Source: an uncultured Acidimicrobiales bacterium (GTDB lineage Bacteria; Actinomycetota; Acidimicrobiia; Acidimicrobiales; SHLQ01). Taken from it: a DNA stretch of 64,000 nt. Position numbers and translations under genes: made by a program. Below, piece after piece: positions 1 to 64,000 of the stretch. The notes under the pieces were generated by a model that was given only the letters and a program-made list of their open reading frames with translations, searched no databases and was not told where the DNA came from. Numbering within the stretch: the stretch's first letter is position 1; every line of letters begins with the position of its first letter. Location of the stretch: contig CAKZVC010000037.1 in NCBI GenBank assembly GCA_937922235.1, positions 1-64,000 on the forward strand, written 5' to 3'.

Positions 1-1
1 G

Positions 2-1471
2 TGGGAAGCCAGCGGCCGCTGGGAAGTGATGGGCGACGAGATGTTCCGCCTCGAAGATCGTCACGGCGCCGAGGTTGGCCTCGGCATGACCCATGAAGAG
101 GTCTTCGCCCAAATTGCCACCGAGGTCAACAGCTACAAGACCCTTCCGCAGATCTGGTATCAGATCCAGTGGAAGTTCCGTGACGAACCACGCCCCAAGG
201 CTGGACTGTTGCGGGTTCGCGAGTTCTCGATGAAGGACAGCTACAGCCTCGACATCGATGCCGCTGGCCTCGACGCGAGCTTCGAGAAGCACCACGAGGC
301 CTACACCCGCATCTTCGAGAAGCTCGACCTTGATGCCATGCCGGTTGAGGCGTCATCAGGCGCGATGGGTGGCGCCGGTTCGATCGAGTTCATGGTCGCC
401 TCCCCTGCTGGCGAAGACGATGTTGTTCGCTGCCCAAACTGCGATTACCGAGCGAACGTTGAACGGGCGACGTCGGCGCTTGAACCGGTGACCGATGAAG
501 CTCCACCTGCTGAGCCTGAGAGGTTTGCTACGCCAGGCATTCGCACAATCAAAGCGCTCGAAGAAGCCGGAGCACCCGCTATCTCGCAGATGAAGTCGAT
601 GATCATGGTTCTCGACGGCAACATCACCGTTGCCGTCGTACGAGGTGACCACCAGCTCAACATCCAGAAGCTGCAGGACGAGACGGGCGCAATCACTATC
701 CGTCCCGCAACGCCAGAAGAGACCATCGAACATCTCGGAGCAGCTCCTGGCTCGCTCGGCGCGGTTGGTGTGCGGGAAGACATCACGGTGCTCGTCGACT
801 CAGCTCTCGAAGGTCGCACAAATATGACGACTGGCGCGAACGAGGACGACTGGCACTACCGCGGTGTCGACATTGCTCGCGACGTTAATGTCGCGCGCTA
901 CATTGACCTCCGCGAGGTGCAGGCTGGCGAGGCCTGTCCGAAGTGCAACACTGCCGTCGAAATCGTCCGCTCGATCGAAGCCGGCCACATCTTCAAGCTC
1001 GGTACGACATACGCCGAGGCCATGAACGCTTTCGTCCTCGATGCCGATGGCGAGAAGCGCACGATCGTGATGGGCAGTTACGGCATTGGCATTGGCCGCA
1101 ACATGGCCACTGTTGCCGAAACTCACTACGACGACAACGGTCTGATCTGGCCGGTCTCGGTGGCACCGTTCGAGGTCGTCATCACGGTGATGAAGGTCAA
1201 TGACGACGCCTCCATGACCATGGCGAACGCGCTCTATAACGAGCTTCGATCAGCTGGAATCGACGTTCTCATCGATGACCGGGATGCACGCGCCGGCGTC
1301 AAGTTCGCCGATGCCGAGCTCATCGGTATCCCCTACCGCATCACGATCGGGCCACGCGGCCTCGACAACGGTGTCGTCGAGCTCACCGAGCGCAAGACGA
1401 TGGACACCGCCGAGGTGTCTGTCGACTCGATCGCCTCAACCACGATCGAAAAGATCACCGCCGAGCGCTAG
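2..1471 (+). CDS. proS: Prolyl-tRNA synthetase, 3' part (5' end outside window)
   Basis: Charges tRNA(Pro) with proline in the cytoplasm. The reading frame is open from base 2, and the codons before the first ATG (base 26) read WEASGRWEVMG, the usual ProRS text before motif 2, so the gene starts upstream of the window. Visible parts: class II motif 2 (KFRDEPRPKAGLLRVREF, just after THEEVF), an insertion of about 150 residues as in bacterial-type editing ProRS, motif 3 (GSYGIGIGRNMATV), and a C-terminal anticodon-binding domain ending VELTERK. It has the domain order of the E. coli-type enzyme, not the archaeal/eukaryotic type. A large hairpin follows the stop. Certain apart from the missing N-terminus. 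Confidence 0.97.
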   Translation, partial: WEASGRWEVMGDEMFRLEDRHGAEVGLGMTHEEVFAQIATEVNSYKTLPQIWYQIQWKFRDEPRPKAGLLRVREFSMKDSYSLDIDAAGLDASFEKHHEAYTRIFEKLDLDAMPVEASSGAMGGAGSIEFMVASPAGEDDVVRCPNCDYRANVERATSALEPVTDEAPPAEPERFATPGIRTIKALEEAGAPAISQMKSMIMVLDGNITVAVVRGDHQLNIQKLQDETGAITIRPATPEETIEHLGAAPGSLGAVGVREDITVLVDSALEGRTNMTTGANEDDWHYRGVDIARDVNVARYIDLREVQAGEACPKCNTAVEIVRSIEAGHIFKLGTTYAEAMNAFVLDADGEKRTIVMGSYGIGIGRNMATVAETHYDDNGLIWPVSVAPFEVVITVMKVNDDASMTMANALYNELRSAGIDVLIDDRDARAGVKFADAELIGIPYRITIGPRGLDNGVVELTERKTMDTAEVSVDSIASTTIEKITAER

Positions 1472-1474
1472 CCA

Positions 1475-1531
1475 CGATTTCTCTGCCCCTTTTCAGACCT
1501 GACAGGTCTGATTTGGGGCAGAAATCCTCGT
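1475..1531. terminator. Large imperfect hairpin after proS
   Basis: CAGACCTG and CAGGTCTG (1494-1510) form a perfect inner stem, and CTGCCCC pairs with GGGGCAG outside it. The outer arms (GATTT/AAATC, CACGA/TCGTG) pair with small bulges. There is no clear T-run, so it is either a Rho-independent-like terminator of proS or a transcript-stabilising structure. Confidence 0.6.
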
Positions 1532-1566
1532 GTGGGTGACATGAGTTCCGTATGACGGGACAGCCA

Positions 1567-1583
1567 GTTCCACAATGCGGAAC
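1567..1583. promoter_or_regulatory. Probable IclR-type operator
   Basis: GTTCC-ACAATGC-GGAAC is an inverted repeat (TTCCAC/GCGGAA, one mismatch) of the kind bound by IclR-family dimers. It overlaps the -35 position of the following IclR gene, which suggests autoregulation. Inference from position and symmetry. Confidence 0.55.
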
Positions 1584-1590
1584 AATTCGC

Positions 1591-1596
1591 TATAGT
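1591..1596 (+). promoter_or_regulatory. -10 box of a leaderless promoter (iclR)
   Basis: TATAGT ends 7 bases before the ATG and there is no Shine-Dalgarno sequence. A -35-like TTCCAC lies 17 bases upstream, inside the operator. Confidence 0.6.
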
Positions 1597-1603
1597 TGTC
1601 TCC

Positions 1604-2353
1604 ATGGCAGGTGGGGTGCAATCAATCGAGCGAGCGTTCACGATTCTTCGGGCGCTCTCCTTGGGTACCGCTGGTGTAACGGATCTCAGCGAACGTACTG
1701 GGTTGCCCAAAAGCACCGTGTCTCGCTTGCTCTCCAGCCTCGAAGTCGAACAAGCTGTCGCCCAGAACGATGAGGGCTCCTATGAGCTCGGCGAAGGAAT
1801 TGGCGATCTGGCAAACGCGCTGCAGGGCGGACAGAGCGTGATCGACATTGCCCGCCCCCACTTGGTCGAACTGATGGAGCTGACCGGAGAGGCCGTGGGC
1901 TTCAACCGATTCGATGGCACGAGCATTGTGACGCTCCTCCAGGTCGACGACCCGAACAGCTCGGTTGTTGTTCGCGACTGGACCGGCGACGCGACGCCGG
2001 TGCATGCAGTACCTGCCGGGCTCGCGATTCTCGCCCACTCCAGTCGCTCGGTGCAGAACACCGTTCTCTCGGGCGAGCTGCAGTCCTTTACCGCCCGAAC
2101 AATGGTTGATCCCGCCCAACTTCGCGAACGGTTCGATCAGATCCGAAGCGATGGCTACGCATGGGTCTTTCAAGAGTTCGCAGACGACATCAACTCGGTC
2201 GCCGCTGCGATCGCCGACCGGTCCGGGCGAACAACGCTGGCTGTCCACGTGCACGGCCCATCGTTTCGTTTCCCTGACGGACTCGACCAGGACGAGCTCG
2301 GACTGAAGGTCGCTGCGACCGCCGAACGGATCGAAGCCCAACTTCGCGGTTAA
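1604..2353 (+). CDS. IclR-family transcriptional regulator
   Basis: A 249-aa DNA-binding regulator. The N-terminal winged helix (about residues 5-60: IERAFTILRAL, then GLPKSTVSRLLSSLE) and the C-terminal IclR effector domain (about 70-245, including HAVPAGLAILAHS) match the family in order and length. The start follows a TATAGT box by 7 bases with no SD, so the mRNA is probably leaderless. A near-perfect inverted repeat over the promoter suggests autoregulation. The next gene on the same strand, a flavin-dependent oxidoreductase, begins 74 bases downstream and may be its target. The ligand cannot be told from sequence. Confidence 0.9.
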   Translation: MAGGVQSIERAFTILRALSLGTAGVTDLSERTGLPKSTVSRLLSSLEVEQAVAQNDEGSYELGEGIGDLANALQGGQSVIDIARPHLVELMELTGEAVGFNRFDGTSIVTLLQVDDPNSSVVVRDWTGDATPVHAVPAGLAILAHSSRSVQNTVLSGELQSFTARTMVDPAQLRERFDQIRSDGYAWVFQEFADDINSVAAAIADRSGRTTLAVHVHGPSFRFPDGLDQDELGLKVAATAERIEAQLRG

Positions 2354-2403
2354 CCAGCACTGTCAGTGACATCTGACGCGCATGCTCGCTGATGATCGAG
2401 TCA

Positions 2404-2423
2404 TGGAAAGCAAGTAGTTTCCA
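2404..2423. promoter_or_regulatory. Inverted repeat TGGAAA-N8-TTTCCA upstream of an LLM oxidoreductase
   Basis: The half-sites resemble those of IclR operators (TGGAAA/TTTCCA), but the spacer is wider than usual. It sits 4 bases before the preferred ATG at 2428, next to the iclR gene. Possible operator, weak evidence. Confidence 0.35.
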
Positions 2424-2427
2424 ACAG

Positions 2428-3354
2428 ATGGATGCGCGTATCTTCATCGAGCCTCAGCAGGGCACGACGTACACCGAGGTTGTCGGATTAGCTCACCGAG
2501 TGGAAGAACTCGGGTTCGAGGGGTTCTTCACCTCCGACCATTACCTGAAGATGGGCGATCACGTCAGTGGACTTCCGGGTCCACTCGACGCCTGGACCAC
2601 GCTTGCTGGCCTCGCACGCGACACCTCTCAGCTCCGACTGGGCACCCTCGTAAGTCCGATTACCTTCCGCCACCCTGGCCAGCTCGCGATTCAGGTAGCT
2701 CAGGTCGACGAGATGAGCCAGGGCCGGGTCGAGCTCGGGTTCGGTGCCGGTTGGTATGAGTCCGAGCACAAGGCCTACGGGTTGCCCTTCCCGTCCATTA
2801 CCGAGCGGTTCGACCGCTTTAGTGAGGGCCTCGACATCATCACCGGGCTGTGGTCAACCCCGGAGTCCGAGACATTCTCGTACGACGGCGTGCACTATTC
2901 GATCGTCGACTCACCCGCCCTCCCGAAGCCGTGGCAGCGTCCCTCTCCCCCAATCATCATCGGCGGGCGAGGAAAGCGGCGAACACCTGCGCTCGCTGCC
3001 ACCCATGCACGCGAGTTCAACGTTCCATTCGCGTCACCGACCGAGTGGACCGACATCTGCGCTCCTGTAGTTGAGGCGTGTGAGACCCGCGAACGCGACC
3101 CAGAAACACTTGTCTGGTCTGCAGCCCAAGTGGTCGCCGTTGGGGCGACCGAAGCCGAGTTCTCGAGACGTGCTGAGGCGATTGGCCGTGAGGCGAGTGA
3201 ACTCCGCCAAAACGGCATTGCTGGCACGGTCGACGAAGCGCTCGAAAAGATCGAGGCGTATCGCGAGGCCGGATGCACCCGCATGTACTTCCAGGTGCTC
3301 GACCTCAAAGACCTCGATCACGTCGCCATCCTGGCTGAAGCGCTCAAGCTCTAG
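2428..3354 (+). CDS. LLM-class (luciferase-like) F420-type oxidoreductase
   Basis: A 308-aa single-domain TIM-barrel oxidoreductase of the bacterial luciferase-like family, which in actinobacteria usually uses F420H2. Family text: EELGFEGFFTSDHYLKM near the N-terminus, LRLGTLVSPITFRHPGQLA, GRVELGFGAGWYESEHKAYG, and a C-terminal DVxIGGRG-like turn (PIIIGGRGKRR). An ATG 36 bases upstream is also in frame, but its extra residues (MIESWKASSFQQ) do not look like the family, so the inner ATG is chosen. The substrate is unknown. It lies just after an IclR regulator on the same strand. Confidence 0.85.
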   Translation: MDARIFIEPQQGTTYTEVVGLAHRVEELGFEGFFTSDHYLKMGDHVSGLPGPLDAWTTLAGLARDTSQLRLGTLVSPITFRHPGQLAIQVAQVDEMSQGRVELGFGAGWYESEHKAYGLPFPSITERFDRFSEGLDIITGLWSTPESETFSYDGVHYSIVDSPALPKPWQRPSPPIIIGGRGKRRTPALAATHAREFNVPFASPTEWTDICAPVVEACETRERDPETLVWSAAQVVAVGATEAEFSRRAEAIGREASELRQNGIAGTVDEALEKIEAYREAGCTRMYFQVLDLKDLDHVAILAEALKL

Positions 3355-3422
3355 CCGCTATTCCCCACACGTCTCGGGACCGACACCCACGGGGTCGCCC
3401 GGCAGGAGTCTCGGCGGTTCTC

Positions 3423-3428
3423 TACACT
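3423..3428 (+). promoter_or_regulatory. -10 box of a leaderless promoter (rhomboid gene)
   Basis: TACACT ends 6 bases before the ATG and there is no Shine-Dalgarno sequence. Confidence 0.55.
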
Positions 3429-3434
3429 GACGTT

Positions 3435-4088
3435 ATGGCACACGTTGGCGATGACCTGACCACATCCACTGACGGCGCGGAACGCTCCGGCAAGCGATCG
3501 TTCGCAGAGATGCTCGCGTACAGCGCGAAGATCGTCGGAGCGCTTCTTGCCACGATGTGGTTCATCGAAGCCCTCGATACGTTCGTACTCGACGACCGGC
3601 TGCAGCGAAACGGCATTCAACCGCGCACATCTGAGGGGCTTGATGGCATTGCCTGGTCGCCGTTTCTTCACAGCGGATTCCCGCATCTGATTTCGAACTC
3701 GATCCCGTTCGTGGTGCTCAGCGCCCTGACGCTGACCGGCGGCGTTTCTCGATATTTGAAGGCAAGCGCCATCATCATTCTTGTTGGTGGCTTTGGCGTG
3801 TGGGCCCTTGCGATTGGTTCTAACGAGAATCACATCGGCGCGAGCGGCTGGGTCTTTGGTTTGCTTGGGTTCTTGCTCGCCGCAGCAGTGATCGAGAAGA
3901 AGCCGGTCACGATCGCTGTTGGGCTCGTGGCGTTGATCTTCTACTGGTCGATGATCTTTGGCTTCGTGCCGAAGGATGGCATCTCCTGGGAAGGCCACCT
4001 CTTCGGCTTTATCGGCGGCATCGTCGCTGCAAAGGCCCTTGTCAAGAAGCTGACACTGGCTTCGCTCCAGCCTCCCGAGATCAGTTAG
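3435..4088 (+). CDS. Rhomboid-family intramembrane serine protease
   Basis: A 217-aa polytopic membrane protease that cleaves substrates within the bilayer. The catalytic signature is intact: HLISN (H84, N88) in the second membrane segment, GASG (Ser137) and GH188 in the last segment (WEGHLFGFIGG). About six hydrophobic segments span residues 30-200, and the first 20 residues are polar and cytosolic. The start is set by a TACACT box 6 bases upstream. The 3' end overlaps the convergent VOC gene by 8 bases. The substrate is unknown. Confidence 0.9.
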   Translation: MAHVGDDLTTSTDGAERSGKRSFAEMLAYSAKIVGALLATMWFIEALDTFVLDDRLQRNGIQPRTSEGLDGIAWSPFLHSGFPHLISNSIPFVVLSALTLTGGVSRYLKASAIIILVGGFGVWALAIGSNENHIGASGWVFGLLGFLLAAAVIEKKPVTIAVGLVALIFYWSMIFGFVPKDGISWEGHLFGFIGGIVAAKALVKKLTLASLQPPEIS

Positions 4089-4731
4089 CCGGCTCAGGTT
4101 CTCCGAGGTTCGCTACGTGCGGACTCATCAGCGCAATCGGCACGGAAATATCGAGCTCTCTGGTTCGCACCGTTGCGATCTTGCGCCCAGGTTGAACGGC
4201 GTCTCGAGGCTCGCTGAGCAAGTCCCCCATTTGGGTGGACGCGATCTCAAGGTTTGCGCTCACTAGCGCGAGGCCCCAGAACGTTGCCGGGTTGTCGCTG
4301 GACGGCTCTGCGGGCCCCATGAGCTCGACGATGACGCGACCGGCCCAGAAGAATCGCTGTTGCCGCAGTGTGCCGTCGGGCCCGTTGAGCTCGATGAGCT
4401 TTCGTTCCTCCATGCCCGTCGACGCGAAGGCTGCTGAAGTCCGAGCTGGGTTGTCCGATGCCACCACGACATGATCGATAGCGAACACTTGGTTCGGGTG
4501 CGTAACAGGATCGGGGCGACGGTGCTCGGGGACAATGACGGTCGGCAGGCCGTCGATGTCGGTGGTCACTCCATCAAGCGCCCACCCAACGATGCCTCGC
4601 GCGTCCCCTCCACCGGTGAGCTCAATGAGTGTCTTGCCCATGACCACCGTGTTCCCGTGAACGTAGAAACCAGCGGCGGACCACGCCGCAGGGTCGTCAC
4701 CAATCAGGAGTCGTTGCAGCGCGTGTGCCAT
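4081..4731 (-). CDS. Glyoxalase/VOC-like protein
   Basis: A 216-aa cytoplasmic protein with vicinal-oxygen-chelate character. The first ~85 residues form one half, then FAIDHVVVASDNPARTSAAFASTGM starts a typical beta-alpha-beta VOC repeat, with RQQRFFWAGRVIVELMGP as the second strand pair. Metal ligands are not clearly conserved (IDHVVV supplies one His, VIVELMGP a Glu), so it could be a metal-binding lyase/dioxygenase-like enzyme or a ligand-binding protein. A TACACT box lies 5 bases before the ATG. Its 3' end overlaps the convergent rhomboid gene by 8 bases. Confidence 0.75.
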   Translation of the reverse strand: MAHALQRLLIGDDPAAWSAAGFYVHGNTVVMGKTLIELTGGGDARGIVGWALDGVTTDIDGLPTVIVPEHRRPDPVTHPNQVFAIDHVVVASDNPARTSAAFASTGMEERKLIELNGPDGTLRQQRFFWAGRVIVELMGPAEPSSDNPATFWGLALVSANLEIASTQMGDLLSEPRDAVQPGRKIATVRTRELDISVPIALMSPHVANLGEPEPAN

Positions 4732-4736
4732 GCCGC

Positions 4737-4742
4737 AGTGTA
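4737..4742 (-). promoter_or_regulatory. -10 box of a leaderless promoter (VOC gene)
   Basis: On the minus strand TACACT is followed by 5 bases and the ATG. Confidence 0.5.
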
Positions 4743-4764
4743 GATCCTGCCGTTTCTCTGAAGC

Positions 4765-5307
4765 GTGGACCGAGCGTTAGATCTAAGGTGTCAGCGATGG
4801 GCAACCGACACCTCTACCGTGCTTGAGCGAATCGTTGGCGCTGGTTGGGGCGCCCTAGACCTGTCGGCGCCGTCAATCGCGTTTGAACTGGGCTCGCTCG
4901 TCGAGGGCACAGTTGCGGTCCACGCGAAGCAACAGCTTGGCCCCGGTCGACTAACGGTATCGATCGTGTGCGTTCGTCGAGATGCCCGATCATTGCCCCC
5001 GGTCATCGGCAAGCGGATAACGCGGGAGTCAACTGCGACTGAGGTGTGGCGAAGCGTTCTTGACATCGACACCGACGTGACGCTCGACGCTGGCGATCGA
5101 GTCGAGTATCCGTTCGAGATTCGGCTCCCCGAGCGGGACGATTCGGATCCTCAACATGGCGTTCCCCAGTGGGCAAGAGGAACAATAGCGGTGGTCAACA
5201 CGATCACGTTTGCCCGCAGCTCCTTGCACTGGCAGCTCAGGGCAAAGTTCCATCACCCCGATGGATTTGATCTTCGCCGCAATCAATCGATCCTGGTCAA
5301 TCCTTAG
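4765..5307 (+). CDS. Uncharacterised beta-rich protein, possibly arrestin/Spo0M-like
   Basis: A 180-aa protein without signal peptide or membrane segment. Predicted strands follow the order of an arrestin-like sandwich: FELGSLVEGTVAVHA near the start, a middle part on RVEYPFEIRLPE, and the ending SLHWQLRAKFHHPDGFDLRRNQSILV, which resembles the end of Spo0M-like/arrestin-type domains. The N-terminal 18 residues look unlike the family. An in-frame GTG at 4819 would start at VLERIVGAGWG and may be the true start. The next small gene begins 18 bases downstream. The family call is tentative. Confidence 0.6.
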   Translation: MDRALDLRCQRWATDTSTVLERIVGAGWGALDLSAPSIAFELGSLVEGTVAVHAKQQLGPGRLTVSIVCVRRDARSLPPVIGKRITRESTATEVWRSVLDIDTDVTLDAGDRVEYPFEIRLPERDDSDPQHGVPQWARGTIAVVNTITFARSSLHWQLRAKFHHPDGFDLRRNQSILVNP

Positions 5308-5312
5308 CTTGC

Positions 5313-5318
5313 TACTGT
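5313..5318 (+). promoter_or_regulatory. -10 box of a leaderless promoter (88-aa gene)
   Basis: TACTGT ends 7 bases before the ATG and no Shine-Dalgarno is seen. Confidence 0.5.
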
Positions 5319-5325
5319 CGAGCCC

Positions 5326-5592
5326 ATGGACGACATCGCCGCTGACATCGCAGACGCAAAGACCAAACTCGACAAGGAGTTCGCGTCGGTCAAGGACTCA
5401 CTTGGTGATCTCTACGTGGCGATTGAAGCGCTCAAAGCAGCGCGGGCTGAGGACGACATCGAATCACTGCTCGGGGCGATTGAAGATGCGGCAAAGAAGG
5501 CTCGCACGGGTGGTGTCCTCGGGTCGGGAGCGAAGTCGCATAGCCGAGCACTCAAAGACTATGTCGAGCTCACAACCCCGTCGGAGAGCTGA
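5326..5592 (+). CDS. Small helical hypothetical protein (88 aa)
   Basis: An acidic/lysine-rich, almost wholly helical protein. Residues 1-58 show a heptad-like pattern (DIADAKTKLDKEF, LYVAIEALKAARAEDDIESLL), suggesting a short coiled coil or helical hairpin, followed by a Gly-rich turn and a polar tail. No family recognised. A TACTGT box 7 bases before the ATG supports an independent promoter. The last 34 bases overlap the 3' end of the convergent GGDEF-EAL gene. Confidence 0.6.
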   Translation: MDDIAADIADAKTKLDKEFASVKDSLGDLYVAIEALKAARAEDDIESLLGAIEDAAKKARTGGVLGSGAKSHSRALKDYVELTTPSES

Positions 5593-8270
5593 CCTTCGTA
5601 GGCGAGCCGCGCGATCTCTACAACCGAGACCGGCTTGCTGAAGTAGTAGCCCTGGAGGTGGTCGACCGCCATTCGCCGAAGCGAGCGAGCTTGCCGCTGT
5701 GTCTCGACACCCTCAGCGGTCACGCTCATACCAAGTACGTGGCCCGTGTCGACAATGAGGCTGACGAGCGACTGATCGGTCTCGGAGTCGATGCCGGAGA
5801 TGAAACTTCGATCGATCTTCAAGATGTCGACGGGAAGCTGTCGCAGGTGTGACAACGACATAAATCCGGTGCCGAAGTCGTCGAGCGCAATTCGAAGGCC
5901 GAGTGCTTGCACTGCTGCGAGTTCGCGGGCAGCGAGTGAGATGTCTTCAAGAAGCGCAGTCTCGGTCAGTTCGAGGACCAGGTTGGATGCGTCGACGCCA
6001 TACCGGTCGGTCGCGGCTTTGACCTCGCTACACAAGGTCCCAGCTCCGAGATGTCGCGCAGAGATGTTGACAGCCACGGTCAGGTGCTGAAGTTCGGGGT
6101 TGTCCCTCCACTGACCGAGTTGCGATACCGCAGCGTCGAGCACCCAACGATCGATGTCCAAAATCAAGTCGGTACGTTCGGCCGCCGGAATGAACTCGTC
6201 AGGATAGACAAGCCCCACGTCAGGTCGGTCCCAGCGAACCAGTGCCTCAACGCCGACCATGCGCTTCGTCGTCGCAGACACGCTTGGTTGGAAATGCAGA
6301 ACAAGGTCGTTGTTGGCAATCGCTTCGCCAATGGCCGACTCGAGTTCGTCGCGAGACTTCATTCGCGACCGGAGATCGTCGTCGCATACTTCGACACGTG
6401 CCTTGCCTCGACTCTTCGCCCGGTACACCGCGCTGTCGGCGTCGCGAACGAGTTGGTCAGGGCTGATTTGGCTCTTACCGTTGGCGATTCCAACGCCGAT
6501 GCTGACGCTTGGATGGAAGGTGACCCCTTCGACAGTGATTGGTTCGTTCACCTCGTCGAGGATGCGCTCGCTGAGCACGATCGCTGCGTCGATGTCGTGC
6601 ACTGGTTCGGCAATGACGACAAATTCGTCGCCACCCAAACGGCCCGCAAGGTCTCCTTCGCGAATGGCGGAGGTCAACCGCTTTGACACTTCGACCAGGA
6701 CGGCGTCACCGCTGTGGTGGCCGTGGGTGTCGTTGATCGCCTTGAAGTCGTCGATGTCGAGGAACAACAGCGCCATGGTCGAGCCGTTGCGGGAGGTGCG
6801 CGCCATGGCCGACGAGAGGTGTCGTAGGACGGCCGATCGGTTCGCCAGCTTGGTGAGGTGGTCGTGCGATGCCTCGTGTTCGAGCTGACGGCGAAAGTCG
6901 TCGCGCTCAGAGATTGACTCGGTGAGCCGGTGAACAGCAGCGTGCAGCGATTTGCCGAGCTCGCCGGGCGCACTCTGTTCGAGCACCTCGTCGTCGAGTC
7001 GTTCTTCGGCCAGGGCAAGCGCTTGTTTCTCGGCAATTCGGATCGATGCGAGAGCTTCGTTCAAGGCCCGAGCACCCAAGCGAACCTCGGTAGGGCCGGT
7101 TTCGCGAAGCGTGGCGTCGAGTTGACCGCGGCTCAGCCGCTGTGCGGTGTACGCCATGCGCCGCACTGGTCGGCCAACGGTGAGCACCAAACCAAGTTCT
7201 CCTCCGACAACGAGCGCGAAGAACGCCAAGGACCAAAGAAGAATGCTTCGACGGGCTCCCGCTGCAGACGCGACTGCGTTGGTTGCCGACTGGTCGATCG
7301 CGTCAAGCGATTCTTGCACCACGACTGAGAGTTCGTCGGAGAACTGGCGCGCATCGTCAAGCCCGTCGTTTACCTCCGAAGCGAGTCGCAGCGTTTCGAG
7401 GATCGTGAGCGCTTCTGTTGGCTCGAGCGTGTCGGAGTGCTGAACCGTTGGGTCGACCCCCGTGATTGCGAACTTTCGGACGGTCTCTACGTACCGTTGG
7501 CGCATACGGAGGGTGTTTCTGTCGACGCGAACGTCTAGCCAGAGACTTCCCACGGTGCTGTCGAGCGGAGCCACCCGTTCGAGTTTCGCAATTCGTTCGT
7601 CGAAGACGGCGAGGCGATTCGCGAAGTGCACGGCATCATCGAGCACGGCTGGGAACAAGTCAACTGCGTGGAGCTGCGCCCAACGGGTTCCTTGCCCAGC
7701 GTTAACCATTTGAAGCGCGGCTGCTGCTTCACCAACGCGTGCGGCTTGGATCACCTCACGAGCACCCGACTGCGACACGGCTGCGTTGAGCGACCGGACC
7801 TCGACGGCGAGTTCAGTTTCGACGAGCGACACGATTTGGCCGTAGCGGTCCTCATAGTCGAAGAAGCCAAGCGTTCCGGCCGAGGCATCAGCCCGCACAA
7901 CGCGTATGGCATCGGAGATCACCACATCGCCGAGCTGGTTGGCGAGCGTATCGACGCGTTGGCGGTCGTTCTCAATCGTGGCTCCAAAGTCGGGGAGCAG
8001 TTGTGCTCCTCCCCCGGTGTTGACACCGTCAAAGACCTGACCGCCAGCGCCGACCCATACCGACGAGAGTTCCTCTTGGCTCAGCGCCGGTGCCAGCTGA
8101 AGCAAGAGTTGTAGTCGCTCGGCGCTTTGCTGCACGGCAAGCGAGGCTTCGTATTCCGAGTTGGCTTCCTGCCATCTCGTTGAAGCAAAGGCCAGAAGTG
8201 GCAGCAACACGACGAGCGACACGATGGTCACAAGGACCGTGAAGCTCGGGAGAGTACGCATACGCCACAT
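5559..8270 (-). CDS. Membrane GGDEF-EAL cyclic-di-GMP enzyme with HAMP-like linker
   Basis: A 903-aa sensor for c-di-GMP turnover. Order: transmembrane helix (about 10-29), a helical extracytoplasmic sensor region (30-340) resembling nitrate/nitrite-type four-helix sensors, a second transmembrane helix (343-364), a HAMP-like stretch (365-430), GGDEF (460-630) and EAL (635-895). The GGDEF motif is intact at 546-550 with an RxxD inhibitory site five residues before it (REGD, 537-540). The EAL domain keeps EAL (675-677), LELTET, DDFGTG and KIDRSF, so both synthesis and hydrolysis look possible. An inner ATG lies 9 bases downstream of the chosen start. Signal and output are unknown. Confidence 0.93.
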
Positions 8271-8380
8271 ATGCCATTTATCGGCTCGCGACGTGTACGC
8301 CAGGAGCGAACTTCAGCGGCTCAACTAATATTGCGAGCAGCGAATTTCAGTACGGCAATTCTGACGGATGGCTAAGCGAA

Positions 8381-8959
8381 CTAGCTCTGGCTAAACGTGA
8401 TGTCGCACGCGCCGAGTTCAAGGCCGAGGCGTCGCATTTGGTTTTCGACGGCGACGATGTCGAAGCCCTTACGTCCGGCCCAACGCTTATCTAGTGAGAA
8501 GCGAAGGCGGGTGCCCGGAGACGAGCGGTCAACCTTCTTAAAGGCTGCCGTTGGGACCCCGATCGAGTACTTCTGCGCATACGCGACGCCATCGATCATG
8601 GTGACAAAGCTTGCCGAGTTCGAGATGGCGTTGACTTCGGCGAGGCTGATACCGCACAGCAGCTTGCTGTGTGCACGATCGACCTTGTGTTCACCACACG
8701 CACCAACCTCGCACATCATTTTCTGAGCGAGCGGGATGTCGGTTCCAGGGGCGTTGCCGAGGGAGACACCCGGGCCATTGTCGGTGACGGTGATTTCGTC
8801 TCCACTAACAACGACGTCGATCTTGGTCACCCGACCCTCATGGGCGTACGGAAGCGCCAAACACAGCGACGCGAAGAGAGCCTGGTCGCGGACACTTCCA
8901 CCCTTATCAAAGTGCACGCCCACACGGGCTCGCACCGTTTGAAGATCAACCTCTGCCAT
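8381..8959 (-). CDS. Orphan GyrB-like GHKL ATPase domain protein
   Basis: A 192-aa protein resembling only the ATP-binding domain of a type II topoisomerase. TVTDNGPGVSL is the Bergerat DxGxG motif. The stretch around HSKLLCGISLAEVNAISNSASF corresponds to the GyrB lid (YKVSGGLHGVGxSVVNALS), with the glycines of the nucleotide-binding loop largely replaced. There is no transducer, TOPRIM or other domain. It may bind ATP weakly or not at all and could regulate gyrase or another GHKL protein. It is upstream of the GGDEF-EAL gene on the same strand, 110 bases apart. Fold call is moderate, function unknown. Confidence 0.6.
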   Translation of the reverse strand: MAEVDLQTVRARVGVHFDKGGSVRDQALFASLCLALPYAHEGRVTKIDVVVSGDEITVTDNGPGVSLGNAPGTDIPLAQKMMCEVGACGEHKVDRAHSKLLCGISLAEVNAISNSASFVTMIDGVAYAQKYSIGVPTAAFKKVDRSSPGTRLRFSLDKRWAGRKGFDIVAVENQMRRLGLELGACDITFSQS

Positions 8960-9094
8960 GCATTTCTTCTCTCAGCTAGGGCAACACGTTTCTATCGGCG
9001 TCTTTGCGCTGGGAGTGAAGAAGTTCGACCGACTTGTCGTTCATGGCACTTTTCTTGGCGCCCGACGTGGAGATTACGTTCTGTAACACTAACG

Positions 9095-9100
9095 TAATAC
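9095..9100 (+). promoter_or_regulatory. -10 box near-leaderless (CBM60-like protein gene)
   Basis: TAATAC ends 5 bases before ATG 9106, which selects this start over an in-frame ATG 72 bases upstream. Confidence 0.5.
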
Positions 9101-9105
9101 TTGTC

Positions 9106-11409
9106 ATGAAAGATTCACACACAGCAAGTAACGCTCGAATCCTTACCACTCCAAGGGAATCAGGACACCAAACCTGGTCGGGTTGGCGTCTCCGCGTGGC
9201 AATCGGCCTAGCGATTGCGACATTCGCCGGAGCGTTGTCCCTGGCCACAACTGCGTCACCAGTTGATGCGGCTGGCCCAGAGCAAATTGTTATTCGCGCG
9301 GCCGGTTCTACCGGCGAAGAAGAAATGCTTCTGAAGGTCAACGGCGTCGAGACTGCCCGTTGGCGCGTTGCGAAAGGCGAGCAGGCCTACGAGCACGCCG
9401 TCGAAAAGCCGCTCGAGGTGACCTCGGTTGAGGTGGCTTTCCTGAACGACAACGGACCTCGTGACCTCAACGTGAAGCACGTCAACCTCGGCGGAGTCGT
9501 GCTGAAGTCGACCGCTCCCGGCACGATCTCGTCGGGAACCTGGGACTCGAGTAGCAGCAGTTGCCTCACGCGAGCTGCAACCTCGTCGGTGCTTCATTGC
9601 AACGGTTCGTTCACCTACGAAGTACCTGCGGGAACAGTTCTCGGGCGAGTCGTCGACTCCGGTCCGGTCGTCAACGTCAGAGCGATTGGCAAGAGCGGCG
9701 GAGAGCAGCTCAATCTCATCGTCAACGGCGAAAAGGTCGCTTCGGCAACGATGACGACCAAGTGGCAGATCGTTACGGCAAACCTCCCCGAAGGCACAGC
9801 GGTGAAGACCGCAGAAGTTGCCTTCGTTAACGATCGCGGAAGCCTCGACCTGCGAGTCGACTACCTCGAAGTGGACGGCCGACGGTTCCAGTCAGAGTCT
9901 TCTGAAACACTCAACAGCGGCACGTATTCAGCCGGTAGGTGCCAGCCAGCGCAGCCGTCCGGCTCTGAATGGCTCCGGTGTTCGGGATCGTTCACGTACA
10001 AGGTCGGCGCAGCACCTCTTGCCGTGGAGACACCAAGTGCTGCGGTGGTCGATGTGGCTACGGCGCCAGCCGAGGCACCGAAGGCGGAGGTGGCCACGGC
10101 TCGGACCGCTCCCCCAGCGCCGACAACAACCGCACCACCTACGACTACGACCACCACCACAGTCCCGGCTGGCGATCAGATCGCCGTTCGAGCGCTTGGA
10201 TCTAGCGGCTCGGAGATCATGCAACTTCGGGTGAACGGCCGAGTGATCAACAGCTGGACAGTGTCTGGTTCATGGAAGACCTATAGCGCGGCCATTGCCG
10301 ATGCCGATGCTGTTACCAAGGTTGAAGTGCAGTTCGTGAACGACGGCCGCAACCGTGACCTTCGCGTCGACTACATCGAGCTCGACGGCGACCGCTACCA
10401 GTCAGAGGCATCGACCACCCGCAACAAGGGCACCTACACCCAAGGGAGCTGCTCTACCGAGCGAAGCTCGTCTTCGGAATGGCTGCACTGTTCGGGGTGG
10501 TTCAGTTACCCCGTGTCCGGTGCACCAGCCGCTGCCCCGCAGCCAACGGTCCAGACCTCATCTCGCACGGCAACGTCACCAGCGCAGTCCCAGTCAGTGA
10601 CTCCGGCACGTTCATCCAACGGTCGATACTCGATCGCACAGGTGATCAACGGAACCATCGGCGCTGGTGACGGCGGTAACCCAAACGAAGAGTCCCCCAT
10701 GGGTCGACACGAAGCGCCCATCTACCTGCCTCAAGGGTGGAACTGGGCGCAGGGCCCAAGCCGCAACTCGGTCTGGGGTCAGCTCGGGTCGGGCGGATCG
10801 CGCTATGCCGAGTTCCGGTGTGCGGTTATTCCCGAGTTTGGACACCGCCCGTCGGTCCCGTTCCGGATCAACGTGCGCAACGGGGCCTACTACCAGTTCG
10901 TGAACAACTCGTGGCGCAAGGGCTTTGATGTCGACCTCACCGGCGGCAACCACGGTGGTTATCTCGGTCAGGCCGGACGCGTCAACAACGACCCGTTCAG
11001 TTCAGGCAGCCACGGCCAGATTCAGTGGCGTCGAGAGAGCGACGGCAGTTTCTCTGCTCCATGGAACGCCAATGCGCTGATGATGCACTTCTGGGCTGGC
11101 CAGCGTAAGGCGCCAGCGAGCGGTCAAACTGCTGAGTTCCTCACCAGTGAGGTGCGGCTGCAGCAGCCAGATGGTCGACGAGTCGACCTCAGCCAGGTCA
11201 AGGTGCTCTTCCAGTGCGGTGTCGACTACTACAACACCACTGGTGGTCAGGGAACCAAGGTTCCTGGACCGGGAATCGCGAAGTACAGCCGTGCTACCAC
11301 CGAGTGGCGGCCAGGGCTATGGGTAACGTTGCCTCGTAACACCCCGGCCAACTCGGTCTCAGATTTCCGCAACTGGCTTCAGCGAAACACCCCGCCGAAC
11401 GTGAGCTAG
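9106..11409 (+). CDS. Secreted protein with three CBM60-like carbohydrate-binding modules
   Basis: A 767-aa exported protein. The signal peptide is near 29-55 (hydrophobic core VAIGLAIATFAGALSLA, cleavage around VDA-AG). Three homologous modules follow at about 58-173, 188-300 and 356-470, each with G-E-L-x-V-N-G, a VNDxxxxRDLRVDY core and a Cys pair, typical of Ca-dependent xylan-binding (CBM36/60) modules. A Thr/Pro linker (330-354) separates modules 2 and 3. The C-terminal ~260 residues (YSIAQVINGTIGAGDGG onward) form a Trp/Gly-rich domain I do not recognise. It may be a polysaccharide-degrading or adhesive domain. No sortase motif or membrane anchor is seen. Confidence 0.8.
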   Translation: MKDSHTASNARILTTPRESGHQTWSGWRLRVAIGLAIATFAGALSLATTASPVDAAGPEQIVIRAAGSTGEEEMLLKVNGVETARWRVAKGEQAYEHAVEKPLEVTSVEVAFLNDNGPRDLNVKHVNLGGVVLKSTAPGTISSGTWDSSSSSCLTRAATSSVLHCNGSFTYEVPAGTVLGRVVDSGPVVNVRAIGKSGGEQLNLIVNGEKVASATMTTKWQIVTANLPEGTAVKTAEVAFVNDRGSLDLRVDYLEVDGRRFQSESSETLNSGTYSAGRCQPAQPSGSEWLRCSGSFTYKVGAAPLAVETPSAAVVDVATAPAEAPKAEVATARTAPPAPTTTAPPTTTTTTTVPAGDQIAVRALGSSGSEIMQLRVNGRVINSWTVSGSWKTYSAAIADADAVTKVEVQFVNDGRNRDLRVDYIELDGDRYQSEASTTRNKGTYTQGSCSTERSSSSEWLHCSGWFSYPVSGAPAAAPQPTVQTSSRTATSPAQSQSVTPARSSNGRYSIAQVINGTIGAGDGGNPNEESPMGRHEAPIYLPQGWNWAQGPSRNSVWGQLGSGGSRYAEFRCAVIPEFGHRPSVPFRINVRNGAYYQFVNNSWRKGFDVDLTGGNHGGYLGQAGRVNNDPFSSGSHGQIQWRRESDGSFSAPWNANALMMHFWAGQRKAPASGQTAEFLTSEVRLQQPDGRRVDLSQVKVLFQCGVDYYNTTGGQGTKVPGPGIAKYSRATTEWRPGLWVTLPRNTPANSVSDFRNWLQRNTPPNVS

Positions 11410-11428
11410 AAGGCCCCCCGGATTGCTC

Positions 11429-11458
11429 GCTGCGCTTGCCGAATTAGGCGAGCGCAGC
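11429..11458. terminator. Hairpin between convergent genes
   Basis: GCTGCGCTTGCC and GGCGAGCGCAGC form a 12-bp stem (one G-T pair) with a six-base loop. It lies just after the secreted protein gene and inside the last codons of the convergent DUF1499 gene. There is no T-run. Confidence 0.55.
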
Positions 11459-11797
11459 GGCAATCTTGGAGAACAATGCGGTGATGCGCTTGCGGTTCAC
11501 GCCAAGGTCGCTATGACCCGTCCGTGAGGCACTGCGAGCGTGCACCATGCCGCCATCGACGACGATCGATACGTCGTCTTTGAATCGGAAGAGCTTGCTG
11601 GTGACGATGGCATCGATGCGGGTGTCCGTCGTATTTGTAATGTCGGCTCCCATGGACTGCAGGGCTGATTCGATTGCAGCAAGTGCCGCAGCCGGCTCGG
11701 CAGAAACAGCGAGCGGTTCGATGAAGTGCACGCTGTCGGTCGCGTCAGCGAGCGTTGATACGCAGTTGGGTGAGCTTGGGCATGGGTCTAGTGACAT
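11444..11797 (-). CDS. DUF1499-family protein
   Basis: A 117-aa protein. The family hallmarks are clear: PCPSSPNCVST at the N-terminus, LFRFKDDVSIVVD in the middle, and SASRTGHSDLGVNRKRI near the end. The family's biochemical role is unknown. It follows a 91-aa membrane-associated protein gene on the same strand with an 18-base gap, so the two are probably one operon. The convergent neighbour's hairpin overlaps its last codons. Confidence 0.88.
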   Translation of the reverse strand: MSLDPCPSSPNCVSTLADATDSVHFIEPLAVSAEPAAALAAIESALQSMGADITNTTDTRIDAIVTSKLFRFKDDVSIVVDGGMVHARSASRTGHSDLGVNRKRITALFSKIAAALA

Positions 11798-11814
11798 GAG
11801 GGTGCTTTCTCGAG

Positions 11815-12090
11815 CTATTCGGTGACGTCGATGATGATGGTGTCGGTGCGTTGACGCGACCGGAACTGGCTGATGAGACGCCAGAGTGCCATACCGAGAA
11901 GTGCCATCTCGCCAATGGAGAGGCTGGTGCCGCCGCTGCTATCGGACGCTCCGAGCTTCTTGGCGGTGTCTTCGGTGATCAGGCCTTGGCGTTGAGCGAA
12001 CTTGAGCGCTGCGCCACCGACGACCGCAAGGTCGGCAGCGCGACCCATGGGGCCGAAGCGGCGAAGAAGTCGTTTGGTCAAAAAGTTCAT
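11815..12090 (-). CDS. Small membrane-associated hypothetical protein (91 aa)
   Basis: A 91-aa protein: basic N-terminus (MNFLTKRLLRRFGPMGRAADL), a weakly hydrophobic Ala/Gly stretch (AVVGGAALKFA), and a second hydrophobic segment (SIGEMALLGMALWRLIS) before a basic/acidic tail ending TIIIDVTE. The frame stays open far upstream, but the inner ATG is chosen because a TACGAT box lies 6 bases before it. It forms a two-gene unit with DUF1499. No family recognised. Confidence 0.6.
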   Translation of the reverse strand: MNFLTKRLLRRFGPMGRAADLAVVGGAALKFAQRQGLITEDTAKKLGASDSSGGTSLSIGEMALLGMALWRLISQFRSRQRTDTIIIDVTE

Positions 12091-12096
12091 GACGTC

Positions 12097-12102
12097 ATCG
12101 TA
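12097..12102 (-). promoter_or_regulatory. -10 box of a leaderless promoter (91-aa gene)
   Basis: On the minus strand TACGAT is followed by 6 bases and the ATG. Confidence 0.5.
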
Positions 12103-12164
12103 GCGAGCAGAGATGGGCCAAATGGCAGGGTGCGTTGAGCGCCTGCGCCTATACGGATTCTCCG

Positions 12165-12470
12165 GTGACACGACGACAACTGGATATGACTTCCCGGTGG
12201 GCACACAAATTGAAGAACGGGTCCCGCCGCTCCCTGGGCTATGACGCCCGCCATGTAGATGCATTCCTTGCCCACATCGGTGCCGGACATGCTGCGGGAG
12301 TAGATCCTCAGCTTCTCGCCGTTGCAATCCATCACAAGACGTTCCCTCTGGTTAGTAAGGGATACGACAAAGCAAGTGTTGATGAGCACCTTCGGGCGCT
12401 CGCTGCCCGCTTCTCGAAGGTCGAAAGGACCGACGCAGAGGTGATTGCTGCATACGTCGCGGCCGCATAA
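12165..12470 (+). CDS. Small protein with two DivIVA-like motifs
   Basis: About 101 aa. Two copies of the DivIVA-type signature (hydrophobic-x-x-GYD-x-x-x-VD-x-hydrophobic-L) are visible: SLGYDARHVDAFLAHI and LVSKGYDKASVDEHLRALA. In DivIVA this segment is the N-terminal membrane-curvature-binding domain, but here there is no long coiled coil after it. The start is uncertain: TTG 12135, GTG 12165 and ATG 12186 are all in frame. GTG 12165 follows a TATACG box by 9 bases. It could be a minimal partner of DivIVA/Wag31-type proteins. Confidence 0.6.
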   Translation: MTRRQLDMTSRWAHKLKNGSRRSLGYDARHVDAFLAHIGAGHAAGVDPQLLAVAIHHKTFPLVSKGYDKASVDEHLRALAARFSKVERTDAEVIAAYVAAA

Positions 12471-12493
12471 CCAGGCTCGATCTACGCCCGCCC

Positions 12494-12943
12494 TTAGAAC
12501 AAGAAGTTGTCGGCGTGGTTTGCGACGTGCATTGACTGCAACATCTCGGCGGTGATCTTGTCGACGGTCCCGTACACGAAGTGTTCGGCCATGCCGGTTC
12601 GATGGTTCGTGAAGTTTTCCATGGCCGCACGGAGGCGGGCAATGCCTTCTTCGACGGACACCTCTCCTAACGGCGGCGCGCCAGGGATCGGCTCACCGAC
12701 ACCGTGACTCATGGTTCCCTTCGCCACGAAGCGATTGCGAACGAGGACTCCAACCGTTCGCCGAATCGCCGTCGGCTTCATCTCGGGATACCCGGTGCAC
12801 TGCATGTCGAGGCTTTGAGCACAATGGGCCAGGGCCACACCGGGGTCAAAGCCAGCGGAGGTCCTCACTGAGCTAGCGGCCTCCACCTTGTCGAGCCAAT
12901 CGTTGACATCGGCGAAGGAACGGAACGAAAGCGGATCGGCCAT
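12494..12943 (-). CDS. DUF1569 / DinB-like fold protein
   Basis: A 149-aa cytoplasmic protein. The signature FDPGVALAHCAQSLDMQCTGYPE and the terminal FVYGTVDKITAEMLQSMHVANHADNF are typical of DUF1569, a DinB-like four-helix bundle with conserved His residues that may bind metal. Length matches the family. Enzymatic activity unknown. It lies 42 bases downstream of the F420-type oxidoreductase gene on the same strand, so co-transcription is possible. Confidence 0.8.
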   Translation of the reverse strand: MADPLSFRSFADVNDWLDKVEAASSVRTSAGFDPGVALAHCAQSLDMQCTGYPEMKPTAIRRTVGVLVRNRFVAKGTMSHGVGEPIPGAPPLGEVSVEEGIARLRAAMENFTNHRTGMAEHFVYGTVDKITAEMLQSMHVANHADNFLF

Positions 12944-12985
12944 CAGGTCAGGTTAGTGAAGAACGAGATACGTCTGGTGACTGTC

Positions 12986-13951
12986 CTAGTGAGGAATGAT
13001 CGAGTTGCAGATCTCCCCTGCAATGCCGATCAGTTCGAGATCGTGAGCCGCTGTAGCGAGGTTCATCGTGATGCCATCGAGCCCGGCATCGATCATTGCT
13101 TGGACCTGTTCGCCGAAGCTGTCCGGGTCACCGAGCGTCATCATTGGCCGCATCAACTCTGCGGCCTCCGCTGGCCAACCGTGCAGCGCCATGTAGTCAT
13201 CAATGGACGCATTTGCCTCTTCGTGGGTACGCCCAAGAACGCCCATTACGAGGCGCGTAACTTTGATCTCAGAACGGTCGCGTCCGAGCCGTTCACAGTG
13301 TTCGTCGAGGGCAGCAAGCTTGCGCTCGATCTCGTGTGGGGCACAGATTAGGTTTGACTCATCGGCGTATTGAGCGACCATGCGCAGTGTCTTCTTCTCG
13401 CCGCCGCCGCCGATCATGATCGGAATCTTCGACTGTGGTGCCGGTGAGTTGATGGCCTCCGTAACTCGATAGTGCTTGCCATGGACCGTAGGCCGCTCGC
13501 CCTTCAGCATCGGCAGGATGATCTGCAGTGCTTCTTCGAGCTTCTCGAAGCGGGTGGTGAACGTGTCGAAGTCGATGCCGTATGAATCATGCTCCAACTC
13601 GAACCAGCCACACCCCATGCCGAGGGTCGCCCGGCCCTTTGAGACCAAGTCGAGTGCGGTGATGATCTTCGCAAGGACCGCTGGGTTTCGATAGGTGTTG
13701 CCCGTAACAAGAGCGGACAGACCGATCGTCTCGGTGTGCTGCGCCAATGCCGCCAACGTCGTGTAGCACTCGAGCATGAAGTCGTCGGGGTCGCCAATGC
13801 CCGGCAGTTGATAGAAGTGATCCATCAGGAACAGACGATCAAATCCGGCGGCTTCGGCTGCCTTGGCCTGTTCGATCAGCTGCGGGAACAGCGCTGCCGC
13901 ATCAACATCGGGGTAGGTGAAGTTTGGGATCTGATAGCCAAGACGAGTCAT
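12986..13951 (-). CDS. LLM-class F420-dependent oxidoreductase
   Basis: A 321-aa luciferase-like TIM-barrel enzyme, of the actinobacterial group commonly annotated as probable F420-dependent oxidoreductase. Diagnostic text: AAEAAGFDRLFLMDHFYQLPGIG, LSALVTGNTYRNPAVLAKIITALDLVS, GRATLGMGCGWFELEHDSYGIDF, and IPIMIGGGGEKKTLRMVAQYAD for cofactor phosphate binding. A TACGAT box 6 bases before the ATG fixes the start. The substrate is unknown. It is a second, divergent member of the class, distinct from the one at 2428. Confidence 0.9.
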   Translation of the reverse strand: MTRLGYQIPNFTYPDVDAAALFPQLIEQAKAAEAAGFDRLFLMDHFYQLPGIGDPDDFMLECYTTLAALAQHTETIGLSALVTGNTYRNPAVLAKIITALDLVSKGRATLGMGCGWFELEHDSYGIDFDTFTTRFEKLEEALQIILPMLKGERPTVHGKHYRVTEAINSPAPQSKIPIMIGGGGEKKTLRMVAQYADESNLICAPHEIERKLAALDEHCERLGRDRSEIKVTRLVMGVLGRTHEEANASIDDYMALHGWPAEAAELMRPMMTLGDPDSFGEQVQAMIDAGLDGITMNLATAAHDLELIGIAGEICNSIIPH

Positions 13952-13957
13952 CGGCCG

Positions 13958-13963
13958 ATCGTA
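13958..13963 (-). promoter_or_regulatory. -10 box of a leaderless promoter (F420-type oxidoreductase)
   Basis: On the minus strand TACGAT is followed by 6 bases and the ATG. Confidence 0.55.
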
Positions 13964-14031
13964 GCCCGTCGTGGTCCGAGCTTGCCTCCCTCCGAGTGAC
14001 GCCGTGCCTTGTTCTCATGGGTGGCGAAGTT

Positions 14032-15096
14032 CTAGCGGGTAGCGAAAACTCGATCCGCCTCGAGGTTGTCGGTGTAGTACGAGTTTCCGTTTCGTGCGTC
14101 GAAGGCCGCGCCCAAGCGCTCGGCTTCGGCGATCAAGTCCTTGGCGACGGCATCGGCTGACTTACCGTTCGCCTTTGTGTCGGCGAGTCCGTTGGGAATC
14201 GGCTTGCCGATGTGCTCGAACCGCAGCAGCGTGCGCCGAGCCGCCGAAGTGAAGATGTAGTGCGAGAGCTCGTCTTGTGGCACCTCCCCCCAGCTCCGGT
14301 GCTTCGCTATCAACTCCGCGGACCGATTCAGGTCTCCAGTCGTAAGCGAGTCGCGAACGTATTTCGCGACGAGCGAGTAGAACTTCGGGTCGTCACGAAT
14401 CAGCCGGTACCCGCGCTTGCGCATATCGGTGGCAAGTCCGTCCGGGCCGATTCGCCGCGCCGTTGCCAGCAACGTACCGAGCGTGAAGTGCGGCTCTGTT
14501 GAACAGGTGGAACGCCCCTCGATGAGATTCTTCCCTTCGGCGAGCGCTTGTTGCTCCTCACCGATCATGAGCAGTGCGTCGACGTAGGAAGACTCGTCGC
14601 AGGCCCCACAGTCGTTGAGCCAGCCCCGACGTTTCTCAAGGGCCTCTCGCCAAATGGTCATGTATGTGCGGACATCGTCGACCTCGCCGGTCATCTCGGC
14701 GATGATCATCCGCAGCTTCGCGGCAACTGCCGGGCCCTCTCCCGAAGCTTCAAACCGCGTCTCGACGTCCGCCATGACCTCTTCGATCTGCTCGAGCGAC
14801 ACGGCGAGCATCGACGGCAACGCGTGCACAACCCACTTGTAGGACCACAGGTTGAGATAGAAACGCTCAGGGTCCTCGTCGTGACGAGCCAATAGCCACG
14901 AGAATGCCGAGACCAGTTCGACGCCGCCAGGGACGTAGTACGAGGCGTAAACGAGCTCTTCGCGAGCTTCGAAACCAGCGTCGAGGTCCCCCTGCGAGTC
15001 GGCGAGCTCGACAGCTCGAACAAGGGTGTTGACGCGCTGGCGCGGGTTGAGGCCATAGGACGAAGAGATCAGTCCTTCTACGGTCTCGGTGCTCAT
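14032..15096 (-). CDS. Helical-repeat (TPR-like) protein coupled to Hsp90
   Basis: A 354-aa soluble protein made almost wholly of helical pairs (VNTLVRAVELADSQGDLDAGFEAREELVYASYY at the start, SLVAKYVRDSLTTGDLNRSAELIAKH near residue 260), consistent with divergent TPR/HAT repeats. A Cys pair (NDCGACDESSY) lies in the middle. Its ATG overlaps the stop of the Hsp90-family gene (ATGA), so the two are translationally coupled and probably act together, perhaps as chaperone and co-chaperone. No catalytic motif seen. Confidence 0.7.
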   Translation of the reverse strand: MSTETVEGLISSSYGLNPRQRVNTLVRAVELADSQGDLDAGFEAREELVYASYYVPGGVELVSAFSWLLARHDEDPERFYLNLWSYKWVVHALPSMLAVSLEQIEEVMADVETRFEASGEGPAVAAKLRMIIAEMTGEVDDVRTYMTIWREALEKRRGWLNDCGACDESSYVDALLMIGEEQQALAEGKNLIEGRSTCSTEPHFTLGTLLATARRIGPDGLATDMRKRGYRLIRDDPKFYSLVAKYVRDSLTTGDLNRSAELIAKHRSWGEVPQDELSHYIFTSAARRTLLRFEHIGKPIPNGLADTKANGKSADAVAKDLIAEAERLGAAFDARNGNSYYTDNLEADRVFATR

Positions 15097-16901
15097 GACG
15101 CATCTCCTTGACGGGTTTGTGTCGTGGTGGCCCGGTCGATGAGCTCGACAAGTGACAGGTTCAACAGCGCTGCTTCGGACGCCTGAAATGGGTGGTGCCC
15201 GGCCATGAGCGCCTGAAGATAGAGCAGGTCGATGGCGTGTCCTGCGAGCTCGGGATCGGTTGTTGCTGTGTCAGCGAGACGAGCGATGATGCGATTGTCG
15301 GCGTTCAGGCACAGCATCGGTCGGACCTGTGGAACGTGCTCTTGAATGGCACCAAGGATGCCGGAGAAAAGGTTGTTGGCCTGCTCCCCTCCCCGTTGCA
15401 ATGAACGAAGCTCGCGAGCTTCGTTCGACACGGCGAGCATTCCGGGCGTCTCCGCAGGTTCAAACCGACGGAGCGCGGCCTCGACATCGTGGAGTTCCAG
15501 GCGCTCCTGAGCGACTGCGATTAGGGCGGCAAATCGAGCAACCTCAGCGTCGGTGAGCACCCCAAAGCCGCGGAAGAGGTCCTCTACCTTCGCGACGTCG
15601 ACCGAGAAGTCATCGAACGCGAGTGCGGTGGCTTCGAGCAGCTCGCCGTCATAGACGTAGCCGCCACAGGCCAGGCCGATGCCTTGCGCTAGGGCAACGG
15701 GTGCAACCTGGCGAAACTCGTCCACAGATTCGGTGTACAGCGCCGTTGGGTGACGGCTACGAAACTCACCTATCTTCATGTACCCCTCAGCGGTATGGAC
15801 CGGCAGCCAGTCGGTGACCAGCGCACAAAACTCGGGGTCCGATACAGCGAGTGCCTTCATCGACAGATGGTGCGTTGCGAGCAGCGCTTCAAGTCGGTTT
15901 GGCGATGTCGACGCAATGTTCATGAGGTGTGAACGAACCGACTGCCCAAGCTCCTCGCGGGCAACCTCGAGCATGTCGTCCTCGTGAAGCTCTTCGCGGC
16001 TGGCGGTTGGATGGAGGCCGTCGGATTCGACAATGCACCGAACGAAGAACGCCCACTCGGGCAGCAGCTTCTCGCAGTCTTCATCGACAAGCATCCCCTT
16101 GACGTAGACCTGATCGGCTCGGGCCGCCCCCGGCGCTGGCTCATAGGGCAGGACGTAAGCGATTCCCGACGTTTGGCTGGAAGTTGAAGAGATTGGGAAG
16201 GCGTCGATCGCTGCGATGTCGAGCACCTCACGCCCGAAGTCCAGAAGTTCGTCTGGTGTGGCGTGCGCTGAGCGCAGGGCTACGTCGAGTCGGGTGATGA
16301 GCACTGGTGTGGTGCCGTCATCTCGATCGAATAGGACGGGAGTCTTGAGGAGCTGGCCGTAGCGAACGAGGTGCCGTTGGATCGTGTCAGGCTCGAACCA
16401 TCGCTCCTCTCCATGACGAGCAACGACGGTGACGGTGCTTCCGACAGGGTGGGCGTTGTCGGTCGTCGCTGCGACCCACGTGCCATCGGCGTCACCAGTC
16501 CACGTGATGGTCTCACCTCCGGCGGCCGACGTTGAGAGCACGCGAACCTGTTCGCTCACGGCAAAGCAGCTCAGGATGCCCACGCCGAACTGGCCGATGA
16601 GGCTCTCGCGAGCCATGCCGATCTCGTCGCGCTTTGAGCTCCGTCCGATAACGCCCATAAAGCTGCGGGCTTCGTCGAGGCTCAGTCCCACGCCCTCGTC
16701 GGTGACGTGCAGCGCTGGCCGGCCATCTACCTCTCCAAGCGCAAAGCGGACGGTCCCTGCGTCGCCGCCATTGCGTGCCGAGGTGGCATCGATTGCGTTC
16801 TGAAGAAGTTCTCGGATGTATACCTGAGGACCGCTGTACAGGTGGTTGGACAACAGATCCACCACTCCATGGAGATCAACGCTGAACTGTTCACGGGTCA
16901 T
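15093..16901 (-). CDS. Hsp90-family (HtpG-like) ATPase
   Basis: A 602-aa molecular chaperone of the GHKL ATPase superfamily. The N-terminal ATPase keeps all four motifs: YIRELLQNAIDA (Glu/Asn), VTDEGVGL (DxGxG), SLIGQFGVGILSCF (GxxGxG lid) and a later Thr-containing strand (GSTVTVVAR). The middle domain includes YVKGMLVDEDCEKLLPEWAFFVRCIVES, as in HtpG. The C-terminal dimerisation part is shorter and diverged from E. coli HtpG. The frame also allows a TTG start 9 bases upstream. It is directly coupled to a helical-repeat protein gene. Confidence 0.88.
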   Translation of the reverse strand: MTREQFSVDLHGVVDLLSNHLYSGPQVYIRELLQNAIDATSARNGGDAGTVRFALGEVDGRPALHVTDEGVGLSLDEARSFMGVIGRSSKRDEIGMARESLIGQFGVGILSCFAVSEQVRVLSTSAAGGETITWTGDADGTWVAATTDNAHPVGSTVTVVARHGEERWFEPDTIQRHLVRYGQLLKTPVLFDRDDGTTPVLITRLDVALRSAHATPDELLDFGREVLDIAAIDAFPISSTSSQTSGIAYVLPYEPAPGAARADQVYVKGMLVDEDCEKLLPEWAFFVRCIVESDGLHPTASREELHEDDMLEVAREELGQSVRSHLMNIASTSPNRLEALLATHHLSMKALAVSDPEFCALVTDWLPVHTAEGYMKIGEFRSRHPTALYTESVDEFRQVAPVALAQGIGLACGGYVYDGELLEATALAFDDFSVDVAKVEDLFRGFGVLTDAEVARFAALIAVAQERLELHDVEAALRRFEPAETPGMLAVSNEARELRSLQRGGEQANNLFSGILGAIQEHVPQVRPMLCLNADNRIIARLADTATTDPELAGHAIDLLYLQALMAGHHPFQASEAALLNLSLVELIDRATTTQTRQGDAS

Positions 16902-16919
16902 CTCATTCAATCGGCGCTA

Positions 16920-17114
16920 CTAGCGCTTCCTTGAACGCTCCCGGGATGAGGAGAGGGGCGAACTGTCGCCGTCGGCCGCCCACCGTCGTGGGTTCCTGGG
17001 GGGTGTAGGGCTCCCGAGCACGTTCGACGAGATGCCGCCGAAGACGGAACCGAACACCGTCGACACGGTGTTCGGTCGCCCATGCTCGTGTCGCTTTTGT
17101 GCTCGCCGTGCCAT
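16920..17114 (-). CDS. Small basic protein (64 aa), possible gene upstream of Hsp90
   Basis: Rich in Arg (MARRAQKRHEHGRP at the start, ERSRKR at the end) with a small hydrophobic centre (VSTVFGSVFGGISSNVLG). The ATG is preceded by a good Shine-Dalgarno sequence (AGGAG, 7-base gap). The stop is 18 bases before the Hsp90 start, as in an operon. Against it: no family recognised and a perfect 11-bp inverted repeat lies inside the frame. Tentative. Confidence 0.4.
   Translation of the reverse strand: MARRAQKRHEHGRPNTVSTVFGSVFGGISSNVLGSPTPPRNPRRWAADGDSSPLSSSRERSRKR
17050..17075. repeat. Perfect 11-bp inverted repeat upstream of Hsp90 gene
   Basis: CCGAACACCGT and ACGGTGTTCGG flank a CGAC loop. 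It could be a transcript hairpin, an attenuator for the downstream hsp90 unit or a protein-binding site. It lies within the possible 64-aa reading frame. Confidence 0.6.
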
Positions 17115-17197
17115 CTCTAATCTCCTGCCATTTTGTGGTCAGAAGGTCAGAGTGTTCACGACCCTGCGTGATACACGCCGATCCGGTGATGCCGCCT

Positions 17198-17998
17198 TTA
17201 GGCGCTGATCCAGCTGGATAGGTCGGCCGAGACAACATCGTCAGAAGCGTCAGGGTCGGGCTCGAGGACCAGCAACGCTACCGACTCGGCAAGCACGCCA
17301 GTTGCCGTCCAGACTTGATCGGAACCACCGGGCCCGGTCGGCCGCACAACCTCACGAGTCTCTTCTCTAACGGGCCACTCGGTCATAGCCATCCCAGCCA
17401 CGCCGCTCAGGAGTGCGGTGAGGTAGCTGACGTTAAAGCCGGGCCGGAATCGCAGGCCATAGCGCTCGATCGTGAGCTGATACAGCGGAAGGAAAACCTC
17501 ATGGGATCGAGCGAGCGAGAGTCGCACCGCATCGACGATCTGGGGGTCGCTCGATTGGGACAACGCGACAACATGCATAATTGCCTCGACGGCGCGAAGC
17601 GGAGTGTTCGCAAGGTTCGACTCGAGTGCCGCCGCGGACCAACGCCTAATGAGCTCTCGCATCTCCATTGCTTGTCCAACCGGGGTATTGTCGAACTGGC
17701 TTCCCGAGAGTTGCGCGAAGACCACGGCGACCATGGAGGAATCGACTTCCATTGTCTCGACGGCGTGGAGGACTACCTGTCCGCGAAAGTTCTCTTGCGG
17801 ATCAACATCGCCATCGGTGAACACGCGGTAGGCGCTGGTCCGAGACACGCCGGAACGTTCGATCGCTTCGGCAAGTGATATGCCGCGAATACCGTTTTCG
17901 AGGCCAAACTCGAGGAGCATGTCGCGACCGGCGCAGAGCAATCGATCACGTGTCTCTTGCAACGACAGCCGCGGCTGCTTGTCAACGGATCGGCCCAC
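17198..17998 (-). CDS. TetR-family transcriptional regulator
   Basis: A 266-aa regulator. The N-terminal TetR helix-turn-helix is clear (RDRLLCAGRDMLLEFGLENGIRGISLAEAIERSGVSRTSAYRVF, about residues 16-60). The ligand-binding part is longer than average. A GTG start 7 bases after a TACCAT box fits a leaderless transcript. A perfect TACCAA-A-TTGGTA palindrome lies about 85 bases upstream and may be its operator. No obvious target beside it other than its own gene and the sigma-factor unit upstream. Confidence 0.85.
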   Translation of the reverse strand: MGRSVDKQPRLSLQETRDRLLCAGRDMLLEFGLENGIRGISLAEAIERSGVSRTSAYRVFTDGDVDPQENFRGQVVLHAVETMEVDSSMVAVVFAQLSGSQFDNTPVGQAMEMRELIRRWSAAALESNLANTPLRAVEAIMHVVALSQSSDPQIVDAVRLSLARSHEVFLPLYQLTIERYGLRFRPGFNVSYLTALLSGVAGMAMTEWPVREETREVVRPTGPGGSDQVWTATGVLAESVALLVLEPDPDASDDVVSADLSSWISA

Positions 17999-18005
17999 CT
18001 GACAG

Positions 18006-18011
18006 ATGGTA
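18006..18011 (-). promoter_or_regulatory. -10 box of a leaderless promoter (tetR)
   Basis: On the minus strand TACCAT is followed by 7 bases and the GTG start. Confidence 0.5.
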
Positions 18012-18081
18012 CCTCATGGGTTGCAAAGCAAAAATGCGAAGGTCTGCCTCGGAATTCTGGTCCCCACCTTGGAACAGCGTG

Positions 18082-18094
18082 TACCAAATTGGTA
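18082..18094. promoter_or_regulatory. Palindrome TACCAAATTGGTA, possible TetR operator
   Basis: A perfect 13-bp palindrome between the sigma-factor partner gene and the TetR gene, with partly symmetric GTG/CAC flanks. Position suits autoregulation by the TetR protein. Not tested. Confidence 0.5.
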
Positions 18095-18133
18095 GAACAC
18101 TTCTCATGGAGGGCCGACGAGGTTCGTTGCGTT

Positions 18134-18568
18134 TCAGCCGGAAACATGCAGGAGTTCGGTTTGAACACGCTCCCCAGAATTTAGCAACACGAAAGCCCCC
18201 CACTCTGCGTCAGTTGCGACACTAAAGCGACCGGCGTTATCAACGGAGACGGCAACCGTTTCACTGCCCGGCGCGACGAACTCGACCGTCGTGCCGGGTG
18301 GTGTCACGAGCCCGTCGAGTTGGCCATCAGCGATCGTGAGCTCGAGCTCGATTCCACTGGAGGAGAACGTCACGTCCCGCACGGAGGTAGCCGAGCGCAT
18401 TCCCGATGACGCCAGATCAGCAGTCGCCGAGTCGTAGGTGATCAGCAGACGTTCAAGCTCGGTATCCCAGGCTTGTGCACGCTTGGCGACTTCTACGACG
18501 TTCGCGGGCACCGGGTCGGCTTGCTCGACTGCCGCCCTGACTTCTTTGAGGAGTTCGTCGTCGTTCAT
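18134..18568 (-). CDS. ECF sigma-factor partner (possible anti-sigma-like protein)
   Basis: A 144-aa soluble protein. The N-terminal ~50 residues (DDELLKEVRAAVEQADPVPANVVEVAKRAQAWDTELERL) are helical, as in small proteins encoded with actinobacterial ECF sigma factors. The rest is a beta-rich domain (ELTIADGQLDGLVTPPGTTVEFV, VSVDNAGRFSVATDAEWGAFVLL). Its ATG overlaps the sigma factor's stop (ATGA), so the two are coupled. It lacks a membrane helix and a zinc-binding HxxxCxxC motif, so it is not a standard ZAS anti-sigma. Control of the sigma factor is inference from coupling. Confidence 0.65.
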   Translation of the reverse strand: MNDDELLKEVRAAVEQADPVPANVVEVAKRAQAWDTELERLLITYDSATADLASSGMRSATSVRDVTFSSSGIELELTIADGQLDGLVTPPGTTVEFVAPGSETVAVSVDNAGRFSVATDAEWGAFVLLNSGERVQTELLHVSG

Positions 18569-19113
18569 GTCACGTTCGCCAGCACTTTGAGGTCGGCGAG
18601 GCATCGTTGCCGAGTAGGCCCGATCCAGCCAACCGTTCGATCGAGTTCAGCGGCGATCTCCTTGTAGGAAAGCTCGTCTTGCCAGCACAACGCCAGGAGT
18701 TCTCGGCAAAGCGGTCGCAATGACGCGAACCCTTCAGCCAATCGTTCGCGTAGATCGTTCGTCGTTGCTGACTGTGCTGGATTCGTATCGGAGTCGTCGG
18801 AATCGGGAACCGATTCGAGGATCTCGTTGTCGATTGCGTTCTCTCGCTTCTTGGCCACTCGTATGGCTTCCCGGCGCGTTGTGGTTGCAAGCCACCCGGG
18901 CAACGTTCGCGGGTCGCGAATCGAGTCGCCCTTGTCTTTGAGCCGGTACCACACGGTCTGGCTGACGTCTTGAGCATCTTCTCGGTTGAGGCCTTGGCTG
19001 CGCGCCCAATTCCACACGGATTGTGCGAATTCATCGACGATGCCCTCCCATGCTGCAGCGTCGCCGGCGAGGGCATCGCGCAGTCGCCACGGATCGTTTT
19101 TCCCACCAACCAT
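18565..19113 (-). CDS. ECF-type RNA polymerase sigma factor
   Basis: A 182-aa sigma-70 family factor. Region 2 (AAWEGIVDEFAQSVWNWARSQGLNREDAQDVSQTVWYRL, plus GWLATTTRREAIR) and region 4 (SLRPLCRELLALCWQDELSYKEIAAELDRTVGWIGPTRQRCL) are intact, with an acidic linker between. The frame runs much further upstream, but those residues have no sigma similarity; MVGGKNDPW is the sensible start and follows GATAGT/TAGTGT sequences by 7-9 bases. The TPR-CHAT protease gene ends 49 bases upstream on the same strand, so all three may form one transcription unit. Confidence 0.9.
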   Translation of the reverse strand: MVGGKNDPWRLRDALAGDAAAWEGIVDEFAQSVWNWARSQGLNREDAQDVSQTVWYRLKDKGDSIRDPRTLPGWLATTTRREAIRVAKKRENAIDNEILESVPDSDDSDTNPAQSATTNDLRERLAEGFASLRPLCRELLALCWQDELSYKEIAAELDRTVGWIGPTRQRCLADLKVLANVT

Positions 19114-19162
19114 GGAGGAGACACTATCAGTGTTGCGGAATCCAATTTTGTGTCCATTGCTG

Positions 19163-21799
19163 TTACCGAGTCGAACTCGGCTGCTTTGATACAAAACGGA
19201 TGTCACACCCCACATTGATGAACGAATGCGCCGCCGCCCGCACCTCGCTGGGAGCGGTATCGAGATCAGCTTGGGCCATGGCAACTGCACTGGATACACC
19301 CGTGCCTGGTCGGGCCAGTGCGGCATACAAACCGTCAACAAAGGCAGATGTTGCTTCGTCCCCAACAGCGCAGATTGGTGCAACGACCGACGCAGAGCCT
19401 GCAGCTAACCACGTCGGAACAAACCCGAGCAGATCGCCTCCTGACGCAGACGTGTGCCGGCCAGTGTCGCATGCAGCCAACACCACGGCGTCCGGAACAG
19501 TGCTCACGCGATCGACCTCGTGCAGCGCTAGCGGCCCGTCGTCCAGACGCAAACTGCTGAACCGCGGACTGTCAGACCGGAAGGACCCATGTGACGCCAC
19601 ATGGAGAAGCGACGCGTCTTCAATTGCATTCAAGGCACTCTCGACGGTGGTGGCTGGTGGCTTGGACTCGAACACGCTGGCCAATCCATCAGCCTCGGCA
19701 CGAGCATATTCAAGGTCCGGGCCGACAATCGAGGCGAATCGCAGTGGAAGTGCATCGTCGGTCGATGTCTGCAGCCACCACGATGCCGACGGGACCACAC
19801 TGACTGGACGCCCGTCGTTCGATGCACCTAGCAACAACGACCACGGAAGGTCGGTCAATGCCTTCGGCGGAGACAGCAGCCAGCCGTGGTGGGATCGCGT
19901 GAGGTATTCCGATGCGGGGAGCAAGATCGCAGAGAGCTGTTGGCAATCGTCGAGCAAGGTGGCCCAGCGACGGCTCGACGCTTGGGGCGTGAGACCAGGG
20001 CGGGCGAGTCGAGCCAGGTCGGTGCGGATCTGGCGAGCGCGAGCACAAATGTCGCCAAGCTCGCCACTTTCTTCAAGGTGTGCGACGTCTCCGTCGCACG
20101 TAAGCACGTAAAGCCTTCCGTTCAGCTCAACCCATTCAATTACCTGACGGTCACGTGCTACGTCGGCGACCTGAGACATGTCCGTCATTCTCGGCGCGGC
20201 AATCCCCTGTCCAACCTGGTGTTGCAGCGATCGTCGTCGGAGTTCGGCTTCGAGCTCACGAACTCGGACTCGATCCTCGGGGTCATGTTCGCCAGGGAGC
20301 TCCAGTGAACGCGACAGGTCTCGCAATTCCTGCGAGATCGATGCCGTCTGAGCGTCAGGAGATGGCACCGCACGTGCAAAACCCAGCGAAATGCTACGAA
20401 AACGTTCTTCGAACGCGAACGTGGCCATCGCCTCACCGCGATCGATCGCGGTTCCGACGAACAGTTGACGGATGCGGTCGACCAGCCGGCTCGCCCCGGC
20501 CCGTAGCTCTGGGTCGCCCAGACGAACCATATGCGCCCGGATCAAGTCCGAAGCCGCATCCGCGTGCGACTCAAGACATTCGTTGTCCAGTACAGCGACG
20601 AGTGCTGCGGACAAGTGCGTCTCGATCTGTGCCATGACGCTCTGGTCGACATCGTCGACCAGGACGTTGCCCAGCGCGTGCCTGGCCTTGTCGGGTTCGC
20701 CCGCCTGTAGCTGCTTAAGCGCAATGAGGTTCCGCAACGAGCGGCTATCAAGGTCACCATCAACTGCTTCCCCTGGATCAACCACTTGCTCGAGTGCTGC
20801 GAGGAGCTGGTCTGGGGTCTCGGTCCCGAGCTCTGCCAGAGCTTCGATGCGGAGTAGTTCGCTTCGGCGTACCCAGTTGGTCCGCCCAGCCGAGGCGAAC
20901 TGCTTCGCTGCGTCTGTAGCCGTAGCGATTGCGGACGGATCGTGGGCATCGAGCTGGCACCGGGCAAGGCGATAGGCCGCATCAGCTTGCTTCTCGAGGT
21001 TGCCTCCTGTGGCCACCATGCGTCGGGCTTGTTGGGCCGCGTGAACTGCATCGCCGGTGAGGCCAGCTATTCGATACGTCTCGGCGAGGTCGTCGAGCAG
21101 AGTCGACAAGTTGCGTCCAGGGTCATCGTTTTCTCGATACACCTGCCGGGCCGCCTCGAGCGCGCTCAATGCTCGTGGCAGATCGCCCTGGCGCATCAGG
21201 GCGTAGCCAGTGTTTTGCGCACAACCTGCGACGACCGTTGTTTGCCCAGACAACCGGGCCAGCTCGCTGGCTTGGTCGAATCGGGTAATGGCTGAATCGA
21301 GGCGACCGGTCATGAGCTCGGCGTATCCTGCGTTACCCAACGCTCGGGCGTAGGCCTCTACTTCGGCGGGATTGTCTGCCAGGGCGATAAGGGCAGGCTC
21401 GAGAATGGCAAGAGCGTCCGTTGGACGCCCAGCGTGGAGTTCGAGGAGACCGAGCTGCGACTTTGCGAGTGCGGCGATCGTGGGATCCGCGGATGTTGCA
21501 ACCTCGTCAAGCCGAGCGAGAGCCTGAGACGTTCGACCAGATGATGCCAGCGCTGCTGCGAGGCTGATGGTGACCCGCTCGTGAAGTCGAGTCGGCGCCG
21601 AGCCCAGCGACTCCTCAAAGGCAAGAATTGCCGCTTCGTTCTGACCGAGCTCGAAGTACGCTCGACCCGCCGCGGCATGGGCCCACGCAAGCTCCTCGGG
21701 CTCGCCATCATGTTCGAGGACAGAATGTGCCTCCCGCAAAGCGGCGCGAGGATTCGCCTTGGCGGCAAACCATAGGTTCTCGACCTCGCCTTCGAGCAT
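19163..21799 (-). CDS. TPR-repeat protein with C-terminal CHAT (caspase-like) protease domain
   Basis: 878 aa, soluble. Residues 1-470 are tandem TPR units (AWAHAAAGRAYFELGQNEAAILAFEESL, ARALGNAGYAELMTGRLDSAITRFDQA, NTGYALMRQGDLPRALSALEAARQVY). The C-terminal ~300 residues form a CHAT domain of the separase/caspase clan with the catalytic dyad in place: His737 in LLHVASHGSF and Cys777 in VVLAACDTGR. TPR-CHAT proteins act as regulated proteases in several bacterial conflict and cell-death systems. It is divergent from a subtilase gene and upstream of an ECF sigma gene, suggesting a proteolytic signalling unit. A CATACT box lies 5 bases before the ATG. Confidence 0.92.
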   Translation of the reverse strand: MLEGEVENLWFAAKANPRAALREAHSVLEHDGEPEELAWAHAAAGRAYFELGQNEAAILAFEESLGSAPTRLHERVTISLAAALASSGRTSQALARLDEVATSADPTIAALAKSQLGLLELHAGRPTDALAILEPALIALADNPAEVEAYARALGNAGYAELMTGRLDSAITRFDQASELARLSGQTTVVAGCAQNTGYALMRQGDLPRALSALEAARQVYRENDDPGRNLSTLLDDLAETYRIAGLTGDAVHAAQQARRMVATGGNLEKQADAAYRLARCQLDAHDPSAIATATDAAKQFASAGRTNWVRRSELLRIEALAELGTETPDQLLAALEQVVDPGEAVDGDLDSRSLRNLIALKQLQAGEPDKARHALGNVLVDDVDQSVMAQIETHLSAALVAVLDNECLESHADAASDLIRAHMVRLGDPELRAGASRLVDRIRQLFVGTAIDRGEAMATFAFEERFRSISLGFARAVPSPDAQTASISQELRDLSRSLELPGEHDPEDRVRVRELEAELRRRSLQHQVGQGIAAPRMTDMSQVADVARDRQVIEWVELNGRLYVLTCDGDVAHLEESGELGDICARARQIRTDLARLARPGLTPQASSRRWATLLDDCQQLSAILLPASEYLTRSHHGWLLSPPKALTDLPWSLLLGASNDGRPVSVVPSASWWLQTSTDDALPLRFASIVGPDLEYARAEADGLASVFESKPPATTVESALNAIEDASLLHVASHGSFRSDSPRFSSLRLDDGPLALHEVDRVSTVPDAVVLAACDTGRHTSASGGDLLGFVPTWLAAGSASVVAPICAVGDEATSAFVDGLYAALARPGTGVSSAVAMAQADLDTAPSEVRAAAHSFINVGCDIRFVSKQPSSTR

Positions 21800-21804
21800 G
21801 TCTC

Positions 21805-21810
21805 AGTATG
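21805..21810 (-). promoter_or_regulatory. -10 box of a leaderless promoter (TPR-CHAT gene)
   Basis: On the minus strand CATACT is followed by 5 bases and the ATG. Confidence 0.45.
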
Positions 21811-21930
21811 GCCGCTCGTTGGTTTCTCAGAAAGTGCTGCAACTTTCGATGTATCTTTCGGGCGAAGGCGGGCTCTGGCCCAGTGACGACAACTCGACCG
21901 CCCGTGCGCGGCGAGAAAGGGAGATAGAGA

Positions 21931-23529
21931 ATGACGAGCGTTGAAGCCGACGTACCGCGTGAGAACCCGTGGAGCGAGATCCGCTTTCGCAATGATGATC
22001 ATGGACGCCCAATCGCGTACCGCAAGGAATCGATCATCGTGCGCGTCGATGACGCCGACGCATACGACGCGCTCGAAGCACGGCTTGGCTACCCCGTCTA
22101 CGCCGTCCTCCCCCGCCAGTCACCGCCACCACCCGATCCAAAGCAAAGCGCAGATGCCGATCCAAACGCCAGCGAGTACGCCGAAACCGTACGAGCCCAA
22201 GTCGTATTGGATCGCTTTGTTGAGCTGCGCGTACCAAGCGACAAATCACTGTCTCAGGAGCTGGCTCGTTTACGCCGCGCTGGCATAGATGCACATCGGA
22301 ACGCAATCTTCTTCGCGACGCCATCGCCCACTAGCGAAGGTTGGAGCGGCGCTCCTGCGTCCTTCGCACACCCCGCATCGTTCGCACACCCCGCATCGTT
22401 CGCACACCCCGCGTCCTTCGCACACCCCGCATCGTTCGCACACCCCGCATCGTTCGCACACCCCGCATCGTTCGCACACCCCGCATCGTTCGCACACCCC
22501 GCGTCCTTCGCTCATGGGGGTCGCCACCGCTGTGGCTGTGGCTGTGGCTGCGCAGCAAACCAGCCGTTTCCCGAGGGCGAAGGCGAGCTCGACGCTCCCC
22601 CAGTCGCCGCGTTCCGCTACGTCGATATGCCTGTGCCCGCTGTCGATCGTTCACAAGAAAGCCGTCCGGTGTACGTTCTCGACACCATCGACTGGAGCCA
22701 GGCAAGCGCTGGCGGAACCCGATCGACCATCAACGACTTCTTGTCCGACGAGCTCGACGAGTTCACCTCGTTCTCACCTCAGGCGTCGCATACCGGCGAT
22801 ACGAACGACGACAACTACATCGACCCAGCGTTCGGACACCACCACTTCATCGAATTCATCATCCGCACGATTGCGCCAACTGCCAAAGTCACCCAGCTTC
22901 CAGTGCTGACGAATCATGGAGCAACCACCGACGCAGCGGTAGCTCGTACGCTGGCCCACCTGCACCAAAGCGACAGCTCCGTCGGAATCGTCAACCTCTC
23001 GCTCGGCGCGTACACCGAGAACGACGATCCACCTGTCGCAACGACCGCGGTCATCGAAGTCATGCTCGACGCTGGATGGACCTTCGTTGCGTCTGCAGGT
23101 AACGACGCGAGTTGTCGGCCACTGTGGCCTGCTGCACACCCCGACGTTGTTGGTGTTGGCGCTGTCGGCCCTCATGGTGTCGCAGCGTTCAGCAATTTCG
23201 GCGATTGGGTGAATGCTTCTGCCCCCGGTGTCGACCTCATCGGACCAATCCCTGACCCGCTTCAGGCCCTGCCGACAGGTAGAGAAGACAACGAGCTAAT
23301 GCTCAACGACGAGGTAGAGGCCCTCGGCGGCGAACGCATGGTTATGTGGAGTGGCACGTCGTTTTCGACGCCCGCAGTTCTCGCTGCACTTGTCCGCCAG
23401 TCTGAACTCGAACCAGGTGGCGATTTCCCTACCAGGCTGGCCGGAGCAATGAACACCTTGCTCAACGACCCGAAGCTCCTTCGGCTGCCAAAGCTAGGCA
23501 CCGTCATCAACGCCGTGAACGTCGTGTAA
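21931..23529 (+). CDS. S8 (subtilisin-like) peptidase with ASFAHP repeats and a CGCGCGC stretch
   Basis: A 532-aa serine peptidase without signal peptide. The N-terminal ~130 residues are unassigned. Then come eight exact ASFAHP hexapeptides plus a ninth ending ASFAHG (143-196), a Cys-Gly run (C201, C203, C205, C207), and the S8 domain: Asp251 (VYVLDTID), His303 (FGHHHF, where most S8 enzymes have GHGTH), Asn in SAGND and Ser477 (SGTSFSTP). The usual GHGT text is altered, but all catalytic residues are present. The ATG has a Shine-Dalgarno-like GGGAG. The gene is divergent from the CHAT protease by 131 bases. The repeat/Cys-Gly segment may bind metal or be a processing substrate. Confidence 0.9.
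   Translation: MTSVEADVPRENPWSEIRFRNDDHGRPIAYRKESIIVRVDDADAYDALEARLGYPVYAVLPRQSPPPPDPKQSADADPNASEYAETVRAQVVLDRFVELRVPSDKSLSQELARLRRAGIDAHRNAIFFATPSPTSEGWSGAPASFAHPASFAHPASFAHPASFAHPASFAHPASFAHPASFAHPASFAHPASFAHGGRHRCGCGCGCAANQPFPEGEGELDAPPVAAFRYVDMPVPAVDRSQESRPVYVLDTIDWSQASAGGTRSTINDFLSDELDEFTSFSPQASHTGDTNDDNYIDPAFGHHHFIEFIIRTIAPTAKVTQLPVLTNHGATTDAAVARTLAHLHQSDSSVGIVNLSLGAYTENDDPPVATTAVIEVMLDAGWTFVASAGNDASCRPLWPAAHPDVVGVGAVGPHGVAAFSNFGDWVNASAPGVDLIGPIPDPLQALPTGREDNELMLNDEVEALGGERMVMWSGTSFSTPAVLAALVRQSELEPGGDFPTRLAGAMNTLLNDPKLLRLPKLGTVINAVNVV
22357..22515 (+). repeat. Tandem 18-bp coding repeat (8 copies plus a degenerate ninth)
   Basis: Unit GC(A/G)TC(G/C)TTCGCACACCCC repeated eight times without gaps (22357-22500) followed by a partial copy. 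Only two codon variants occur (GCATCG and GCGTCC), so copies are near-identical at the DNA level, implying recent expansion by slippage or unequal exchange. It encodes ASFAHP in the subtilase. Confidence 0.97.
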
Positions 23530-23597
23530 CCGGTCACCGCAACCTGGCGCAACGGAATAGCTCGTGTCATGGAATACGACAGCTAGGTTCTTCCTCG

Positions 23598-25133
23598 ATG
23601 AGAACGACCATACGAGGCCTGACATTCGCTCTGACGTTCGCCATGGTTGCGGCTGCGTGTACTTCGTCATCACCCAGTACCGCTGCGCCAACGACAACTG
23701 AATTCGCAGGTATCGAACCTGATGTGGTGGTGGACGAGCCCGAGCCCGTCTCGCCGACGGCACCGATCTATTCCAGCCTTCTCCTGGATACGCCTGGACA
23801 AGCGGCTAGCTCGTTGATCGAGGCATACGCCGACCGTGACTTTCTACGGGCCCTCATGATCTACGACCAGCCAGCTCAACAACACTTATTCCGAGCCCTG
23901 AACAACCTCGGCCTACTCGACCTTCGACGGGAGGCGTTCTTGCTCCCCGAGAACCTGATCGCTGGATCGGGTGAGCATGCCATTTCGAACTCGCACGCGC
24001 TTCTCGCGCGATTTCTTGATGACGCTGCGAAGACCGACGCGTTGATTGTCGATTTCGCTGGAGCTGAAGTGCAACGAAGTGAGATCGCTACCGCCGACGA
24101 TGGTGCCTCGATTGCGACCGTGAACGTCCGGCTCGCCAACAACAACACCGCACTCCTTCGATTGACCGTGTCAGACGCGGGCCGGTGGCGGGTCAACCAG
24201 GTAGCGATCGACGGCGTTGACTTCAACGACTCGGGACGGGTATTCGTCGATGCATCGTGCGGAGCGAACCGGGTTCGCGTGTATGACGGCGCCAAGTGCC
24301 CGTCGACTGAATCGCTCGACGCAGGTATCCAAGATGAGATCGACCGAATCACCGAGGCTGCAGGCGATGACACCAACAAGCAGGTCGCTGCGGCGCAGCA
24401 GATTCAGGACTTGGTAAACCGGGCTCGACGGGACTCCGACGACGGCATCTGTGCGGCGCTTCAAGGAAACGCGGTGTTATCGGAAGTCGTGGTCAGCAAC
24501 GACACCCTGGCAAAGGCGGAGGTCCTGCTTGAAACCACCTGCCCCGGCTCACTTGCCCTTTTGACGGAGCCTGCTGACATCCCATTGTCAGGCCGAGTCC
24601 TCGACACCACTCGCTACGGCCAACTCGACCTCGCCACTCCGACGGCTTCCGTCGACACGTTCAGCGATCTTTTCGCAAACGAGGCCTTCGTCCTGTTGTT
24701 TCATGCGCTCGACCGAGAGGCGCAACGCCGGCTCGCCGATGCTGCGGGAAGCCTCGACGTCTCCGTCATTGCGCGACCGCAGGTGTTAGACACATGGCCG
24801 GGCCTCGGTTCGAGCGAACACATCGACACACCGGTGATCCTGTTTTCAGAGTTGTGGAGCGAAGCGAGCGCCACTGATCAACATCTCCTCGACCTCTCGG
24901 GGCCAATGACCATCGTGTCGACCACATCGGCAACCTTCGAGACTCCTATCGAGTCGCTCGAACCGACGATCGACGTTGAGATTGTCGAAGCTGTCTCGCC
25001 TAGAGGACAGACGCTGTTCTTCGCGATGGTCGAGTCGCCAAGCGGCCGATGGCGCGTCAGGCAGGTTGCGGCGAACGTCGACGCGCTAGGTGCTCCCGAG
25101 TCGGCCGACCAGGTGTTTATCCCCGAGACTTAG
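23598..25133 (+). CDS. Lipoprotein of unknown function with internal duplication
   Basis: 511 aa. The N-terminus is a lipoprotein signal (hydrophobic FALTFAMVAAAC with Cys at the lipobox) followed by a Ser/Thr/Pro linker. Two related halves are visible: each has an early helical part (ASSLIEAYADRDFLRALMIYD; SVDTFSDLFANEAFVLLFHALD) and ends with a similar strand (GRWRVNQVAIDGV near residue 195; GRWRVRQVAANVD near 490). The duplicated unit resembles NTF2-like domains in outline only. It follows the subtilase by 68 bases on the same strand and may belong to the CHAT/S8/sigma unit as its surface component. Confidence 0.7.
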   Translation: MRTTIRGLTFALTFAMVAAACTSSSPSTAAPTTTEFAGIEPDVVVDEPEPVSPTAPIYSSLLLDTPGQAASSLIEAYADRDFLRALMIYDQPAQQHLFRALNNLGLLDLRREAFLLPENLIAGSGEHAISNSHALLARFLDDAAKTDALIVDFAGAEVQRSEIATADDGASIATVNVRLANNNTALLRLTVSDAGRWRVNQVAIDGVDFNDSGRVFVDASCGANRVRVYDGAKCPSTESLDAGIQDEIDRITEAAGDDTNKQVAAAQQIQDLVNRARRDSDDGICAALQGNAVLSEVVVSNDTLAKAEVLLETTCPGSLALLTEPADIPLSGRVLDTTRYGQLDLATPTASVDTFSDLFANEAFVLLFHALDREAQRRLADAAGSLDVSVIARPQVLDTWPGLGSSEHIDTPVILFSELWSEASATDQHLLDLSGPMTIVSTTSATFETPIESLEPTIDVEIVEAVSPRGQTLFFAMVESPSGRWRVRQVAANVDALGAPESADQVFIPET

Positions 25134-25528
25134 AGGAGCGCTCGAACTCGTTGGTCTTCGACCTTGCGTTGCAATTCGAGGCCAAGCTCGTGGGTAGGCC
25201 ACATCTTGAGGCCAGCTTCAACTGCGTCTCGAGTGTCAAGCCAGTTCGACAATGGAACGAACGGGTTCTTCTCTGCCTCGATCAGCAACGCCTGAGCGAG
25301 CTCGAAGTGGAGCTCTGCTCGCTGAGGGTCGAGACTTACGGCGGTCCGATACGCAGCAACCGCGTCGGTGGCCTTGCCCTCTTCGAGGAGAACCTGCGCC
25401 CACGTCTGATGAGCTGCGGCGTTGTGCCAATCCTCGGCAACGAGATCGATGACCGCGCTTCGCGCCCGGTCGAACTCGCCTCGCGATGCTGCGGCGATTG
25501 CGTACTCAGCTCGTGCGTCAGTGCTCAT
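25130..25528 (-). CDS. Tetratricopeptide-repeat protein (132 aa)
   Basis: Small soluble protein with about three TPR units: RAEYAIAAASRGEFDRARSAVIDLVAED, AHQTWAQVLLEEGKATDAVAAYRTAVSLDP (a canonical TPR) and ELHFELAQALLIEAEKNPF. No other domain. A CACAGT sequence 6 bases before the ATG could be the -10. It converges on the lipoprotein gene with a 4-base overlap. Partner unknown. Confidence 0.75.
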   Translation of the reverse strand: MSTDARAEYAIAAASRGEFDRARSAVIDLVAEDWHNAAAHQTWAQVLLEEGKATDAVAAYRTAVSLDPQRAELHFELAQALLIEAEKNPFVPLSNWLDTRDAVEAGLKMWPTHELGLELQRKVEDQRVRALL

Positions 25529-25687
25529 ACAACGACTGTGTCGCGAAACCGGTGGTCACGTTAGGGCGAAATGGCCTATTCAGGTCACCGAGCGTTTCGC
25601 AGCGAGACGAACACGTTCGTATCAAACATGAATCTTCATCCTCTGACTACGCGAACGCCGACAGTCGGCGGACACAAGGAGACTGTT

Positions 25688-27664
25688 ATGACCACGTATT
25701 CGAAAACGACACGGCGCCGGAGGCTCCGTGTCCTGTTCCTCGTAGTGGCCGTTCTGACGCCGCTGCTCGCAATCACGCCTGCTTCGGCCCAAGGTGAACA
25801 AGACATTGGAGGGAGCGACAATCTTCTGGTCGTCGCTCCAGAACAAATCTGGTCGATCACCTCAATTCCGGTCTGCTGGGAGAACGCACCTGATCGCCAG
25901 ATCGAGAAGCGGTGGAGTCAAGAGGCTGTTGAGCGCACGTGGGAAGCCGTGAGCGGTGTCGACTTCACTGGGTGGGGCGATTGCTCACGTGGCTCTCAAG
26001 GCGTACGCATCCAAGTGGCAGACACCGGACCACATGTGAAGGCACTCGGCAAAGCACTCGACGGCATGGTGAACGGCATGGTGTTGAACTTCCAGTTCCA
26101 GAACTGGAGCGAGGAGTGCATTGATGACCGCGAGTTCTGCATTCGAGCTATCGCCGTTCACGAGTTTGGTCACGCTCTTGGGTTCTCGCACGAGCACAAC
26201 CGAGATGATCGCCGACGTTGCGGCGAATCTCCCCAAGGAACTACCGGAACGCTCTACCTCACCGACTACGACCCGAACTCGGTTATGAACTACTGCTCCC
26301 CGCAGTGGAACAACGACGGCAACCTCACACCACTTGACGTCGCTGGCGTCCGGTCGGTGTATGGCCCGTTCACTGCTGAAACCCCTGCTCGATTCGAGGG
26401 CGAGGTTGCTATTTGGATTCGCGACGACGAACTGTTCGGCAGCGATCAGTTCGCAAGCGAGGAGTTCCCGTTCAGTTTCGAGTTCTCGTCAAATCAACCG
26501 CAGGAGCAGAACTTCCGACTATGTGCCGGAGACGAAGTGCGGGTTGAAGTCCAACTGCGAGCAGCGCTCCTCCCGCGTCAGGCCAGAGTGCAGTTCACGG
26601 CAACTTCAGAGCTCTTCGAAGGAGGCACGTGCTCGACGAGAGATCGTGAGGACGATGACACGAAGACTGAATCGCTGACGCTCGTGTCGACAGGAAGTGG
26701 GGACATCGAGCAGCGTCTCGTCAACGGTGGCCTTGGAGGTGGCGACGAAGCAACTGTAGACATCACCTTCTTCCCGTCAGCCGATGAAGCGCTTGATCGT
26801 GCCCGTGATGGTGGTTGCACCAGCTGTGAGGATGCCTCACGGGAAGCAACGTTTGGGAAGGATCCGATCTTCATCGTGCCGGTGCGCCCGGTCTTCCCCG
26901 GCCCAACGCAGCCAACCATCCCCGGCAACCCGACACTGCCAACGAACCCGGACGCCCCGACAATCCCGGGTCGTCCGACGCTTCCGGCCAATCCAACCAC
27001 CCCGACTGAGCCTGCGAACCCAGCCGAGCCAGCAGACCCCGGCAAGGGCGTGTGTCGCGGTGTTGCTGTCACGGTGAATTTGTCGGACGGCGACATACCC
27101 ACTGCTGGCGATGACGTGATTCTAGGTACGGCGTTCGATGACGTCATCGACGGTCTTGCGGGCAACGACCTCATCTGCGCTGGCGGAGGCGACGACAAGG
27201 TCCAAGGCGGAGAAGGCAAGGACCGAATCTTCGGCGGCAACGGCGACGATGAACTCTTCGGCGGACCCGACCGCGACCGCATGTACGGCGGCGCAGGCAA
27301 CGACAAGATCGTCGGGAACGGCGGATGGGACCTCCTGTTCGGAGGAGCCGACGCAGACATCATCCGAGGCGGCTACGGAAAGGACATCATCCGAGGCGCT
27401 GGCGGAAACGACGTAATCGATGGCGGCCCTGGACGCGATGAGATTCGTGGGGGCTCGGGCCAGGATCGCCTGCTCGGCGGGGGCGGTAAGGACCTGCTCA
27501 TCGGGGGCGTCGGCAACGACGTTCTGCGGGGCGGTAATGGTCCCGATGTCCTCCGTGGCCTTGGTGGTGACGACATGCTCAGAGGCGAAAACGGCATGGA
27601 CCGGTGTGTGGGCGGTGCTGGTGCTGATACTGCTGTCAGTTGCGAGACCGAGGTGACCATCTAA
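25688..27664 (+). CDS. Secreted astacin-like metalloprotease with RTX-type repeats
   Basis: 658 aa. Signal peptide (about 1-34: RRRLRVLFLVVAVLTPLLAITPASA). The protease domain (36-225) has HEFGHALGFSHEHNRDD (158-174), the astacin-type zinc site HExxHxxGFxHE, and a Met-turn (SVMNY, 198-202). A beta-rich middle region with a Cys pair follows, then a Pro-rich linker (PTQPTIPGNP and similar), and about 18 glycine/aspartate nonapeptide repeats (GGxGxDxhx) that bind calcium. The start is fixed by a Shine-Dalgarno (AAGGAG, 6-base gap); an in-frame ATG 60 bases upstream lacks one. Probably degrades extracellular protein. The RTX part is attached to a Sec-type signal, not to a type I secretion signal I can see. 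Confidence 0.88.
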   Translation: MTTYSKTTRRRRLRVLFLVVAVLTPLLAITPASAQGEQDIGGSDNLLVVAPEQIWSITSIPVCWENAPDRQIEKRWSQEAVERTWEAVSGVDFTGWGDCSRGSQGVRIQVADTGPHVKALGKALDGMVNGMVLNFQFQNWSEECIDDREFCIRAIAVHEFGHALGFSHEHNRDDRRRCGESPQGTTGTLYLTDYDPNSVMNYCSPQWNNDGNLTPLDVAGVRSVYGPFTAETPARFEGEVAIWIRDDELFGSDQFASEEFPFSFEFSSNQPQEQNFRLCAGDEVRVEVQLRAALLPRQARVQFTATSELFEGGTCSTRDREDDDTKTESLTLVSTGSGDIEQRLVNGGLGGGDEATVDITFFPSADEALDRARDGGCTSCEDASREATFGKDPIFIVPVRPVFPGPTQPTIPGNPTLPTNPDAPTIPGRPTLPANPTTPTEPANPAEPADPGKGVCRGVAVTVNLSDGDIPTAGDDVILGTAFDDVIDGLAGNDLICAGGGDDKVQGGEGKDRIFGGNGDDELFGGPDRDRMYGGAGNDKIVGNGGWDLLFGGADADIIRGGYGKDIIRGAGGNDVIDGGPGRDEIRGGSGQDRLLGGGGKDLLIGGVGNDVLRGGNGPDVLRGLGGDDMLRGENGMDRCVGGAGADTAVSCETEVTI

Positions 27665-27691
27665 CAGCACCCCAGCGTGGAACCGACGAAC

Positions 27692-27720
27692 GGAACCCGG
27701 CCTCGTTGAGGTCGGGTTCC
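27692..27720. terminator. Strong hairpin between convergent genes
   Basis: GGAACCCGGCCTC and GAGGTCGGGTTCC pair over 13 bp (one G-T) with a GTT loop, after the metalloprotease gene and before the end of the convergent dacB. No T-run. Probable bidirectional terminator. Confidence 0.65.
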
Positions 27721-27787
27721 TCGCGTGCGAACAACCCGAGCGACCGCAACTGTTCGGAGTCGTCAGCGATCGCTACGCAGTGATCCA

Positions 27788-29143
27788 TCACGATCGAAGG
27801 ACTGCTGTCACCAAGGCATCGATCGCTGCAAGCGACCCACTGGCGAGATCTGGTTCACCGTTCACGATGATCGAGAACGCCACCTCGCGACCGCTGTCGG
27901 TTGTGGCATAACCAGACAGTGCTCGACCGCCGATAATCGTGCCGGTCTTGGCCCGTACACGTCCGGCGTCGTCACCGGTGAAGCGCGATTGGAGTGTTCC
28001 CGATACTCCCCCAACCGGCAGTTGCTCACGAAGGTGTTGACCTGCTTCGGTTGTCCTGGCAACCCGCAGGATCTCCTGAAACTCCCGCGCCGAGCGCTGG
28101 TTGCGGCGGCTTAGCCCAGACCCATCAGCAGACGAACCGACTGTGTCGACGCAGAGCTCAGTCAGCGCCTGATCGATCACCTCTGCACCTGCCGCCAAGG
28201 TGCCAGCACCGATCACCGATCGCCCGAGCTCCATCATGAGCAGGTCGGCGTGCTGGTTGTCGCTCGACCACATCATCTGGCGAGCGAGCTCGGCGATCGG
28301 TTCTGATTCGTGTGCAGCCTTCACGATGCCAACTGGCGACCGTTCAACGACAACCGCCGCGATCTCGATACCTGCACGCTCGAAGGCCTCGCGAATTCGC
28401 GTGCCGTTGCCCCACGCGGGGTCTGCGACAAACGCTTCGTCGGTTGTCCAACGGTTGTCGTCGATCATCAACCCGGACAGCGGACCGACGTACCGCGGGA
28501 TCTGCCAGTCAAACCAGCCCGGAGCTCGCGGATCCTGGGCATAGGCACTGACGTCGACGATCAGCCGCTCGGCACTGGACACCCCGCCGGCTGCAACGCT
28601 TTGAGCGAGCCGGTCGATGTCGGCACTCGTCAACGTGGGGTCGCCACCGGCACGCACTACGAGATCATCTCCAACCGCCTCGATCGTGGTGCGGAACACC
28701 GCACCCGGATCGAGGTATTCGTTGACGGCAAGACCGACGAGAATCTTCTGATTAGACGCCGGTGCGAGCGCATCGTCGGCGTTCACCGCAAGCACCTCTC
28801 CCCAGCCATCGATCCACACCGAGATGCTCACGTCGACACCATCAAAGCCGGGCGCACGGGCTGCAGCTTCCAGCGCTTGAACAACCGCCGAAGGAGCAGC
28901 TTCGACTGGATCGTCAATGGCGTTGCATTCGGTTGCGACCGTCGTCGGAGTTGTGGGGGCAGGCTCGGTAGACGTCGAACGAGCTGGCTCATCGAGCACA
29001 GTCTTCGCGAGCGCCACGGTCGTCGTCGTGGTCTCCGCCTGCTGCACCTGCACTACCGAATCGTCAGTTGCTGAACACGACACTGCCAAGCAAACAGCAA
29101 ACCCAACTAGGGCAGTTCGAGCGACACGCATAGACCGCATCAT
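27788..29143 (-). CDS. dacB: D-alanyl-D-alanine carboxypeptidase/endopeptidase (PBP4 type), lipoprotein
   Basis: A 451-aa peptidase of family S13 that trims peptidoglycan peptides outside the membrane. The N-terminal lipoprotein signal ends at VSC, followed by a Thr/Ser/Pro linker. Active-site motifs: SNQK (Ser130, Lys133), the DGSGLSRRN segment and AKTGTI (KTG). Length matches the DacB/PBP4 family. Upstream in-frame ATGs exist; MMRSMRVARTALVG is the best start for a signal peptide. It faces the metalloprotease gene across a terminator hairpin. Confidence 0.9.
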   Translation of the reverse strand: MMRSMRVARTALVGFAVCLAVSCSATDDSVVQVQQAETTTTTVALAKTVLDEPARSTSTEPAPTTPTTVATECNAIDDPVEAAPSAVVQALEAAARAPGFDGVDVSISVWIDGWGEVLAVNADDALAPASNQKILVGLAVNEYLDPGAVFRTTIEAVGDDLVVRAGGDPTLTSADIDRLAQSVAAGGVSSAERLIVDVSAYAQDPRAPGWFDWQIPRYVGPLSGLMIDDNRWTTDEAFVADPAWGNGTRIREAFERAGIEIAAVVVERSPVGIVKAAHESEPIAELARQMMWSSDNQHADLLMMELGRSVIGAGTLAAGAEVIDQALTELCVDTVGSSADGSGLSRRNQRSAREFQEILRVARTTEAGQHLREQLPVGGVSGTLQSRFTGDDAGRVRAKTGTIIGGRALSGYATTDSGREVAFSIIVNGEPDLASGSLAAIDALVTAVLRS

Positions 29144-29203
29144 TCCAGACCTCGGCACCGACTGTGGGTGCACCGCCGCTCATGACCACACGCCAGCAAT
29201 CAG

Positions 29204-29749
29204 TCATTCGGAGCAATCGAAGAAGCCGAGCATCAAGTAACGGAAGTCGACGCTCTCGAATAGTCCAAAGCCCGAAACCCAGAGTGTGCCTAGACCGGCC
29301 TCATCAAACGGGCGGGTGAGATACAGCTCAACGTCGTCAGGATGCTCAACGTCGTCAGGATCACACTCACCAGTGCGAGCGAGGGTGAGGTGAGGATTGA
29401 AGTCATGGCGATCGGGCCTCGAAGCAAAACGCGATCGAATGATCGAGAGTTCTGCGTGAAGGCTCACGAGCTCTGCCGAAGGAGCGAACCCAACCCACAC
29501 CACAGCTGGAGCATCAGCATCCTTAAAGAACCCGAATCGGTCGGGCTGCAGTTCGAACGGCTCAAGCGACACCGCTGCGAGCTCAGCTTGCAGGTCGGGG
29601 ACAAGAGAGGCTTCAACATCGCCAAAGTGACTGAGCGTGACGTGCGGATGCGTCTCCCAGCGTGCACCCGGGAGCCCTTCGTGTAACGACGTGGCTGCAT
29701 CGATGAAGCTGTCAGTCGGTTGCACAGCAGTGAACAGCCGTCGCTTCAT
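29204..29749 (-). CDS. thpR: RNA 2',3'-cyclic phosphodiesterase (2H phosphoesterase)
   Basis: A 181-aa protein of the 2'-5' RNA ligase/ThpR family. Both HxT motifs are present: HPHVTLSHFG near residue 35 and FNPHLTLARTG near 120, spaced as in two-domain 2H enzymes. The start is MKRRLFTAVQP; residues upstream of it in the frame are unlike the family. It is upstream of dacB on the same strand, 60 bases apart. Substrate not known for the bacterial family in general; hydrolysis of 2',3'-cyclic phosphates on RNA is typical. Confidence 0.88.
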   Translation of the reverse strand: MKRRLFTAVQPTDSFIDAATSLHEGLPGARWETHPHVTLSHFGDVEASLVPDLQAELAAVSLEPFELQPDRFGFFKDADAPAVVWVGFAPSAELVSLHAELSIIRSRFASRPDRHDFNPHLTLARTGECDPDDVEHPDDVELYLTRPFDEAGLGTLWVSGFGLFESVDFRYLMLGFFDCSE

Positions 29750-29798
29750 TGGCGGCCTTCTAGTTGCCGAAGAGCTCGACACTGAGCGTTCCAGTACT

Positions 29799-30212
29799 TC
29801 ATGGACGTGGCGGCGGTGGAGGCGTAGCTGGGGTCTCACCAAGAACGAAGGTGCTGATCATGCGGCAGATCGCCGAAACGTCTGCTCGGGTTGTGAATTC
29901 GAAACGCACCTTGCCGAGGCCACTGAACCAAAGCTCCAGCTCACTGTCGAGATCGAACGTTCCAGCGGTCTCAACGGAGAACGCCTGGATCTTGTTGTAC
30001 GGGAGCGAGGTGAAATCTCGCTTCTTACCTCGGATACCCTGCACGTTGATCGCCATGATCCGCTTGTTGGTGAACACAAGACCGTCGCGGACGGTTTGGA
30101 ACGTGGCAACCAGCGTCTCACCTTGGATGAGGAGCGGTTGCACCGAACTGGCGAACGCCGAATTGTCCACTGGGCGAAGTTTCAAATATTCAGCGTTGGC
30201 GAAATCGATCAT
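29799..30212 (-). CDS. Bacterial PH-domain protein
   Basis: A 137-aa protein that is essentially one bacterial pleckstrin-homology domain (bPH_1/YvbH-like type). Family text: GLVFTNKRIMAINVQGIRGKKRDFTSLPYNKIQAFSVETAGTFDLDSELELWFSG. The tail is a short Pro run (ATPPPPPRP). The ATG has a good SD (GAGAGG, 7-base gap). Function unknown; these domains form oligomeric rings in known structures. It is divergent from the PD-(D/E)XK-like gene. Confidence 0.88.
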   Translation of the reverse strand: MIDFANAEYLKLRPVDNSAFASSVQPLLIQGETLVATFQTVRDGLVFTNKRIMAINVQGIRGKKRDFTSLPYNKIQAFSVETAGTFDLDSELELWFSGLGKVRFEFTTRADVSAICRMISTFVLGETPATPPPPPRP

Positions 30213-30309
30213 TAGTCAGCCTCTCGTACAAACACGCTGGTGAGCGCACGGTGCCGTAGATGAACGAACGTCTTTGCCGCAGGTGCACCACAACTGCAGC
30301 ATTCGCAAC

Positions 30310-30315
30310 TATTGT
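30310..30315 (+). promoter_or_regulatory. -10 box of a leaderless promoter (PD-(D/E)XK-like gene)
   Basis: TATTGT ends 5 bases before ATG 30321. Confidence 0.5.
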
Positions 30316-30320
30316 CGCAC

Positions 30321-31727
30321 ATGGCGAAAGGCGTACGGCGAATGGCGAACTGGCAAGAAGCGCGACTTATCTCAGTCGCTGGCATATCCGGTGACACGGA
30401 AGCAGAGCAGCGAGCGACTTCGGCGTTGCTCGCAGTCCTCACCATTGTGAGACCCTTCTCGAAGGCACTGCTTACTCCACTTGGGGCAAGCCGCGCCGAC
30501 AAAGCACACGTCGAAGCATTCATCGAAACAACCTTCAAGACAGCTAACGGGCGCTGGGTGCGACCTGATGGTCTCATTCGAGTCACGTACGGAAAGCAAG
30601 ATCCTTGGGTTGCCCTCATCGAGGTGAAGACCGGCAACAGCAAACTCGACAAGGACCAAGTCGATAGCTACGTCGATGTCGCAAAGGCTGAGGGCTACGA
30701 CTGCGTCCTGACGATCTCCAACGAGATCCCACCTACGCCTGGCGTGCATCCTTCCGGACTGAAGCTACGAGCGAATTCGAAGGTTGCACTTGAACACATC
30801 AGTTGGACGAGGATCCTCACAACTGCGGTGATGGAGCGAGTGCACAGAGGGATTAGCGACCCCGAGCAGTCTTGGATTCTGGGCGAGCTCATTCGATACC
30901 TCGAGCACGACAGCTCTGGAACGGTCGGGTTCGACGATATGGGCGAGAACTGGACAGCCATTCGAGATGGAGCTCGCGAAGGAACGCTCAACAAGCGAAG
31001 CGACGGCATCACGGACATTGCGCAGCGGTGGGACCAACTGCTTGGGTACACGAGCCTGAAACTGGGAGCCGATATCGGGGAGGACGTGACCGAAGTTGTA
31101 CCTAGAGCGCAGCAGACCGACCCGACCCTTCGCACCAAGGTATTCATCGAATCGCTGGTCGAAACAGGTTCGCTTGATGGAACCCTTCGGATCCCTGACA
31201 CGGTTGCCGACCTCGACATTTCTGTCGATCTGAAGGCTCGACAGAACATCGTCGAAGCAACGTTCGATGCTCCAGGTGACAAAGGCGCTAAGGGCCGAAT
31301 CGGATGGCTTGTCCGACAGCTCACCGAAGCACCCGAACACCTCGTCATCGAGGCCTACGCGAAGAATGCTCGAAGTGGCATGGCAGCGACACTCGGCGAC
31401 GTGAGGGAGGACGCAACAGTGCTCATCGGCGATGACAAGAAGGAACCAGTCAAGTTTCGACTTGTGGCGAGGAGCGAAATGGGACTTTCCCGGCGAGCCG
31501 GCAAGAAACCAGGCTTCTCCCAAGCCCTCATAAACGCTATTGAGTCGTTCTACGGCGACGTGCTGCAAAACCTCACTGGCTACCAACCCAAGGCGCCGCA
31601 GATCCAGCGAACGAGAGCGCCAGAAGTTGCAGCGGAACCCCTGCCGACCGTGGAGCTCATCGAACCCAAGATTGTGCCAGTACCAGGAGTCGCCGAAGCA
31701 CTGCAGCGCTGGTCGGTGGACTGGTGA
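30321..31727 (+). CDS. PD-(D/E)XK-like nuclease-fold protein
   Basis: 468 aa, no signal peptide. The N-terminal ~150 residues fit a restriction-endonuclease-like core: RPDGLIRV (Asp83), WVALIEVKTGNSKLDKDQV (Glu101, Lys103, Gln113) and CVLTISNEI as the next strand. The rest is helical then beta (DISVDLKARQNIVEATFDAPGD) with a Pro-rich tail. ATG 30342 (MANWQEARL) is an alternative start favoured by how such proteins usually begin. It opens a three-gene unit with a P-loop ATPase and a membrane protein. Nuclease activity is inferred from motifs only. DNA or RNA cleavage in a defence module is the leading idea. Confidence 0.7.
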   Translation: MAKGVRRMANWQEARLISVAGISGDTEAEQRATSALLAVLTIVRPFSKALLTPLGASRADKAHVEAFIETTFKTANGRWVRPDGLIRVTYGKQDPWVALIEVKTGNSKLDKDQVDSYVDVAKAEGYDCVLTISNEIPPTPGVHPSGLKLRANSKVALEHISWTRILTTAVMERVHRGISDPEQSWILGELIRYLEHDSSGTVGFDDMGENWTAIRDGAREGTLNKRSDGITDIAQRWDQLLGYTSLKLGADIGEDVTEVVPRAQQTDPTLRTKVFIESLVETGSLDGTLRIPDTVADLDISVDLKARQNIVEATFDAPGDKGAKGRIGWLVRQLTEAPEHLVIEAYAKNARSGMAATLGDVREDATVLIGDDKKEPVKFRLVARSEMGLSRRAGKKPGFSQALINAIESFYGDVLQNLTGYQPKAPQIQRTRAPEVAAEPLPTVELIEPKIVPVPGVAEALQRWSVDW

Positions 31728-31760
31728 TGAACGAGAGTCGAGAGTCGAAAGGTCCTGCCT

Positions 31761-34160
31761 ATGGATATCGACGCTGAAATTGAGATTATCGAACAACTCC
31801 TAGACAAGGTTCGTCCAACGGAAGCCGAGGCTCATCTGTCAGCGCTCATTGAAGACTTGGGCGCTGACGTTGTGACGTACGAAGATGAGTTGCGAGAAGC
31901 GGCCCAACTTCACGGATTCCTCAAGAAACGCCGACGTAGACTGCTTCAATTGCTGGAAACCGCAGTCGTTGGAGAAAGTGGTGCCGGCCCATCGGAGCTC
32001 GTGATTTCTAGTTCGGCCCCTCAGAAGCCAGCCCATCGTGCAGACGGGTCTCAAATCAGTCTTCAGGGGTATAGCGCAGAGCTTGCAACCCTTAGCTCAC
32101 AATACCTGTTCAAGTGGTCAACCCACTATGCAACGGCATTCGAGCGTCAATGGAGCGCGCTACTCGCCGGTGCTCTCTCGACCAATGAAATGAAGAACTT
32201 CTTGGAGCAAGTCCGTGACATGACCGCTTATCACAGTACTGAGATCTTCGAAAAAGGGTTCAAGTACAAAAGGCGACACGATGCGCTCCGGTTTGAAGAG
32301 GCCTTGGATACTGCCATGAACGGCCTGCAGCGATTTCTAGAAGTACCCGTAATTCCATATATCGAGAGCGTAAACGAGCAGAACGTCGTGCAAGAAACAC
32401 GTTCGTTAATCTCCGCAATGATCAGTGGAATTCTTGTTGGTTTCATGCGAATCGATTTCGACGGTACCTTGGGCAGCGAGCTCCTCGCTGATAGAGATAC
32501 GAGTTGGCTTGACTTCCTAGGACTTCTCACACAAGGCGACCTCTCCATCGTCCGGAGCGAGATAAGCGAGAGCTGGCTCCGGGACGCTATGACAGGTCCC
32601 CTGGATGTCCTAGCGCGTGGGATCGATTCACTCGCCCTGGGCGAGGGTTCCATACTGCCCACGAGTGCTTATTACGATCAACGAGCAAGAACCATCCAAA
32701 TCTATCTTAGGCTGCCTGCCGACTCAGCCGAACAGGTATCGAACCACTCGATGATTGGCGTGCTCGACCGTAGCGGCCCGACTCGCCGGGAAATCCGAGC
32801 GTGGGCCGAACCAACCACAATTGTGGTGGTCGGACGCGTTCGTATCGAGCTGACCCATCTAATGGATGACGAGGTTGTGAGAAAGTGGGTGGATCCTGCC
32901 ATCCTAGGTGATGTCCAAGCAGGTGCTGAGCAGGTCGTTGCACGCTTTGACGAAGCACTCCAAAGTCAAGATCCACTCACCCTCGGTGATGATCGCCAAC
33001 TTGTCATCAACGTTGCTGAGCGATTCCCGATTGATAACCCCGAGCTAGGTAGGCGCTTCTTCGTCGAACGCCGCAGTGTTCGCGGCCTTATTCGAGACTT
33101 CCGGGGGCGAAACGGAATCCGGTTGTGGTGCTCCTTGCGTCGCTCAGGAAAGACCACCGCTTGCTTTGACCTACCATCGATAACTGCCACAAGCTCGGTC
33201 ATAGCCCAGACCTGTGATACATCGTCCCCCTTCGCCGAATCGACACGCCTCTTCGTCGCCATTAGGGCAGCGCTCGACCAAGGAAAGATCGATCCGGATC
33301 TAGTTGAGAATATTGTTGCTGACCTCGACGGTAGTGAAGAAGGCGCTGACGGTCGCAAGATCTTGCTTATCGACGAGTATGAAACACTCTTCGAGACGCT
33401 CGACTACGAAGCGCGTGTGAATCGGTCCAGAAGCTATTCAGTCGTCAACGGAGCGCTTTCTCAGCTACGAAAGTTTTCGACCAGCAATCTCTTGGTGTTC
33501 GTCGGCCAACGACCTGATGCACACTTCATTCAAATGGACCACAATCCGATTTCGCCATACGTAAAGCAGGACCAGTTTCCGCTCTTCGATAATACAGGCC
33601 CTAACAGCAGCTCAGAGTTTGCAATACTTTTAAACAGGGTGTTCGCTGGAACGTTCGATATTGGCGAGGGGTTCGTGGATGCCGTCTGGGTCGAGACAGG
33701 CGGGCATCCTTGGCTTACAGTAAAGGTGCTTGTGCATTTCACGGACTGGCTGATGTCTGAAGGAAGGGCATTTACAAGCTCGCATCTAGACGCTGGTCTC
33801 TTCGCGGAATTCCAGACAAAGGAACTGAACCCTGCTCAATTGGTTTGGAGGAGCGACTACAAATTCTTCGCCGAGGCATCGCGCGATGCTCTTTCAGAAT
33901 CTGGGCGAGAAAGAACTCCGTGGCTGCACTTTGCCTATCGATTGCTCGACTGGAGCTTTACGAGAGATCTGGATACGACGCATCGCGACGATGCGATCGA
34001 GTTCCTTCGCGATGAAGGCATCCATAAATCAGGGATATTTCCAGCTGACCTTGTTAGGGGTGCATGTCTTGCGAACTTTCTTCAAATGGACGAGAAGTAC
34101 AATTTGAAGCCAAGAATTCCGCTCTTGGCGCGAGTAAGTCAAGCATTCGGTGTCTCATGA
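31761..34160 (+). CDS. Large P-loop ATPase with unassigned N-terminal region
   Basis: 799 aa. Residues 1-70 are helical. The middle (100-430) is unassigned. A P-loop NTPase begins near 440: degenerate Walker A LRRSGKTTA (460-466, first Gly replaced by Arg/Ser, as in the archaeal-ATPase/ORC-like group) and Walker B KILLIDEYETLF (533-544). The C-terminal part (ETGGHPWLTVKVLVHF) resembles the winged/helical lid of that group. The codons and composition look more AT-rich than flanking genes. The gene is 33 bases after the PD-(D/E)XK-like gene and overlaps the next gene by ATGA, so all three are co-expressed. Confidence 0.7.
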   Translation: MDIDAEIEIIEQLLDKVRPTEAEAHLSALIEDLGADVVTYEDELREAAQLHGFLKKRRRRLLQLLETAVVGESGAGPSELVISSSAPQKPAHRADGSQISLQGYSAELATLSSQYLFKWSTHYATAFERQWSALLAGALSTNEMKNFLEQVRDMTAYHSTEIFEKGFKYKRRHDALRFEEALDTAMNGLQRFLEVPVIPYIESVNEQNVVQETRSLISAMISGILVGFMRIDFDGTLGSELLADRDTSWLDFLGLLTQGDLSIVRSEISESWLRDAMTGPLDVLARGIDSLALGEGSILPTSAYYDQRARTIQIYLRLPADSAEQVSNHSMIGVLDRSGPTRREIRAWAEPTTIVVVGRVRIELTHLMDDEVVRKWVDPAILGDVQAGAEQVVARFDEALQSQDPLTLGDDRQLVINVAERFPIDNPELGRRFFVERRSVRGLIRDFRGRNGIRLWCSLRRSGKTTACFDLPSITATSSVIAQTCDTSSPFAESTRLFVAIRAALDQGKIDPDLVENIVADLDGSEEGADGRKILLIDEYETLFETLDYEARVNRSRSYSVVNGALSQLRKFSTSNLLVFVGQRPDAHFIQMDHNPISPYVKQDQFPLFDNTGPNSSSEFAILLNRVFAGTFDIGEGFVDAVWVETGGHPWLTVKVLVHFTDWLMSEGRAFTSSHLDAGLFAEFQTKELNPAQLVWRSDYKFFAEASRDALSESGRERTPWLHFAYRLLDWSFTRDLDTTHRDDAIEFLRDEGIHKSGIFPADLVRGACLANFLQMDEKYNLKPRIPLLARVSQAFGVS

Positions 34161-34879
34161 CTACTAATAAGTCTGTCCAAGAGGTCCTCGATTCAATACG
34201 GCGCGACTACCAACCGACGCAGTGGAGGTGCTTCTGGGTCGTCACTCAGAACCGTCAAAACTGGATTGATCAGTGGAATGCGCAGTCTCGGAGCGATGAT
34301 GCTGCGATCGTACGACGGGTTCAGGGCAGACGGTTTCAGATACCCAACTGTCTTTCGCAAGACATCGTTGAAGAGATCAGAGAGGCGAAAGCGGAGATCG
34401 ACACGATCGCGCCAGAAGTAATAGCCCGCGGGCGCTTGAACGTAGTCCTGGTCTCTCTATCCAAAATGGAAATTCCGAATGCGTCCTCACCAGCGACGCT
34501 TCCTGCTTGGTTCCCTACAAGGCCTGGAATGGTCACCGAGTTTCAATTCGTCTCGGTGTTCGACCACCAGGTGCCGGCTAACGACAACGTCTTAGCATTT
34601 AGGGCTAGAGCATTTGGGGGGAAGGCAATGCTGTCGAAGCTCTTCCTCGGCGCAGCCATCACGAGTTCCGGCTTACTCAACATGGCGAAAGGCATAACAG
34701 GAGTCCCACTTCTAACGTATTCGTTGCTCGTGGCTCTAGGTATGACGGCGTTCTCGATTGGCATAGGATTTGATGGAAATGGAGACGTCGAGTCGCCGCG
34801 CTCCCCAGCGTTATCCGTTTTCGGAATGCTCACCACAATCGCTACGATCGTTTGCGCTTGGACGTGGCCATCCTTCTAA
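34157..34879 (+). CDS. Membrane protein, third gene of the ATPase/nuclease unit
   Basis: 240 aa. The N-terminal ~155 residues are soluble (TQWRCFWVVTQNRQNWIDQW, then RGRLNVVLVSLSKMEIP). Two or three hydrophobic segments follow (about 160-178, 183-205, 219-237). The ATG overlaps the ATPase stop codon (ATGA), so translation is coupled and the start is certain. No family recognised. In a defence reading this would be a membrane effector or anchor, but that is inference. The local DNA is AT-richer than most of the window. Confidence 0.65.
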   Translation: MTTNKSVQEVLDSIRRDYQPTQWRCFWVVTQNRQNWIDQWNAQSRSDDAAIVRRVQGRRFQIPNCLSQDIVEEIREAKAEIDTIAPEVIARGRLNVVLVSLSKMEIPNASSPATLPAWFPTRPGMVTEFQFVSVFDHQVPANDNVLAFRARAFGGKAMLSKLFLGAAITSSGLLNMAKGITGVPLLTYSLLVALGMTAFSIGIGFDGNGDVESPRSPALSVFGMLTTIATIVCAWTWPSF

Positions 34880-34910
34880 GTCGGAACTGAGACTGAAGAA
34901 AAATAGTGCT

Positions 34911-35876
34911 TTACCCCCGACGCTTCTTGACCTCTTCGGTGATGGCCGGGATCATCTCGTGCAGGTCGGCGATTACTGCCCAGCCTGCCTTGGTGACCAT
35001 GTTGGCTTCCGGGTCGGTGTTGATCGCCAGGATGTTCTTGGAACCCATGGCGCCTACCCAGTGCTGGGTGGCTCCGGAGATGCCCGATGCGATGTAGATC
35101 GTCGGTGCGATGCGGGTGCCGGTTTGGCCGACCTGGTCGCTGTGTGGACGCCAACCGTTGTTAGTCACGGCGCGGCTGCAGCCAACCTTGCCTCCGAGCT
35201 CGGCGGCGAGCTCTTCGAGTGGGGCGAATGCTTCTTCGCTACCCACGGCACGACCGCCGGAGATGACGACAGGTGCGGTGGCGAGGGTGATGCCTTCGCT
35301 AAGGACAACGCGGTCCTTGATGACCGAACGGGTCAGTGCTTCGTCGACTTCGACGGCCATCTCCGAAACGGCGCCGGCAGCTGGTGCTGGCTCTGCTTCG
35401 ACGAGCAGCGGCGCCATCGAGATCAGCTTGGTGTCGGCGCTGAGTGTTGCTTCCTCATGGAGCGCTCCGCCCCACTGGCTGCGGGTCATCGAGGTGACGT
35501 CAGGTGAGACGTCGACGCAGTTCGCGACAAACGGCAGATCGGCTCGAGCGGCAACCTGCGCCATGAGCTCGTTGCCACGGTCGGTTCCGCTGGCCATGAC
35601 CACAGCCGGGCTTGCTGCCTGCACGGCTGCGGTGAGGGCCTGACCCCACGCCTCTGGGTTGTAGTCACCCAGGTTCGCGTTGGTCAGGTGGTGGATTGCT
35701 TCAGCTCCGTATTCACCGAGCTGGGCGGTGGCCATCTCGGCGCCTTCGCCCATGATGGCGGCGTGGACGGGAAGGCCAAGGCCTCCAGCGATGCCACGAG
35801 CCGAGGTAAGGGCTTCCAGGGTGGCGGTGGCCAGGTGGCCCCGGTCGTGTTCAGCTACTACGAGTACAGCGCTCAT
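34911..35876 (-). CDS. etfA: Electron transfer flavoprotein, alpha subunit
   Basis: 321 aa, FAD-binding subunit of ETF, which passes electrons from flavin dehydrogenases to the quinone pool via ETF-QO. The C-terminal FAD domain is typical: GQTGTRIAPTIYIASGISG and HWVGAMGSKNILAINTDPEA. The N-terminal domain begins SAVLVVAEHDRG. Its ATG follows the etfB stop with no gap, so the two subunits are co-translated. Near the gene for a dimethylglycine/sarcosine dehydrogenase-like enzyme in regulation: the etfB promoter shares an element with that gene. Confidence 0.96.
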   Translation of the reverse strand: MSAVLVVAEHDRGHLATATLEALTSARGIAGGLGLPVHAAIMGEGAEMATAQLGEYGAEAIHHLTNANLGDYNPEAWGQALTAAVQAASPAVVMASGTDRGNELMAQVAARADLPFVANCVDVSPDVTSMTRSQWGGALHEEATLSADTKLISMAPLLVEAEPAPAAGAVSEMAVEVDEALTRSVIKDRVVLSEGITLATAPVVISGGRAVGSEEAFAPLEELAAELGGKVGCSRAVTNNGWRPHSDQVGQTGTRIAPTIYIASGISGATQHWVGAMGSKNILAINTDPEANMVTKAGWAVIADLHEMIPAITEEVKKRRG

Positions 35877-36650
35877 TTAAATGACTCCCAGTTCTTCGAG
35901 AAGGTCGACAACTGCAGGTGCAGCATCGGGGCCGTTGCCCAAGATGACGGTTTCGCTTGCAACCTCAGGCGGCGACACAAGGCGACTCTGCGCCTGTCCA
36001 CCAGCTTCTGCTGAAGCTTCGACGGTAGAAAGCTCAGCCTTCTTCGAGGCCAAGCGGCCACGCATTGTTGGGTAACGAGGAAGGTTGATGCCTTCCTTCA
36101 CGCCAACGCACGCAGGAAGCGGAAGTTCGTAGACCTCGAAGCCGCTGTCAACTTCGCGGCGAGCAATGATGTGGCCATCGGCCGCCTCGTCGACGTCGAG
36201 GCCCTTGATGCCGTTGACCATGGGGCGTCCAAGCTTGTGGGCAACACGAATGCCCACCTGGAAACCGCCTTGGTCCGCGCTCTCGTTGCCGAAGATAATG
36301 AGGTCGAACGCACCGTCTGCGGCTTCGAGCTCAGCGATTGCGGTGGCCAGCGCCGCAGCGGTCTCTTGCGGGTCCTTTGGGGTGCCGTCGGTAGGCACAA
36401 GAACCATCTTGTCCACTCCGACCGACACGGCTGCACGAAGCTGCTCTTCAGAAACGTCGGCGCCCATCGACATGACGGTCGCCTCTCCCCCGTGCTTCTC
36501 GATCAGCTGGACTGCAGCTTCAACGCCACATTCTTCGTGGGGAGAAACGGCGTGGCCGAGGTTCTTGTCGTCGACGTATTGCTCGTCTTCGGTGATGTTG
36601 ATGCGAGCTCCAGGGGCCGGAACTCGTTTGACCAGAGCGAGAATTCGCAT
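35877..36650 (-). CDS. etfB: Electron transfer flavoprotein, beta subunit
   Basis: 257 aa, AMP-binding partner of EtfA in soluble ETF. Typical text: MRILALVKRVPAPGARI at the start, HEECGVEAAVQL, and VNGIKGLDVDE with PLPACVGVKEGINLPRYPTMRG. A frame extension upstream adds 11 unrelated residues; the chosen ATG has a strong Shine-Dalgarno (GGAGG, 6-base gap). The promoter region carries the TGATATATCA composite element found also upstream of the dehydrogenase and gntR genes, so expression likely follows the same substrate signal. Confidence 0.96.
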   Translation of the reverse strand: MRILALVKRVPAPGARINITEDEQYVDDKNLGHAVSPHEECGVEAAVQLIEKHGGEATVMSMGADVSEEQLRAAVSVGVDKMVLVPTDGTPKDPQETAAALATAIAELEAADGAFDLIIFGNESADQGGFQVGIRVAHKLGRPMVNGIKGLDVDEAADGHIIARREVDSGFEVYELPLPACVGVKEGINLPRYPTMRGRLASKKAELSTVEASAEAGGQAQSRLVSPPEVASETVILGNGPDAAPAVVDLLEELGVI

Positions 36651-36661
36651 GGGCCACCTCC

Positions 36662-36682
36662 TGATACACGGGTGATATATCA
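36662..36682 (-). promoter_or_regulatory. GntR-type operator/promoter element upstream of etfB
   Basis: On the minus strand: TGATATATCA, CCC, GTGTATCA, just before the SD of etfB. The second block contains the likely -10 (TATCAG). The same layout occurs upstream of the dehydrogenase gene and gntR. Confidence 0.75.
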
Positions 36683-36852
36683 AAGACTAGCCGAGGAATG
36701 TCGAGAGCGCATCTCGGGATCCCAACGTGGCCCTCCCGACCCTGAATTCTGTAACGCAACTGTTATCAATTGATCCTTTCAATGGGTCGAACACCTCTTA
36801 CACACACCGGGCATTTCACCCACTCTGGGTATCCCCTCTACTAAGGCGGACA

Positions 36853-38052
36853 ATGACTTCCAGCACTACCCCACCCTCTCCAGCACGGCGACTTTCCTGG
36901 AGATTCGGCTCGTCACTCCTGAGCATCGGCCTTCTTGCCGGACTCGCAACGGCAGCACCAGTTGCAGCACAAGACGCTGCACCCGAGATGTGCAACGGTC
37001 TCGAGGCAACCCACGTGGTGAACGACCTGAGCGATCCCGACGCAGCCACCAACGGCGACGATGTGATCGTCATCAACGCCACGGAGATCGACCTGTTTGA
37101 GGTCATCGAAGCTGGCGACTTGCCGATCTATCTCGCCCTCGACGGCGACGATACGATCTGCGTGCGCGGCGCCGGCTTCAGCTATGTCTTCGCAGGCGCA
37201 GGTGACGACACCGTCATCGTGGAGGGAGAGACCACCGAGCAACTCTTCATATGGGCAGGTGCAGGCAACGACACGGTGAACGTCACCGGCATGTCTATTG
37301 GAAGTATCGAGGGTGGCGACGGGGACGACGTGCTCACGGGTGGCCCCGGCTACGACGAGATCAACGGTGGAGCCGGCAACGACATCATTCGCGGCGGCGG
37401 AGAGAGCGACCGTCTCCAAGGCGGCTCCGGTGACGACGAAATCTACGGCGAAGCCGGTCGAGACCGCATCAGCGGCAACGACGGCAACGACAAACTCTAC
37501 GGCGGATACGGCGACGACCGCATCGACGGCGGCGACGGCGATGACGAGATCTACGGCTCGCTTGGCAACGATAACCTCACCGGCCAGATGGGCCGAGACA
37601 CCATCTACGGCGGGCCTGGCAACGACCAACTCGCCGCCACCTTCAACTGGATGAACCCACATACCCGAGCTGGAGAAGCAGACGTGGCCGGATCTCGCCT
37701 CTTTGGCGGCGAAGGCGACGACCAGCTCTGGGGAAGCAACCGATGGGACCGCATGCAGGGTGGCCCTGGTGACGACATGCTCGCCGGGTTCGAAGGGCGC
37801 GACTACATGCGTGGCGGCCCCGGCAACGACAACCTCATCGGCGGAGCCAACATCGACGACGTCAACGGCAACACCGGCCGCGACCGCATCTTCATCGAAG
37901 GCGACGACAAGGCCTCGGGAGGGCTTGGAGTTGACGAATGCGGAGGCTTCGTCGGAGCTCGCATCTCCACCCCAACGTCATGTGAGAACGCCTTCCGAAC
38001 CACGATGGAAGAAATCAACGCCAACATGATGATGAACGGCGGCGGCGACTGA
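36853..38052 (+). CDS. Secreted RTX-type calcium-binding repeat protein
   Basis: 399 aa. Signal peptide: basic PARRLSWRF, hydrophobic SLLSIGLLAGLATAA, cleavage near VAA-QD. After a ~110-residue beta region come about 20 nonapeptide repeats (GGxGxDxhx; e.g. GGDGDDVLTGGPGYDEINGG), partly interrupted by an insertion around NWMNPHTRAGEADV. No enzymatic domain is visible, so it may be a surface or matrix protein that folds in Ca2+. An upstream in-frame ATG gives no signal peptide. The astacin-like protease at 25688 carries the same repeat type. Confidence 0.82.
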   Translation: MTSSTTPPSPARRLSWRFGSSLLSIGLLAGLATAAPVAAQDAAPEMCNGLEATHVVNDLSDPDAATNGDDVIVINATEIDLFEVIEAGDLPIYLALDGDDTICVRGAGFSYVFAGAGDDTVIVEGETTEQLFIWAGAGNDTVNVTGMSIGSIEGGDGDDVLTGGPGYDEINGGAGNDIIRGGGESDRLQGGSGDDEIYGEAGRDRISGNDGNDKLYGGYGDDRIDGGDGDDEIYGSLGNDNLTGQMGRDTIYGGPGNDQLAATFNWMNPHTRAGEADVAGSRLFGGEGDDQLWGSNRWDRMQGGPGDDMLAGFEGRDYMRGGPGNDNLIGGANIDDVNGNTGRDRIFIEGDDKASGGLGVDECGGFVGARISTPTSCENAFRTTMEEINANMMMNGGGD

Positions 38053-38071
38053 CGGCCTGTTCGTCGACGAT

Positions 38072-40177
38072 TCACTCGTCTACAAACGCCAGCGGCCGTC
38101 CCGTATCAACCAGGCTTGCGAGCTCAGCAAAGTCACCTGCAAGTGCCTCGCTCGCAAACACGGTGATGTGAAAGTGATCTCGATAGAGATGCCTACCATC
38201 TAGACGAGTGCGACACCGTTCGGCATCGCACCACTGAGCGCCCGGGTCAACAACCCGGGCGCCAGCGCGTTCTACCCGCTCGCGCACCAACGCAATGGCC
38301 GCCGCCGATTGGTTCTCCTCGGCGGCTTCGATTTCGAGCGTGCACGAATCTGACTCTGCGCCCCATCGGATCACTGAACACGCGCCCGGTTCCCACTGCA
38401 GCGGGCGAGGCACTGGTTGCACAACGACGACCTGCATCCCGGCGTCACGCAGCTGCGACACATACTCGGCTGTTCCCGTTGCCATGAGCACGGCCTTGCC
38501 GTCGGGGGTGTTGTCGAAGGAGGCTGCTGCCGGGGCCTTCGCAAAGCTGAACCGGTCGGTCGAGGTATACCAGTCGACAGCGTGACCAATGATCACGAGG
38601 TCCACCGGTTCGGCCAGGAGCCGCGTGAGGGTTTCATCGTTGTGTGAGCGACACTCGGTCAGTTCGTTGGCCTGCCATCGCACGGCCAGGTCAGCAAAGG
38701 GGCACGAGCTTCGGGTTGTGATCTCGAGATCGAAGTTGATCTGGGCCATACCGTCAATGACGCCTTCACTGAAGTGGCCGGCATTCGAGTCGCCGACGAG
38801 CATTGCTCGACCAACGGGCGCATCTGCTGGGAACGCGCAGGGGTCCAGACCAGGGTCATCGGTCGAATCCAGGTTCCCAAGGCGAGTTGCCGAGTCACAG
38901 CCGTTCGTGGCGTCGTAGTGGAAGGCGAAGTGCGATTCGAACTCGGTGAGGCGCGGCTCGTTCACCTTGTCCCACAACGTCATCGACGCGAGCCCGAGAC
39001 CTACCAACGCAACAACACAACCGAACGCCATGCGGATGACCTGATCCGAATCGAATCGGTCGGAATACCGAGCCGGATTCTCGACAACGCGCATCGAGAG
39101 TTCCGCGGGAATGAGCGACAACAGGGCAGCCATTGCGGCAACAACGGGAGATTCAAGCGGCCCATGAACCGTGAGCGCTGTGGCGAACACGATCATTGGC
39201 CAGTGCCAGAGATACCAGCCGTAGGACAGGTCGCCAATGCGCTGAACGACCGGCGATTCGAGTGCTGCCTGAAACGCACCCTGCTCCCCCGCTATCAGCA
39301 ACAAGACGGTGCCAGAGACTGGAAGCACTGCTGCAAGCCCCGGAAAGGTTGTTCCGGGCACCGAGTACATCAGCGAGCACCAACCCAATACGCCGGCGCC
39401 GACAACGCTGACAGCGACCGCCGAACGCTTCGACAGCGCCCACCCGGAAGGAATGAAGCCAACGATGGCACCTGCGGCGAACTCCCACGCCCGTGTGGGC
39501 GCCGAGAAGAACGCCAATCGCTCATCGATCCGAACCTCGCCGATAAACGTCGAGAACGTGTACGACCACATCTCTGACGCAAGGACATGAGAAACAGCGA
39601 GCGACGCAATGCTGCCCGCTACAAGAACTCCAATGACCGAGCTTCGCCCGGAGCGACCCAAGCGGATACCAACAAGCCACGACATGAGTACCGCTGCTGG
39701 GAACACAAAGTAGAACTGCTCTTCCACCGACAACGACCAGGTGTGAAGAAACGGATTGAGTTCGGCGGAGGCGGCAAAGTAGCCATCCCCAGCAAGCGTC
39801 AGATACGTATTGGCGTTGAAGACTGCAGCGCTCATTGCCGTTTTTGCGCCAAGCTCAAAGCCGTCAACCGGCGCGATGAACGCAGCCAGCGGTGCAACAA
39901 CAACGACCAAGAGCGCGAAGGCGGGCATCAACCGCTTCACGCGACGAATCGCGAACCGCTTCAGATCGATTCGACCCGTGCTTTCCAACTCGAACAGCAG
40001 TGTGCGCATGATGACGAAACCAGAGAGCACGAAGAAGACATCGACCCCGATGAACCCGCCCGGAAACGAAATGCCGGTGTGGTACACCACGACCATCGCG
40101 ACAGCGAGTGCTCGAAGCCCTTGGACGTCACGGCGAAACGACGGACGCGACACCGCTTGTTCTCCGTGCTCTGGCAT
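38072..40177 (-). CDS. OafA/YrhL-type membrane acyltransferase with SGNH domain
   Basis: 701 aa. The N-terminal acyltransferase-3 part (20-390) has the diagnostic RDVQGLRALAVAMVVVYHTG with its His, GFIGVDVFFVLSGFVI, and about ten membrane helices. The C-terminal periplasmic SGNH hydrolase part has MLVGDSNAGHF (GDS block, Ser nucleophile) and HLYRDHFHITVF (Asp/His block). It likely transfers acetyl or similar groups to cell-surface glycans. It lies downstream of the SARP-controlled cluster (115-base gap, same strand); whether it is co-transcribed is unclear. Confidence 0.9.
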   Translation of the reverse strand: MPEHGEQAVSRPSFRRDVQGLRALAVAMVVVYHTGISFPGGFIGVDVFFVLSGFVIMRTLLFELESTGRIDLKRFAIRRVKRLMPAFALLVVVVAPLAAFIAPVDGFELGAKTAMSAAVFNANTYLTLAGDGYFAASAELNPFLHTWSLSVEEQFYFVFPAAVLMSWLVGIRLGRSGRSSVIGVLVAGSIASLAVSHVLASEMWSYTFSTFIGEVRIDERLAFFSAPTRAWEFAAGAIVGFIPSGWALSKRSAVAVSVVGAGVLGWCSLMYSVPGTTFPGLAAVLPVSGTVLLLIAGEQGAFQAALESPVVQRIGDLSYGWYLWHWPMIVFATALTVHGPLESPVVAAMAALLSLIPAELSMRVVENPARYSDRFDSDQVIRMAFGCVVALVGLGLASMTLWDKVNEPRLTEFESHFAFHYDATNGCDSATRLGNLDSTDDPGLDPCAFPADAPVGRAMLVGDSNAGHFSEGVIDGMAQINFDLEITTRSSCPFADLAVRWQANELTECRSHNDETLTRLLAEPVDLVIIGHAVDWYTSTDRFSFAKAPAAASFDNTPDGKAVLMATGTAEYVSQLRDAGMQVVVVQPVPRPLQWEPGACSVIRWGAESDSCTLEIEAAEENQSAAAIALVRERVERAGARVVDPGAQWCDAERCRTRLDGRHLYRDHFHITVFASEALAGDFAELASLVDTGRPLAFVDE

Positions 40178-40292
40178 AGCTCATCTCCGACAGACGCCGT
40201 CTGTTCGCGACCCAACTGTGTTCCTGCTGCTATCGGCACAAGTGCACGAACATCCAGGATTCCTTAACTTTGGGCCTGGCCAGTCCGAGCGG

Positions 40293-42062
40293 CTATGGGA
40301 GATCCTCACAGGCGGTTAGCCGGATCAGCGCGAAAACCCGTGGGCTCCCGCCTGCGGTAACAGCTCGACGTCGAACCGTGCCACCGAGCGTCGTCTCGTC
40401 CGTGATTCGCCCAGCACCATCAACGCTGTAGTACTTCGACCCGATCGTGTCCGACACGTTCCCGCCGACAGTCTCGATCCAGCGTCGTCCGCTGTCCTCG
40501 AAGCTGCCAACGACGATGTCCGTGTGCGAACTTCCCGTCGCAACGTCCGTTGGATTGCGATCAACCCACGCTGCATTCACGCTCGCAAAGCTGTGCGCCG
40601 TCCCGCCCCGGTTCAGGCAAAGGATGTCGCCATCGCGTGGCACGATCTCAGGATCGTTTATGTCGAACAACCAGAATGGACGTGCGGTGTCCGCAGCCGC
40701 GCGGTTTCGGGCGGCCTGAGCGATGTATGCCATGTGTCGCATGTGAAAGAGGAACCCGGCGTCGTGCGGCGGTGGTGGCGTTGGCATCGCCTGACGAACA
40801 CACCAACTGATGAACGCCGCGCTCCAGAACGCTTCGCTTGGGTGATCACTAGCGGAGATCCGTGCAGTCGCCTCCGCTGCAGCCTGATCCATCCCTGTGC
40901 CATCTCGCCAGAATGCGACCAAGTCGTCCATGACTGAGGGGTCAGCCTCAGTCTTAAGGTCGCCGCTTGCTGCCAACCACTCGCCTTGCTTCTCAACCGC
41001 CATCCGAATCATGTTGTGGCGGATCTGGCACCAGTCGATAATCGCATCTTCGGCCTCTAGTTGATAGGACGTTTCCATCTCGGAGAGAGAAAGTCCGACA
41101 TGCGCAAGCTCAGCTGCAGCCGATTCTCCCGCGTACTCGCCGGTTGAATAGAGAGCGACTTCGGCCCTTCGACGGCGTTGAAGTTCGGGCACGACTGCGC
41201 CGTTCTCGTTGACCCACTTGCCCATCTCGTCGGCCACAGACGCATGGTCAGCCGACGAAAGTAGGCCGGGAATGGCACTACGTTGAAAGACCTCTGGCCC
41301 AACATTCAAGATGAACGAGACGAGCGCATCGAACTGATGCTGCTCCAGGCTCGCCCCAACGGACCGGAGAATTTCTTCGGCGGTAGACGCGTCGTCAACC
41401 AGCAGTTCGCGGCCTCGTGCCTTCGAAATGTCGCCGTATTCGTGTAGCTCACTTCCATCGCACGGACCGACGTGGACAAGATGGTGGTACCCAACACGAC
41501 AGTCGCCGGCAGCATCGTCGTACGGCGACGGGCGAAAGCCCTGCAGGCGCCCAATCATGTCGATGCCGCGCGGCGAGGTCGAGTGGATGGCAGAACTCGG
41601 ACCCGTTGGCGTTGCGGTCATCATGGACTCCGCGAGAACTCCGTCCCGGGCCAGTTCATACTGGCTACGCATCCGCGCCCGAACGGTACGCCGGACCGCC
41701 TCATATATGCACTGATTCTGTAGCGAGCGGAAAGCGATCTGGACGCCCTGGCTCACTAGCCAAGTTGCGGTCGGGCGGCCAGCCGAGGGGCGCGGCACAC
41801 GATCCATCGCGTTCGATGCACGGTTCGCCTCGTATGTAGCGACGGCCGCGAGTTCGCGGAGCTCGTCGTTCAACTGGTCGGCCGTCAACCGTTGCACGAA
41901 GAAAAACTCGAGCACGTCCAGAATGAACTGGTCGGTGCCGACAGGCTCTTCACTCACCTGCGGACATCTCTCCGACCAGCCAAAGAGCCCTCCGCCCATA
42001 GCCGATGACGTCCGATCGGTCGTGGTCCGGTACTGATTTGCGATTGCGAGTCTGTTCGCCAT
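40293..42062 (-). CDS. GH24 lysozyme-like / DUF2272 fusion protein
   Basis: 589 aa, no signal peptide. Residues 165-310 match the GH24 phage-lysozyme fold (LQGFRPSPYDDAAG, QHQFDALVSFILNVGPEVFQRSAI, ELQRRRRAEVALY). By alignment with T4 lysozyme the catalytic Glu is Gln174, Asp183 is kept, and Thr is Arg189, so it is probably inactive and may only bind glycan. Residues ~405-580 match DUF2272: FWSAAFISW (412-420), GDILCLNR (478-485), HTDIVV and GGNVSDTI. The frame extends upstream without homology; MANRLAIANQ, 5 bases after the previous stop, is the start. Last gene of the ten-gene SARP-linked cluster. Confidence 0.82.
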   Translation of the reverse strand: MANRLAIANQYRTTTDRTSSAMGGGLFGWSERCPQVSEEPVGTDQFILDVLEFFFVQRLTADQLNDELRELAAVATYEANRASNAMDRVPRPSAGRPTATWLVSQGVQIAFRSLQNQCIYEAVRRTVRARMRSQYELARDGVLAESMMTATPTGPSSAIHSTSPRGIDMIGRLQGFRPSPYDDAAGDCRVGYHHLVHVGPCDGSELHEYGDISKARGRELLVDDASTAEEILRSVGASLEQHQFDALVSFILNVGPEVFQRSAIPGLLSSADHASVADEMGKWVNENGAVVPELQRRRRAEVALYSTGEYAGESAAAELAHVGLSLSEMETSYQLEAEDAIIDWCQIRHNMIRMAVEKQGEWLAASGDLKTEADPSVMDDLVAFWRDGTGMDQAAAEATARISASDHPSEAFWSAAFISWCVRQAMPTPPPPHDAGFLFHMRHMAYIAQAARNRAAADTARPFWLFDINDPEIVPRDGDILCLNRGGTAHSFASVNAAWVDRNPTDVATGSSHTDIVVGSFEDSGRRWIETVGGNVSDTIGSKYYSVDGAGRITDETTLGGTVRRRAVTAGGSPRVFALIRLTACEDLP

Positions 42063-42067
42063 TGTTA

Positions 42068-43375
42068 TTAACCCTTCAAATGTCCGACGTAGTCGAGAAG
42101 TCCCGACGCGTGTAGTTCTACGATTTCGCCTGGAGAGGTCCAGCTCGGATCTACTCCAGAGAGGCTCAACCCGGCTCGACGAAGCGCTTCGAGCACCAGC
42201 TCCGAGCAGAAGAATGCCCCTTCGTTGTTGGTACCAACGCGCAGCTGACCAGCCCGACTCAAACACGCCTGACGGTCGTCGCCATCGAGACGGTTGCAGA
42301 TCGCTCGAGCAAGCTGCCCGGGAGCTACTTGCAGCAATGCCCAACCGTCGTACGAGGTACCGGCATCCGCCTGTTCGTTTAAGAATCGAACGATCTGCGC
42401 GGCCTTTACTGGTGTCATGTCTCGATGCCGATACGCAACCGCAAGGCTGTCATCGTCGAGGGCTTCAGCGAGGCGTATAGCGCGCACACCATCGCCCACC
42501 GCCTCAACAACTATGTCGTCACCCACATACATCGCTGCGTGGCTGACCTCGGCACCGCTAACGGTTCGAATGGCGGCCGAGACAAGCTCCGTCGTCGTCG
42601 ACAGAATGATGTCTCCTGGTTCGAGCACATTGCCGCCGATAGATCGCCCGCCAACGCCAGGGTCGAGTGGGATGTCACTTTGAGCCTCTGCCATAGTCAA
42701 GATCTGATCGATGTCCTCGATGACCTCGGCCGTCCCCAACGGTCGTGACTCGACGGGGATTGGAGCTGTCGAGCGGCGAGACGGAGGTGACTCGACCGTT
42801 TGGTCAAACGAATCGAACCGATCGGCAAGCTCGACCGCGCCGAGGTCGTACGACTTGGCCCGGCTCATGCTCGCCGCGATCTGGTCGAAGATGTCCTGTC
42901 CGTTCTTTGCCTTCGGCACACCACCCGCTTGAGGTGCGCTCGTCGGCGGCGGGCTTGCCGACACGCTTGGCTTCGGCTGAGGAGTGGGCGCTTGTGGTCG
43001 GGCGTCAACTTCCGATAGCGGATCGACCGCCGAAGGAGAGGGCTCCGACGATCCGGAAACGATCGACGAGATATCACGAAGTAGTTGGGCGTCGTCGAGG
43101 AGTTCCGGATCTGCACCAGCGCTTCCGCCACCATTCGATGCAACAGTGCCGCCGTTTCGGGGCCGGGACCGCTCGACGGTTGAGTCGGCACGCGGCCCTT
43201 CGACCATGGGAACTGGCAAGCCCGCGGCAGGAACGTCGTACCCGGTTGTCGTGTCGGCGCCGGACGGCTCGGTGTTGGACTGGCTTCGAGAGACGCGAAC
43301 AGGCTCACCGAGGTCGAAGGAGCGCACTATCGTGCGGGCTCCCTGCTGCACTGCACTGGCTCGATGTCTGCTCAT
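42068..43375 (-). CDS. Permuted papain-like (YiiX/NlpC-P60 superfamily) peptidase
   Basis: 435 aa, no signal peptide. Residues 1-240 are low-complexity and Pro/Ser-rich with short helical patches. The C-terminal domain (250-430) has the permuted papain layout: LEPGDIILSTT, EVSHAAMYVGDD (His279), EAVGDGV (Glu291), and Cys390 in AFFCSELVLEALRRAGL. Such enzymes cleave peptidoglycan peptides, lipid or amide bonds. The ATG overlaps the stop of the upstream gene (ATGA), which selects this start over a longer frame with unrelated residues. The lysozyme-like fusion follows 5 bases downstream. Confidence 0.82.
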   Translation of the reverse strand: MSRHRASAVQQGARTIVRSFDLGEPVRVSRSQSNTEPSGADTTTGYDVPAAGLPVPMVEGPRADSTVERSRPRNGGTVASNGGGSAGADPELLDDAQLLRDISSIVSGSSEPSPSAVDPLSEVDARPQAPTPQPKPSVSASPPPTSAPQAGGVPKAKNGQDIFDQIAASMSRAKSYDLGAVELADRFDSFDQTVESPPSRRSTAPIPVESRPLGTAEVIEDIDQILTMAEAQSDIPLDPGVGGRSIGGNVLEPGDIILSTTTELVSAAIRTVSGAEVSHAAMYVGDDIVVEAVGDGVRAIRLAEALDDDSLAVAYRHRDMTPVKAAQIVRFLNEQADAGTSYDGWALLQVAPGQLARAICNRLDGDDRQACLSRAGQLRVGTNNEGAFFCSELVLEALRRAGLSLSGVDPSWTSPGEIVELHASGLLDYVGHLKG

Positions 43376-44127
43376 CGGTCTTGCTCCTTTGCGTTGTGTT
43401 GGACGGTGAGTCGAACCACCGAGTGCGGGTCGAGCACCATGACGAGCTCGTTGTCTCCGTGAGATAGAAGCGTCTCGGGACACGAGACACAGAGACTGTC
43501 CTCACTGGCCGCGACCGTGACTGCGAGCTCACCGTTTACAACTGCGACAGGTTCGAAACTCTCATCGACGGCGAGGGCGAGGCCGCGTACTTCGAACTCT
43601 GCTACGCCGGGTTCGCTCCGACTAAGGCTCGCAGAACGAACCCGTGGAGGCCGTTTCGCCCGTCTCGAAGACCGGATCGCATCAGCGAGCTCGCTAAAGT
43701 TCGTGCCCTTCTTGACCACATTTCCCAGGTCGACGTTTCGATCCTCCATACGTTCAAGGTCAGCTACTGAACGCACACCAACGCGTCGTAGCTCGCGCTT
43801 GGTCTCGTCATCAACCGGGACGTCTTCAATCGCGATGTCAGTCGAGGCAACCGGGTCCTTAGAGCTCTCACGGACCTGCCGATCGGTGATCGGCGATAGC
43901 TGGATCGAGATCTTCGAGGCTCCCTCTTCGCCGGGTTGAGCTGTGACGAACTCGACGTTCTCTCCGTTGTATGTGGGAAAGATCTGCAGGTCCATCGCCA
44001 TGTCTTTCACGGTGTAGGACAGCGGCTTGTTGATGGCCTTAACACCGAGCGTCTCTCGTGTCTTGTCGAGCTCGACCACAAGCGCGTCCACGAACGACTC
44101 GAGCTTCCATGCGGAGTTCTCGTTCAT
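43372..44127 (-). CDS. Unassigned 251-aa protein with central helix-hairpin-helix-like segment
   Basis: No signal peptide. Three parts: residues 1-100, which look like a compact conserved domain (KLESFVDALVVELDKTRETL, KPLSYTVKDMAMDLQIFPTY, AQPGEEGASKISIQLSPITD); a short HhH-like segment (VDDETKRELRRVGVRSVADLERM, about 104-126) known from pore/ligand-binding hairpins; and a beta-rich tail (GLALAVDESFEPVAVV). Both ends overlap neighbouring genes by ATGA. The first domain is unknown to me. Confidence 0.6.
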   Translation of the reverse strand: MNENSAWKLESFVDALVVELDKTRETLGVKAINKPLSYTVKDMAMDLQIFPTYNGENVEFVTAQPGEEGASKISIQLSPITDRQVRESSKDPVASTDIAIEDVPVDDETKRELRRVGVRSVADLERMEDRNVDLGNVVKKGTNFSELADAIRSSRRAKRPPRVRSASLSRSEPGVAEFEVRGLALAVDESFEPVAVVNGELAVTVAASEDSLCVSCPETLLSHGDNELVMVLDPHSVVRLTVQHNAKEQDR

Positions 44128-44489
44128 GAGGACTCCTGTTCTGTCGGTGAGGGTGCCAATCCCACGACGTCGTCAGTGACCAGGTTCTCGTGCTCGAGAT
44201 CGAGACTCGAGCTCTCGACGAGCGAGAATCGGAGGTTGTGACGGGCGTTTCCAAAGCCGGTCGAGACGTAATACAGCGGTGGGCTAGAGCCCAACGCTAT
44301 GCCGTCTTCCCCCGGGAGAATATCGAGTTCGATGGGCATCTCTATCGACACCGTTTCGGGCACGAACCGAGCCCCATGTCGTCCACTTTCGTCCGACCAG
44401 CGAGCATCAAGCGCGCCGGGCACCATAAGCGCCAGATGTTGATGCAACGGCACCAACGCCTCATCGAGGTCGTCATACGGAGAACTCAT
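44124..44489 (-). CDS. Unassigned 121-aa protein of the SARP-linked cluster
   Basis: A small soluble protein, mostly beta (SIEMPIELDILPG, PPLYYVSTGFGNARHNLRFSLV) after a helical N-terminus. No family recognised. It is coupled by ATGA overlaps to the 54-aa gene before it and the 251-aa gene after it, which makes the start secure and implies fixed stoichiometry with them. Confidence 0.6.
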   Translation of the reverse strand: MSSPYDDLDEALVPLHQHLALMVPGALDARWSDESGRHGARFVPETVSIEMPIELDILPGEDGIALGSSPPLYYVSTGFGNARHNLRFSLVESSSLDLEHENLVTDDVVGLAPSPTEQESS

Positions 44490-44650
44490 GAAAGCGAGTT
44501 CCTTGCCTCGGAGACTGGCTGCAGCTCGACAGGAAGAAGGACGACCTTGGTCACGAACGTGACCTTGTACCCATCGAGTTCAAGGCCCTTCAGTTCGTCC
44601 TCGACCGATAGTGATCGACCAACAACGCCAGGGGACGTGTGTGACTTCAT
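44486..44650 (-). CDS. Tiny coupled gene (54 aa)
   Basis: MKSHTSPGVVGRSLSVEDEL at the start, then a predicted helix and strand (DGYKVTFVTKVVLLPVELQP) and a polar end. ATG and stop each overlap a neighbour as ATGA (44647-44650 and 44486-44489), which is strong evidence that it is real although very short. No family recognised. It may be an adaptor or a structural peptide of the cluster. Confidence 0.65.
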   Translation of the reverse strand: MKSHTSPGVVGRSLSVEDELKGLELDGYKVTFVTKVVLLPVELQPVSEARNSLS

Positions 44651-46695
44651 CCTTCGTTCTCCATTCCAACAAAAACGGCGTCTACGGGAAGGAGTAGTGG
44701 CTTTGGGATCGGCTCGAGTACGTCGACCGCTCCACGATCAGAGACCGACACCACTCGGTGGAGTGATACCTCGATTGGAGCCATTACAGGAAACACCCAC
44801 AAGCTGCCGCGCTCTTCGGTTCGCCCGCGCAGCTCAATTGAGGTGCTGGCTTGGCGTTCGTACGGTGACGCGCAGGCCGCGACCGCATCGAGCTCGGCTG
44901 GGGTCCAGGAGATCCCAGTTCGGCTCAATGTCAACGCAGCAAGCTCGCTGGGGTCAAGCTCCATGCCACTCTTCAGGAAGCCGCCCCACACGACTTTCGA
45001 ATCGGATTGCCGTGACTGGTCGTCGACGAGTTTGAATTTCGTTTCCATGCGTCCATTGCCGACACCGCTCTGACCGATCCGGTAGTAGTACCGAGTCGAC
45101 GCGCTGAGCTCCCATCGGTTGAGGTCCGGTGCGCCGCCCTCCCAGATCCGTTGCCAGAAGGCACGGTGGCCAGTCGGGTCTGTAAGCGCAAAGGATTCCC
45201 CCGAACGATCCCCGAAGCCTGACACGACGAAGTCATCGACAACGCTGAGTTGCTGCACCGCACGAGTCGGAGTTGTGTAGACAGCTGCGTCACGACCGGT
45301 CCACAAGACGTCAACCGAGAGGTTGAGGTCCTTGGTAGAGGGAAGTAGCGCAGCCGTCGCAGCGTCGATGCGGAGGTCATGCGATCGATTCAGCCAAACA
45401 TCCGATAGCTCGATCCGCCGTTCAAGAACAGGTTCGCCAGAATCAGCGTCACTGAACTCTAGGTGCGCCACCACATGGGCGATCGGCCGGTCGGGGCTCT
45501 CGAGAGCCGTCCCGAGCCGCAGCTCGAACACCAAATCGCCGCCCCTGCCGTAGAGGTTTCTCCGACCAAGTCCTGGGACATCATCGGGCGGGATCAGCGC
45601 CGCATCGATGCGAGCGTCGACGATGGGAGACGAGCTCAGCGCCCGGGTTCGGACGCTCGCAGCCCCTGAGAGGAACGGTGCCACACCGGCTCCCCCTCCC
45701 CCGTTTGCTCCAAGCAAGGAGATCAGAAGTTGGCGCTCGCCTGCGGACAGAGATTGCTTGATGCGGTTGTTGGTGACCTCTTCGGCCTGCCGTCGAGCGC
45801 CGGAGATCGCATGGATCAACCGAACCGGATGATCCATGTACGTCTCAAACATTTCGGGTGCCTTTTGCAGCAGAGGAGTCAGCGCCTTGAGCACCGGACC
45901 GGCAACGGCTCCAACAAGTCCTGCGATCATCGGACCGGTAAGCACACCACCGTCGACGGCAAGTGCGCCGGAGTGGCCGACCGGTCTCGGCCCAGCCATC
46001 GACGGATCACGAGCCACCACTGCCGGAGCGCATACGCATGGAGCCGGCGATACCGCCGACGCCGGAGCGGTGAACGTCGGCTGAGCGAGCGGGGTCGGAG
46101 CCTGCGCGGCACCAATGAGGCCTTTGAGTAGCGGTCCGATCATCTCCAAGACGCCGCCGACTCCGGCCTGAACGTTTTCATCACCAGCAAGCGACACGAG
46201 ATCCTCGCCAAGCGGCGCAAGCTGGCCTAGGAGTCCGCTGAGTTCACTCCAGAACATCGCAGAGCTAATTGGCTGCTCGTCTGCGCTGAACGCGATCGCC
46301 CGTGAGCGTTGGTCGGCTGCCCCTTGGGCCCGTGACATGTTCATCGGAGTTCCGAAGTCGGGCGTGGTTGCCATAGGAAGATAGATGCTTCGAACGCTCG
46401 ACCACGCTGGCGAAGTACCTTCTGCATCCTTGAATGACAGCAGTTGGAAGAACTGGTTGTCACGAGTGACAAGGGACGGGTCGACCTCGATGTCGAACCA
46501 CGTTTGAAAAGCACCGGTTCCGACCCGTTCGAGCATTCCGCTGCGGTGGCTGACATGATCAATCACCTCGCCCATGGGCGTCGACGACCGGTCCGACCCA
46601 AGCAGCCACTGGAAGAAGCGATTGCTGCCCGTGTCGACCCGAATGGTTGACGCAGAGTTTCCGGGGTTCACCTCGACGATTCGTGCGAGCGCCAT
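44647..46695 (-). CDS. Unassigned 682-aa protein of the SARP-linked cluster
   Basis: Soluble. The N-terminus (~1-115) looks beta-rich with a Trp/Phe-rich core (RFFQWLLG, FQTWFDIEVDPSL, NQFFQLLSFKD). A helical region follows, then a Pro/Ala linker containing CVC (about 195-240), a hydrophobic helical segment (GPMIAGLVGAVAGPVLKALTPLL, about 255-277), and a long C-terminal beta-rich half (VFELRLGTALES, HVVAHLEFSD, KVVWGGFLKSGMELDPSEL). No family recognised. It lies 9 bases after the 323-aa gene; its stop overlaps the 54-aa gene. Confidence 0.6.
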   Translation of the reverse strand: MALARIVEVNPGNSASTIRVDTGSNRFFQWLLGSDRSSTPMGEVIDHVSHRSGMLERVGTGAFQTWFDIEVDPSLVTRDNQFFQLLSFKDAEGTSPAWSSVRSIYLPMATTPDFGTPMNMSRAQGAADQRSRAIAFSADEQPISSAMFWSELSGLLGQLAPLGEDLVSLAGDENVQAGVGGVLEMIGPLLKGLIGAAQAPTPLAQPTFTAPASAVSPAPCVCAPAVVARDPSMAGPRPVGHSGALAVDGGVLTGPMIAGLVGAVAGPVLKALTPLLQKAPEMFETYMDHPVRLIHAISGARRQAEEVTNNRIKQSLSAGERQLLISLLGANGGGGAGVAPFLSGAASVRTRALSSSPIVDARIDAALIPPDDVPGLGRRNLYGRGGDLVFELRLGTALESPDRPIAHVVAHLEFSDADSGEPVLERRIELSDVWLNRSHDLRIDAATAALLPSTKDLNLSVDVLWTGRDAAVYTTPTRAVQQLSVVDDFVVSGFGDRSGESFALTDPTGHRAFWQRIWEGGAPDLNRWELSASTRYYYRIGQSGVGNGRMETKFKLVDDQSRQSDSKVVWGGFLKSGMELDPSELAALTLSRTGISWTPAELDAVAACASPYERQASTSIELRGRTEERGSLWVFPVMAPIEVSLHRVVSVSDRGAVDVLEPIPKPLLLPVDAVFVGMENEG

Positions 46696-46704
46696 ACGTC
46701 GTCA

Positions 46705-47676
46705 TCACCCTTGGGCTCCGGCAGCATCGGCGGCCGGCTGGAGAGCGGCAACGCCACCATCGCCGTACATCTGAGCGAAGTTGTCCATCTTGAAGTAGTC
46801 GGACTTGAACTGAATGTTCACCTTGCCCGTCAACTCGGCGAACAGTTCGTCGTTCGCAGTCTGGTTACTCGTGACGACGTTGATGTTGGTGTTGGTGTTG
46901 TTGATACTGGCGCCACCGAAGACACCAAAGCCGTACGATGCCTCAACGGTGTTCACGTTCGTGTTCGTATTCGAGAACGTGTCGGCGCTGTTGCGCGAAG
47001 CAGTTATGCGGAACTTGACCCCGGCTTCAACCTCACCCTTGTCAATAACAAGGCGGCTGACACCCATCAAGATGACCTCACGAAGAGCGGCTCGATGCTC
47101 CTTCGCCATCGCGATCTTCGCCTCGACGATCTTCGCCTTCACTTCGGCATCGTCCATATCGACAGGCTCGCCCTCAGGCGTACTGAGCACCATCTTTGAA
47201 CTACCGTCGGCATTCTGCTCCATCGTCATGCCGTACTGCGGCGATGGCGATTCGACCAAGTAAGCGAAAGCGTCCTCGTCAGCGACTTGCTTGATGAAGT
47301 CCGCCGATGTCTTTGTTGCCTCGCGGAGAAGTCGGATGTAGTCGTCGGTCTGGGCCTTGCCGACTGCCAGATTGGCGTCGAACACCGACTTCAGTAGGTC
47401 ACCCACAAACTTGGGGAAATCGACGGAGTCGACTAGATCCTCGAATGCATCGACCGAGTTATCGAAACCCGGATCGTAATCTTCGAAGTCCTCCACAAGT
47501 GCTCGTGCGACGGGGTGCGGTTCGCTCAACGATGCGACGTTCTCTTGCACGACGTCCAGATAGACCTGTCGCTGCTCGGTGAGCGGCATTGCCTTGAACG
47601 AGGCGCTCCGTGACAGCGTGTCACGCGCTTGCTCTCGAGCAAGGTCATGTACGGCGTTTGGAATTGACTTAGCCAT
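46705..47676 (-). CDS. Unassigned 323-aa protein with Asn/Thr-rich paired segments
   Basis: Soluble. Residues 1-215 are mainly helical and acidic. From ~225 the sequence turns beta-rich with two near-repeats, SNTNTNVNTVEASYGFG and NNTNTNINVVTSNQTAN, then VNIQFKSDYFKMDNFAQMYG and an Ala/Gly tail. The ATG has the best Shine-Dalgarno in this cluster (AAAGGAGG, 7-base gap), which suggests high expression, as for a structural subunit. No family recognised. Confidence 0.6.
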   Translation of the reverse strand: MAKSIPNAVHDLAREQARDTLSRSASFKAMPLTEQRQVYLDVVQENVASLSEPHPVARALVEDFEDYDPGFDNSVDAFEDLVDSVDFPKFVGDLLKSVFDANLAVGKAQTDDYIRLLREATKTSADFIKQVADEDAFAYLVESPSPQYGMTMEQNADGSSKMVLSTPEGEPVDMDDAEVKAKIVEAKIAMAKEHRAALREVILMGVSRLVIDKGEVEAGVKFRITASRNSADTFSNTNTNVNTVEASYGFGVFGGASINNTNTNINVVTSNQTANDELFAELTGKVNIQFKSDYFKMDNFAQMYGDGGVAALQPAADAAGAQG

Positions 47677-47697
47677 GAGCTTGCCTCCTTTCGGTTG

Positions 47698-49572
47698 TTA
47701 GAAGGACCAGTCGTCAGCGCCGCCAAAGCCAGCTGGCACCCCAACCGGGGAACCATTCATGCCTGGTATTGCGCCGTAGTCCGCCATGGGGTCTGCCGCT
47801 GGATTATTCGAGTTCCCAAAGAGCGAGCGGGCCGAATCCTCGGCTTGCTCGCTAGCGATGATGAACGCCTCAACGTGACTTACGAGCGACGAGAATTTCG
47901 CATCGTCAGCGATCGATGCACCGTCATACTCCGCAACAGCCGTGAGGATCTGGTGGCCATAAATTGCCTTGCTGACCAACGACGTTGTTGCGATGCTGCT
48001 GCCTCGATCTTCCTGAAGAAGGTTTTCAACGGCACGCCAGTATGAGGTCGAGTTGGTTTGGCCGAACTGTTGAACGACTTCGGGTTCAGAGAACAACCGT
48101 CTGATGATGAAGTCGAGCTCGTTGTACATCACCGGGGCCATCGCCTTTGCTAACCCGAAGGTCTGACTCGACAAGTTGTATTGCAGGTCTTCGATGACAC
48201 GACCGAGGGGGATGCGAGACACGTATTCAGCGGGACGATCCGACCGCTCCACTTTCTCGATGTATCGAACGGTCTCGACCATCAGCGAGTCCCAGAGTGT
48301 CGAGAACGTTTGGTTATGGCTCGCCTGGCCAAAGATCTCGGTGCTCCCGTAGTCGAACACCTGCCGGTAGAACATCAGGCGATCTTCTTCGCGCGTCCTT
48401 GTCGAGTTATCCGCTCCCGGCACTGGGAACTCATACTCGTAGCCGTACTGGTGCAGCGCTTTCAAAAGGCCAGCGCTTCTTGGATTGAACGGTCGACCGC
48501 TTCGATCCCGATTTCTGCTTTTCTCGAGGAGCAGATTTGCTGCGTGGTAGCCACCGAGCTGATCGCCGATCACCATCACGTAGAAGAGCTGGGCCGCACA
48601 GTGCACGTTCGAGCGATCGACGGCGGAGCTATCGCGTGGTTCTTTGTGATACACGACGGCGTAGTCGAGTGGCGTCGTAGCGGTACTCGCCAACTCGATC
48701 GAATGAGTAGTCCGGCTTCGATAGTTGAGGAGCGCAGAACTTACGAGGGAGTCTCGGTTTGAGTCGGTTAACGCAGGCCCGTCTCCATCGAAGTACGACT
48801 GCAGATGGGTCCGTTCCTCCGGCGACACGGAGATCGCAAGCGAAGCGATCGCCTGGTCAACCTGAAAGATCGGTTCACGCCGAAAGGTGAAGTCTTCGAT
48901 GAACTCAGTGAGCGATTCTCGGAACGCCCCGCTTGCGAAGCTGAAGTTCGTTGCGGGTCCAACGGTAAGTAGGTACGTGTTCCATTCGAAGTCTGGACCC
49001 TCTTCGGCATCGGTGTCGGTCTCGACCCGCTTGCGTTCTACATAGTTCTGAGCGGCGAGTTCGAGGATGAACGGGTAAAACAGCTGAGCACCAGTATTGC
49101 CGTCCGAGTCGGTGAGCCAGTCTGCGATCGCTTCGTCTTCGGTCAGTTCCACGAGATAGACGGCCATCGCATACAAGAAGTTGAAGAAGACATCCTCGTT
49201 GAGGATGGACCGCTCGTTCAGTGGCAGAGACATGTCCTTCAACAATCGCTGCACTCTGGTCATCCGACCGATCTCGCCGGCACGAGACAGCAGCAAGTCA
49301 AGCGAGATCGCATCGTTGGGATACCGGTTTGGCGTGTCCGGAGTCTGCAGGAACGGATCTCCAATCAACTTGCGGAGGCCGTCTAACCACTCGGCGTAGC
49401 GCTTGTTGTCGCCACCCTCAACCGGAATCGCAAACCGGACGGTTGAGAATAGCTCGGCGGTCTCTTCAATCGCCCGTGTTGCTTGAGGGTCCAAAACCGG
49501 CTCACGCTCGCGTGCCGACAATGTCGGCACCCCGAGTTTGAAACCGTTGCTCTTGTGGTCTGTATGAGTCAT
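47698..49572 (-). CDS. Unassigned 624-aa protein of the SARP-linked cluster
   Basis: A large, mostly helical soluble protein (RVQRLLKDMSLPLNERSILNEDVFFNFLYAMAVYLVELTED near 105-145) with acidic patches and a Gly/Pro/Asn-rich tail (SNNPAADPMADYGAIPGMNGSP). No catalytic motif or signal peptide seen, no family recognised. An SD-like AAGGCGG precedes the ATG, which starts 2 bases after the subtilase stop, so the two are coupled. Confidence 0.6.
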   Translation of the reverse strand: MTHTDHKSNGFKLGVPTLSAREREPVLDPQATRAIEETAELFSTVRFAIPVEGGDNKRYAEWLDGLRKLIGDPFLQTPDTPNRYPNDAISLDLLLSRAGEIGRMTRVQRLLKDMSLPLNERSILNEDVFFNFLYAMAVYLVELTEDEAIADWLTDSDGNTGAQLFYPFILELAAQNYVERKRVETDTDAEEGPDFEWNTYLLTVGPATNFSFASGAFRESLTEFIEDFTFRREPIFQVDQAIASLAISVSPEERTHLQSYFDGDGPALTDSNRDSLVSSALLNYRSRTTHSIELASTATTPLDYAVVYHKEPRDSSAVDRSNVHCAAQLFYVMVIGDQLGGYHAANLLLEKSRNRDRSGRPFNPRSAGLLKALHQYGYEYEFPVPGADNSTRTREEDRLMFYRQVFDYGSTEIFGQASHNQTFSTLWDSLMVETVRYIEKVERSDRPAEYVSRIPLGRVIEDLQYNLSSQTFGLAKAMAPVMYNELDFIIRRLFSEPEVVQQFGQTNSTSYWRAVENLLQEDRGSSIATTSLVSKAIYGHQILTAVAEYDGASIADDAKFSSLVSHVEAFIIASEQAEDSARSLFGNSNNPAADPMADYGAIPGMNGSPVGVPAGFGGADDWSF

Positions 49573-49574
49573 GG

Positions 49575-50879
49575 CTACCGCCTTGATCCTTCCAATTCGT
49601 AGTTCAGGAGTTTGATTGCGTCAGTGAGATTGATCGTTCCGAAACCGGACCGGTCGTTGCGCCGGTTTCGGTCAAGGCCGTCTGATGAGTTCGCCAGGAT
49701 GTACTTCACCTGGGCGTCAGTCAGTTCGGTCGCCTGGTCGAGGGCAACCGACTTCAAGAGGGCGCAAGCTCCGGATACGAAGGGCGCGGCCTGGGAGGTT
49801 CCGGAACTTGCTGCGTAGCCACCATCCCGGTAGGAACTGAGAATCTCAGACCCCGGTGCAAGAACGGAGATCGGAGCGCCATACGAGGAGTACTCAGCTA
49901 GTTGCCCGGACCGGTCGATGGCGCCCACGGCAATCACGCCGGGCAATGCACTCGGGTAGTAGCGGTTGTTCGCTCCGTCGTTGCCTGAGGCCGCAACAAT
50001 GGTCACACCCTTTCGAAGCGCATACTCAACAACGTCTGCATGTGGCAGACCGCCTCCACCGTGTCTGATTCCGAGACTCATGTTGATGACGTCGGCGCCC
50101 TGGTCGACTGCCCATTTGATTCCGGCATTGATGTTGTCGACGAGCCCAGCTCCGACAAGTGACTCGCCTTGGCGCAGGGCGGCAAGCACGCGGACGGCAA
50201 GCACGTCACAACCGGGCACCACCCCAGTAGGCATCTTCTTACCCGCTCCAGCGACGATGCCGCTGACGTGTGTGCCGTGACCGACTTCATCGGGGGCAAC
50301 ATCATCTACTTCGTACAAGTCTCCAACGAAGCCCGTTGTGTCGAGCCCGTCGAAGTCGACCATGTCTTTGCTGCGCCGGACTCGACCAACGAGTTCAGGA
50401 TGTTCCCCATCAACGCCGGTATCCAGAATTGCAACTGAAATTGAGGGGTCGCCCTTGGTAATCGCATGGGCATACGGAAGACCGATTGCGTCGCCCGCCC
50501 ATCGAGACCCTCGTGCCGACGATTGAGAATGCGAGCATCGCGGCACTGCCGTCCGACCAACTCGACCAAGTCGTACCCATTCAACCTGTGGAAGTGCCCG
50601 CAACTCATCGACGATTCCGGCGGGTACTCGACGAAGGTCCTGCAGGATGATCCGGTAGGTCCGATCGAGCCCTGCGAGACGCTCATCGTCGTCAGGATCA
50701 TCATGTGCGAGCGAATACTCGGCCGTCACCCAGAATGCGAGTCCAGCGTCTCGAAATATGCGATCGACGTGAGCATCGACAGACTCGACCACGTTGGTCT
50801 TGTCCGAGATGAAGCGCTCCCAATAGGGAACCGCAGCGTCTAGCGGACGCCGCAATCGCATCACGAGGTGGGGTTTCAT
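49575..50879 (-). CDS. S8 (subtilisin-like) peptidase, cytoplasmic
   Basis: 434 aa, no signal peptide. After a ~140-residue N-terminal part (PHLVMRLRRPLDAAVPYWERF; includes a beta-alpha segment DRTYRIILQDLRRVP that could act as an inhibitor-like prodomain) comes an intact S8 domain: Asp153 (AILDTGVDGEHPEL), His201 (GHGTHVSGIVAGA), Asn300 (ASGNDG) and Ser362 (SGTSQAAPFVSG). It sits 9 bases after the SARP gene and 2 bases before the 624-aa gene. It may mature or activate other cluster proteins. Confidence 0.92.
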   Translation of the reverse strand: MKPHLVMRLRRPLDAAVPYWERFISDKTNVVESVDAHVDRIFRDAGLAFWVTAEYSLAHDDPDDDERLAGLDRTYRIILQDLRRVPAGIVDELRALPQVEWVRLGRVGRTAVPRCSHSQSSARGSRWAGDAIGLPYAHAITKGDPSISVAILDTGVDGEHPELVGRVRRSKDMVDFDGLDTTGFVGDLYEVDDVAPDEVGHGTHVSGIVAGAGKKMPTGVVPGCDVLAVRVLAALRQGESLVGAGLVDNINAGIKWAVDQGADVINMSLGIRHGGGGLPHADVVEYALRKGVTIVAASGNDGANNRYYPSALPGVIAVGAIDRSGQLAEYSSYGAPISVLAPGSEILSSYRDGGYAASSGTSQAAPFVSGACALLKSVALDQATELTDAQVKYILANSSDGLDRNRRNDRSGFGTINLTDAIKLLNYELEGSRR

Positions 50880-50888
50880 ATCGTGAAC

Positions 50889-51665
50889 CTACGGACGCGG
50901 TGTCGCCGCGGCGTCGCTGATCTGTGTCCGCCGCGTCACCGTGGCGTCACCGCCTGACCCAAACCCCGGCTGGTGAGCAAAAGTCTGAGTCGCGGCACTC
51001 TCGAGCATCTCGGCAATTTCGCGACCTGGCGCTAGACCGAGCTCTGCGTTCAGCAGATGAGACCACGCGTCGAACTGCTGCATGGCTGCCGCTGGATCCC
51101 CTTCAGCCAGGTGCGCTTCGATTAAGAGCGAACGAGTGTTTTCGCGAAGAGGCGCAATAGCAATCCCTTGCCAGGCCAGGTCGATTGCTCGAGCGTGTTG
51201 AGCCGCGTGGAGATATCCACGACATCGATCTTCGATTGCGTGTATGACCTGTTGTCTGTATCGCTCTCGATCTGTGGCAAGCCACTCGTCATACCATCCG
51301 GGAAGAAGTTCTAAGTCGGCTGAGGCTGCCCGAGCATCACACTTTTGCTCGAGGTGCTCGAGGTCGAGCCGAACGAGCGGGTGTAGCCAGATGCTCGAGG
51401 CATCTGAACACAGCAGGTCTCCGACCTTGCGTTGGACACGCCAAAGCGACGACCTCAGATTTGCGGCGGCACGATGCTCGGAGTGCTCAGGCCAGAGGTT
51501 GCCGAAAACGTAGGATCGCCTAAGTCGGCTAGGACCGCGAAGCGCTACGAACGCAACGAGTCTCTGCTGGCTCGGAGCAAGGTGGACCGGGATAGCCCCC
51601 ATATCGCAGCGAAACCCACCAAGTAACTCGAGTCGAATGTCGTCAGCTTGTATTTGTGGCCCCAT
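50889..51665 (-). CDS. SARP-type transcriptional regulator (wHTH + BTAD)
   Basis: 258 aa. An OmpR-like winged helix (DDIRLELLGGFRCDMGAIPVHLAPSQQRLVAFVALRG, SEHRAAANLRSSLWRVQRKV) is followed by a bacterial transcriptional activation domain with helical repeats (EHLEQKCDARAASADLELLPGWYDEWL, IEAHLAEGDPAAAMQQFDAW). SARPs activate specific target operons, usually next to their own gene. Here it leads the ten-gene unit on the same strand, 9 bases before the subtilase. A Shine-Dalgarno GGGAG lies 6 bases before the ATG. Activator of this unit by inference. Confidence 0.85.
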   Translation of the reverse strand: MGPQIQADDIRLELLGGFRCDMGAIPVHLAPSQQRLVAFVALRGPSRLRRSYVFGNLWPEHSEHRAAANLRSSLWRVQRKVGDLLCSDASSIWLHPLVRLDLEHLEQKCDARAASADLELLPGWYDEWLATDRERYRQQVIHAIEDRCRGYLHAAQHARAIDLAWQGIAIAPLRENTRSLLIEAHLAEGDPAAAMQQFDAWSHLLNAELGLAPGREIAEMLESAATQTFAHQPGFGSGGDATVTRRTQISDAAATPRP

Positions 51666-51816
51666 GTCAAACTCCCGCTCGTGTGTCGTCGAAGACTCAG
51701 AGCGCGGTGGGCAACTGGTGATACAAGATTCATTCGGAAACGATCTGAGCGAGCGCTACATCATTCCGGGCAGCGGATAGCGGCGCCGTTGTGCCTACCT
51801 GGGCCGATCCTTCTGG

Positions 51817-51822
51817 CACACT
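51817..51822 (+). promoter_or_regulatory. -10 box of a leaderless promoter (CobW-like gene)
   Basis: CACACT ends 6 bases before the GTG start. Confidence 0.45.
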
Positions 51823-51828
51823 CATACC

Positions 51829-52728
51829 GTGAGTGAAACCGCCAAGACCCCGATCACCGTGCTCGGCGGGTGGCTAGGTGCAGGTAAGACAACGATGGTC
51901 AATCGCCTGCTCGCCGCCACGAACGAGCGCCTCGCAATCATCGTGAACGACGTTGGCGACGTGAACGTCGATGCCGAGTTCCTTCGCGAGGAGGCCGGCG
52001 ACGACAGTGTGATCGAGCTGACCAATGGCTGTGTCTGCTGCAAGATCGGCGACGACTTGCAGTCGACCATCTACCAACTCACCGCTCGCACGCCCGCGCC
52101 AGACCGCATTGTGCTCGAGGCCAGCGGCGTTGCTGACCTCTTTCCCATCACTACGTATCTCGATCACTCCAAGGTGACGATCGACGCCGTGATCGCACTC
52201 GCCGATCCCGACAACTTCGCGTACCGGTCGTCTGGCCCGCCGTACGGCTCGCTTATGCGGGCCCAGCTTGCTGGAGCTGATCTCGTCGTCGCAACCAAGC
52301 TCGACCTCCTCCCCGCCGACCAGCACGACGCGGCGCTGGACGGCCTTCGTGAGTTCACCAAGGCACAAGTCATCCCCGCGAGCGCCGACCCGAACTGGCT
52401 CAACACGGTCATGCTTGGGAGCCACGCAAACGAATCTGTTCCAGGCCTTCACGCCGCCGCTGCCCCGGTCGCCACGGCCACGTGGCGACCAAGCGGACCC
52501 GTCGACGCCACCGCGCTTCGGTCAACACTGCGCCGATCTGGACTTCTACGCGCAAAAGGCACGCTGTCCACCGAAGCGGGGGCAATTCGCGTTCACCTGG
52601 CTGGCGGTCGCGTCACGATCGAGCCGCTCACTGTCGAGGCTGCCCCGGTCAACGCACTTGTTCTCATTGGCGACAGCACCGAGCAGCTCAAGAACGTCCT
52701 ATCGACTCTAGAAACGACCGCCATCTGA
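51829..52728 (+). CDS. CobW/COG0523-family G3E GTPase
   Basis: A 299-aa metal-handling GTPase, often a zinc or cobalt metallochaperone. Walker A is GGWLGAGKTT, the metal-binding CxCC motif is GCVCCKIG, and the guanine-specificity motif is TKLD. The C-terminal CobW_C domain is short. The start is a GTG after a CACACT box at leaderless distance. It is divergent from the SARP cluster by 163 bases. The metal and client are not revealed. Confidence 0.9.
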   Translation: MSETAKTPITVLGGWLGAGKTTMVNRLLAATNERLAIIVNDVGDVNVDAEFLREEAGDDSVIELTNGCVCCKIGDDLQSTIYQLTARTPAPDRIVLEASGVADLFPITTYLDHSKVTIDAVIALADPDNFAYRSSGPPYGSLMRAQLAGADLVVATKLDLLPADQHDAALDGLREFTKAQVIPASADPNWLNTVMLGSHANESVPGLHAAAAPVATATWRPSGPVDATALRSTLRRSGLLRAKGTLSTEAGAIRVHLAGGRVTIEPLTVEAAPVNALVLIGDSTEQLKNVLSTLETTAI

Positions 52729-52780
52729 GCTCATACTCTTGAGATAGCTGGCGAGAAATTAGCGGAACGAGGTTCGTGCA

Positions 52781-53017
52781 ATGGCAACAGTCCTGGTCAA
52801 GGTTGCAGCAGCGCTCGCACTACTGGGGGTGATGTGGTTTCTGCCCATGTGGGCTGCACTTTTGCTCGCGCTTGTGGGGCTTCCGTTCATTGGCCGGCTA
52901 AACGTGGCCCAAGGTCGCCTTGCGATCGGTGGCGGGTTTGGACACGTGCACACGTTCCAACATGTCGAGGGCATGTCCGTTCCACAGTGCAGTAAGTGCG
53001 GCGCCTGGGACGAGTAA
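52781..53017 (+). CDS. Small membrane protein with terminal CxxC (78 aa)
   Basis: Two hydrophobic stretches (VKVAAALALLGVMWFLPMW and AALLLALVGLPFIGRL) form one or two membrane helices. The C-terminal tail ends CSKCGAWDE, a CxxC that could bind zinc or iron. No family recognised. GAGG lies about 9 bases before the ATG. It follows the CobW gene by 52 bases and may receive metal from it, but this is only a guess. Confidence 0.6.
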   Translation: MATVLVKVAAALALLGVMWFLPMWAALLLALVGLPFIGRLNVAQGRLAIGGGFGHVHTFQHVEGMSVPQCSKCGAWDE

Positions 53018-53037
53018 TGCGTTGTCTCCCCTGACGG

Positions 53038-53904
53038 CTAGATGAGTGCCGGGCTTCGGCCCCGTTCGTTCTCATGGGCGGGCCGCCGCGTCCGAAACCA
53101 CTCGGCGATCGCTATTCCAAGCGGAGCGGACAACCAAATGCACACCAGAATTGCGCCGCCCTCGATGTTGCGCATCAGCGGTCCGAGGACAAAAAGCATG
53201 ACGCGGAAGAGCCAAAATGCGCCCCACATCGAGCCGAGGAAGCGAAACATCCAGACGCGATGCGCACCGATGTCGCCTGAACGTGCGGTTGTGGCCGTCT
53301 TGATCGCGCATCCGTACACAAAGAACGCCATCGTGAAGAAGCCGAGCATCGACCACACTCCGCCGTACGCCGAAACCGAGCTGTGCTCACCTGCGAGCAG
53401 AACTGCACAGAGCGTTCCGAGAGTCACGGCACCAAACGTGACCCGACCAAGGATCCGGTGCCGAGACGCGTTTGTGCCAGTGCCGGGTTTAGCCAGCTGA
53501 ACGTGTGCCAGCACAAACGCCAGACTGTTGAAGGCAATGTGCACGAACAGCAGCGACCGACGCAGGGTTGGGCCATTGGCGAATCGCTCATGGAAGGCGA
53601 CACCCCATGCCGGATGACTGTCGTAGTTGTCGGCGATCGAGCACGCGTTGTCCGGACAGGTGGCAAGAGCCGCCGGAAGCTCGCCTTGACTCGAGACACC
53701 TGCATTGTCGAGCAGATCGTAGATACTGACGAAAAACGCTATTGCGTCGCCCTGACCGCGCACGAAGTACCCGAGGTTCAACACCAGCATGAGCCCAATG
53801 CCAACTAACGAGAAACCTCGCCAGTTGGACACCTTCAGGCCATAGGCCAGCAAGCCCGCCCACACCACCAGCGCTCCATAGAACAGCAACGTTTCAACCG
53901 GCAT
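53038..53904 (-). CDS. Membrane protein, DUF2306-like
   Basis: 288 aa with about seven membrane helices. Middle signature (LFVHIAFNSLAFVLAHVQLAKPGTGTNASRHRILGRVTFGAVTLG, then DIGAHRVWMFRFLGSMWGAFWLFRVML) resembles DUF2306, with HR-L-GR between helices. The frame extends upstream without homology, so MPVETLLFYGALVVWAGLL is chosen as start. 16 bases after the two-helix protein gene on the same strand, so probably an operon. Function unknown. Confidence 0.72.
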   Translation of the reverse strand: MPVETLLFYGALVVWAGLLAYGLKVSNWRGFSLVGIGLMLVLNLGYFVRGQGDAIAFFVSIYDLLDNAGVSSQGELPAALATCPDNACSIADNYDSHPAWGVAFHERFANGPTLRRSLLFVHIAFNSLAFVLAHVQLAKPGTGTNASRHRILGRVTFGAVTLGTLCAVLLAGEHSSVSAYGGVWSMLGFFTMAFFVYGCAIKTATTARSGDIGAHRVWMFRFLGSMWGAFWLFRVMLFVLGPLMRNIEGGAILVCIWLSAPLGIAIAEWFRTRRPAHENERGRSPALI

Positions 53905-53920
53905 GTTTCCCCCGAACCTG

Positions 53921-54748
53921 TTAGCAACCTGATGAGTACGGCAGCGAACCCGCCGAACGGAACCGTTGCGGGTCTTCGCTCTGTATCTGCTTCCACCGAC
54001 GCAGCGCAGCCTTTTCCTCGGTCGACAGCGGTTGGCGGGCCGCCGCGCGACGCTCGATCTCACGCCAGTGAATTCTCGGTTCGGGGGGCCAACCCGTGCC
54101 TGCCGTTGGAGAGCCCGACGCGGTGAATGCGCGGGCCGTCGATCTGGCTGCTCTCGCTACAGTCGGCTGACGACGGTGGGCGTAGACCGACTCGCGCTTG
54201 TGGCGACCAGACACGTCAAGCGGCGAGAGAAACTCCTCCATAGGGACCTCGACGAGTTGGCGCTCCGCTGGAGCGGTGTGTGACTCCGACTTCCGCCGGG
54301 CTGCCATCACCCCAGCGACCGCAAACAATGCTGCTCCAACGATCGTCCCGAGAACCGCGAGCACCAACAGTGCGTCGACCCATCGATTGTTCGCTGTCTC
54401 GACCGGCAGCGCTTGCGTACGGTCGCCGTCCACGACGAGGACGTCAAGGGCGGTCGTACCTCGGTCGAATCGATCCGCCACATCGATGCTGACCGCTACC
54501 TCCGCCGTCGTAACGGGCTGCTGGTACTCAACGACAGCGATGTAGTCGCTAGCGATACTCGCCTGGGCTCGCACCTCGTCGATTCGAAGAATGGCGACGG
54601 TTTCGCTGATTCCGTTGGTGCGGGCGTCGCTATTGCGACGCACATCGTCCTGTAGGGCAACAGTAAAAACGAGAGACAGCGCGAAAAGCGGCGCACCAAC
54701 GAGCACGAGCCAGCCAATTCGATCGTTGGTGCTGGGTGCGCCTGCCAT
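53921..54748 (-). CDS. Two-helix membrane protein, unassigned
   Basis: 275 aa. Membrane helices at about 11-30 (IGWLVLVGAPLFALSLVFTVAL) and 150-175 (WVDALLVLAVLGTIVGAALFAVAGVMAARR), with a beta-rich extracytoplasmic loop between them that resembles DUF3592-type proteins. The C-terminal cytoplasmic tail is basic and polar. A TAAAGT box lies 5 bases before the ATG, which selects this start over a longer frame. Function unknown. Confidence 0.6.
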   Translation of the reverse strand: MAGAPSTNDRIGWLVLVGAPLFALSLVFTVALQDDVRRNSDARTNGISETVAILRIDEVRAQASIASDYIAVVEYQQPVTTAEVAVSIDVADRFDRGTTALDVLVVDGDRTQALPVETANNRWVDALLVLAVLGTIVGAALFAVAGVMAARRKSESHTAPAERQLVEVPMEEFLSPLDVSGRHKRESVYAHRRQPTVARAARSTARAFTASGSPTAGTGWPPEPRIHWREIERRAAARQPLSTEEKAALRRWKQIQSEDPQRFRSAGSLPYSSGC

Positions 54749-54753
54749 AGTCC

Positions 54754-54759
54754 ACTTTA
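54754..54759 (-). promoter_or_regulatory. -10 box of a leaderless promoter (two-helix membrane protein)
   Basis: On the minus strand TAAAGT is followed by 5 bases and the ATG. Confidence 0.5.
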
Positions 54760-54832
54760 CCAGGATGGATGTGCCCTGCGTCACAATACCGTTTCTTGGC
54801 CCTGAGAACGTGCCCGTCAAAGAACGCGAAAA

Positions 54833-54864
54833 GGCCCTGCCAGTGGCGGGATACCGGCAGGGCC
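54833..54864 (-). terminator. Rho-independent terminator of the dehydrogenase gene
   Basis: On the minus strand GGCCCTGCC and GGCAGGGCC form a perfect 9-bp stem (14-base loop) followed by TTTT, about 32 bases after the stop codon. The best terminator in the window. Confidence 0.8.
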
Positions 54865-54895
54865 CTTCCGAGCGTGTGCGCCGAAGCGCAGTGAA

Positions 54896-57415
54896 TTAGC
54901 CCTTCAAACGGGTGTTCTCCGGATCAAACGCTGAACCGGTGCCCACAACGGTGCATGGGAACAGTTCGTTCATGTACATGACCTTGAGCTGCGTGCCCGG
55001 TGCGGCGTGCTCGGCTGGCACGTAGCCAAGGAGCAGGTTCTTACCAACGCTTGGGCCGTATCCAGCGGTCGTGACACGGCTGACACGGCCATGGCTGTCG
55101 ACAATGCGCTCGCCATCGGCGGTCAGGATTGGCTCGTTGCCACCCTGCATCCAGCGCTTGCGGCCCTGACTGTCGGTGTTGTCATCGACGGTGAGAGTAA
55201 CGCAGTGGACTTCCGGGTCACCCGCTTCGCGAGCGGCCAAGTAGGCCTCCTTGCCAATGAAGTCAGCAGCCTTAACCTTCGGTCGGGCCAAGCCAGCCTC
55301 GAGTGGGTTGTACTCGCTCTCGAGCTCGGCGCCCATGAGGCGGTAGCCCTTCTCGATGCGACCGGTAACGGCGTAGACGCCCATGCCGGTCGGGCGCAGA
55401 CCGTGGTCCTTGCCGGCGTCCATGATTGCGTCCCACAGTGCTGGGCCGTTGTCCCAACCGGTGTAGATCTCCCAGCCGGTGTCGCCTACGTAGGAGACAC
55501 GGAAGAGGGTGCAGGCAATGCCGGCGATCTCGACGTTGGTGACCGAACCGTATTTGTTGCCCTCGAAGCTGAGATCAGCATCGGTGAGCTGGCTCAAGAT
55601 GGCCTCAGCGTTCGGTCCCCAAAGTCCGAGCGTCGTCGTGGTGCGGCTCAGGTTGGTGAAGGTGACCGACTCGTCTTCTGGAAGGTACTTCTTGATCCAA
55701 TACTCGTCACGGCCGCCGTCGAACGCGCCGGTCACGATGCGCACGGTGTCTTCGCCCGTCTGCATCATGGTGAGGTCGGAGTGGAAGCCACCGTCTTCGT
55801 TGAGCCATGGGGTGTAGGCACTGGTGCCGACGCCCTTGCACACCTTGTTAACGGCAAGCTTCTCGGCGAAGTCGCAGGCACCTGGTCCGGTGAGCTCGAA
55901 CACCTGGAAGGCGCTGAGGTCGAACAGGCCAGCGTTCTCACGCATGTTGAGGTGCTCGCCGTTGATGATTGGGCTCCACCAGCGGTTGTCCCATTCGACT
56001 TCGCGCTCTTCGAGGCCGTAGCGCTCGACGAGGTCGGCGTTGGAGGTGTACCACTGGGCACGTTCCCACACACGAGCCTGGAAGAACATGGCGCCGAGTG
56101 CTTCTTGGCGACTGTAGTACGGCGACTGCACGAGGTTGCGGCGGCCTTCCCACTGCTCTTGTGGGTGGACGATGCCGTAGGTCTTGATGAAGTGCTCGTC
56201 GGCGCGGCTCCAGATGTGGTCGTCGCCACGCTCTTCTGGGTAGAAGCGTGCCAGGTCAGAAGCATGTGGGTCGATGACGCGTGGGTAGCCGTAGGTCATC
56301 CACTCGGCCACAACCTGGGCCATGCCCGGGCCCTCCTTGACCCAAACAGCTGCTGCCGACCACAGGTTGCGAACCTCAACGGTTTCGCCGAGGCATGGCA
56401 TTGCGTCTGGAGTAAGCGAGAGCAGACCGTTGATGGCGTACTTGATCTCGGCGTCGCCAAGGAAGTCCATCAGTTCGATTGCGGTCTCCATCTGAGGATC
56501 GAAGTCCTCCTGGGTGAACGGCATCTCGGTTGGGGTGAGTGCTGCTTCTTCGTTCGATGGGATGTCGTCGGGGTGGTGCAGGATGGCGCGGTGACCGTAC
56601 GAGCCAACCTCCATCGAGCCTGACGACTGACGCTCGTAGCAGAACGTGTCCATGTCGCGAACGATCGGATAGCCAATCTCGTTGTTTGTCTCCGCAAGGA
56701 TGTCCATCGGGCCGACGTCGGCCATCTGGTGAACTGCTGGGACGAGCGGAATGGTTGCGCCGGCCATGTTGGCCACGCGGTTACTCCACACACCACAGGC
56801 AACGACGACGTAGTTGGCTTCGATCGTGCCGCGGCTCGTGACGACAGCGCTGACCTTCTTCTGGCCGTTCGGTGCGTCGACGGTTTCGACGTCGTTGACC
56901 TCGGTGTTCGCAAACACCTGAAGTACGCCCTTGTCCATAGCTTCGTTGCGGAAGAGGGTGCCGGTGTCGAGCGAGTCGACCACCGAAACGGTTGGGCAGT
57001 GGAAGCCACCCATGATGACCTCTTCGTTGATGAACGGAACGAGTTCCTTCACCTGTGCTGGAGTGAGGAGCTCGGCTTCAACGCCCCAAGCGGTTGCGCT
57101 TGTCATGCGACGGTTGAGCTCGTCCATGCGCTCCTGGGTCCGTGCAACCTCGATGCCACCGGAATCGACCGAACGGTCGAGGTCGCGGTACTGGTTGGCC
57201 GATTGGACACCGAGGAGCGCCATCTCCTTGTTGTGGTCGACTGGGAAGATGAAGTTTGATGCGTGGCCGGTCGAACCGCCGGGGTTCGGCAGCGGGCCCT
57301 TGTCGATGAGGACGATGTCGTCCCAACCAAGTCGGCTGAGGTGGCCGACGAGGCATGAGCCGACAATGCCGGCTCCGATGACGACCACGTTGGCCTTTGA
57401 TGGAAATTCGCTCAC
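54896..57415 (-). CDS. Dimethylglycine/sarcosine dehydrogenase-like FAD oxidoreductase with GcvT domains
   Basis: 839 aa. Demethylates an N-methylated amine, passing electrons to ETF and usually the methyl group to tetrahydrofolate. Order: DAO-type FAD domain (Rossmann VVVIGAGIVGSCLVGHLSRLG near 10-30; GGSTGHASNFIFP, whose His is the covalent-FAD residue in dimethylglycine oxidase), FAO_M segment (~375-430), GcvT domain (~435-720) and GcvT_C barrel (~735-830). GTG start with an SD-like AGGGG 8 bases before. The promoter shares the TGATATATCA element with etfB and gntR. The exact substrate (dimethylglycine, sarcosine or other) is unknown. A terminator follows. Confidence 0.88.
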   Translation of the reverse strand: MSEFPSKANVVVIGAGIVGSCLVGHLSRLGWDDIVLIDKGPLPNPGGSTGHASNFIFPVDHNKEMALLGVQSANQYRDLDRSVDSGGIEVARTQERMDELNRRMTSATAWGVEAELLTPAQVKELVPFINEEVIMGGFHCPTVSVVDSLDTGTLFRNEAMDKGVLQVFANTEVNDVETVDAPNGQKKVSAVVTSRGTIEANYVVVACGVWSNRVANMAGATIPLVPAVHQMADVGPMDILAETNNEIGYPIVRDMDTFCYERQSSGSMEVGSYGHRAILHHPDDIPSNEEAALTPTEMPFTQEDFDPQMETAIELMDFLGDAEIKYAINGLLSLTPDAMPCLGETVEVRNLWSAAAVWVKEGPGMAQVVAEWMTYGYPRVIDPHASDLARFYPEERGDDHIWSRADEHFIKTYGIVHPQEQWEGRRNLVQSPYYSRQEALGAMFFQARVWERAQWYTSNADLVERYGLEEREVEWDNRWWSPIINGEHLNMRENAGLFDLSAFQVFELTGPGACDFAEKLAVNKVCKGVGTSAYTPWLNEDGGFHSDLTMMQTGEDTVRIVTGAFDGGRDEYWIKKYLPEDESVTFTNLSRTTTTLGLWGPNAEAILSQLTDADLSFEGNKYGSVTNVEIAGIACTLFRVSYVGDTGWEIYTGWDNGPALWDAIMDAGKDHGLRPTGMGVYAVTGRIEKGYRLMGAELESEYNPLEAGLARPKVKAADFIGKEAYLAAREAGDPEVHCVTLTVDDNTDSQGRKRWMQGGNEPILTADGERIVDSHGRVSRVTTAGYGPSVGKNLLLGYVPAEHAAPGTQLKVMYMNELFPCTVVGTGSAFDPENTRLKG

Positions 57416-57460
57416 TGGGTATCCCCTGGGTTGTGCTCGTCGATGAGCCCGTACAAATTC

Positions 57461-57481
57461 TGATAGACGGCTGATATATCA
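57461..57481 (-). promoter_or_regulatory. GntR-type operator/promoter element upstream of the dehydrogenase gene
   Basis: On the minus strand: TGATATATCA, GCC, GTCTATCA, starting about 66 bases before the GTG start. Same layout as upstream of etfB and gntR. The second block includes the likely -10 (TATCAG). Confidence 0.75.
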
Positions 57482-57635
57482 GCTGTGTATCTCAAGAAGA
57501 CTAGAGGCGGTGACTGGTTCGCGCAAGCGCCAAGATCGTTCGCGCAGCAACAGGCGGCGGCGTTGTTGGCAACATCCTTTCGGCTTCGTCGTACAGGTTC
57601 CGGCGGTCCGACCAGATCACGGCTCCGCCAAGTCC

Positions 57636-57641
57636 TAGCAT
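57636..57641 (+). promoter_or_regulatory. -10 box of a leaderless promoter (first serine-hydrolase lipoprotein)
   Basis: TAGCAT ends 6 bases before the ATG. Confidence 0.5.
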
Positions 57642-57647
57642 GAGCGA

Positions 57648-58943
57648 ATGTCGTCTCGATTTGGTTCTCGCCATGCCCATCCGTTCTTGCTGTTGGCACT
57701 GCTTGCACTCATAGCCGCAGCGTGCGCGTCGAACAGCACCGACTCATCGACAGCGGCAGAGTCGACCACCACCGCTCCCCCAGAAACCACCGCCCCCGCC
57801 GAGGACGACAGCGACGGCGAGGAGCCCTCCTCGACAACCAGAGCAGAACCGGCCATCGACGACGAAGAAGTAGAGGCAGAGGCGGAGGTCGAGCAGGCTG
57901 ACGATGGTCCAACGGGCAAGGCCGGGGCGTTTGATGACGTCACACAGACCGTGGCGGACTTCGTTGGGTCGAAAGGACTCAACGGCGCAGGCCTTGTCGT
58001 TGTCGAGCGCGACAAAGGAGTCGTGTACGAACAGTATTTCGGCGACTTTGACGCCGACCGAATCAGCCTTATCGCATCATCATCGAAGATGATCTCCGCC
58101 GGCGTGCTCCTGCGCCTTGACGAGCAAGGCCTTCTCGATATCGACACTCCGATCGAACAGACTGTCGCGTGGACCGGCAATAACCCCGACATCACCACCG
58201 CTCAGCTCCTCTCGAACAGCTCAGGACTCGTTGGCCTCGGGCCAGATCTGTTGTACAACCCCTACTTCTGCCAATGGGGCGTCCCAGGCACACTGCAGGA
58301 CTGTGGCGAGACCGTCTTCTCCACGCCGAACGATGATGCGGACCAGGTAGCTCCCGATAGCGAATTCCGGTACGGCGGAGCACAGTGGCAGGTCGCCGGC
58401 GCTGTCGCAGAGCTTGTGTCAGAGAGGCCGTGGAACGAGCTGGTTCAGGACACCTACGAAGCGTGCGACGTTCCATCACTTGGCTACATCAGCCTCGGCG
58501 CAGTGCTCGACGGCACCCCGGGCTACCCGGTGAAGTTCGCTGGCGATCCAACGTCGGTTACCTACTCAGATAACCCAAACATCGAAGGCGGCGCACACAT
58601 CACCGCCCCCGACTACGCGAAGCTGCTGCTCATGCACCTTCGCGGCGGCATGTGCGGCGACACCCAGGTTCTCACCCAAGACTCGCTCGACACGATGCAC
58701 GCCGATCGAGTCGCCGCCGCCTACGACGGCGCAGCTGGTGTCGACACGGGCTACGGCATGGGTTGGTGGGTCGACCGCTCCACCGGCCGCATCAGCGATG
58801 GCGGAGCGTGGGGAACCGTACCCTGGCTCGATCTCGACGATGGCTACGGTGCGTTTCTTGTTATCGAAGATGACTCCTCAACAGGTCAAGAGCTCAAGGG
58901 CCAGATCGAGGAGCTCGTCGCAACCGCGGTTACCTCAAGCTAA
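57648..58943 (+). CDS. Beta-lactamase-like serine hydrolase lipoprotein, copy 1
   Basis: 431 aa. Lipoprotein signal (LLLALLALIAAAC, Cys26) and a long acidic Thr/Glu linker (27-92). The rest is a class C/serine-esterase fold: SxxK at Ser144-Lys147 (LIASSSKMISAG), a conserved PDITTAQLLSNSSGLVG loop, and DGGAWGTVPWLDLDD near the end in place of KTG/HxG. A clear YxN motif is not seen (YGGAQWQVAGA sits where it would be), so esterase or transpeptidase-like activity is more likely than beta-lactam hydrolysis. A closely related copy follows 7 bases downstream. Confidence 0.85.
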   Translation: MSSRFGSRHAHPFLLLALLALIAAACASNSTDSSTAAESTTTAPPETTAPAEDDSDGEEPSSTTRAEPAIDDEEVEAEAEVEQADDGPTGKAGAFDDVTQTVADFVGSKGLNGAGLVVVERDKGVVYEQYFGDFDADRISLIASSSKMISAGVLLRLDEQGLLDIDTPIEQTVAWTGNNPDITTAQLLSNSSGLVGLGPDLLYNPYFCQWGVPGTLQDCGETVFSTPNDDADQVAPDSEFRYGGAQWQVAGAVAELVSERPWNELVQDTYEACDVPSLGYISLGAVLDGTPGYPVKFAGDPTSVTYSDNPNIEGGAHITAPDYAKLLLMHLRGGMCGDTQVLTQDSLDTMHADRVAAAYDGAAGVDTGYGMGWWVDRSTGRISDGGAWGTVPWLDLDDGYGAFLVIEDDSSTGQELKGQIEELVATAVTSS

Positions 58944-58950
58944 GCCGCAC

Positions 58951-60114
58951 GTGACCATTACTCAGTACAGCACAGCGACTCAGCGCAGCACAGCGCGCTG
59001 TCGATCGCGACTCCGCCGTGCGTGTCTACTCTTTGGGACGCTGAGCGTGCTTGCAACTGCATGCTCGTCTCCCACGGAGGTCTCGGCCGCCGACAGAGCG
59101 AAGGTATTCGGCGAAGTCACCAATGCGGTCACATCGTTTGTCGATGAGGCGCAGCTTGACGGCGCCACCCTCATCATCGTCGAACGCGATGAAGGCGTCA
59201 TCTACGAAGAATACTTCGGAGCGTTTGACGCCGAGCGCGTGAGCCTTATCGCCTCAGCCTCAAAGATGATCTCGGCAGGGGTGCTCCTGCGGCTCCAAGA
59301 GCAACAGCTGCTCAATATCGAGGCACCCATCGAACAAGTCGTCGGCTGGGAAGGGAACAACCCAGATATCACTACCGCCCAGCTCCTCTCGAACAGTTCT
59401 GGTCTTGTCGGAATCGCACCCGACCTCTACTACGCGCCGTATGCGTGTCAATGGGAGTCCCCAGGCACGTTGCAAGCCTGCGGCGAAACCATTTTCACGA
59501 CCACTGACGATGACGCCGCCCAGACGGAACCCGACACCGGGTTTCGCTATGGCGGCGGCCAATGGCAAGTCGCCGGAGCCGTCGCCGAAACGGTGGCCGG
59601 AGAATCGTGGAACGAACTCGTACGCAAGACGTATGCAGCCTGCGATGTCTCGTCCCTCGGCTACATCAGCCTCGGTTCGCTCCTCGACGGATCATTTGTG
59701 TACCCAACCGCGTTTGGCGGTGACCCCACGTCCGTGGCTCCGTCCGACAACCCAAACATAGAGGGCGGCGCATACATCGCTGCTCCCGACTACGCGAAGC
59801 TTCTGCTCATGCACCTTCGCGGCGGAGTGTGTGGTGACACGCAAGTGTTCTCGCAGGAGTCGCTCGACACCATGCACGCCGATCGCGTGGCAGCAGCATA
59901 CGACCAACCCGGCGACACGGGGTATGGCATGGGTTGGTGGATGGATCGTTCGACCGGCCGCATCAGCGATGGGGGCGCATGGGGCACCATTCCATGGCTC
60001 GATCTCGACGATGGGTACGGAGTAGTGCTCGTGCTCGAGGATTCGGGAGCAAACGGGCAGACACTCAGGGCTGAGATCGAGGGGCTCATCGCACGAGCTG
60101 TCGTCGGCGAGTAG
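58951..60114 (+). CDS. Beta-lactamase-like serine hydrolase lipoprotein, copy 2
   Basis: 387 aa, paralogue of the preceding gene with long identical stretches (NPDITTAQLLSNSSGLVG, PDYAKLLLMHLRGGVCGDTQV) but without the acidic linker. Lipobox Cys at 38 (TLSVLATAC); SxxK in LIASASKMISAG. The chosen start is GTG 58951, 7 bases after the previous stop; upstream in-frame codons overlap the neighbour's frame and look non-coding. No independent promoter is seen, so it is probably co-transcribed with copy 1. The pair arose by tandem duplication. Confidence 0.85.
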   Translation: MTITQYSTATQRSTARCRSRLRRACLLFGTLSVLATACSSPTEVSAADRAKVFGEVTNAVTSFVDEAQLDGATLIIVERDEGVIYEEYFGAFDAERVSLIASASKMISAGVLLRLQEQQLLNIEAPIEQVVGWEGNNPDITTAQLLSNSSGLVGIAPDLYYAPYACQWESPGTLQACGETIFTTTDDDAAQTEPDTGFRYGGGQWQVAGAVAETVAGESWNELVRKTYAACDVSSLGYISLGSLLDGSFVYPTAFGGDPTSVAPSDNPNIEGGAYIAAPDYAKLLLMHLRGGVCGDTQVFSQESLDTMHADRVAAAYDQPGDTGYGMGWWMDRSTGRISDGGAWGTIPWLDLDDGYGVVLVLEDSGANGQTLRAEIEGLIARAVVGE

Positions 60115-60124
60115 CGTACGACCG

Positions 60125-61099
60125 ATGGCCGTACCGAATAGAACGCTGTCCAGCGGTGCCGAGATGCCAGGCATTGGCCTGGGTACGTTTGGGTCCGATC
60201 ACGTGTCCCCCGCTGCGGTTGCGAATGCGGTTCGCCTTGGGCTCGACCTCGGCTATCGACATATCGACTGTGCATCGGTCTATGGCAACGAGGCCGAGAT
60301 CGGCCAGGTCTTCGCTTCGACCGACGTGCCTCGCGACCACTTGTGGATCTCGTCGAAGGTCTGGAATGACAGCCATGATCGCGTAGCTGCGTCGTGTGAG
60401 CAGACGCTCCGCGACCTCCAGGTCGACTACCTCGATAACTACTTGGTGCATTGGCCATTCCCAAACTCACACGCCGCGCACGCCGACGTCGATGAACGCA
60501 ACCCCGACGCGGTTGCCTTCAACACCGAGGCCTACCTGGAGACGTGGGAGCAGATGGAGGGCCTTGTCTCGCGCGGCCTTGTGCGCCATATCGGAACCTC
60601 GAACATGACACCAGCGAAGTTCGATGCAGTGCTCCCTTCGATGGCGATCACGCCGTCAGTGAACGAGATGGAGCTTCATCCGCACTTCCAGCAGCCCGAG
60701 TTCATTGCGTATCTCCGAGACTGCACGATCGAGCCAATTGGCTTCTGCCCGCTGGGTTCACCAAACCGCCCCGAACGCGATCGAACGAGCGCTGACACCT
60801 CCCCAACCAAAGACACCGCTATTGCCGAGATCGCTCACAAGCGTGGCGTGCATCCGGCCACGATCTGCATCATGTGGGCGATCGCCAACGGACATACCCC
60901 AATTCCGTTTTCGACGTCCGAGCGAAACCTTGCATCGAACCTCGCAGCGGCGTCAGCCGAACCGCTGTCCTCCGAGGAGATCGCGATAGTGGGTGCTGCA
61001 GACCGCGATTGCCGACTCATCAAAGGCCAGGTGTTTCTGTGGAAAGACGGTCAGTCATGGACCGATCTTTGGGACATCGACGGCGTTATCGCGTCCTAG
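60125..61099 (+). CDS. Aldo/keto reductase
   Basis: A 324-aa NAD(P)H-dependent TIM-barrel reductase of the AKR superfamily. Catalytic tetrad: Asp and Tyr in HIDCASVYGNE, Lys in ISSKVWN, His in LVHWPFPN. N-terminal GAEMPGIGLGTFG is the first AKR signature. The C-terminal NADP-binding part is IPFSTSERNLASNLAAA. The start is set 10 bases after the previous stop and TAGCGT/TACGAC boxes lie just before it. It converges on the alditol-oxidase-like gene with a 4-base overlap, which hints at related polyol/aldehyde chemistry. Confidence 0.9.
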   Translation: MAVPNRTLSSGAEMPGIGLGTFGSDHVSPAAVANAVRLGLDLGYRHIDCASVYGNEAEIGQVFASTDVPRDHLWISSKVWNDSHDRVAASCEQTLRDLQVDYLDNYLVHWPFPNSHAAHADVDERNPDAVAFNTEAYLETWEQMEGLVSRGLVRHIGTSNMTPAKFDAVLPSMAITPSVNEMELHPHFQQPEFIAYLRDCTIEPIGFCPLGSPNRPERDRTSADTSPTKDTAIAEIAHKRGVHPATICIMWAIANGHTPIPFSTSERNLASNLAAASAEPLSSEEIAIVGAADRDCRLIKGQVFLWKDGQSWTDLWDIDGVIAS

Positions 61100-62328
61100 C
61101 CCACGTACTCTTCGAACCACTCGTTCGTGAACGTTCGGTTGGGATCCAGCGACTCGACGAGCTGCAGGAAGCGAGGGCGGTCGACGTAGGACGACATGTC
61201 GAACTGGCTCGGGTCGAACACCTTGCCCCAATGTGCTCGAGCGTCTAGGCCCGTAAGCGCGTTAGCGACATCTTGGGCGGCTGCATCAGCAGCGGCCTGA
61301 TCGGGCACCCACGTGAAATGCATGGCCATCGAGTCTCTGCCCGTGTGCGGGCTCATCCATTGCGTATCGCCAGCAACGGTCCGAAGCTCCGAGACCATCA
61401 TTGCGTCTTTGATCTTCCCCTCGATCGCTGCGAGGGCCTCGATCGCCTCAGCTGCATAGCGGCGATCTACGAAGAACTCCGATTGGATCTCATCACCGGC
61501 ACTCGGGGTGAAGTCGAGCTTAAAATGTGGCAATCGGTCGACTGCTGCCCCCGGCACACCAAGCTGATCAGTGCATGCCTCCGGATCGAGCTCGCGGAGT
61601 GGGTGTTGCTTGTCGGTGGCCTTCGCCAAGGCCTCCAGCACCGCGGCGCTTGCTCCAGGCATTGGCTCGTCGATTCGCGACTTCACCCAGAGTTGCTCGA
61701 TGTCGCGCCAGCGCGTGAACGCACTGACGCTGTAGCCGGCAGCGAACACGGCGTCGAAGTTTTCGATCATCGACCGGATGGGCAGGTCGTTGTACACGGT
61801 TTGCGTCACCTGGAATGCAGGCACGACGTCGATGCTCACTGACGTGACGAGCCCCAGGGCTCCGAGTGATACGACGGCGCCGCCGAATGCCTCATCACCA
61901 CGGGAGAAGTCGACGAGCTCCCCGGTGCCGGTCACCATCTGAAGTGAGCTGACCGCCGAGGCAAGGTTCTTGTTCGCGTCACCCGAGCCATGGGTGCCGG
62001 TAGCAATAGCCCCCGCTATCGAGATGTGCGGGAGCGACGCGAAGTTCGTGAGCGCCAGACCGAGCGGAGAGATCAGCTCGGCCAAGCGGCCGTACGTCAT
62101 CGACGCGTTGACGCGCACGCTGGTGCGGTCGGCGCTGAACTCGAGGAACTCGGGAAGTTGCCGAGTGTCGATGATCGTCGGGGCGTCAGAAATCCGGGTG
62201 AACGAGTGCCGACTGCCGAGCGCTCGCACCTTTGTTGCGCCGGCAATGAGCTCTTGTGCGTGGCTAAGCGAGGTGGGAGCCACGATGTTCTCGCCGTTGA
62301 AGGTGATGTTCCCGGCCCAGTTCTTCAT
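61096..62328 (-). CDS. FAD-binding oxidase, alditol/xylitol oxidase-like
   Basis: 410 aa, VAO/PCMH-type flavoprotein. NWAGNITFNGENI is the usual start of alditol (xylitol) oxidases. GSRHSFTRISDAP holds the His that links FAD covalently in that family. ATGTHGSG is the pyrophosphate-binding loop. The C-terminal ALO domain ends with AHWGKVF. Oxidises a sugar alcohol or lactone using O2, as inferred from the family. A TAGCCT box lies 6 bases before the ATG. The gene is divergent from gntR and could be controlled from the shared operator. Confidence 0.88.
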   Translation of the reverse strand: MKNWAGNITFNGENIVAPTSLSHAQELIAGATKVRALGSRHSFTRISDAPTIIDTRQLPEFLEFSADRTSVRVNASMTYGRLAELISPLGLALTNFASLPHISIAGAIATGTHGSGDANKNLASAVSSLQMVTGTGELVDFSRGDEAFGGAVVSLGALGLVTSVSIDVVPAFQVTQTVYNDLPIRSMIENFDAVFAAGYSVSAFTRWRDIEQLWVKSRIDEPMPGASAAVLEALAKATDKQHPLRELDPEACTDQLGVPGAAVDRLPHFKLDFTPSAGDEIQSEFFVDRRYAAEAIEALAAIEGKIKDAMMVSELRTVAGDTQWMSPHTGRDSMAMHFTWVPDQAAADAAAQDVANALTGLDARAHWGKVFDPSQFDMSSYVDRPRFLQLVESLDPNRTFTNEWFEEYVG

Positions 62329-62334
62329 TTCGAC

Positions 62335-62340
62335 AGGCTA
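62335..62340 (-). promoter_or_regulatory. -10 box of a leaderless promoter (alditol-oxidase-like gene)
   Basis: On the minus strand TAGCCT is followed by 6 bases and the ATG. Confidence 0.5.
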
Positions 62341-62388
62341 GTCGTCAGCGAAAGCCCGACTGGTGGCTCAACCGCTGCAATAGACGTC

Positions 62389-62409
62389 TGATATATCAGT
62401 CGTGTATCA
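62389..62409 (+). promoter_or_regulatory. GntR-type operator/promoter element upstream of gntR
   Basis: TGATATATCA, GTC, GTGTATCA. TATCAT in the second block is the likely -10 and ends 6 bases before the GTG start of gntR, so the transcript is leaderless and the regulator probably represses itself. It may also act on the divergent oxidase. Confidence 0.78.
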
Positions 62410-62416
62410 TGGCGAC

Positions 62417-63100
62417 GTGAGCACGACCGAACTTCCCGGCACCGAACCTGAGTCCCTCGGCGAGCAGGCGTACATTGCGCTTCGTCAAAAGATCGTTCGA
62501 CTCGACTTTGCGCCCGGCGATGTGCTCCGCGAGAACGAACTCCAAGAATCACTCGGCCTCGGCCGAACGCCGATTCGAGAAGCACTCCTACGCCTCCAAC
62601 GCGAGCACTTCGTCACCGTCATTCCGCGCCGCGGCATGTTCGTCAGCGGAATCGAAGTCGAAGAACTGTCGATGCTGTTCGAAACCCGCGCCGTCCTCGA
62701 GCCGTACGCTGCCCGACTCGCCGCTCTTCGAGGAACCCCAGCGCAGTGGGACGATATGGAAGCCACCCTCGAGCAGACCGGAAATACAGGCCTCGACGAT
62801 GAAGCACAACTTGCGCTCGATCGCCGTTGCCACGAAATCATTTGGACTGCATCAGGTAATCGGTTTCTCCTCGACACGCTCGATATGCTCTATGCCCAAA
62901 GCGATCGGCTCTGGCACCTGTATCTGTCTGACGTTGCTGATATGCAACACGCCGTCGACGAACACCAAGCAATTCTCGCCGCACTCCGATCTGGCGATGG
63001 CGACACCGTAGCGACGCTCGTTGAGACCCACGTTCAGAGCTTCGACACCCAGATTCGAAACGTCGTTACCGCCCGCCTCACTGCGCCGCTGAACCAGTAG
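62417..63100 (+). CDS. GntR-family regulator, FadR-type (FCD domain)
   Basis: 227 aa. GntR winged helix at about 17-80 (ALRQKIVRLDFAPGDVLRENELQESLGLGRTPIREALLRLQREHFVTVIPRRGMFVS) and FCD ligand domain (~85-220) with family His residues (DRRCHEII, DEHQAIL, ETHVQSF), likely holding a metal and a carboxylate ligand. A GTG 15 bases downstream of the first in-frame GTG is chosen from the TATCAT box. The TGATATATCA element lies over its promoter and is repeated upstream of etfB and the dehydrogenase gene, so it is their probable regulator. Confidence 0.9.
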   Translation: MSTTELPGTEPESLGEQAYIALRQKIVRLDFAPGDVLRENELQESLGLGRTPIREALLRLQREHFVTVIPRRGMFVSGIEVEELSMLFETRAVLEPYAARLAALRGTPAQWDDMEATLEQTGNTGLDDEAQLALDRRCHEIIWTASGNRFLLDTLDMLYAQSDRLWHLYLSDVADMQHAVDEHQAILAALRSGDGDTVATLVETHVQSFDTQIRNVVTARLTAPLNQ

Positions 63101-63180
63101 CAACCACCACAACCAATCACGAGTGCGCAAGACTCGTCAGGAAGTGGGAACTCCGCAGATGATTGGGACGTACTAGTTAC

Positions 63181-63603
63181 ATGTTGCGAATTACGACCAT
63201 CCTTACACTGGCCCTCGCACTCCTCGCGACGTCGTGCGGCGGGGGCAGTGAAATCGACACCGTCAACGTCGATCCGACCAACGCCGAGGCGGCCGAAACC
63301 GTACTCACCGAGCCTGTCGGAGCGCCCACCATCGACTGCTCGACCTTCGAAGGACGCTGGGTCGGCACCGAAACACTCGGCTCGCCAGATGATGAGGGTG
63401 GCGTCTACACACCCGTACTTACGTTGAGCATGGACGGCGAATCTACGCTCGCCGAGTCGGACACGATCGAAGTATTCGAAAGCTACGGCTGCACCATCAC
63501 CGGCATCGAAGTGACCAACGGAGAGACCCGAGAGATCGCGAAGTTCATCAACGAAAACAGCCTGCAGATGGGCCAGGCAACCCTCACTCGCGACGGAAGC
63601 TAA
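63181..63603 (+). CDS. Small lipoprotein (140 aa)
   Basis: Lipoprotein signal (LRITTILTLALALLATSC, Cys then GGG). The mature part is acidic and beta-rich with a probable disulfide (IDCSTFEGRWVGTETLG, then SYGCTITGIEV). FEGRWVGTETL and the closing LTLSMDGESTLAE pattern resemble lipocalin-like small domains, but the call is loose. ATG 63181 is chosen; TACTAG lies 4 bases before it. Confidence 0.6.
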   Translation: MLRITTILTLALALLATSCGGGSEIDTVNVDPTNAEAAETVLTEPVGAPTIDCSTFEGRWVGTETLGSPDDEGGVYTPVLTLSMDGESTLAESDTIEVFESYGCTITGIEVTNGETREIAKFINENSLQMGQATLTRDGS

Positions 63604-63616
63604 CTCCTACGCCAAA

Positions 63617-63636
63617 GGTGGCATCAGGACGCCACC
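63617..63636. terminator. Short hairpin between convergent genes
   Basis: GGTGGC and GCCACC pair over 6 bp with an 8-base loop, 13 bases after the lipoprotein gene. No T-run; weak terminator candidate. Confidence 0.4.
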
Positions 63637-63646
63637 GCGATGACGG

Positions 63647-64000
63647 TTAGCCGAAGACGCGACTGGTCAGCGGGTTGTTCCCTGCGACCTCGCCGCTGAG
63701 CCGTAGTGGACGCAGCCGGACGTACGCCCACTTCTCGAAAAACGGGGAATGATCGTTCGCGGTGACAGCGCCGCGATGTCCGCCTTCGCCGTACGCAGCT
63801 GGCTCTGTCGTCGCACGATCCATCTCTGTCTCAAGTGGCGCAGTGGCGTTACCAAAGCCGCTTCGATGGTTATAGACCGCATCGACCATCTCTGCCGCCG
63901 ACTGCCACATCGTCACCGAGCCAAAGGCCGGTGCGCCAACATAGGTCGACCCCCACTTCAACGCATTCGACATCATCATGGTGCCACTTGCTTCAGCAGT
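63647..64000 (-). CDS. C-terminal part of a spheroidene-monooxygenase-like (CrtA-like) protein (5' end outside window)
   Basis: The frame stays open to the window edge, so only the last ~117 residues are seen. KWGSTYVGAPAFGSVTMWQSAAEMVDAVYNHRSGF and the later PFFEKWAYVRLRPLRLSGEVAGNNPL resemble the C-terminus of CrtA-like proteins (Trp/Ser block then FF-x-E and a basic loop). CrtA is a carotenoid oxygenase; other family members have unknown roles. Family call moderate because the fragment is short. Confidence 0.45.
   Translation of the reverse strand, partial: TAEASGTMMMSNALKWGSTYVGAPAFGSVTMWQSAAEMVDAVYNHRSGFGNATAPLETEMDRATTEPAAYGEGGHRGAVTANDHSPFFEKWAYVRLRPLRLSGEVAGNNPLTSRVFG

Follow-up and report, generated by a model that had tools for sequence, protein, structure and literature searches.

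A gene cassette with an S8 protease, a candidate pore former and exchangeable payload enzymes, shared across bacterial phyla

The ten-gene block studied here (g1 to g10) is a co-inherited unit that recurs across several bacterial phyla, with the exception of its first gene, g1, and of the small ORF g6. It lies in the window, by which we mean the whole analysed stretch of 64,000 nucleotides from an uncultured Acidimicrobiales bacterium. We computed the conserved unit, its transfer, the variable payload, the enrichment of an N-terminal tag, the catalytic triad of the S8 protease and a hairpin model. Most likely the cassette is a protease-triggered conflict system whose enzymes are passed through a membrane pore. 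More specifically, we tentatively propose, at less than even confidence, a horizontally acquired conflict system in which the payload lyses the producing cell after an S8-licensed opening of the pore. The features are as follows:

g1, 50889..51665, minus strand: SARP-type regulator (BTAD), 258 aa; Pfam BTAD 3.1e-14, above cut-off
g2, 49575..50879, minus strand: S8 protease with N-terminal domain, 434 aa; D153, H201, S362; Pfam Peptidase_S8 2.2e-49
g3, 47698..49572, minus strand: core protein without assignment, 624 aa; profile match in 83/84 loci
g4, 46705..47676, minus strand: core protein with helical part and long amphipathic beta-hairpin, candidate ring or pore former, 323 aa; AF2 model, hairpin statistics
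g5, 44647..46695, minus strand: 682 aa; N-terminal beta domain, low-confidence and partly hydrophobic middle, C-terminal beta domains
g6, 44486..44650, minus strand: ORF of 54 aa, no relatives found
g7, 44124..44489, minus strand: small core protein, 121 aa; profile match in 27/84 loci, alignment
g8, 43372..44127, minus strand: adaptor-like core protein, 251 aa; weak Trypco2/TIG matches in relatives
g9, 42068..43375, minus strand: putative effector class 1, 435 aa; shared module at about residues 92-235, then permuted papain-like C92 domain
g10, 40293..42062, minus strand: putative effector class 2, 589 aa; N-terminal NRL tag, degenerate lysozyme domain, DUF2272 papain-like domain
Variable segment, 36652..54895, no strand: 18.2 kb, contains the cassette; exact ends of the insert unsure

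All ten genes were present as ORFs on the minus strand. From g1 to g10 the intergenic gaps are 9, 2, 21, 9, −4, −4, −4, −4 and 5 bases, with the 4-base overlaps at the g5/g6, g6/g7, g7/g8 and g8/g9 junctions. The layout described in the sequence-only reading (ten same-strand genes with gaps of 2-21 bases or 4-base overlaps) is real, and only the starts of g9 and g10 had to be corrected. For g9 the most likely start is 43375 (435 aa) and not the GTG form of 471 aa, as judged by the ATGA overlap with g8 and an upstream AAAGGAG; for g10 position 42062 (589 aa) is the likely start instead of the 683-aa TTG form. The Pfam families BTAD, Peptidase_S8, Peptidase_C92, Phage_lysozyme and DUF2272 agree with the SARP, S8, papain-like and lysozyme/DUF2272 identities that had been proposed. 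For g3 to g8 we obtained only insignificant matches in Pfam, PHROGs, NCBIfam and PADLOC.

For the locus comparison 80 of the 117 relatives were kept. Locus ORFs were called with a simple caller; a conservation-weighted caller was dropped, as it chose antisense ORFs in GC-rich loci. A gene order shared by unrelated taxa had been set beforehand as a check on the sequence-only reading, and the result supports it: strand and the order S8 protease-g3-g4-g5-g7-g8-g9-g10 were kept in 31/31 type A loci, that is loci of the window's type, a class named after the orders had been seen and with many loci incomplete or cut. According to the record titles the cassette is found in nine bacterial phyla. The g4 tree, computed without locus L005, places the other 30 type A loci all on one side of a 100/100 branch. 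Furthermore the distances of the core genes are correlated, with r between 0.63 and 0.96 (ten pairs, 19-25 loci per pair, 0/2000 permutations each). A second arrangement, type B, occurs mostly in Pseudomonadota and has S8, g3, g4 and g8 in common with type A; its loci carry a g3 paralogue (g3′) and up to four g4 paralogues. Profile comparisons among g3, g4, g5, g7, g8 and the extra genes of both types returned g3 and g3′ as the sole match (99.9% in hhalign). The genes could also have been transferred as a block and work independently of one another, without a joint mechanism. This would fit the several proteins that have no assigned function; the order kept in 31/31 loci and the correlated divergence across phyla speak against it and we consider it very improbable.

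The regulator g1 stands apart from this unit. In the other 30 type A loci nothing matches it (at least four of them start at g2 or further on), and its seven matches outside the window all lie in type B loci, five of them on the opposite strand. The N-terminal winged-helix DNA-binding domain was sought with the AfsR model, which aligns from residue 6 with a score far under its cut-off. Given the missing matches, g1 was rejected as a component of the system, and on the loci compared it is a local addition outside the conserved cassette.

The 18.2-kb segment that contains the cassette is missing from three of the five same-genus genomes examined, which argues for horizontal transfer. In those three genomes the flanks of the empty site are 75, 59 and 246 bases apart (L112 in G006, L113 in G005 and L116 in G004, respectively). 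In G010 a cobW-like piece occupies the site of the segment, and in G009 the site holds 3 kb without similarity, followed by the end of the contig. A search with the single g4 sequence found no g4 relative in 97 further genomes, related at levels from genus up to order. A foreign composition is not evident: GC3 is 0.58-0.71 in the ten genes and 0.64-0.78 in eight genes of the window that lie beyond the segment. Among 72,556 plasmids the g8 and g4 searches returned the same four records, three of which are near-copies. We rejected a phage origin, as 0 of 50,697 phage records contained a g4 relative and a pattern search of a viral collection yielded none.

The catalytic triad of the protease is fully conserved: the D, H and S columns are intact in 58/58 aligned g2-type proteins of 400-520 aa, window included. 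For g4 the AF2 model (pLDDT 75.5, pTM 0.47) combines helices with a long amphipathic beta-hairpin. The alternation of the hairpin was recovered across the family, with z>0 in 72/72 members and z>2 in 63/72. At the hairpin tip the pLDDT of the model drops below 50 and charge is not depleted. All fold matches of the model in Foldseek were insignificant, the weak list opening with a phage tail protein, pores of binary toxins and ring proteins of flagella, and PDB sequence searches gave nothing significant for the g4 sequence or for the g4, g3, g5 and g8 profiles. On the model and the hairpin statistics g4 is a candidate ring or pore former. DUF6683 was found by Pfam in 14/72 g4 members and is too weak for a name (best 8.2e-5); a presumed likeness to DUF2589 was supported by no scan. 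Endonuclea_NS_2 matched one of the 72 proteins (0.0028). For g5, VIA gave a generic match to Ig-like domains, with the N-terminal part barely covered. In the g8 family of 46 members a family scan gave weak matches to Trypco2 in 7/46 (best 1.7e-4) and to TIG in 8/46, and the window's g8 has neither.

The genes at the end of the cassette carry enzyme domains. The g9 protein matched Peptidase_C92 at 9.9e-7 (Pfam), barely above cut-off, and its C92 motifs retain His and Cys. The g10 protein matched Phage_lysozyme (3.5e-24) and DUF2272 (1.3e-15). Its lysozyme motif has Gln and Arg at two positions that are filled by Glu and Thr in the nine further payload lysozymes of the alignment; we take this Glu and Thr to be the catalytic residues of T4-type phage lysozymes. 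An active lysozyme in the window was rejected on this basis; the domain is probably inactive, and the loss of the two residues makes its wall activity unsure.

For the type A payload we used 41 of 67 downstream ORFs, with the window's g9 and g10 re-cut to their likely starts; near-copies from L015, L022, L028 and part of L030 were left out, as were ORFs judged to lie outside. As one protein may hold several domains, the following counts overlap: Phage_lysozyme 10, M15_4 6, Glucosaminidase 4, M15_3 3, M15_2 3, C70 3, Ntox11 2, C92 2, and DUF2272, DUF4056, EndoU and VanY 1 each. The first gene of type B loci (34 in 52 loci, most of them cut by the locus edge) was scanned in 30 cases, without L065, L067, L070 and L075, and carried C70 in 24, C39_2 in 9 and C92 in 3. 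The shared module of g9 in the window matches 10 of 11 others, L020 being linked via others, and the C-termini behind it differ. The motif NR[FLI] occurs within the first 20 residues in 17/41 payload proteins, 5/524 core proteins and 3/429 other ORFs, the last group including antisense ORFs because the simple caller partly shares the antisense weakness. Judged by these patterns the last genes are interchangeable effectors in two classes, behind a shared module (g9) or the NR[FLI] tag (g10). Thus the idea that the lytic modules are the business end of the cluster is likely to hold in the form of two swappable classes, with the reservation of the window's own lysozyme domain. The many wall hydrolases of the relatives cut different bonds, and the relatives' records include Calothrix, Nostoc, Chitinophaga and Lysobacter, genera that are filamentous or predatory. 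Both points would suit a stored lytic set released by the protease, that is programmed autolysis or wall remodelling in host development or predation. The Ntox11 and EndoU toxin domains, the sporadic distribution (0/97 genomes) and the empty site fit an accessory system better, which makes autolysis or remodelling unlikely.

In the mechanism that we favour g3, g4, g5, g7 and g8 would assemble in the cytoplasm, with g9 docked on the assembly via its shared module and g10 presumably via its NR[FLI] tag. An insult would activate the S8 protease, which may then license the assembly. The long beta-hairpins of g4 would form a pore across the cytoplasmic membrane, the payload would reach the envelope and the producing cell would be lysed, as an abortive or altruistic response. 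Self-directed lysis is favoured because the ten proteins show no evident signal peptide and none of them was recognised as belonging to an immunity or export family. In a hydropathy scan (mean 1.4 over 19 residues) only g5 (179-197, 243-276) and g2 (217-235, inside the S8 domain) pass, in agreement with the earlier remark that obvious signal peptides are lacking. Immunity and export families were sought in Pfam, PHROGs, NCBIfam and PADLOC, and immunity proteins often are unnamed. Self-directed lysis is also favoured by the Trypco2-like relatives of g8, which recall peptidase-coupled conflict systems.

Alternatively, the assembly might act outwards, as a pore or particle that is set free or works on contact and brings the tagged toxins and wall-cutting enzymes into other cells. 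The payload variety is toxin-like, the N-terminal tag resembles a cargo signal, g4 is hairpin-rich with the Foldseek list given above, and the Ig-like domain of g5, generic as it is, is found in some adhesins too. We regard such outward delivery as only slightly less likely than self-directed lysis. Against it, the hydropathy scan shows no evident secretion signal, an immunity family was recognised in none of the ten proteins, a contractile sheath is absent from the organism's own genome (87.5% complete), and relatives were found neither in the viral collection (pattern search) nor in phages. A broader claim is that the cassette encodes an effector machine of a categorically new kind: a modular assembly in the cytoplasm, derived neither from phage tails nor from known secretion systems, whose interchangeable, tag-docked enzymes cross the membrane via a beta-barrel ring once S8 fires, in two architectures and nine phyla; we offer this as a possibility with considerable reserve. 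The charged hairpin tip and the doubtful wall activity of the window's payload lower our confidence in both the self-lysis and the new-machine readings.

Four or five families that are unnamed in the libraries searched thus make up one co-inherited unit with a readable payload. If tag and module truly load enzymes onto the core, this would be a new route to the envelope for proteins without a signal peptide, and further effectors could be found by their tag. The type B architecture with its up to four g4 genes offers a natural comparison.

Among the closest known systems are peptidase-coupled conflict systems. Kaur et al. (2020, PMC7159879) describe one system that recruits lysozyme and papain-like wall peptidases, a System 3 that consists of NucA with trypsin or S8 peptidases, and VMAP systems that bear Trypco2. 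The cassette resembles the systems described there in its peptidase core and its lysozyme and papain-like effectors and, going by the weak Trypco2 matches of some g8 relatives, perhaps in its adaptor. It differs from them in that its ten proteins contain no recognised NucA, MoxR, vWA or STAND: the NucA-type nuclease, core of System 3, is absent from the ten proteins by Pfam, and the VMAP hallmark of a MoxR ATPase and a vWA protein is absent from these and from ten neighbouring ORFs. Its g3, g4, g5 and g7 moreover belong to unnamed families and the tag on its payload consists of a short motif. Polymorphic toxins share with the cassette a common module followed by interchangeable C-terminal enzymes, with Ntox11, EndoU, papain-like and wall-hydrolase domains, whereas the cassette has no known export module or recognised immunity family and its payload comes after the conserved core S8, g3, g4, g5, g7 and g8. 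Extracellular contractile injection systems have cargo with N-terminal signals (PMC11495950) beside structural genes, which the tagged payload next to the core genes resembles. In contrast to them the ten proteins include no tube, baseplate or AAA family (Pfam, PHROGs, NCBIfam); we rejected this kind of system, with Phage_sheath_1 in 0/1 own genomes (87.5% complete). Binary-toxin pores, aerolysin, lysenin and FliF have one long amphipathic beta-hairpin per subunit, like the g4 model, whereas g4 differs from beta-pore and ring-collar proteins in having no significant fold match, a helical remainder, a charged tip and up to four type B paralogues. No title in the open-access literature was found to describe this cassette. 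The pairing of unnamed, presumably assembly-forming proteins and an internal protease with exchangeable enzymes suggests a so far undescribed conflict or self-lysis system of bacteria.

Ten open reading frames (g1 to g10) run on the minus strand of the window from 51665 down to 40293. With the starts of g9 and g10 corrected to 43375 and 42062, respectively, the successive spacings are 9, 2, 21, 9, −4, −4, −4, −4 and 5 bases. The following four genes were assigned by Pfam:

g1, minus strand: SARP-type (BTAD)
g2, minus strand: Peptidase_S8, with further matches to a PHROG protease and a broad PADLOC subtilase model
g9, minus strand: permuted papain-like C92
g10, minus strand: phage-type lysozyme and DUF2272

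For g3 to g8 we found insignificant matches only in Pfam, PHROGs, NCBIfam and PADLOC.

The cassette is a conserved unit. A tblastn search with g4 returned four plasmid records, of which three are cyanobacterial and near-identical and the fourth is from Burkholderia pyrrocinia, and no match among phage records; g8 as an independent query returned the identical four. An alignment of four g4 sequences, run against genome contigs, yielded 117 relatives, 80 of which were retained and combined with loci L005, L006 and L007 and the window into a set of 84 loci, whose open reading frames were searched with iterative profiles. Matches were obtained for g2 in 73 loci, g3 in 83, g5 in 30, g7 in 27, g8 in 67, g9 in 28, g10 in 13 and g1 in 8, where g4 is present in all 84 by selection and contig ends cut many loci. 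Two arrangements were distinguished after the gene orders had been seen: type A (31 loci, one of them the window) and type B (52 loci, mostly Pseudomonadota). The type A order S8-g3-g4-g5-g7-g8-g9-g10 and its single strand are kept in 31/31 loci, with individual genes missing from view in some, and a branch of the g4 tree with 100/100 support splits off the same loci (L005 excepted, which is absent from the tree). Within type A the distances of g2, g3, g4, g5 and g8 are correlated (r 0.63–0.96, 19–25 loci per pair, 0/2000 permutations). Type B follows the order payload gene-g4-small-g8-S8-g3-350aa-g4-g4-g3'-g4, g3' being a g3 paralogue; the full series g4 g8 g2 g3 g4 g4 g3 g4 was seen in 21/52 loci, the remainder being cut, partly masked or different.

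Further genes accompany these arrangements. The conserved gene of ~350 aa was recognised by its position after g3 in 29 type B loci; the one such protein scanned (L055:7459-8520) had insignificant Pfam matches only (Trp_DMAT 0.042). Cyanobacterial type A loci carry an additional gene between S8 and g3 (L030:6578-8119, with PG_binding_1 in L030) and a second one after g5 with unassigned family (L030:13387-14727). In Tranquillimonas a 1003-aa frame (L074:11173-14184) occupies the g5 position and matches neither the g5 profile nor Pfam. L007, from the window's phylum, is possibly a third, smaller arrangement: it holds two g4 genes and one g8-like gene (L007:10890-13269), the latter at 20% identity and missed by the iterative g8 profile, and no S8 or g3 match was found within 20 kb. 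Judged from translations, ATP-grasp-like and esterase-like frames adjoin these genes.

The last cassette genes are a payload, i.e. interchangeable effector enzymes. Among 41 type A downstream proteins Pfam identified Phage_lysozyme (10), M15_4 (6), Glucosaminidase (4), M15_3, C70 (AvrRpt2-like) and M15_2 (3 each), Ntox11 and C92 (2 each) and DUF4056, DUF2272, EndoU and VanY (1 each), and among 30 scanned first genes of type B C70 (24), C39_2 (9), C92 (3), Trypsin_2 and DUF3238 (2 each) and Amidase_2 (1); a single protein may be counted several times in these tallies. No family was found at 0.001 in 9/20 payload proteins scanned singly. In g10-type proteins the lysozyme is fused to M15 (L008, L009, L010), to glucosaminidase with or without C70 (L014, L016, L017), to C70 and C92 (L013) or, in the window, to DUF2272. 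Twelve g9-type proteins share a common module: residues of about 92–235 in the window match 10/11 others (E≤0.001), and L020 is tied to the module via other members. Their C-termini vary: C92 in the window, to which L023 aligns to the end yet without a Pfam match; M15 in L008, L010, L014 and L020 (scanned singly), with L016 and L017 aligning with L014 to the end; DUF4056 in L012; and unassigned in L013 and L019. The L009 frame is short.

Many payload proteins also carry a short N-terminal tag, NR[FLI], first spotted by eye. Within the first 20 residues it occurs in 17/41 payload, 5/524 core and 3/429 other open reading frames, within the first 40 in 17/41, 21/524 and 5/429, and in a start-anchored form in 14/41, 10/551 and 2/429, all counts being inflated by relatedness. 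A related motif, NRLLALEQELL, appears up to three times in cyanobacterial payload proteins.

Wall cutting by the payload relatives is well supported. For g9 and g10 of the window it is unsure, and these two may be directed at lipid in addition to the wall, because the window's lysozyme domain has Gln and Arg where nine other aligned payload lysozymes have Glu and Thr, and because PMC10318531 terms C92 peptidases lipid amidases and groups DUF2272, in which Ser replaces Cys, with papain-like families to which peptidoglycan amidases such as Tse1 belong.

The cassette moves between lineages. The g4 tree intermixes phyla (nine by record titles), with long branches and bins holding foreign contigs as cautions, and joins the window to Thetidibacter (Roseobacteraceae) with support 100/96. 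Identity comparison of g2, g3, g5 and g8 did not single out Thetidibacter; the closest loci were L010, L011, L014 and L009 for g2, L008 and L010 for g3, L013 and L008 for g5 and L013 for g8, the differences being no more than a few per cent. A single g4 sequence as query matched 0/97 other genomes from genus to order and 1/395 others in the phylum sample. We fetched the flanks (36651 and about 54896) from five same-genus genomes: in three they lie 75, 59 and 246 bases apart, compared to 18.2 kb in the window. In G009 no similarity was seen at the site over 3 kb, up to the end of the contig. G010 retains a cobW-like piece there, and thus the site is variable and the insert ends are unsure. Base composition gave no foreign signature for this variable segment, which also encodes an acyltransferase-SGNH protein, CobW, a DUF2306 membrane protein and, adjoining the cassette, an RTX calcium-binding repeat protein (36727-38052). 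Elsewhere in the window, the largest GC skew among the 2-kb steps (−0.144) lies at 22001-24000, and GC falls to 0.53 at 32001-34000, at a 799-aa frame (31761-34160) that matched nothing in Pfam at 0.01.

We propose that a cytoplasmic assembly, which would include a pore-like component and be switched by a protease, stores wall-cutting and toxin enzymes, and that a trigger would lead to lysis of the producer cell. This inward direction is the simplest because the ten proteins have no evident signal peptides and no recognised immunity or export families; outward delivery of the payload is nearly as likely. In its theme the proposed mechanism resembles the peptidase-coupled conflict systems of PMC7159879, which recruit lysozyme and papain-like wall peptidases as effectors, although the core parts of those systems were not found in the window cassette.
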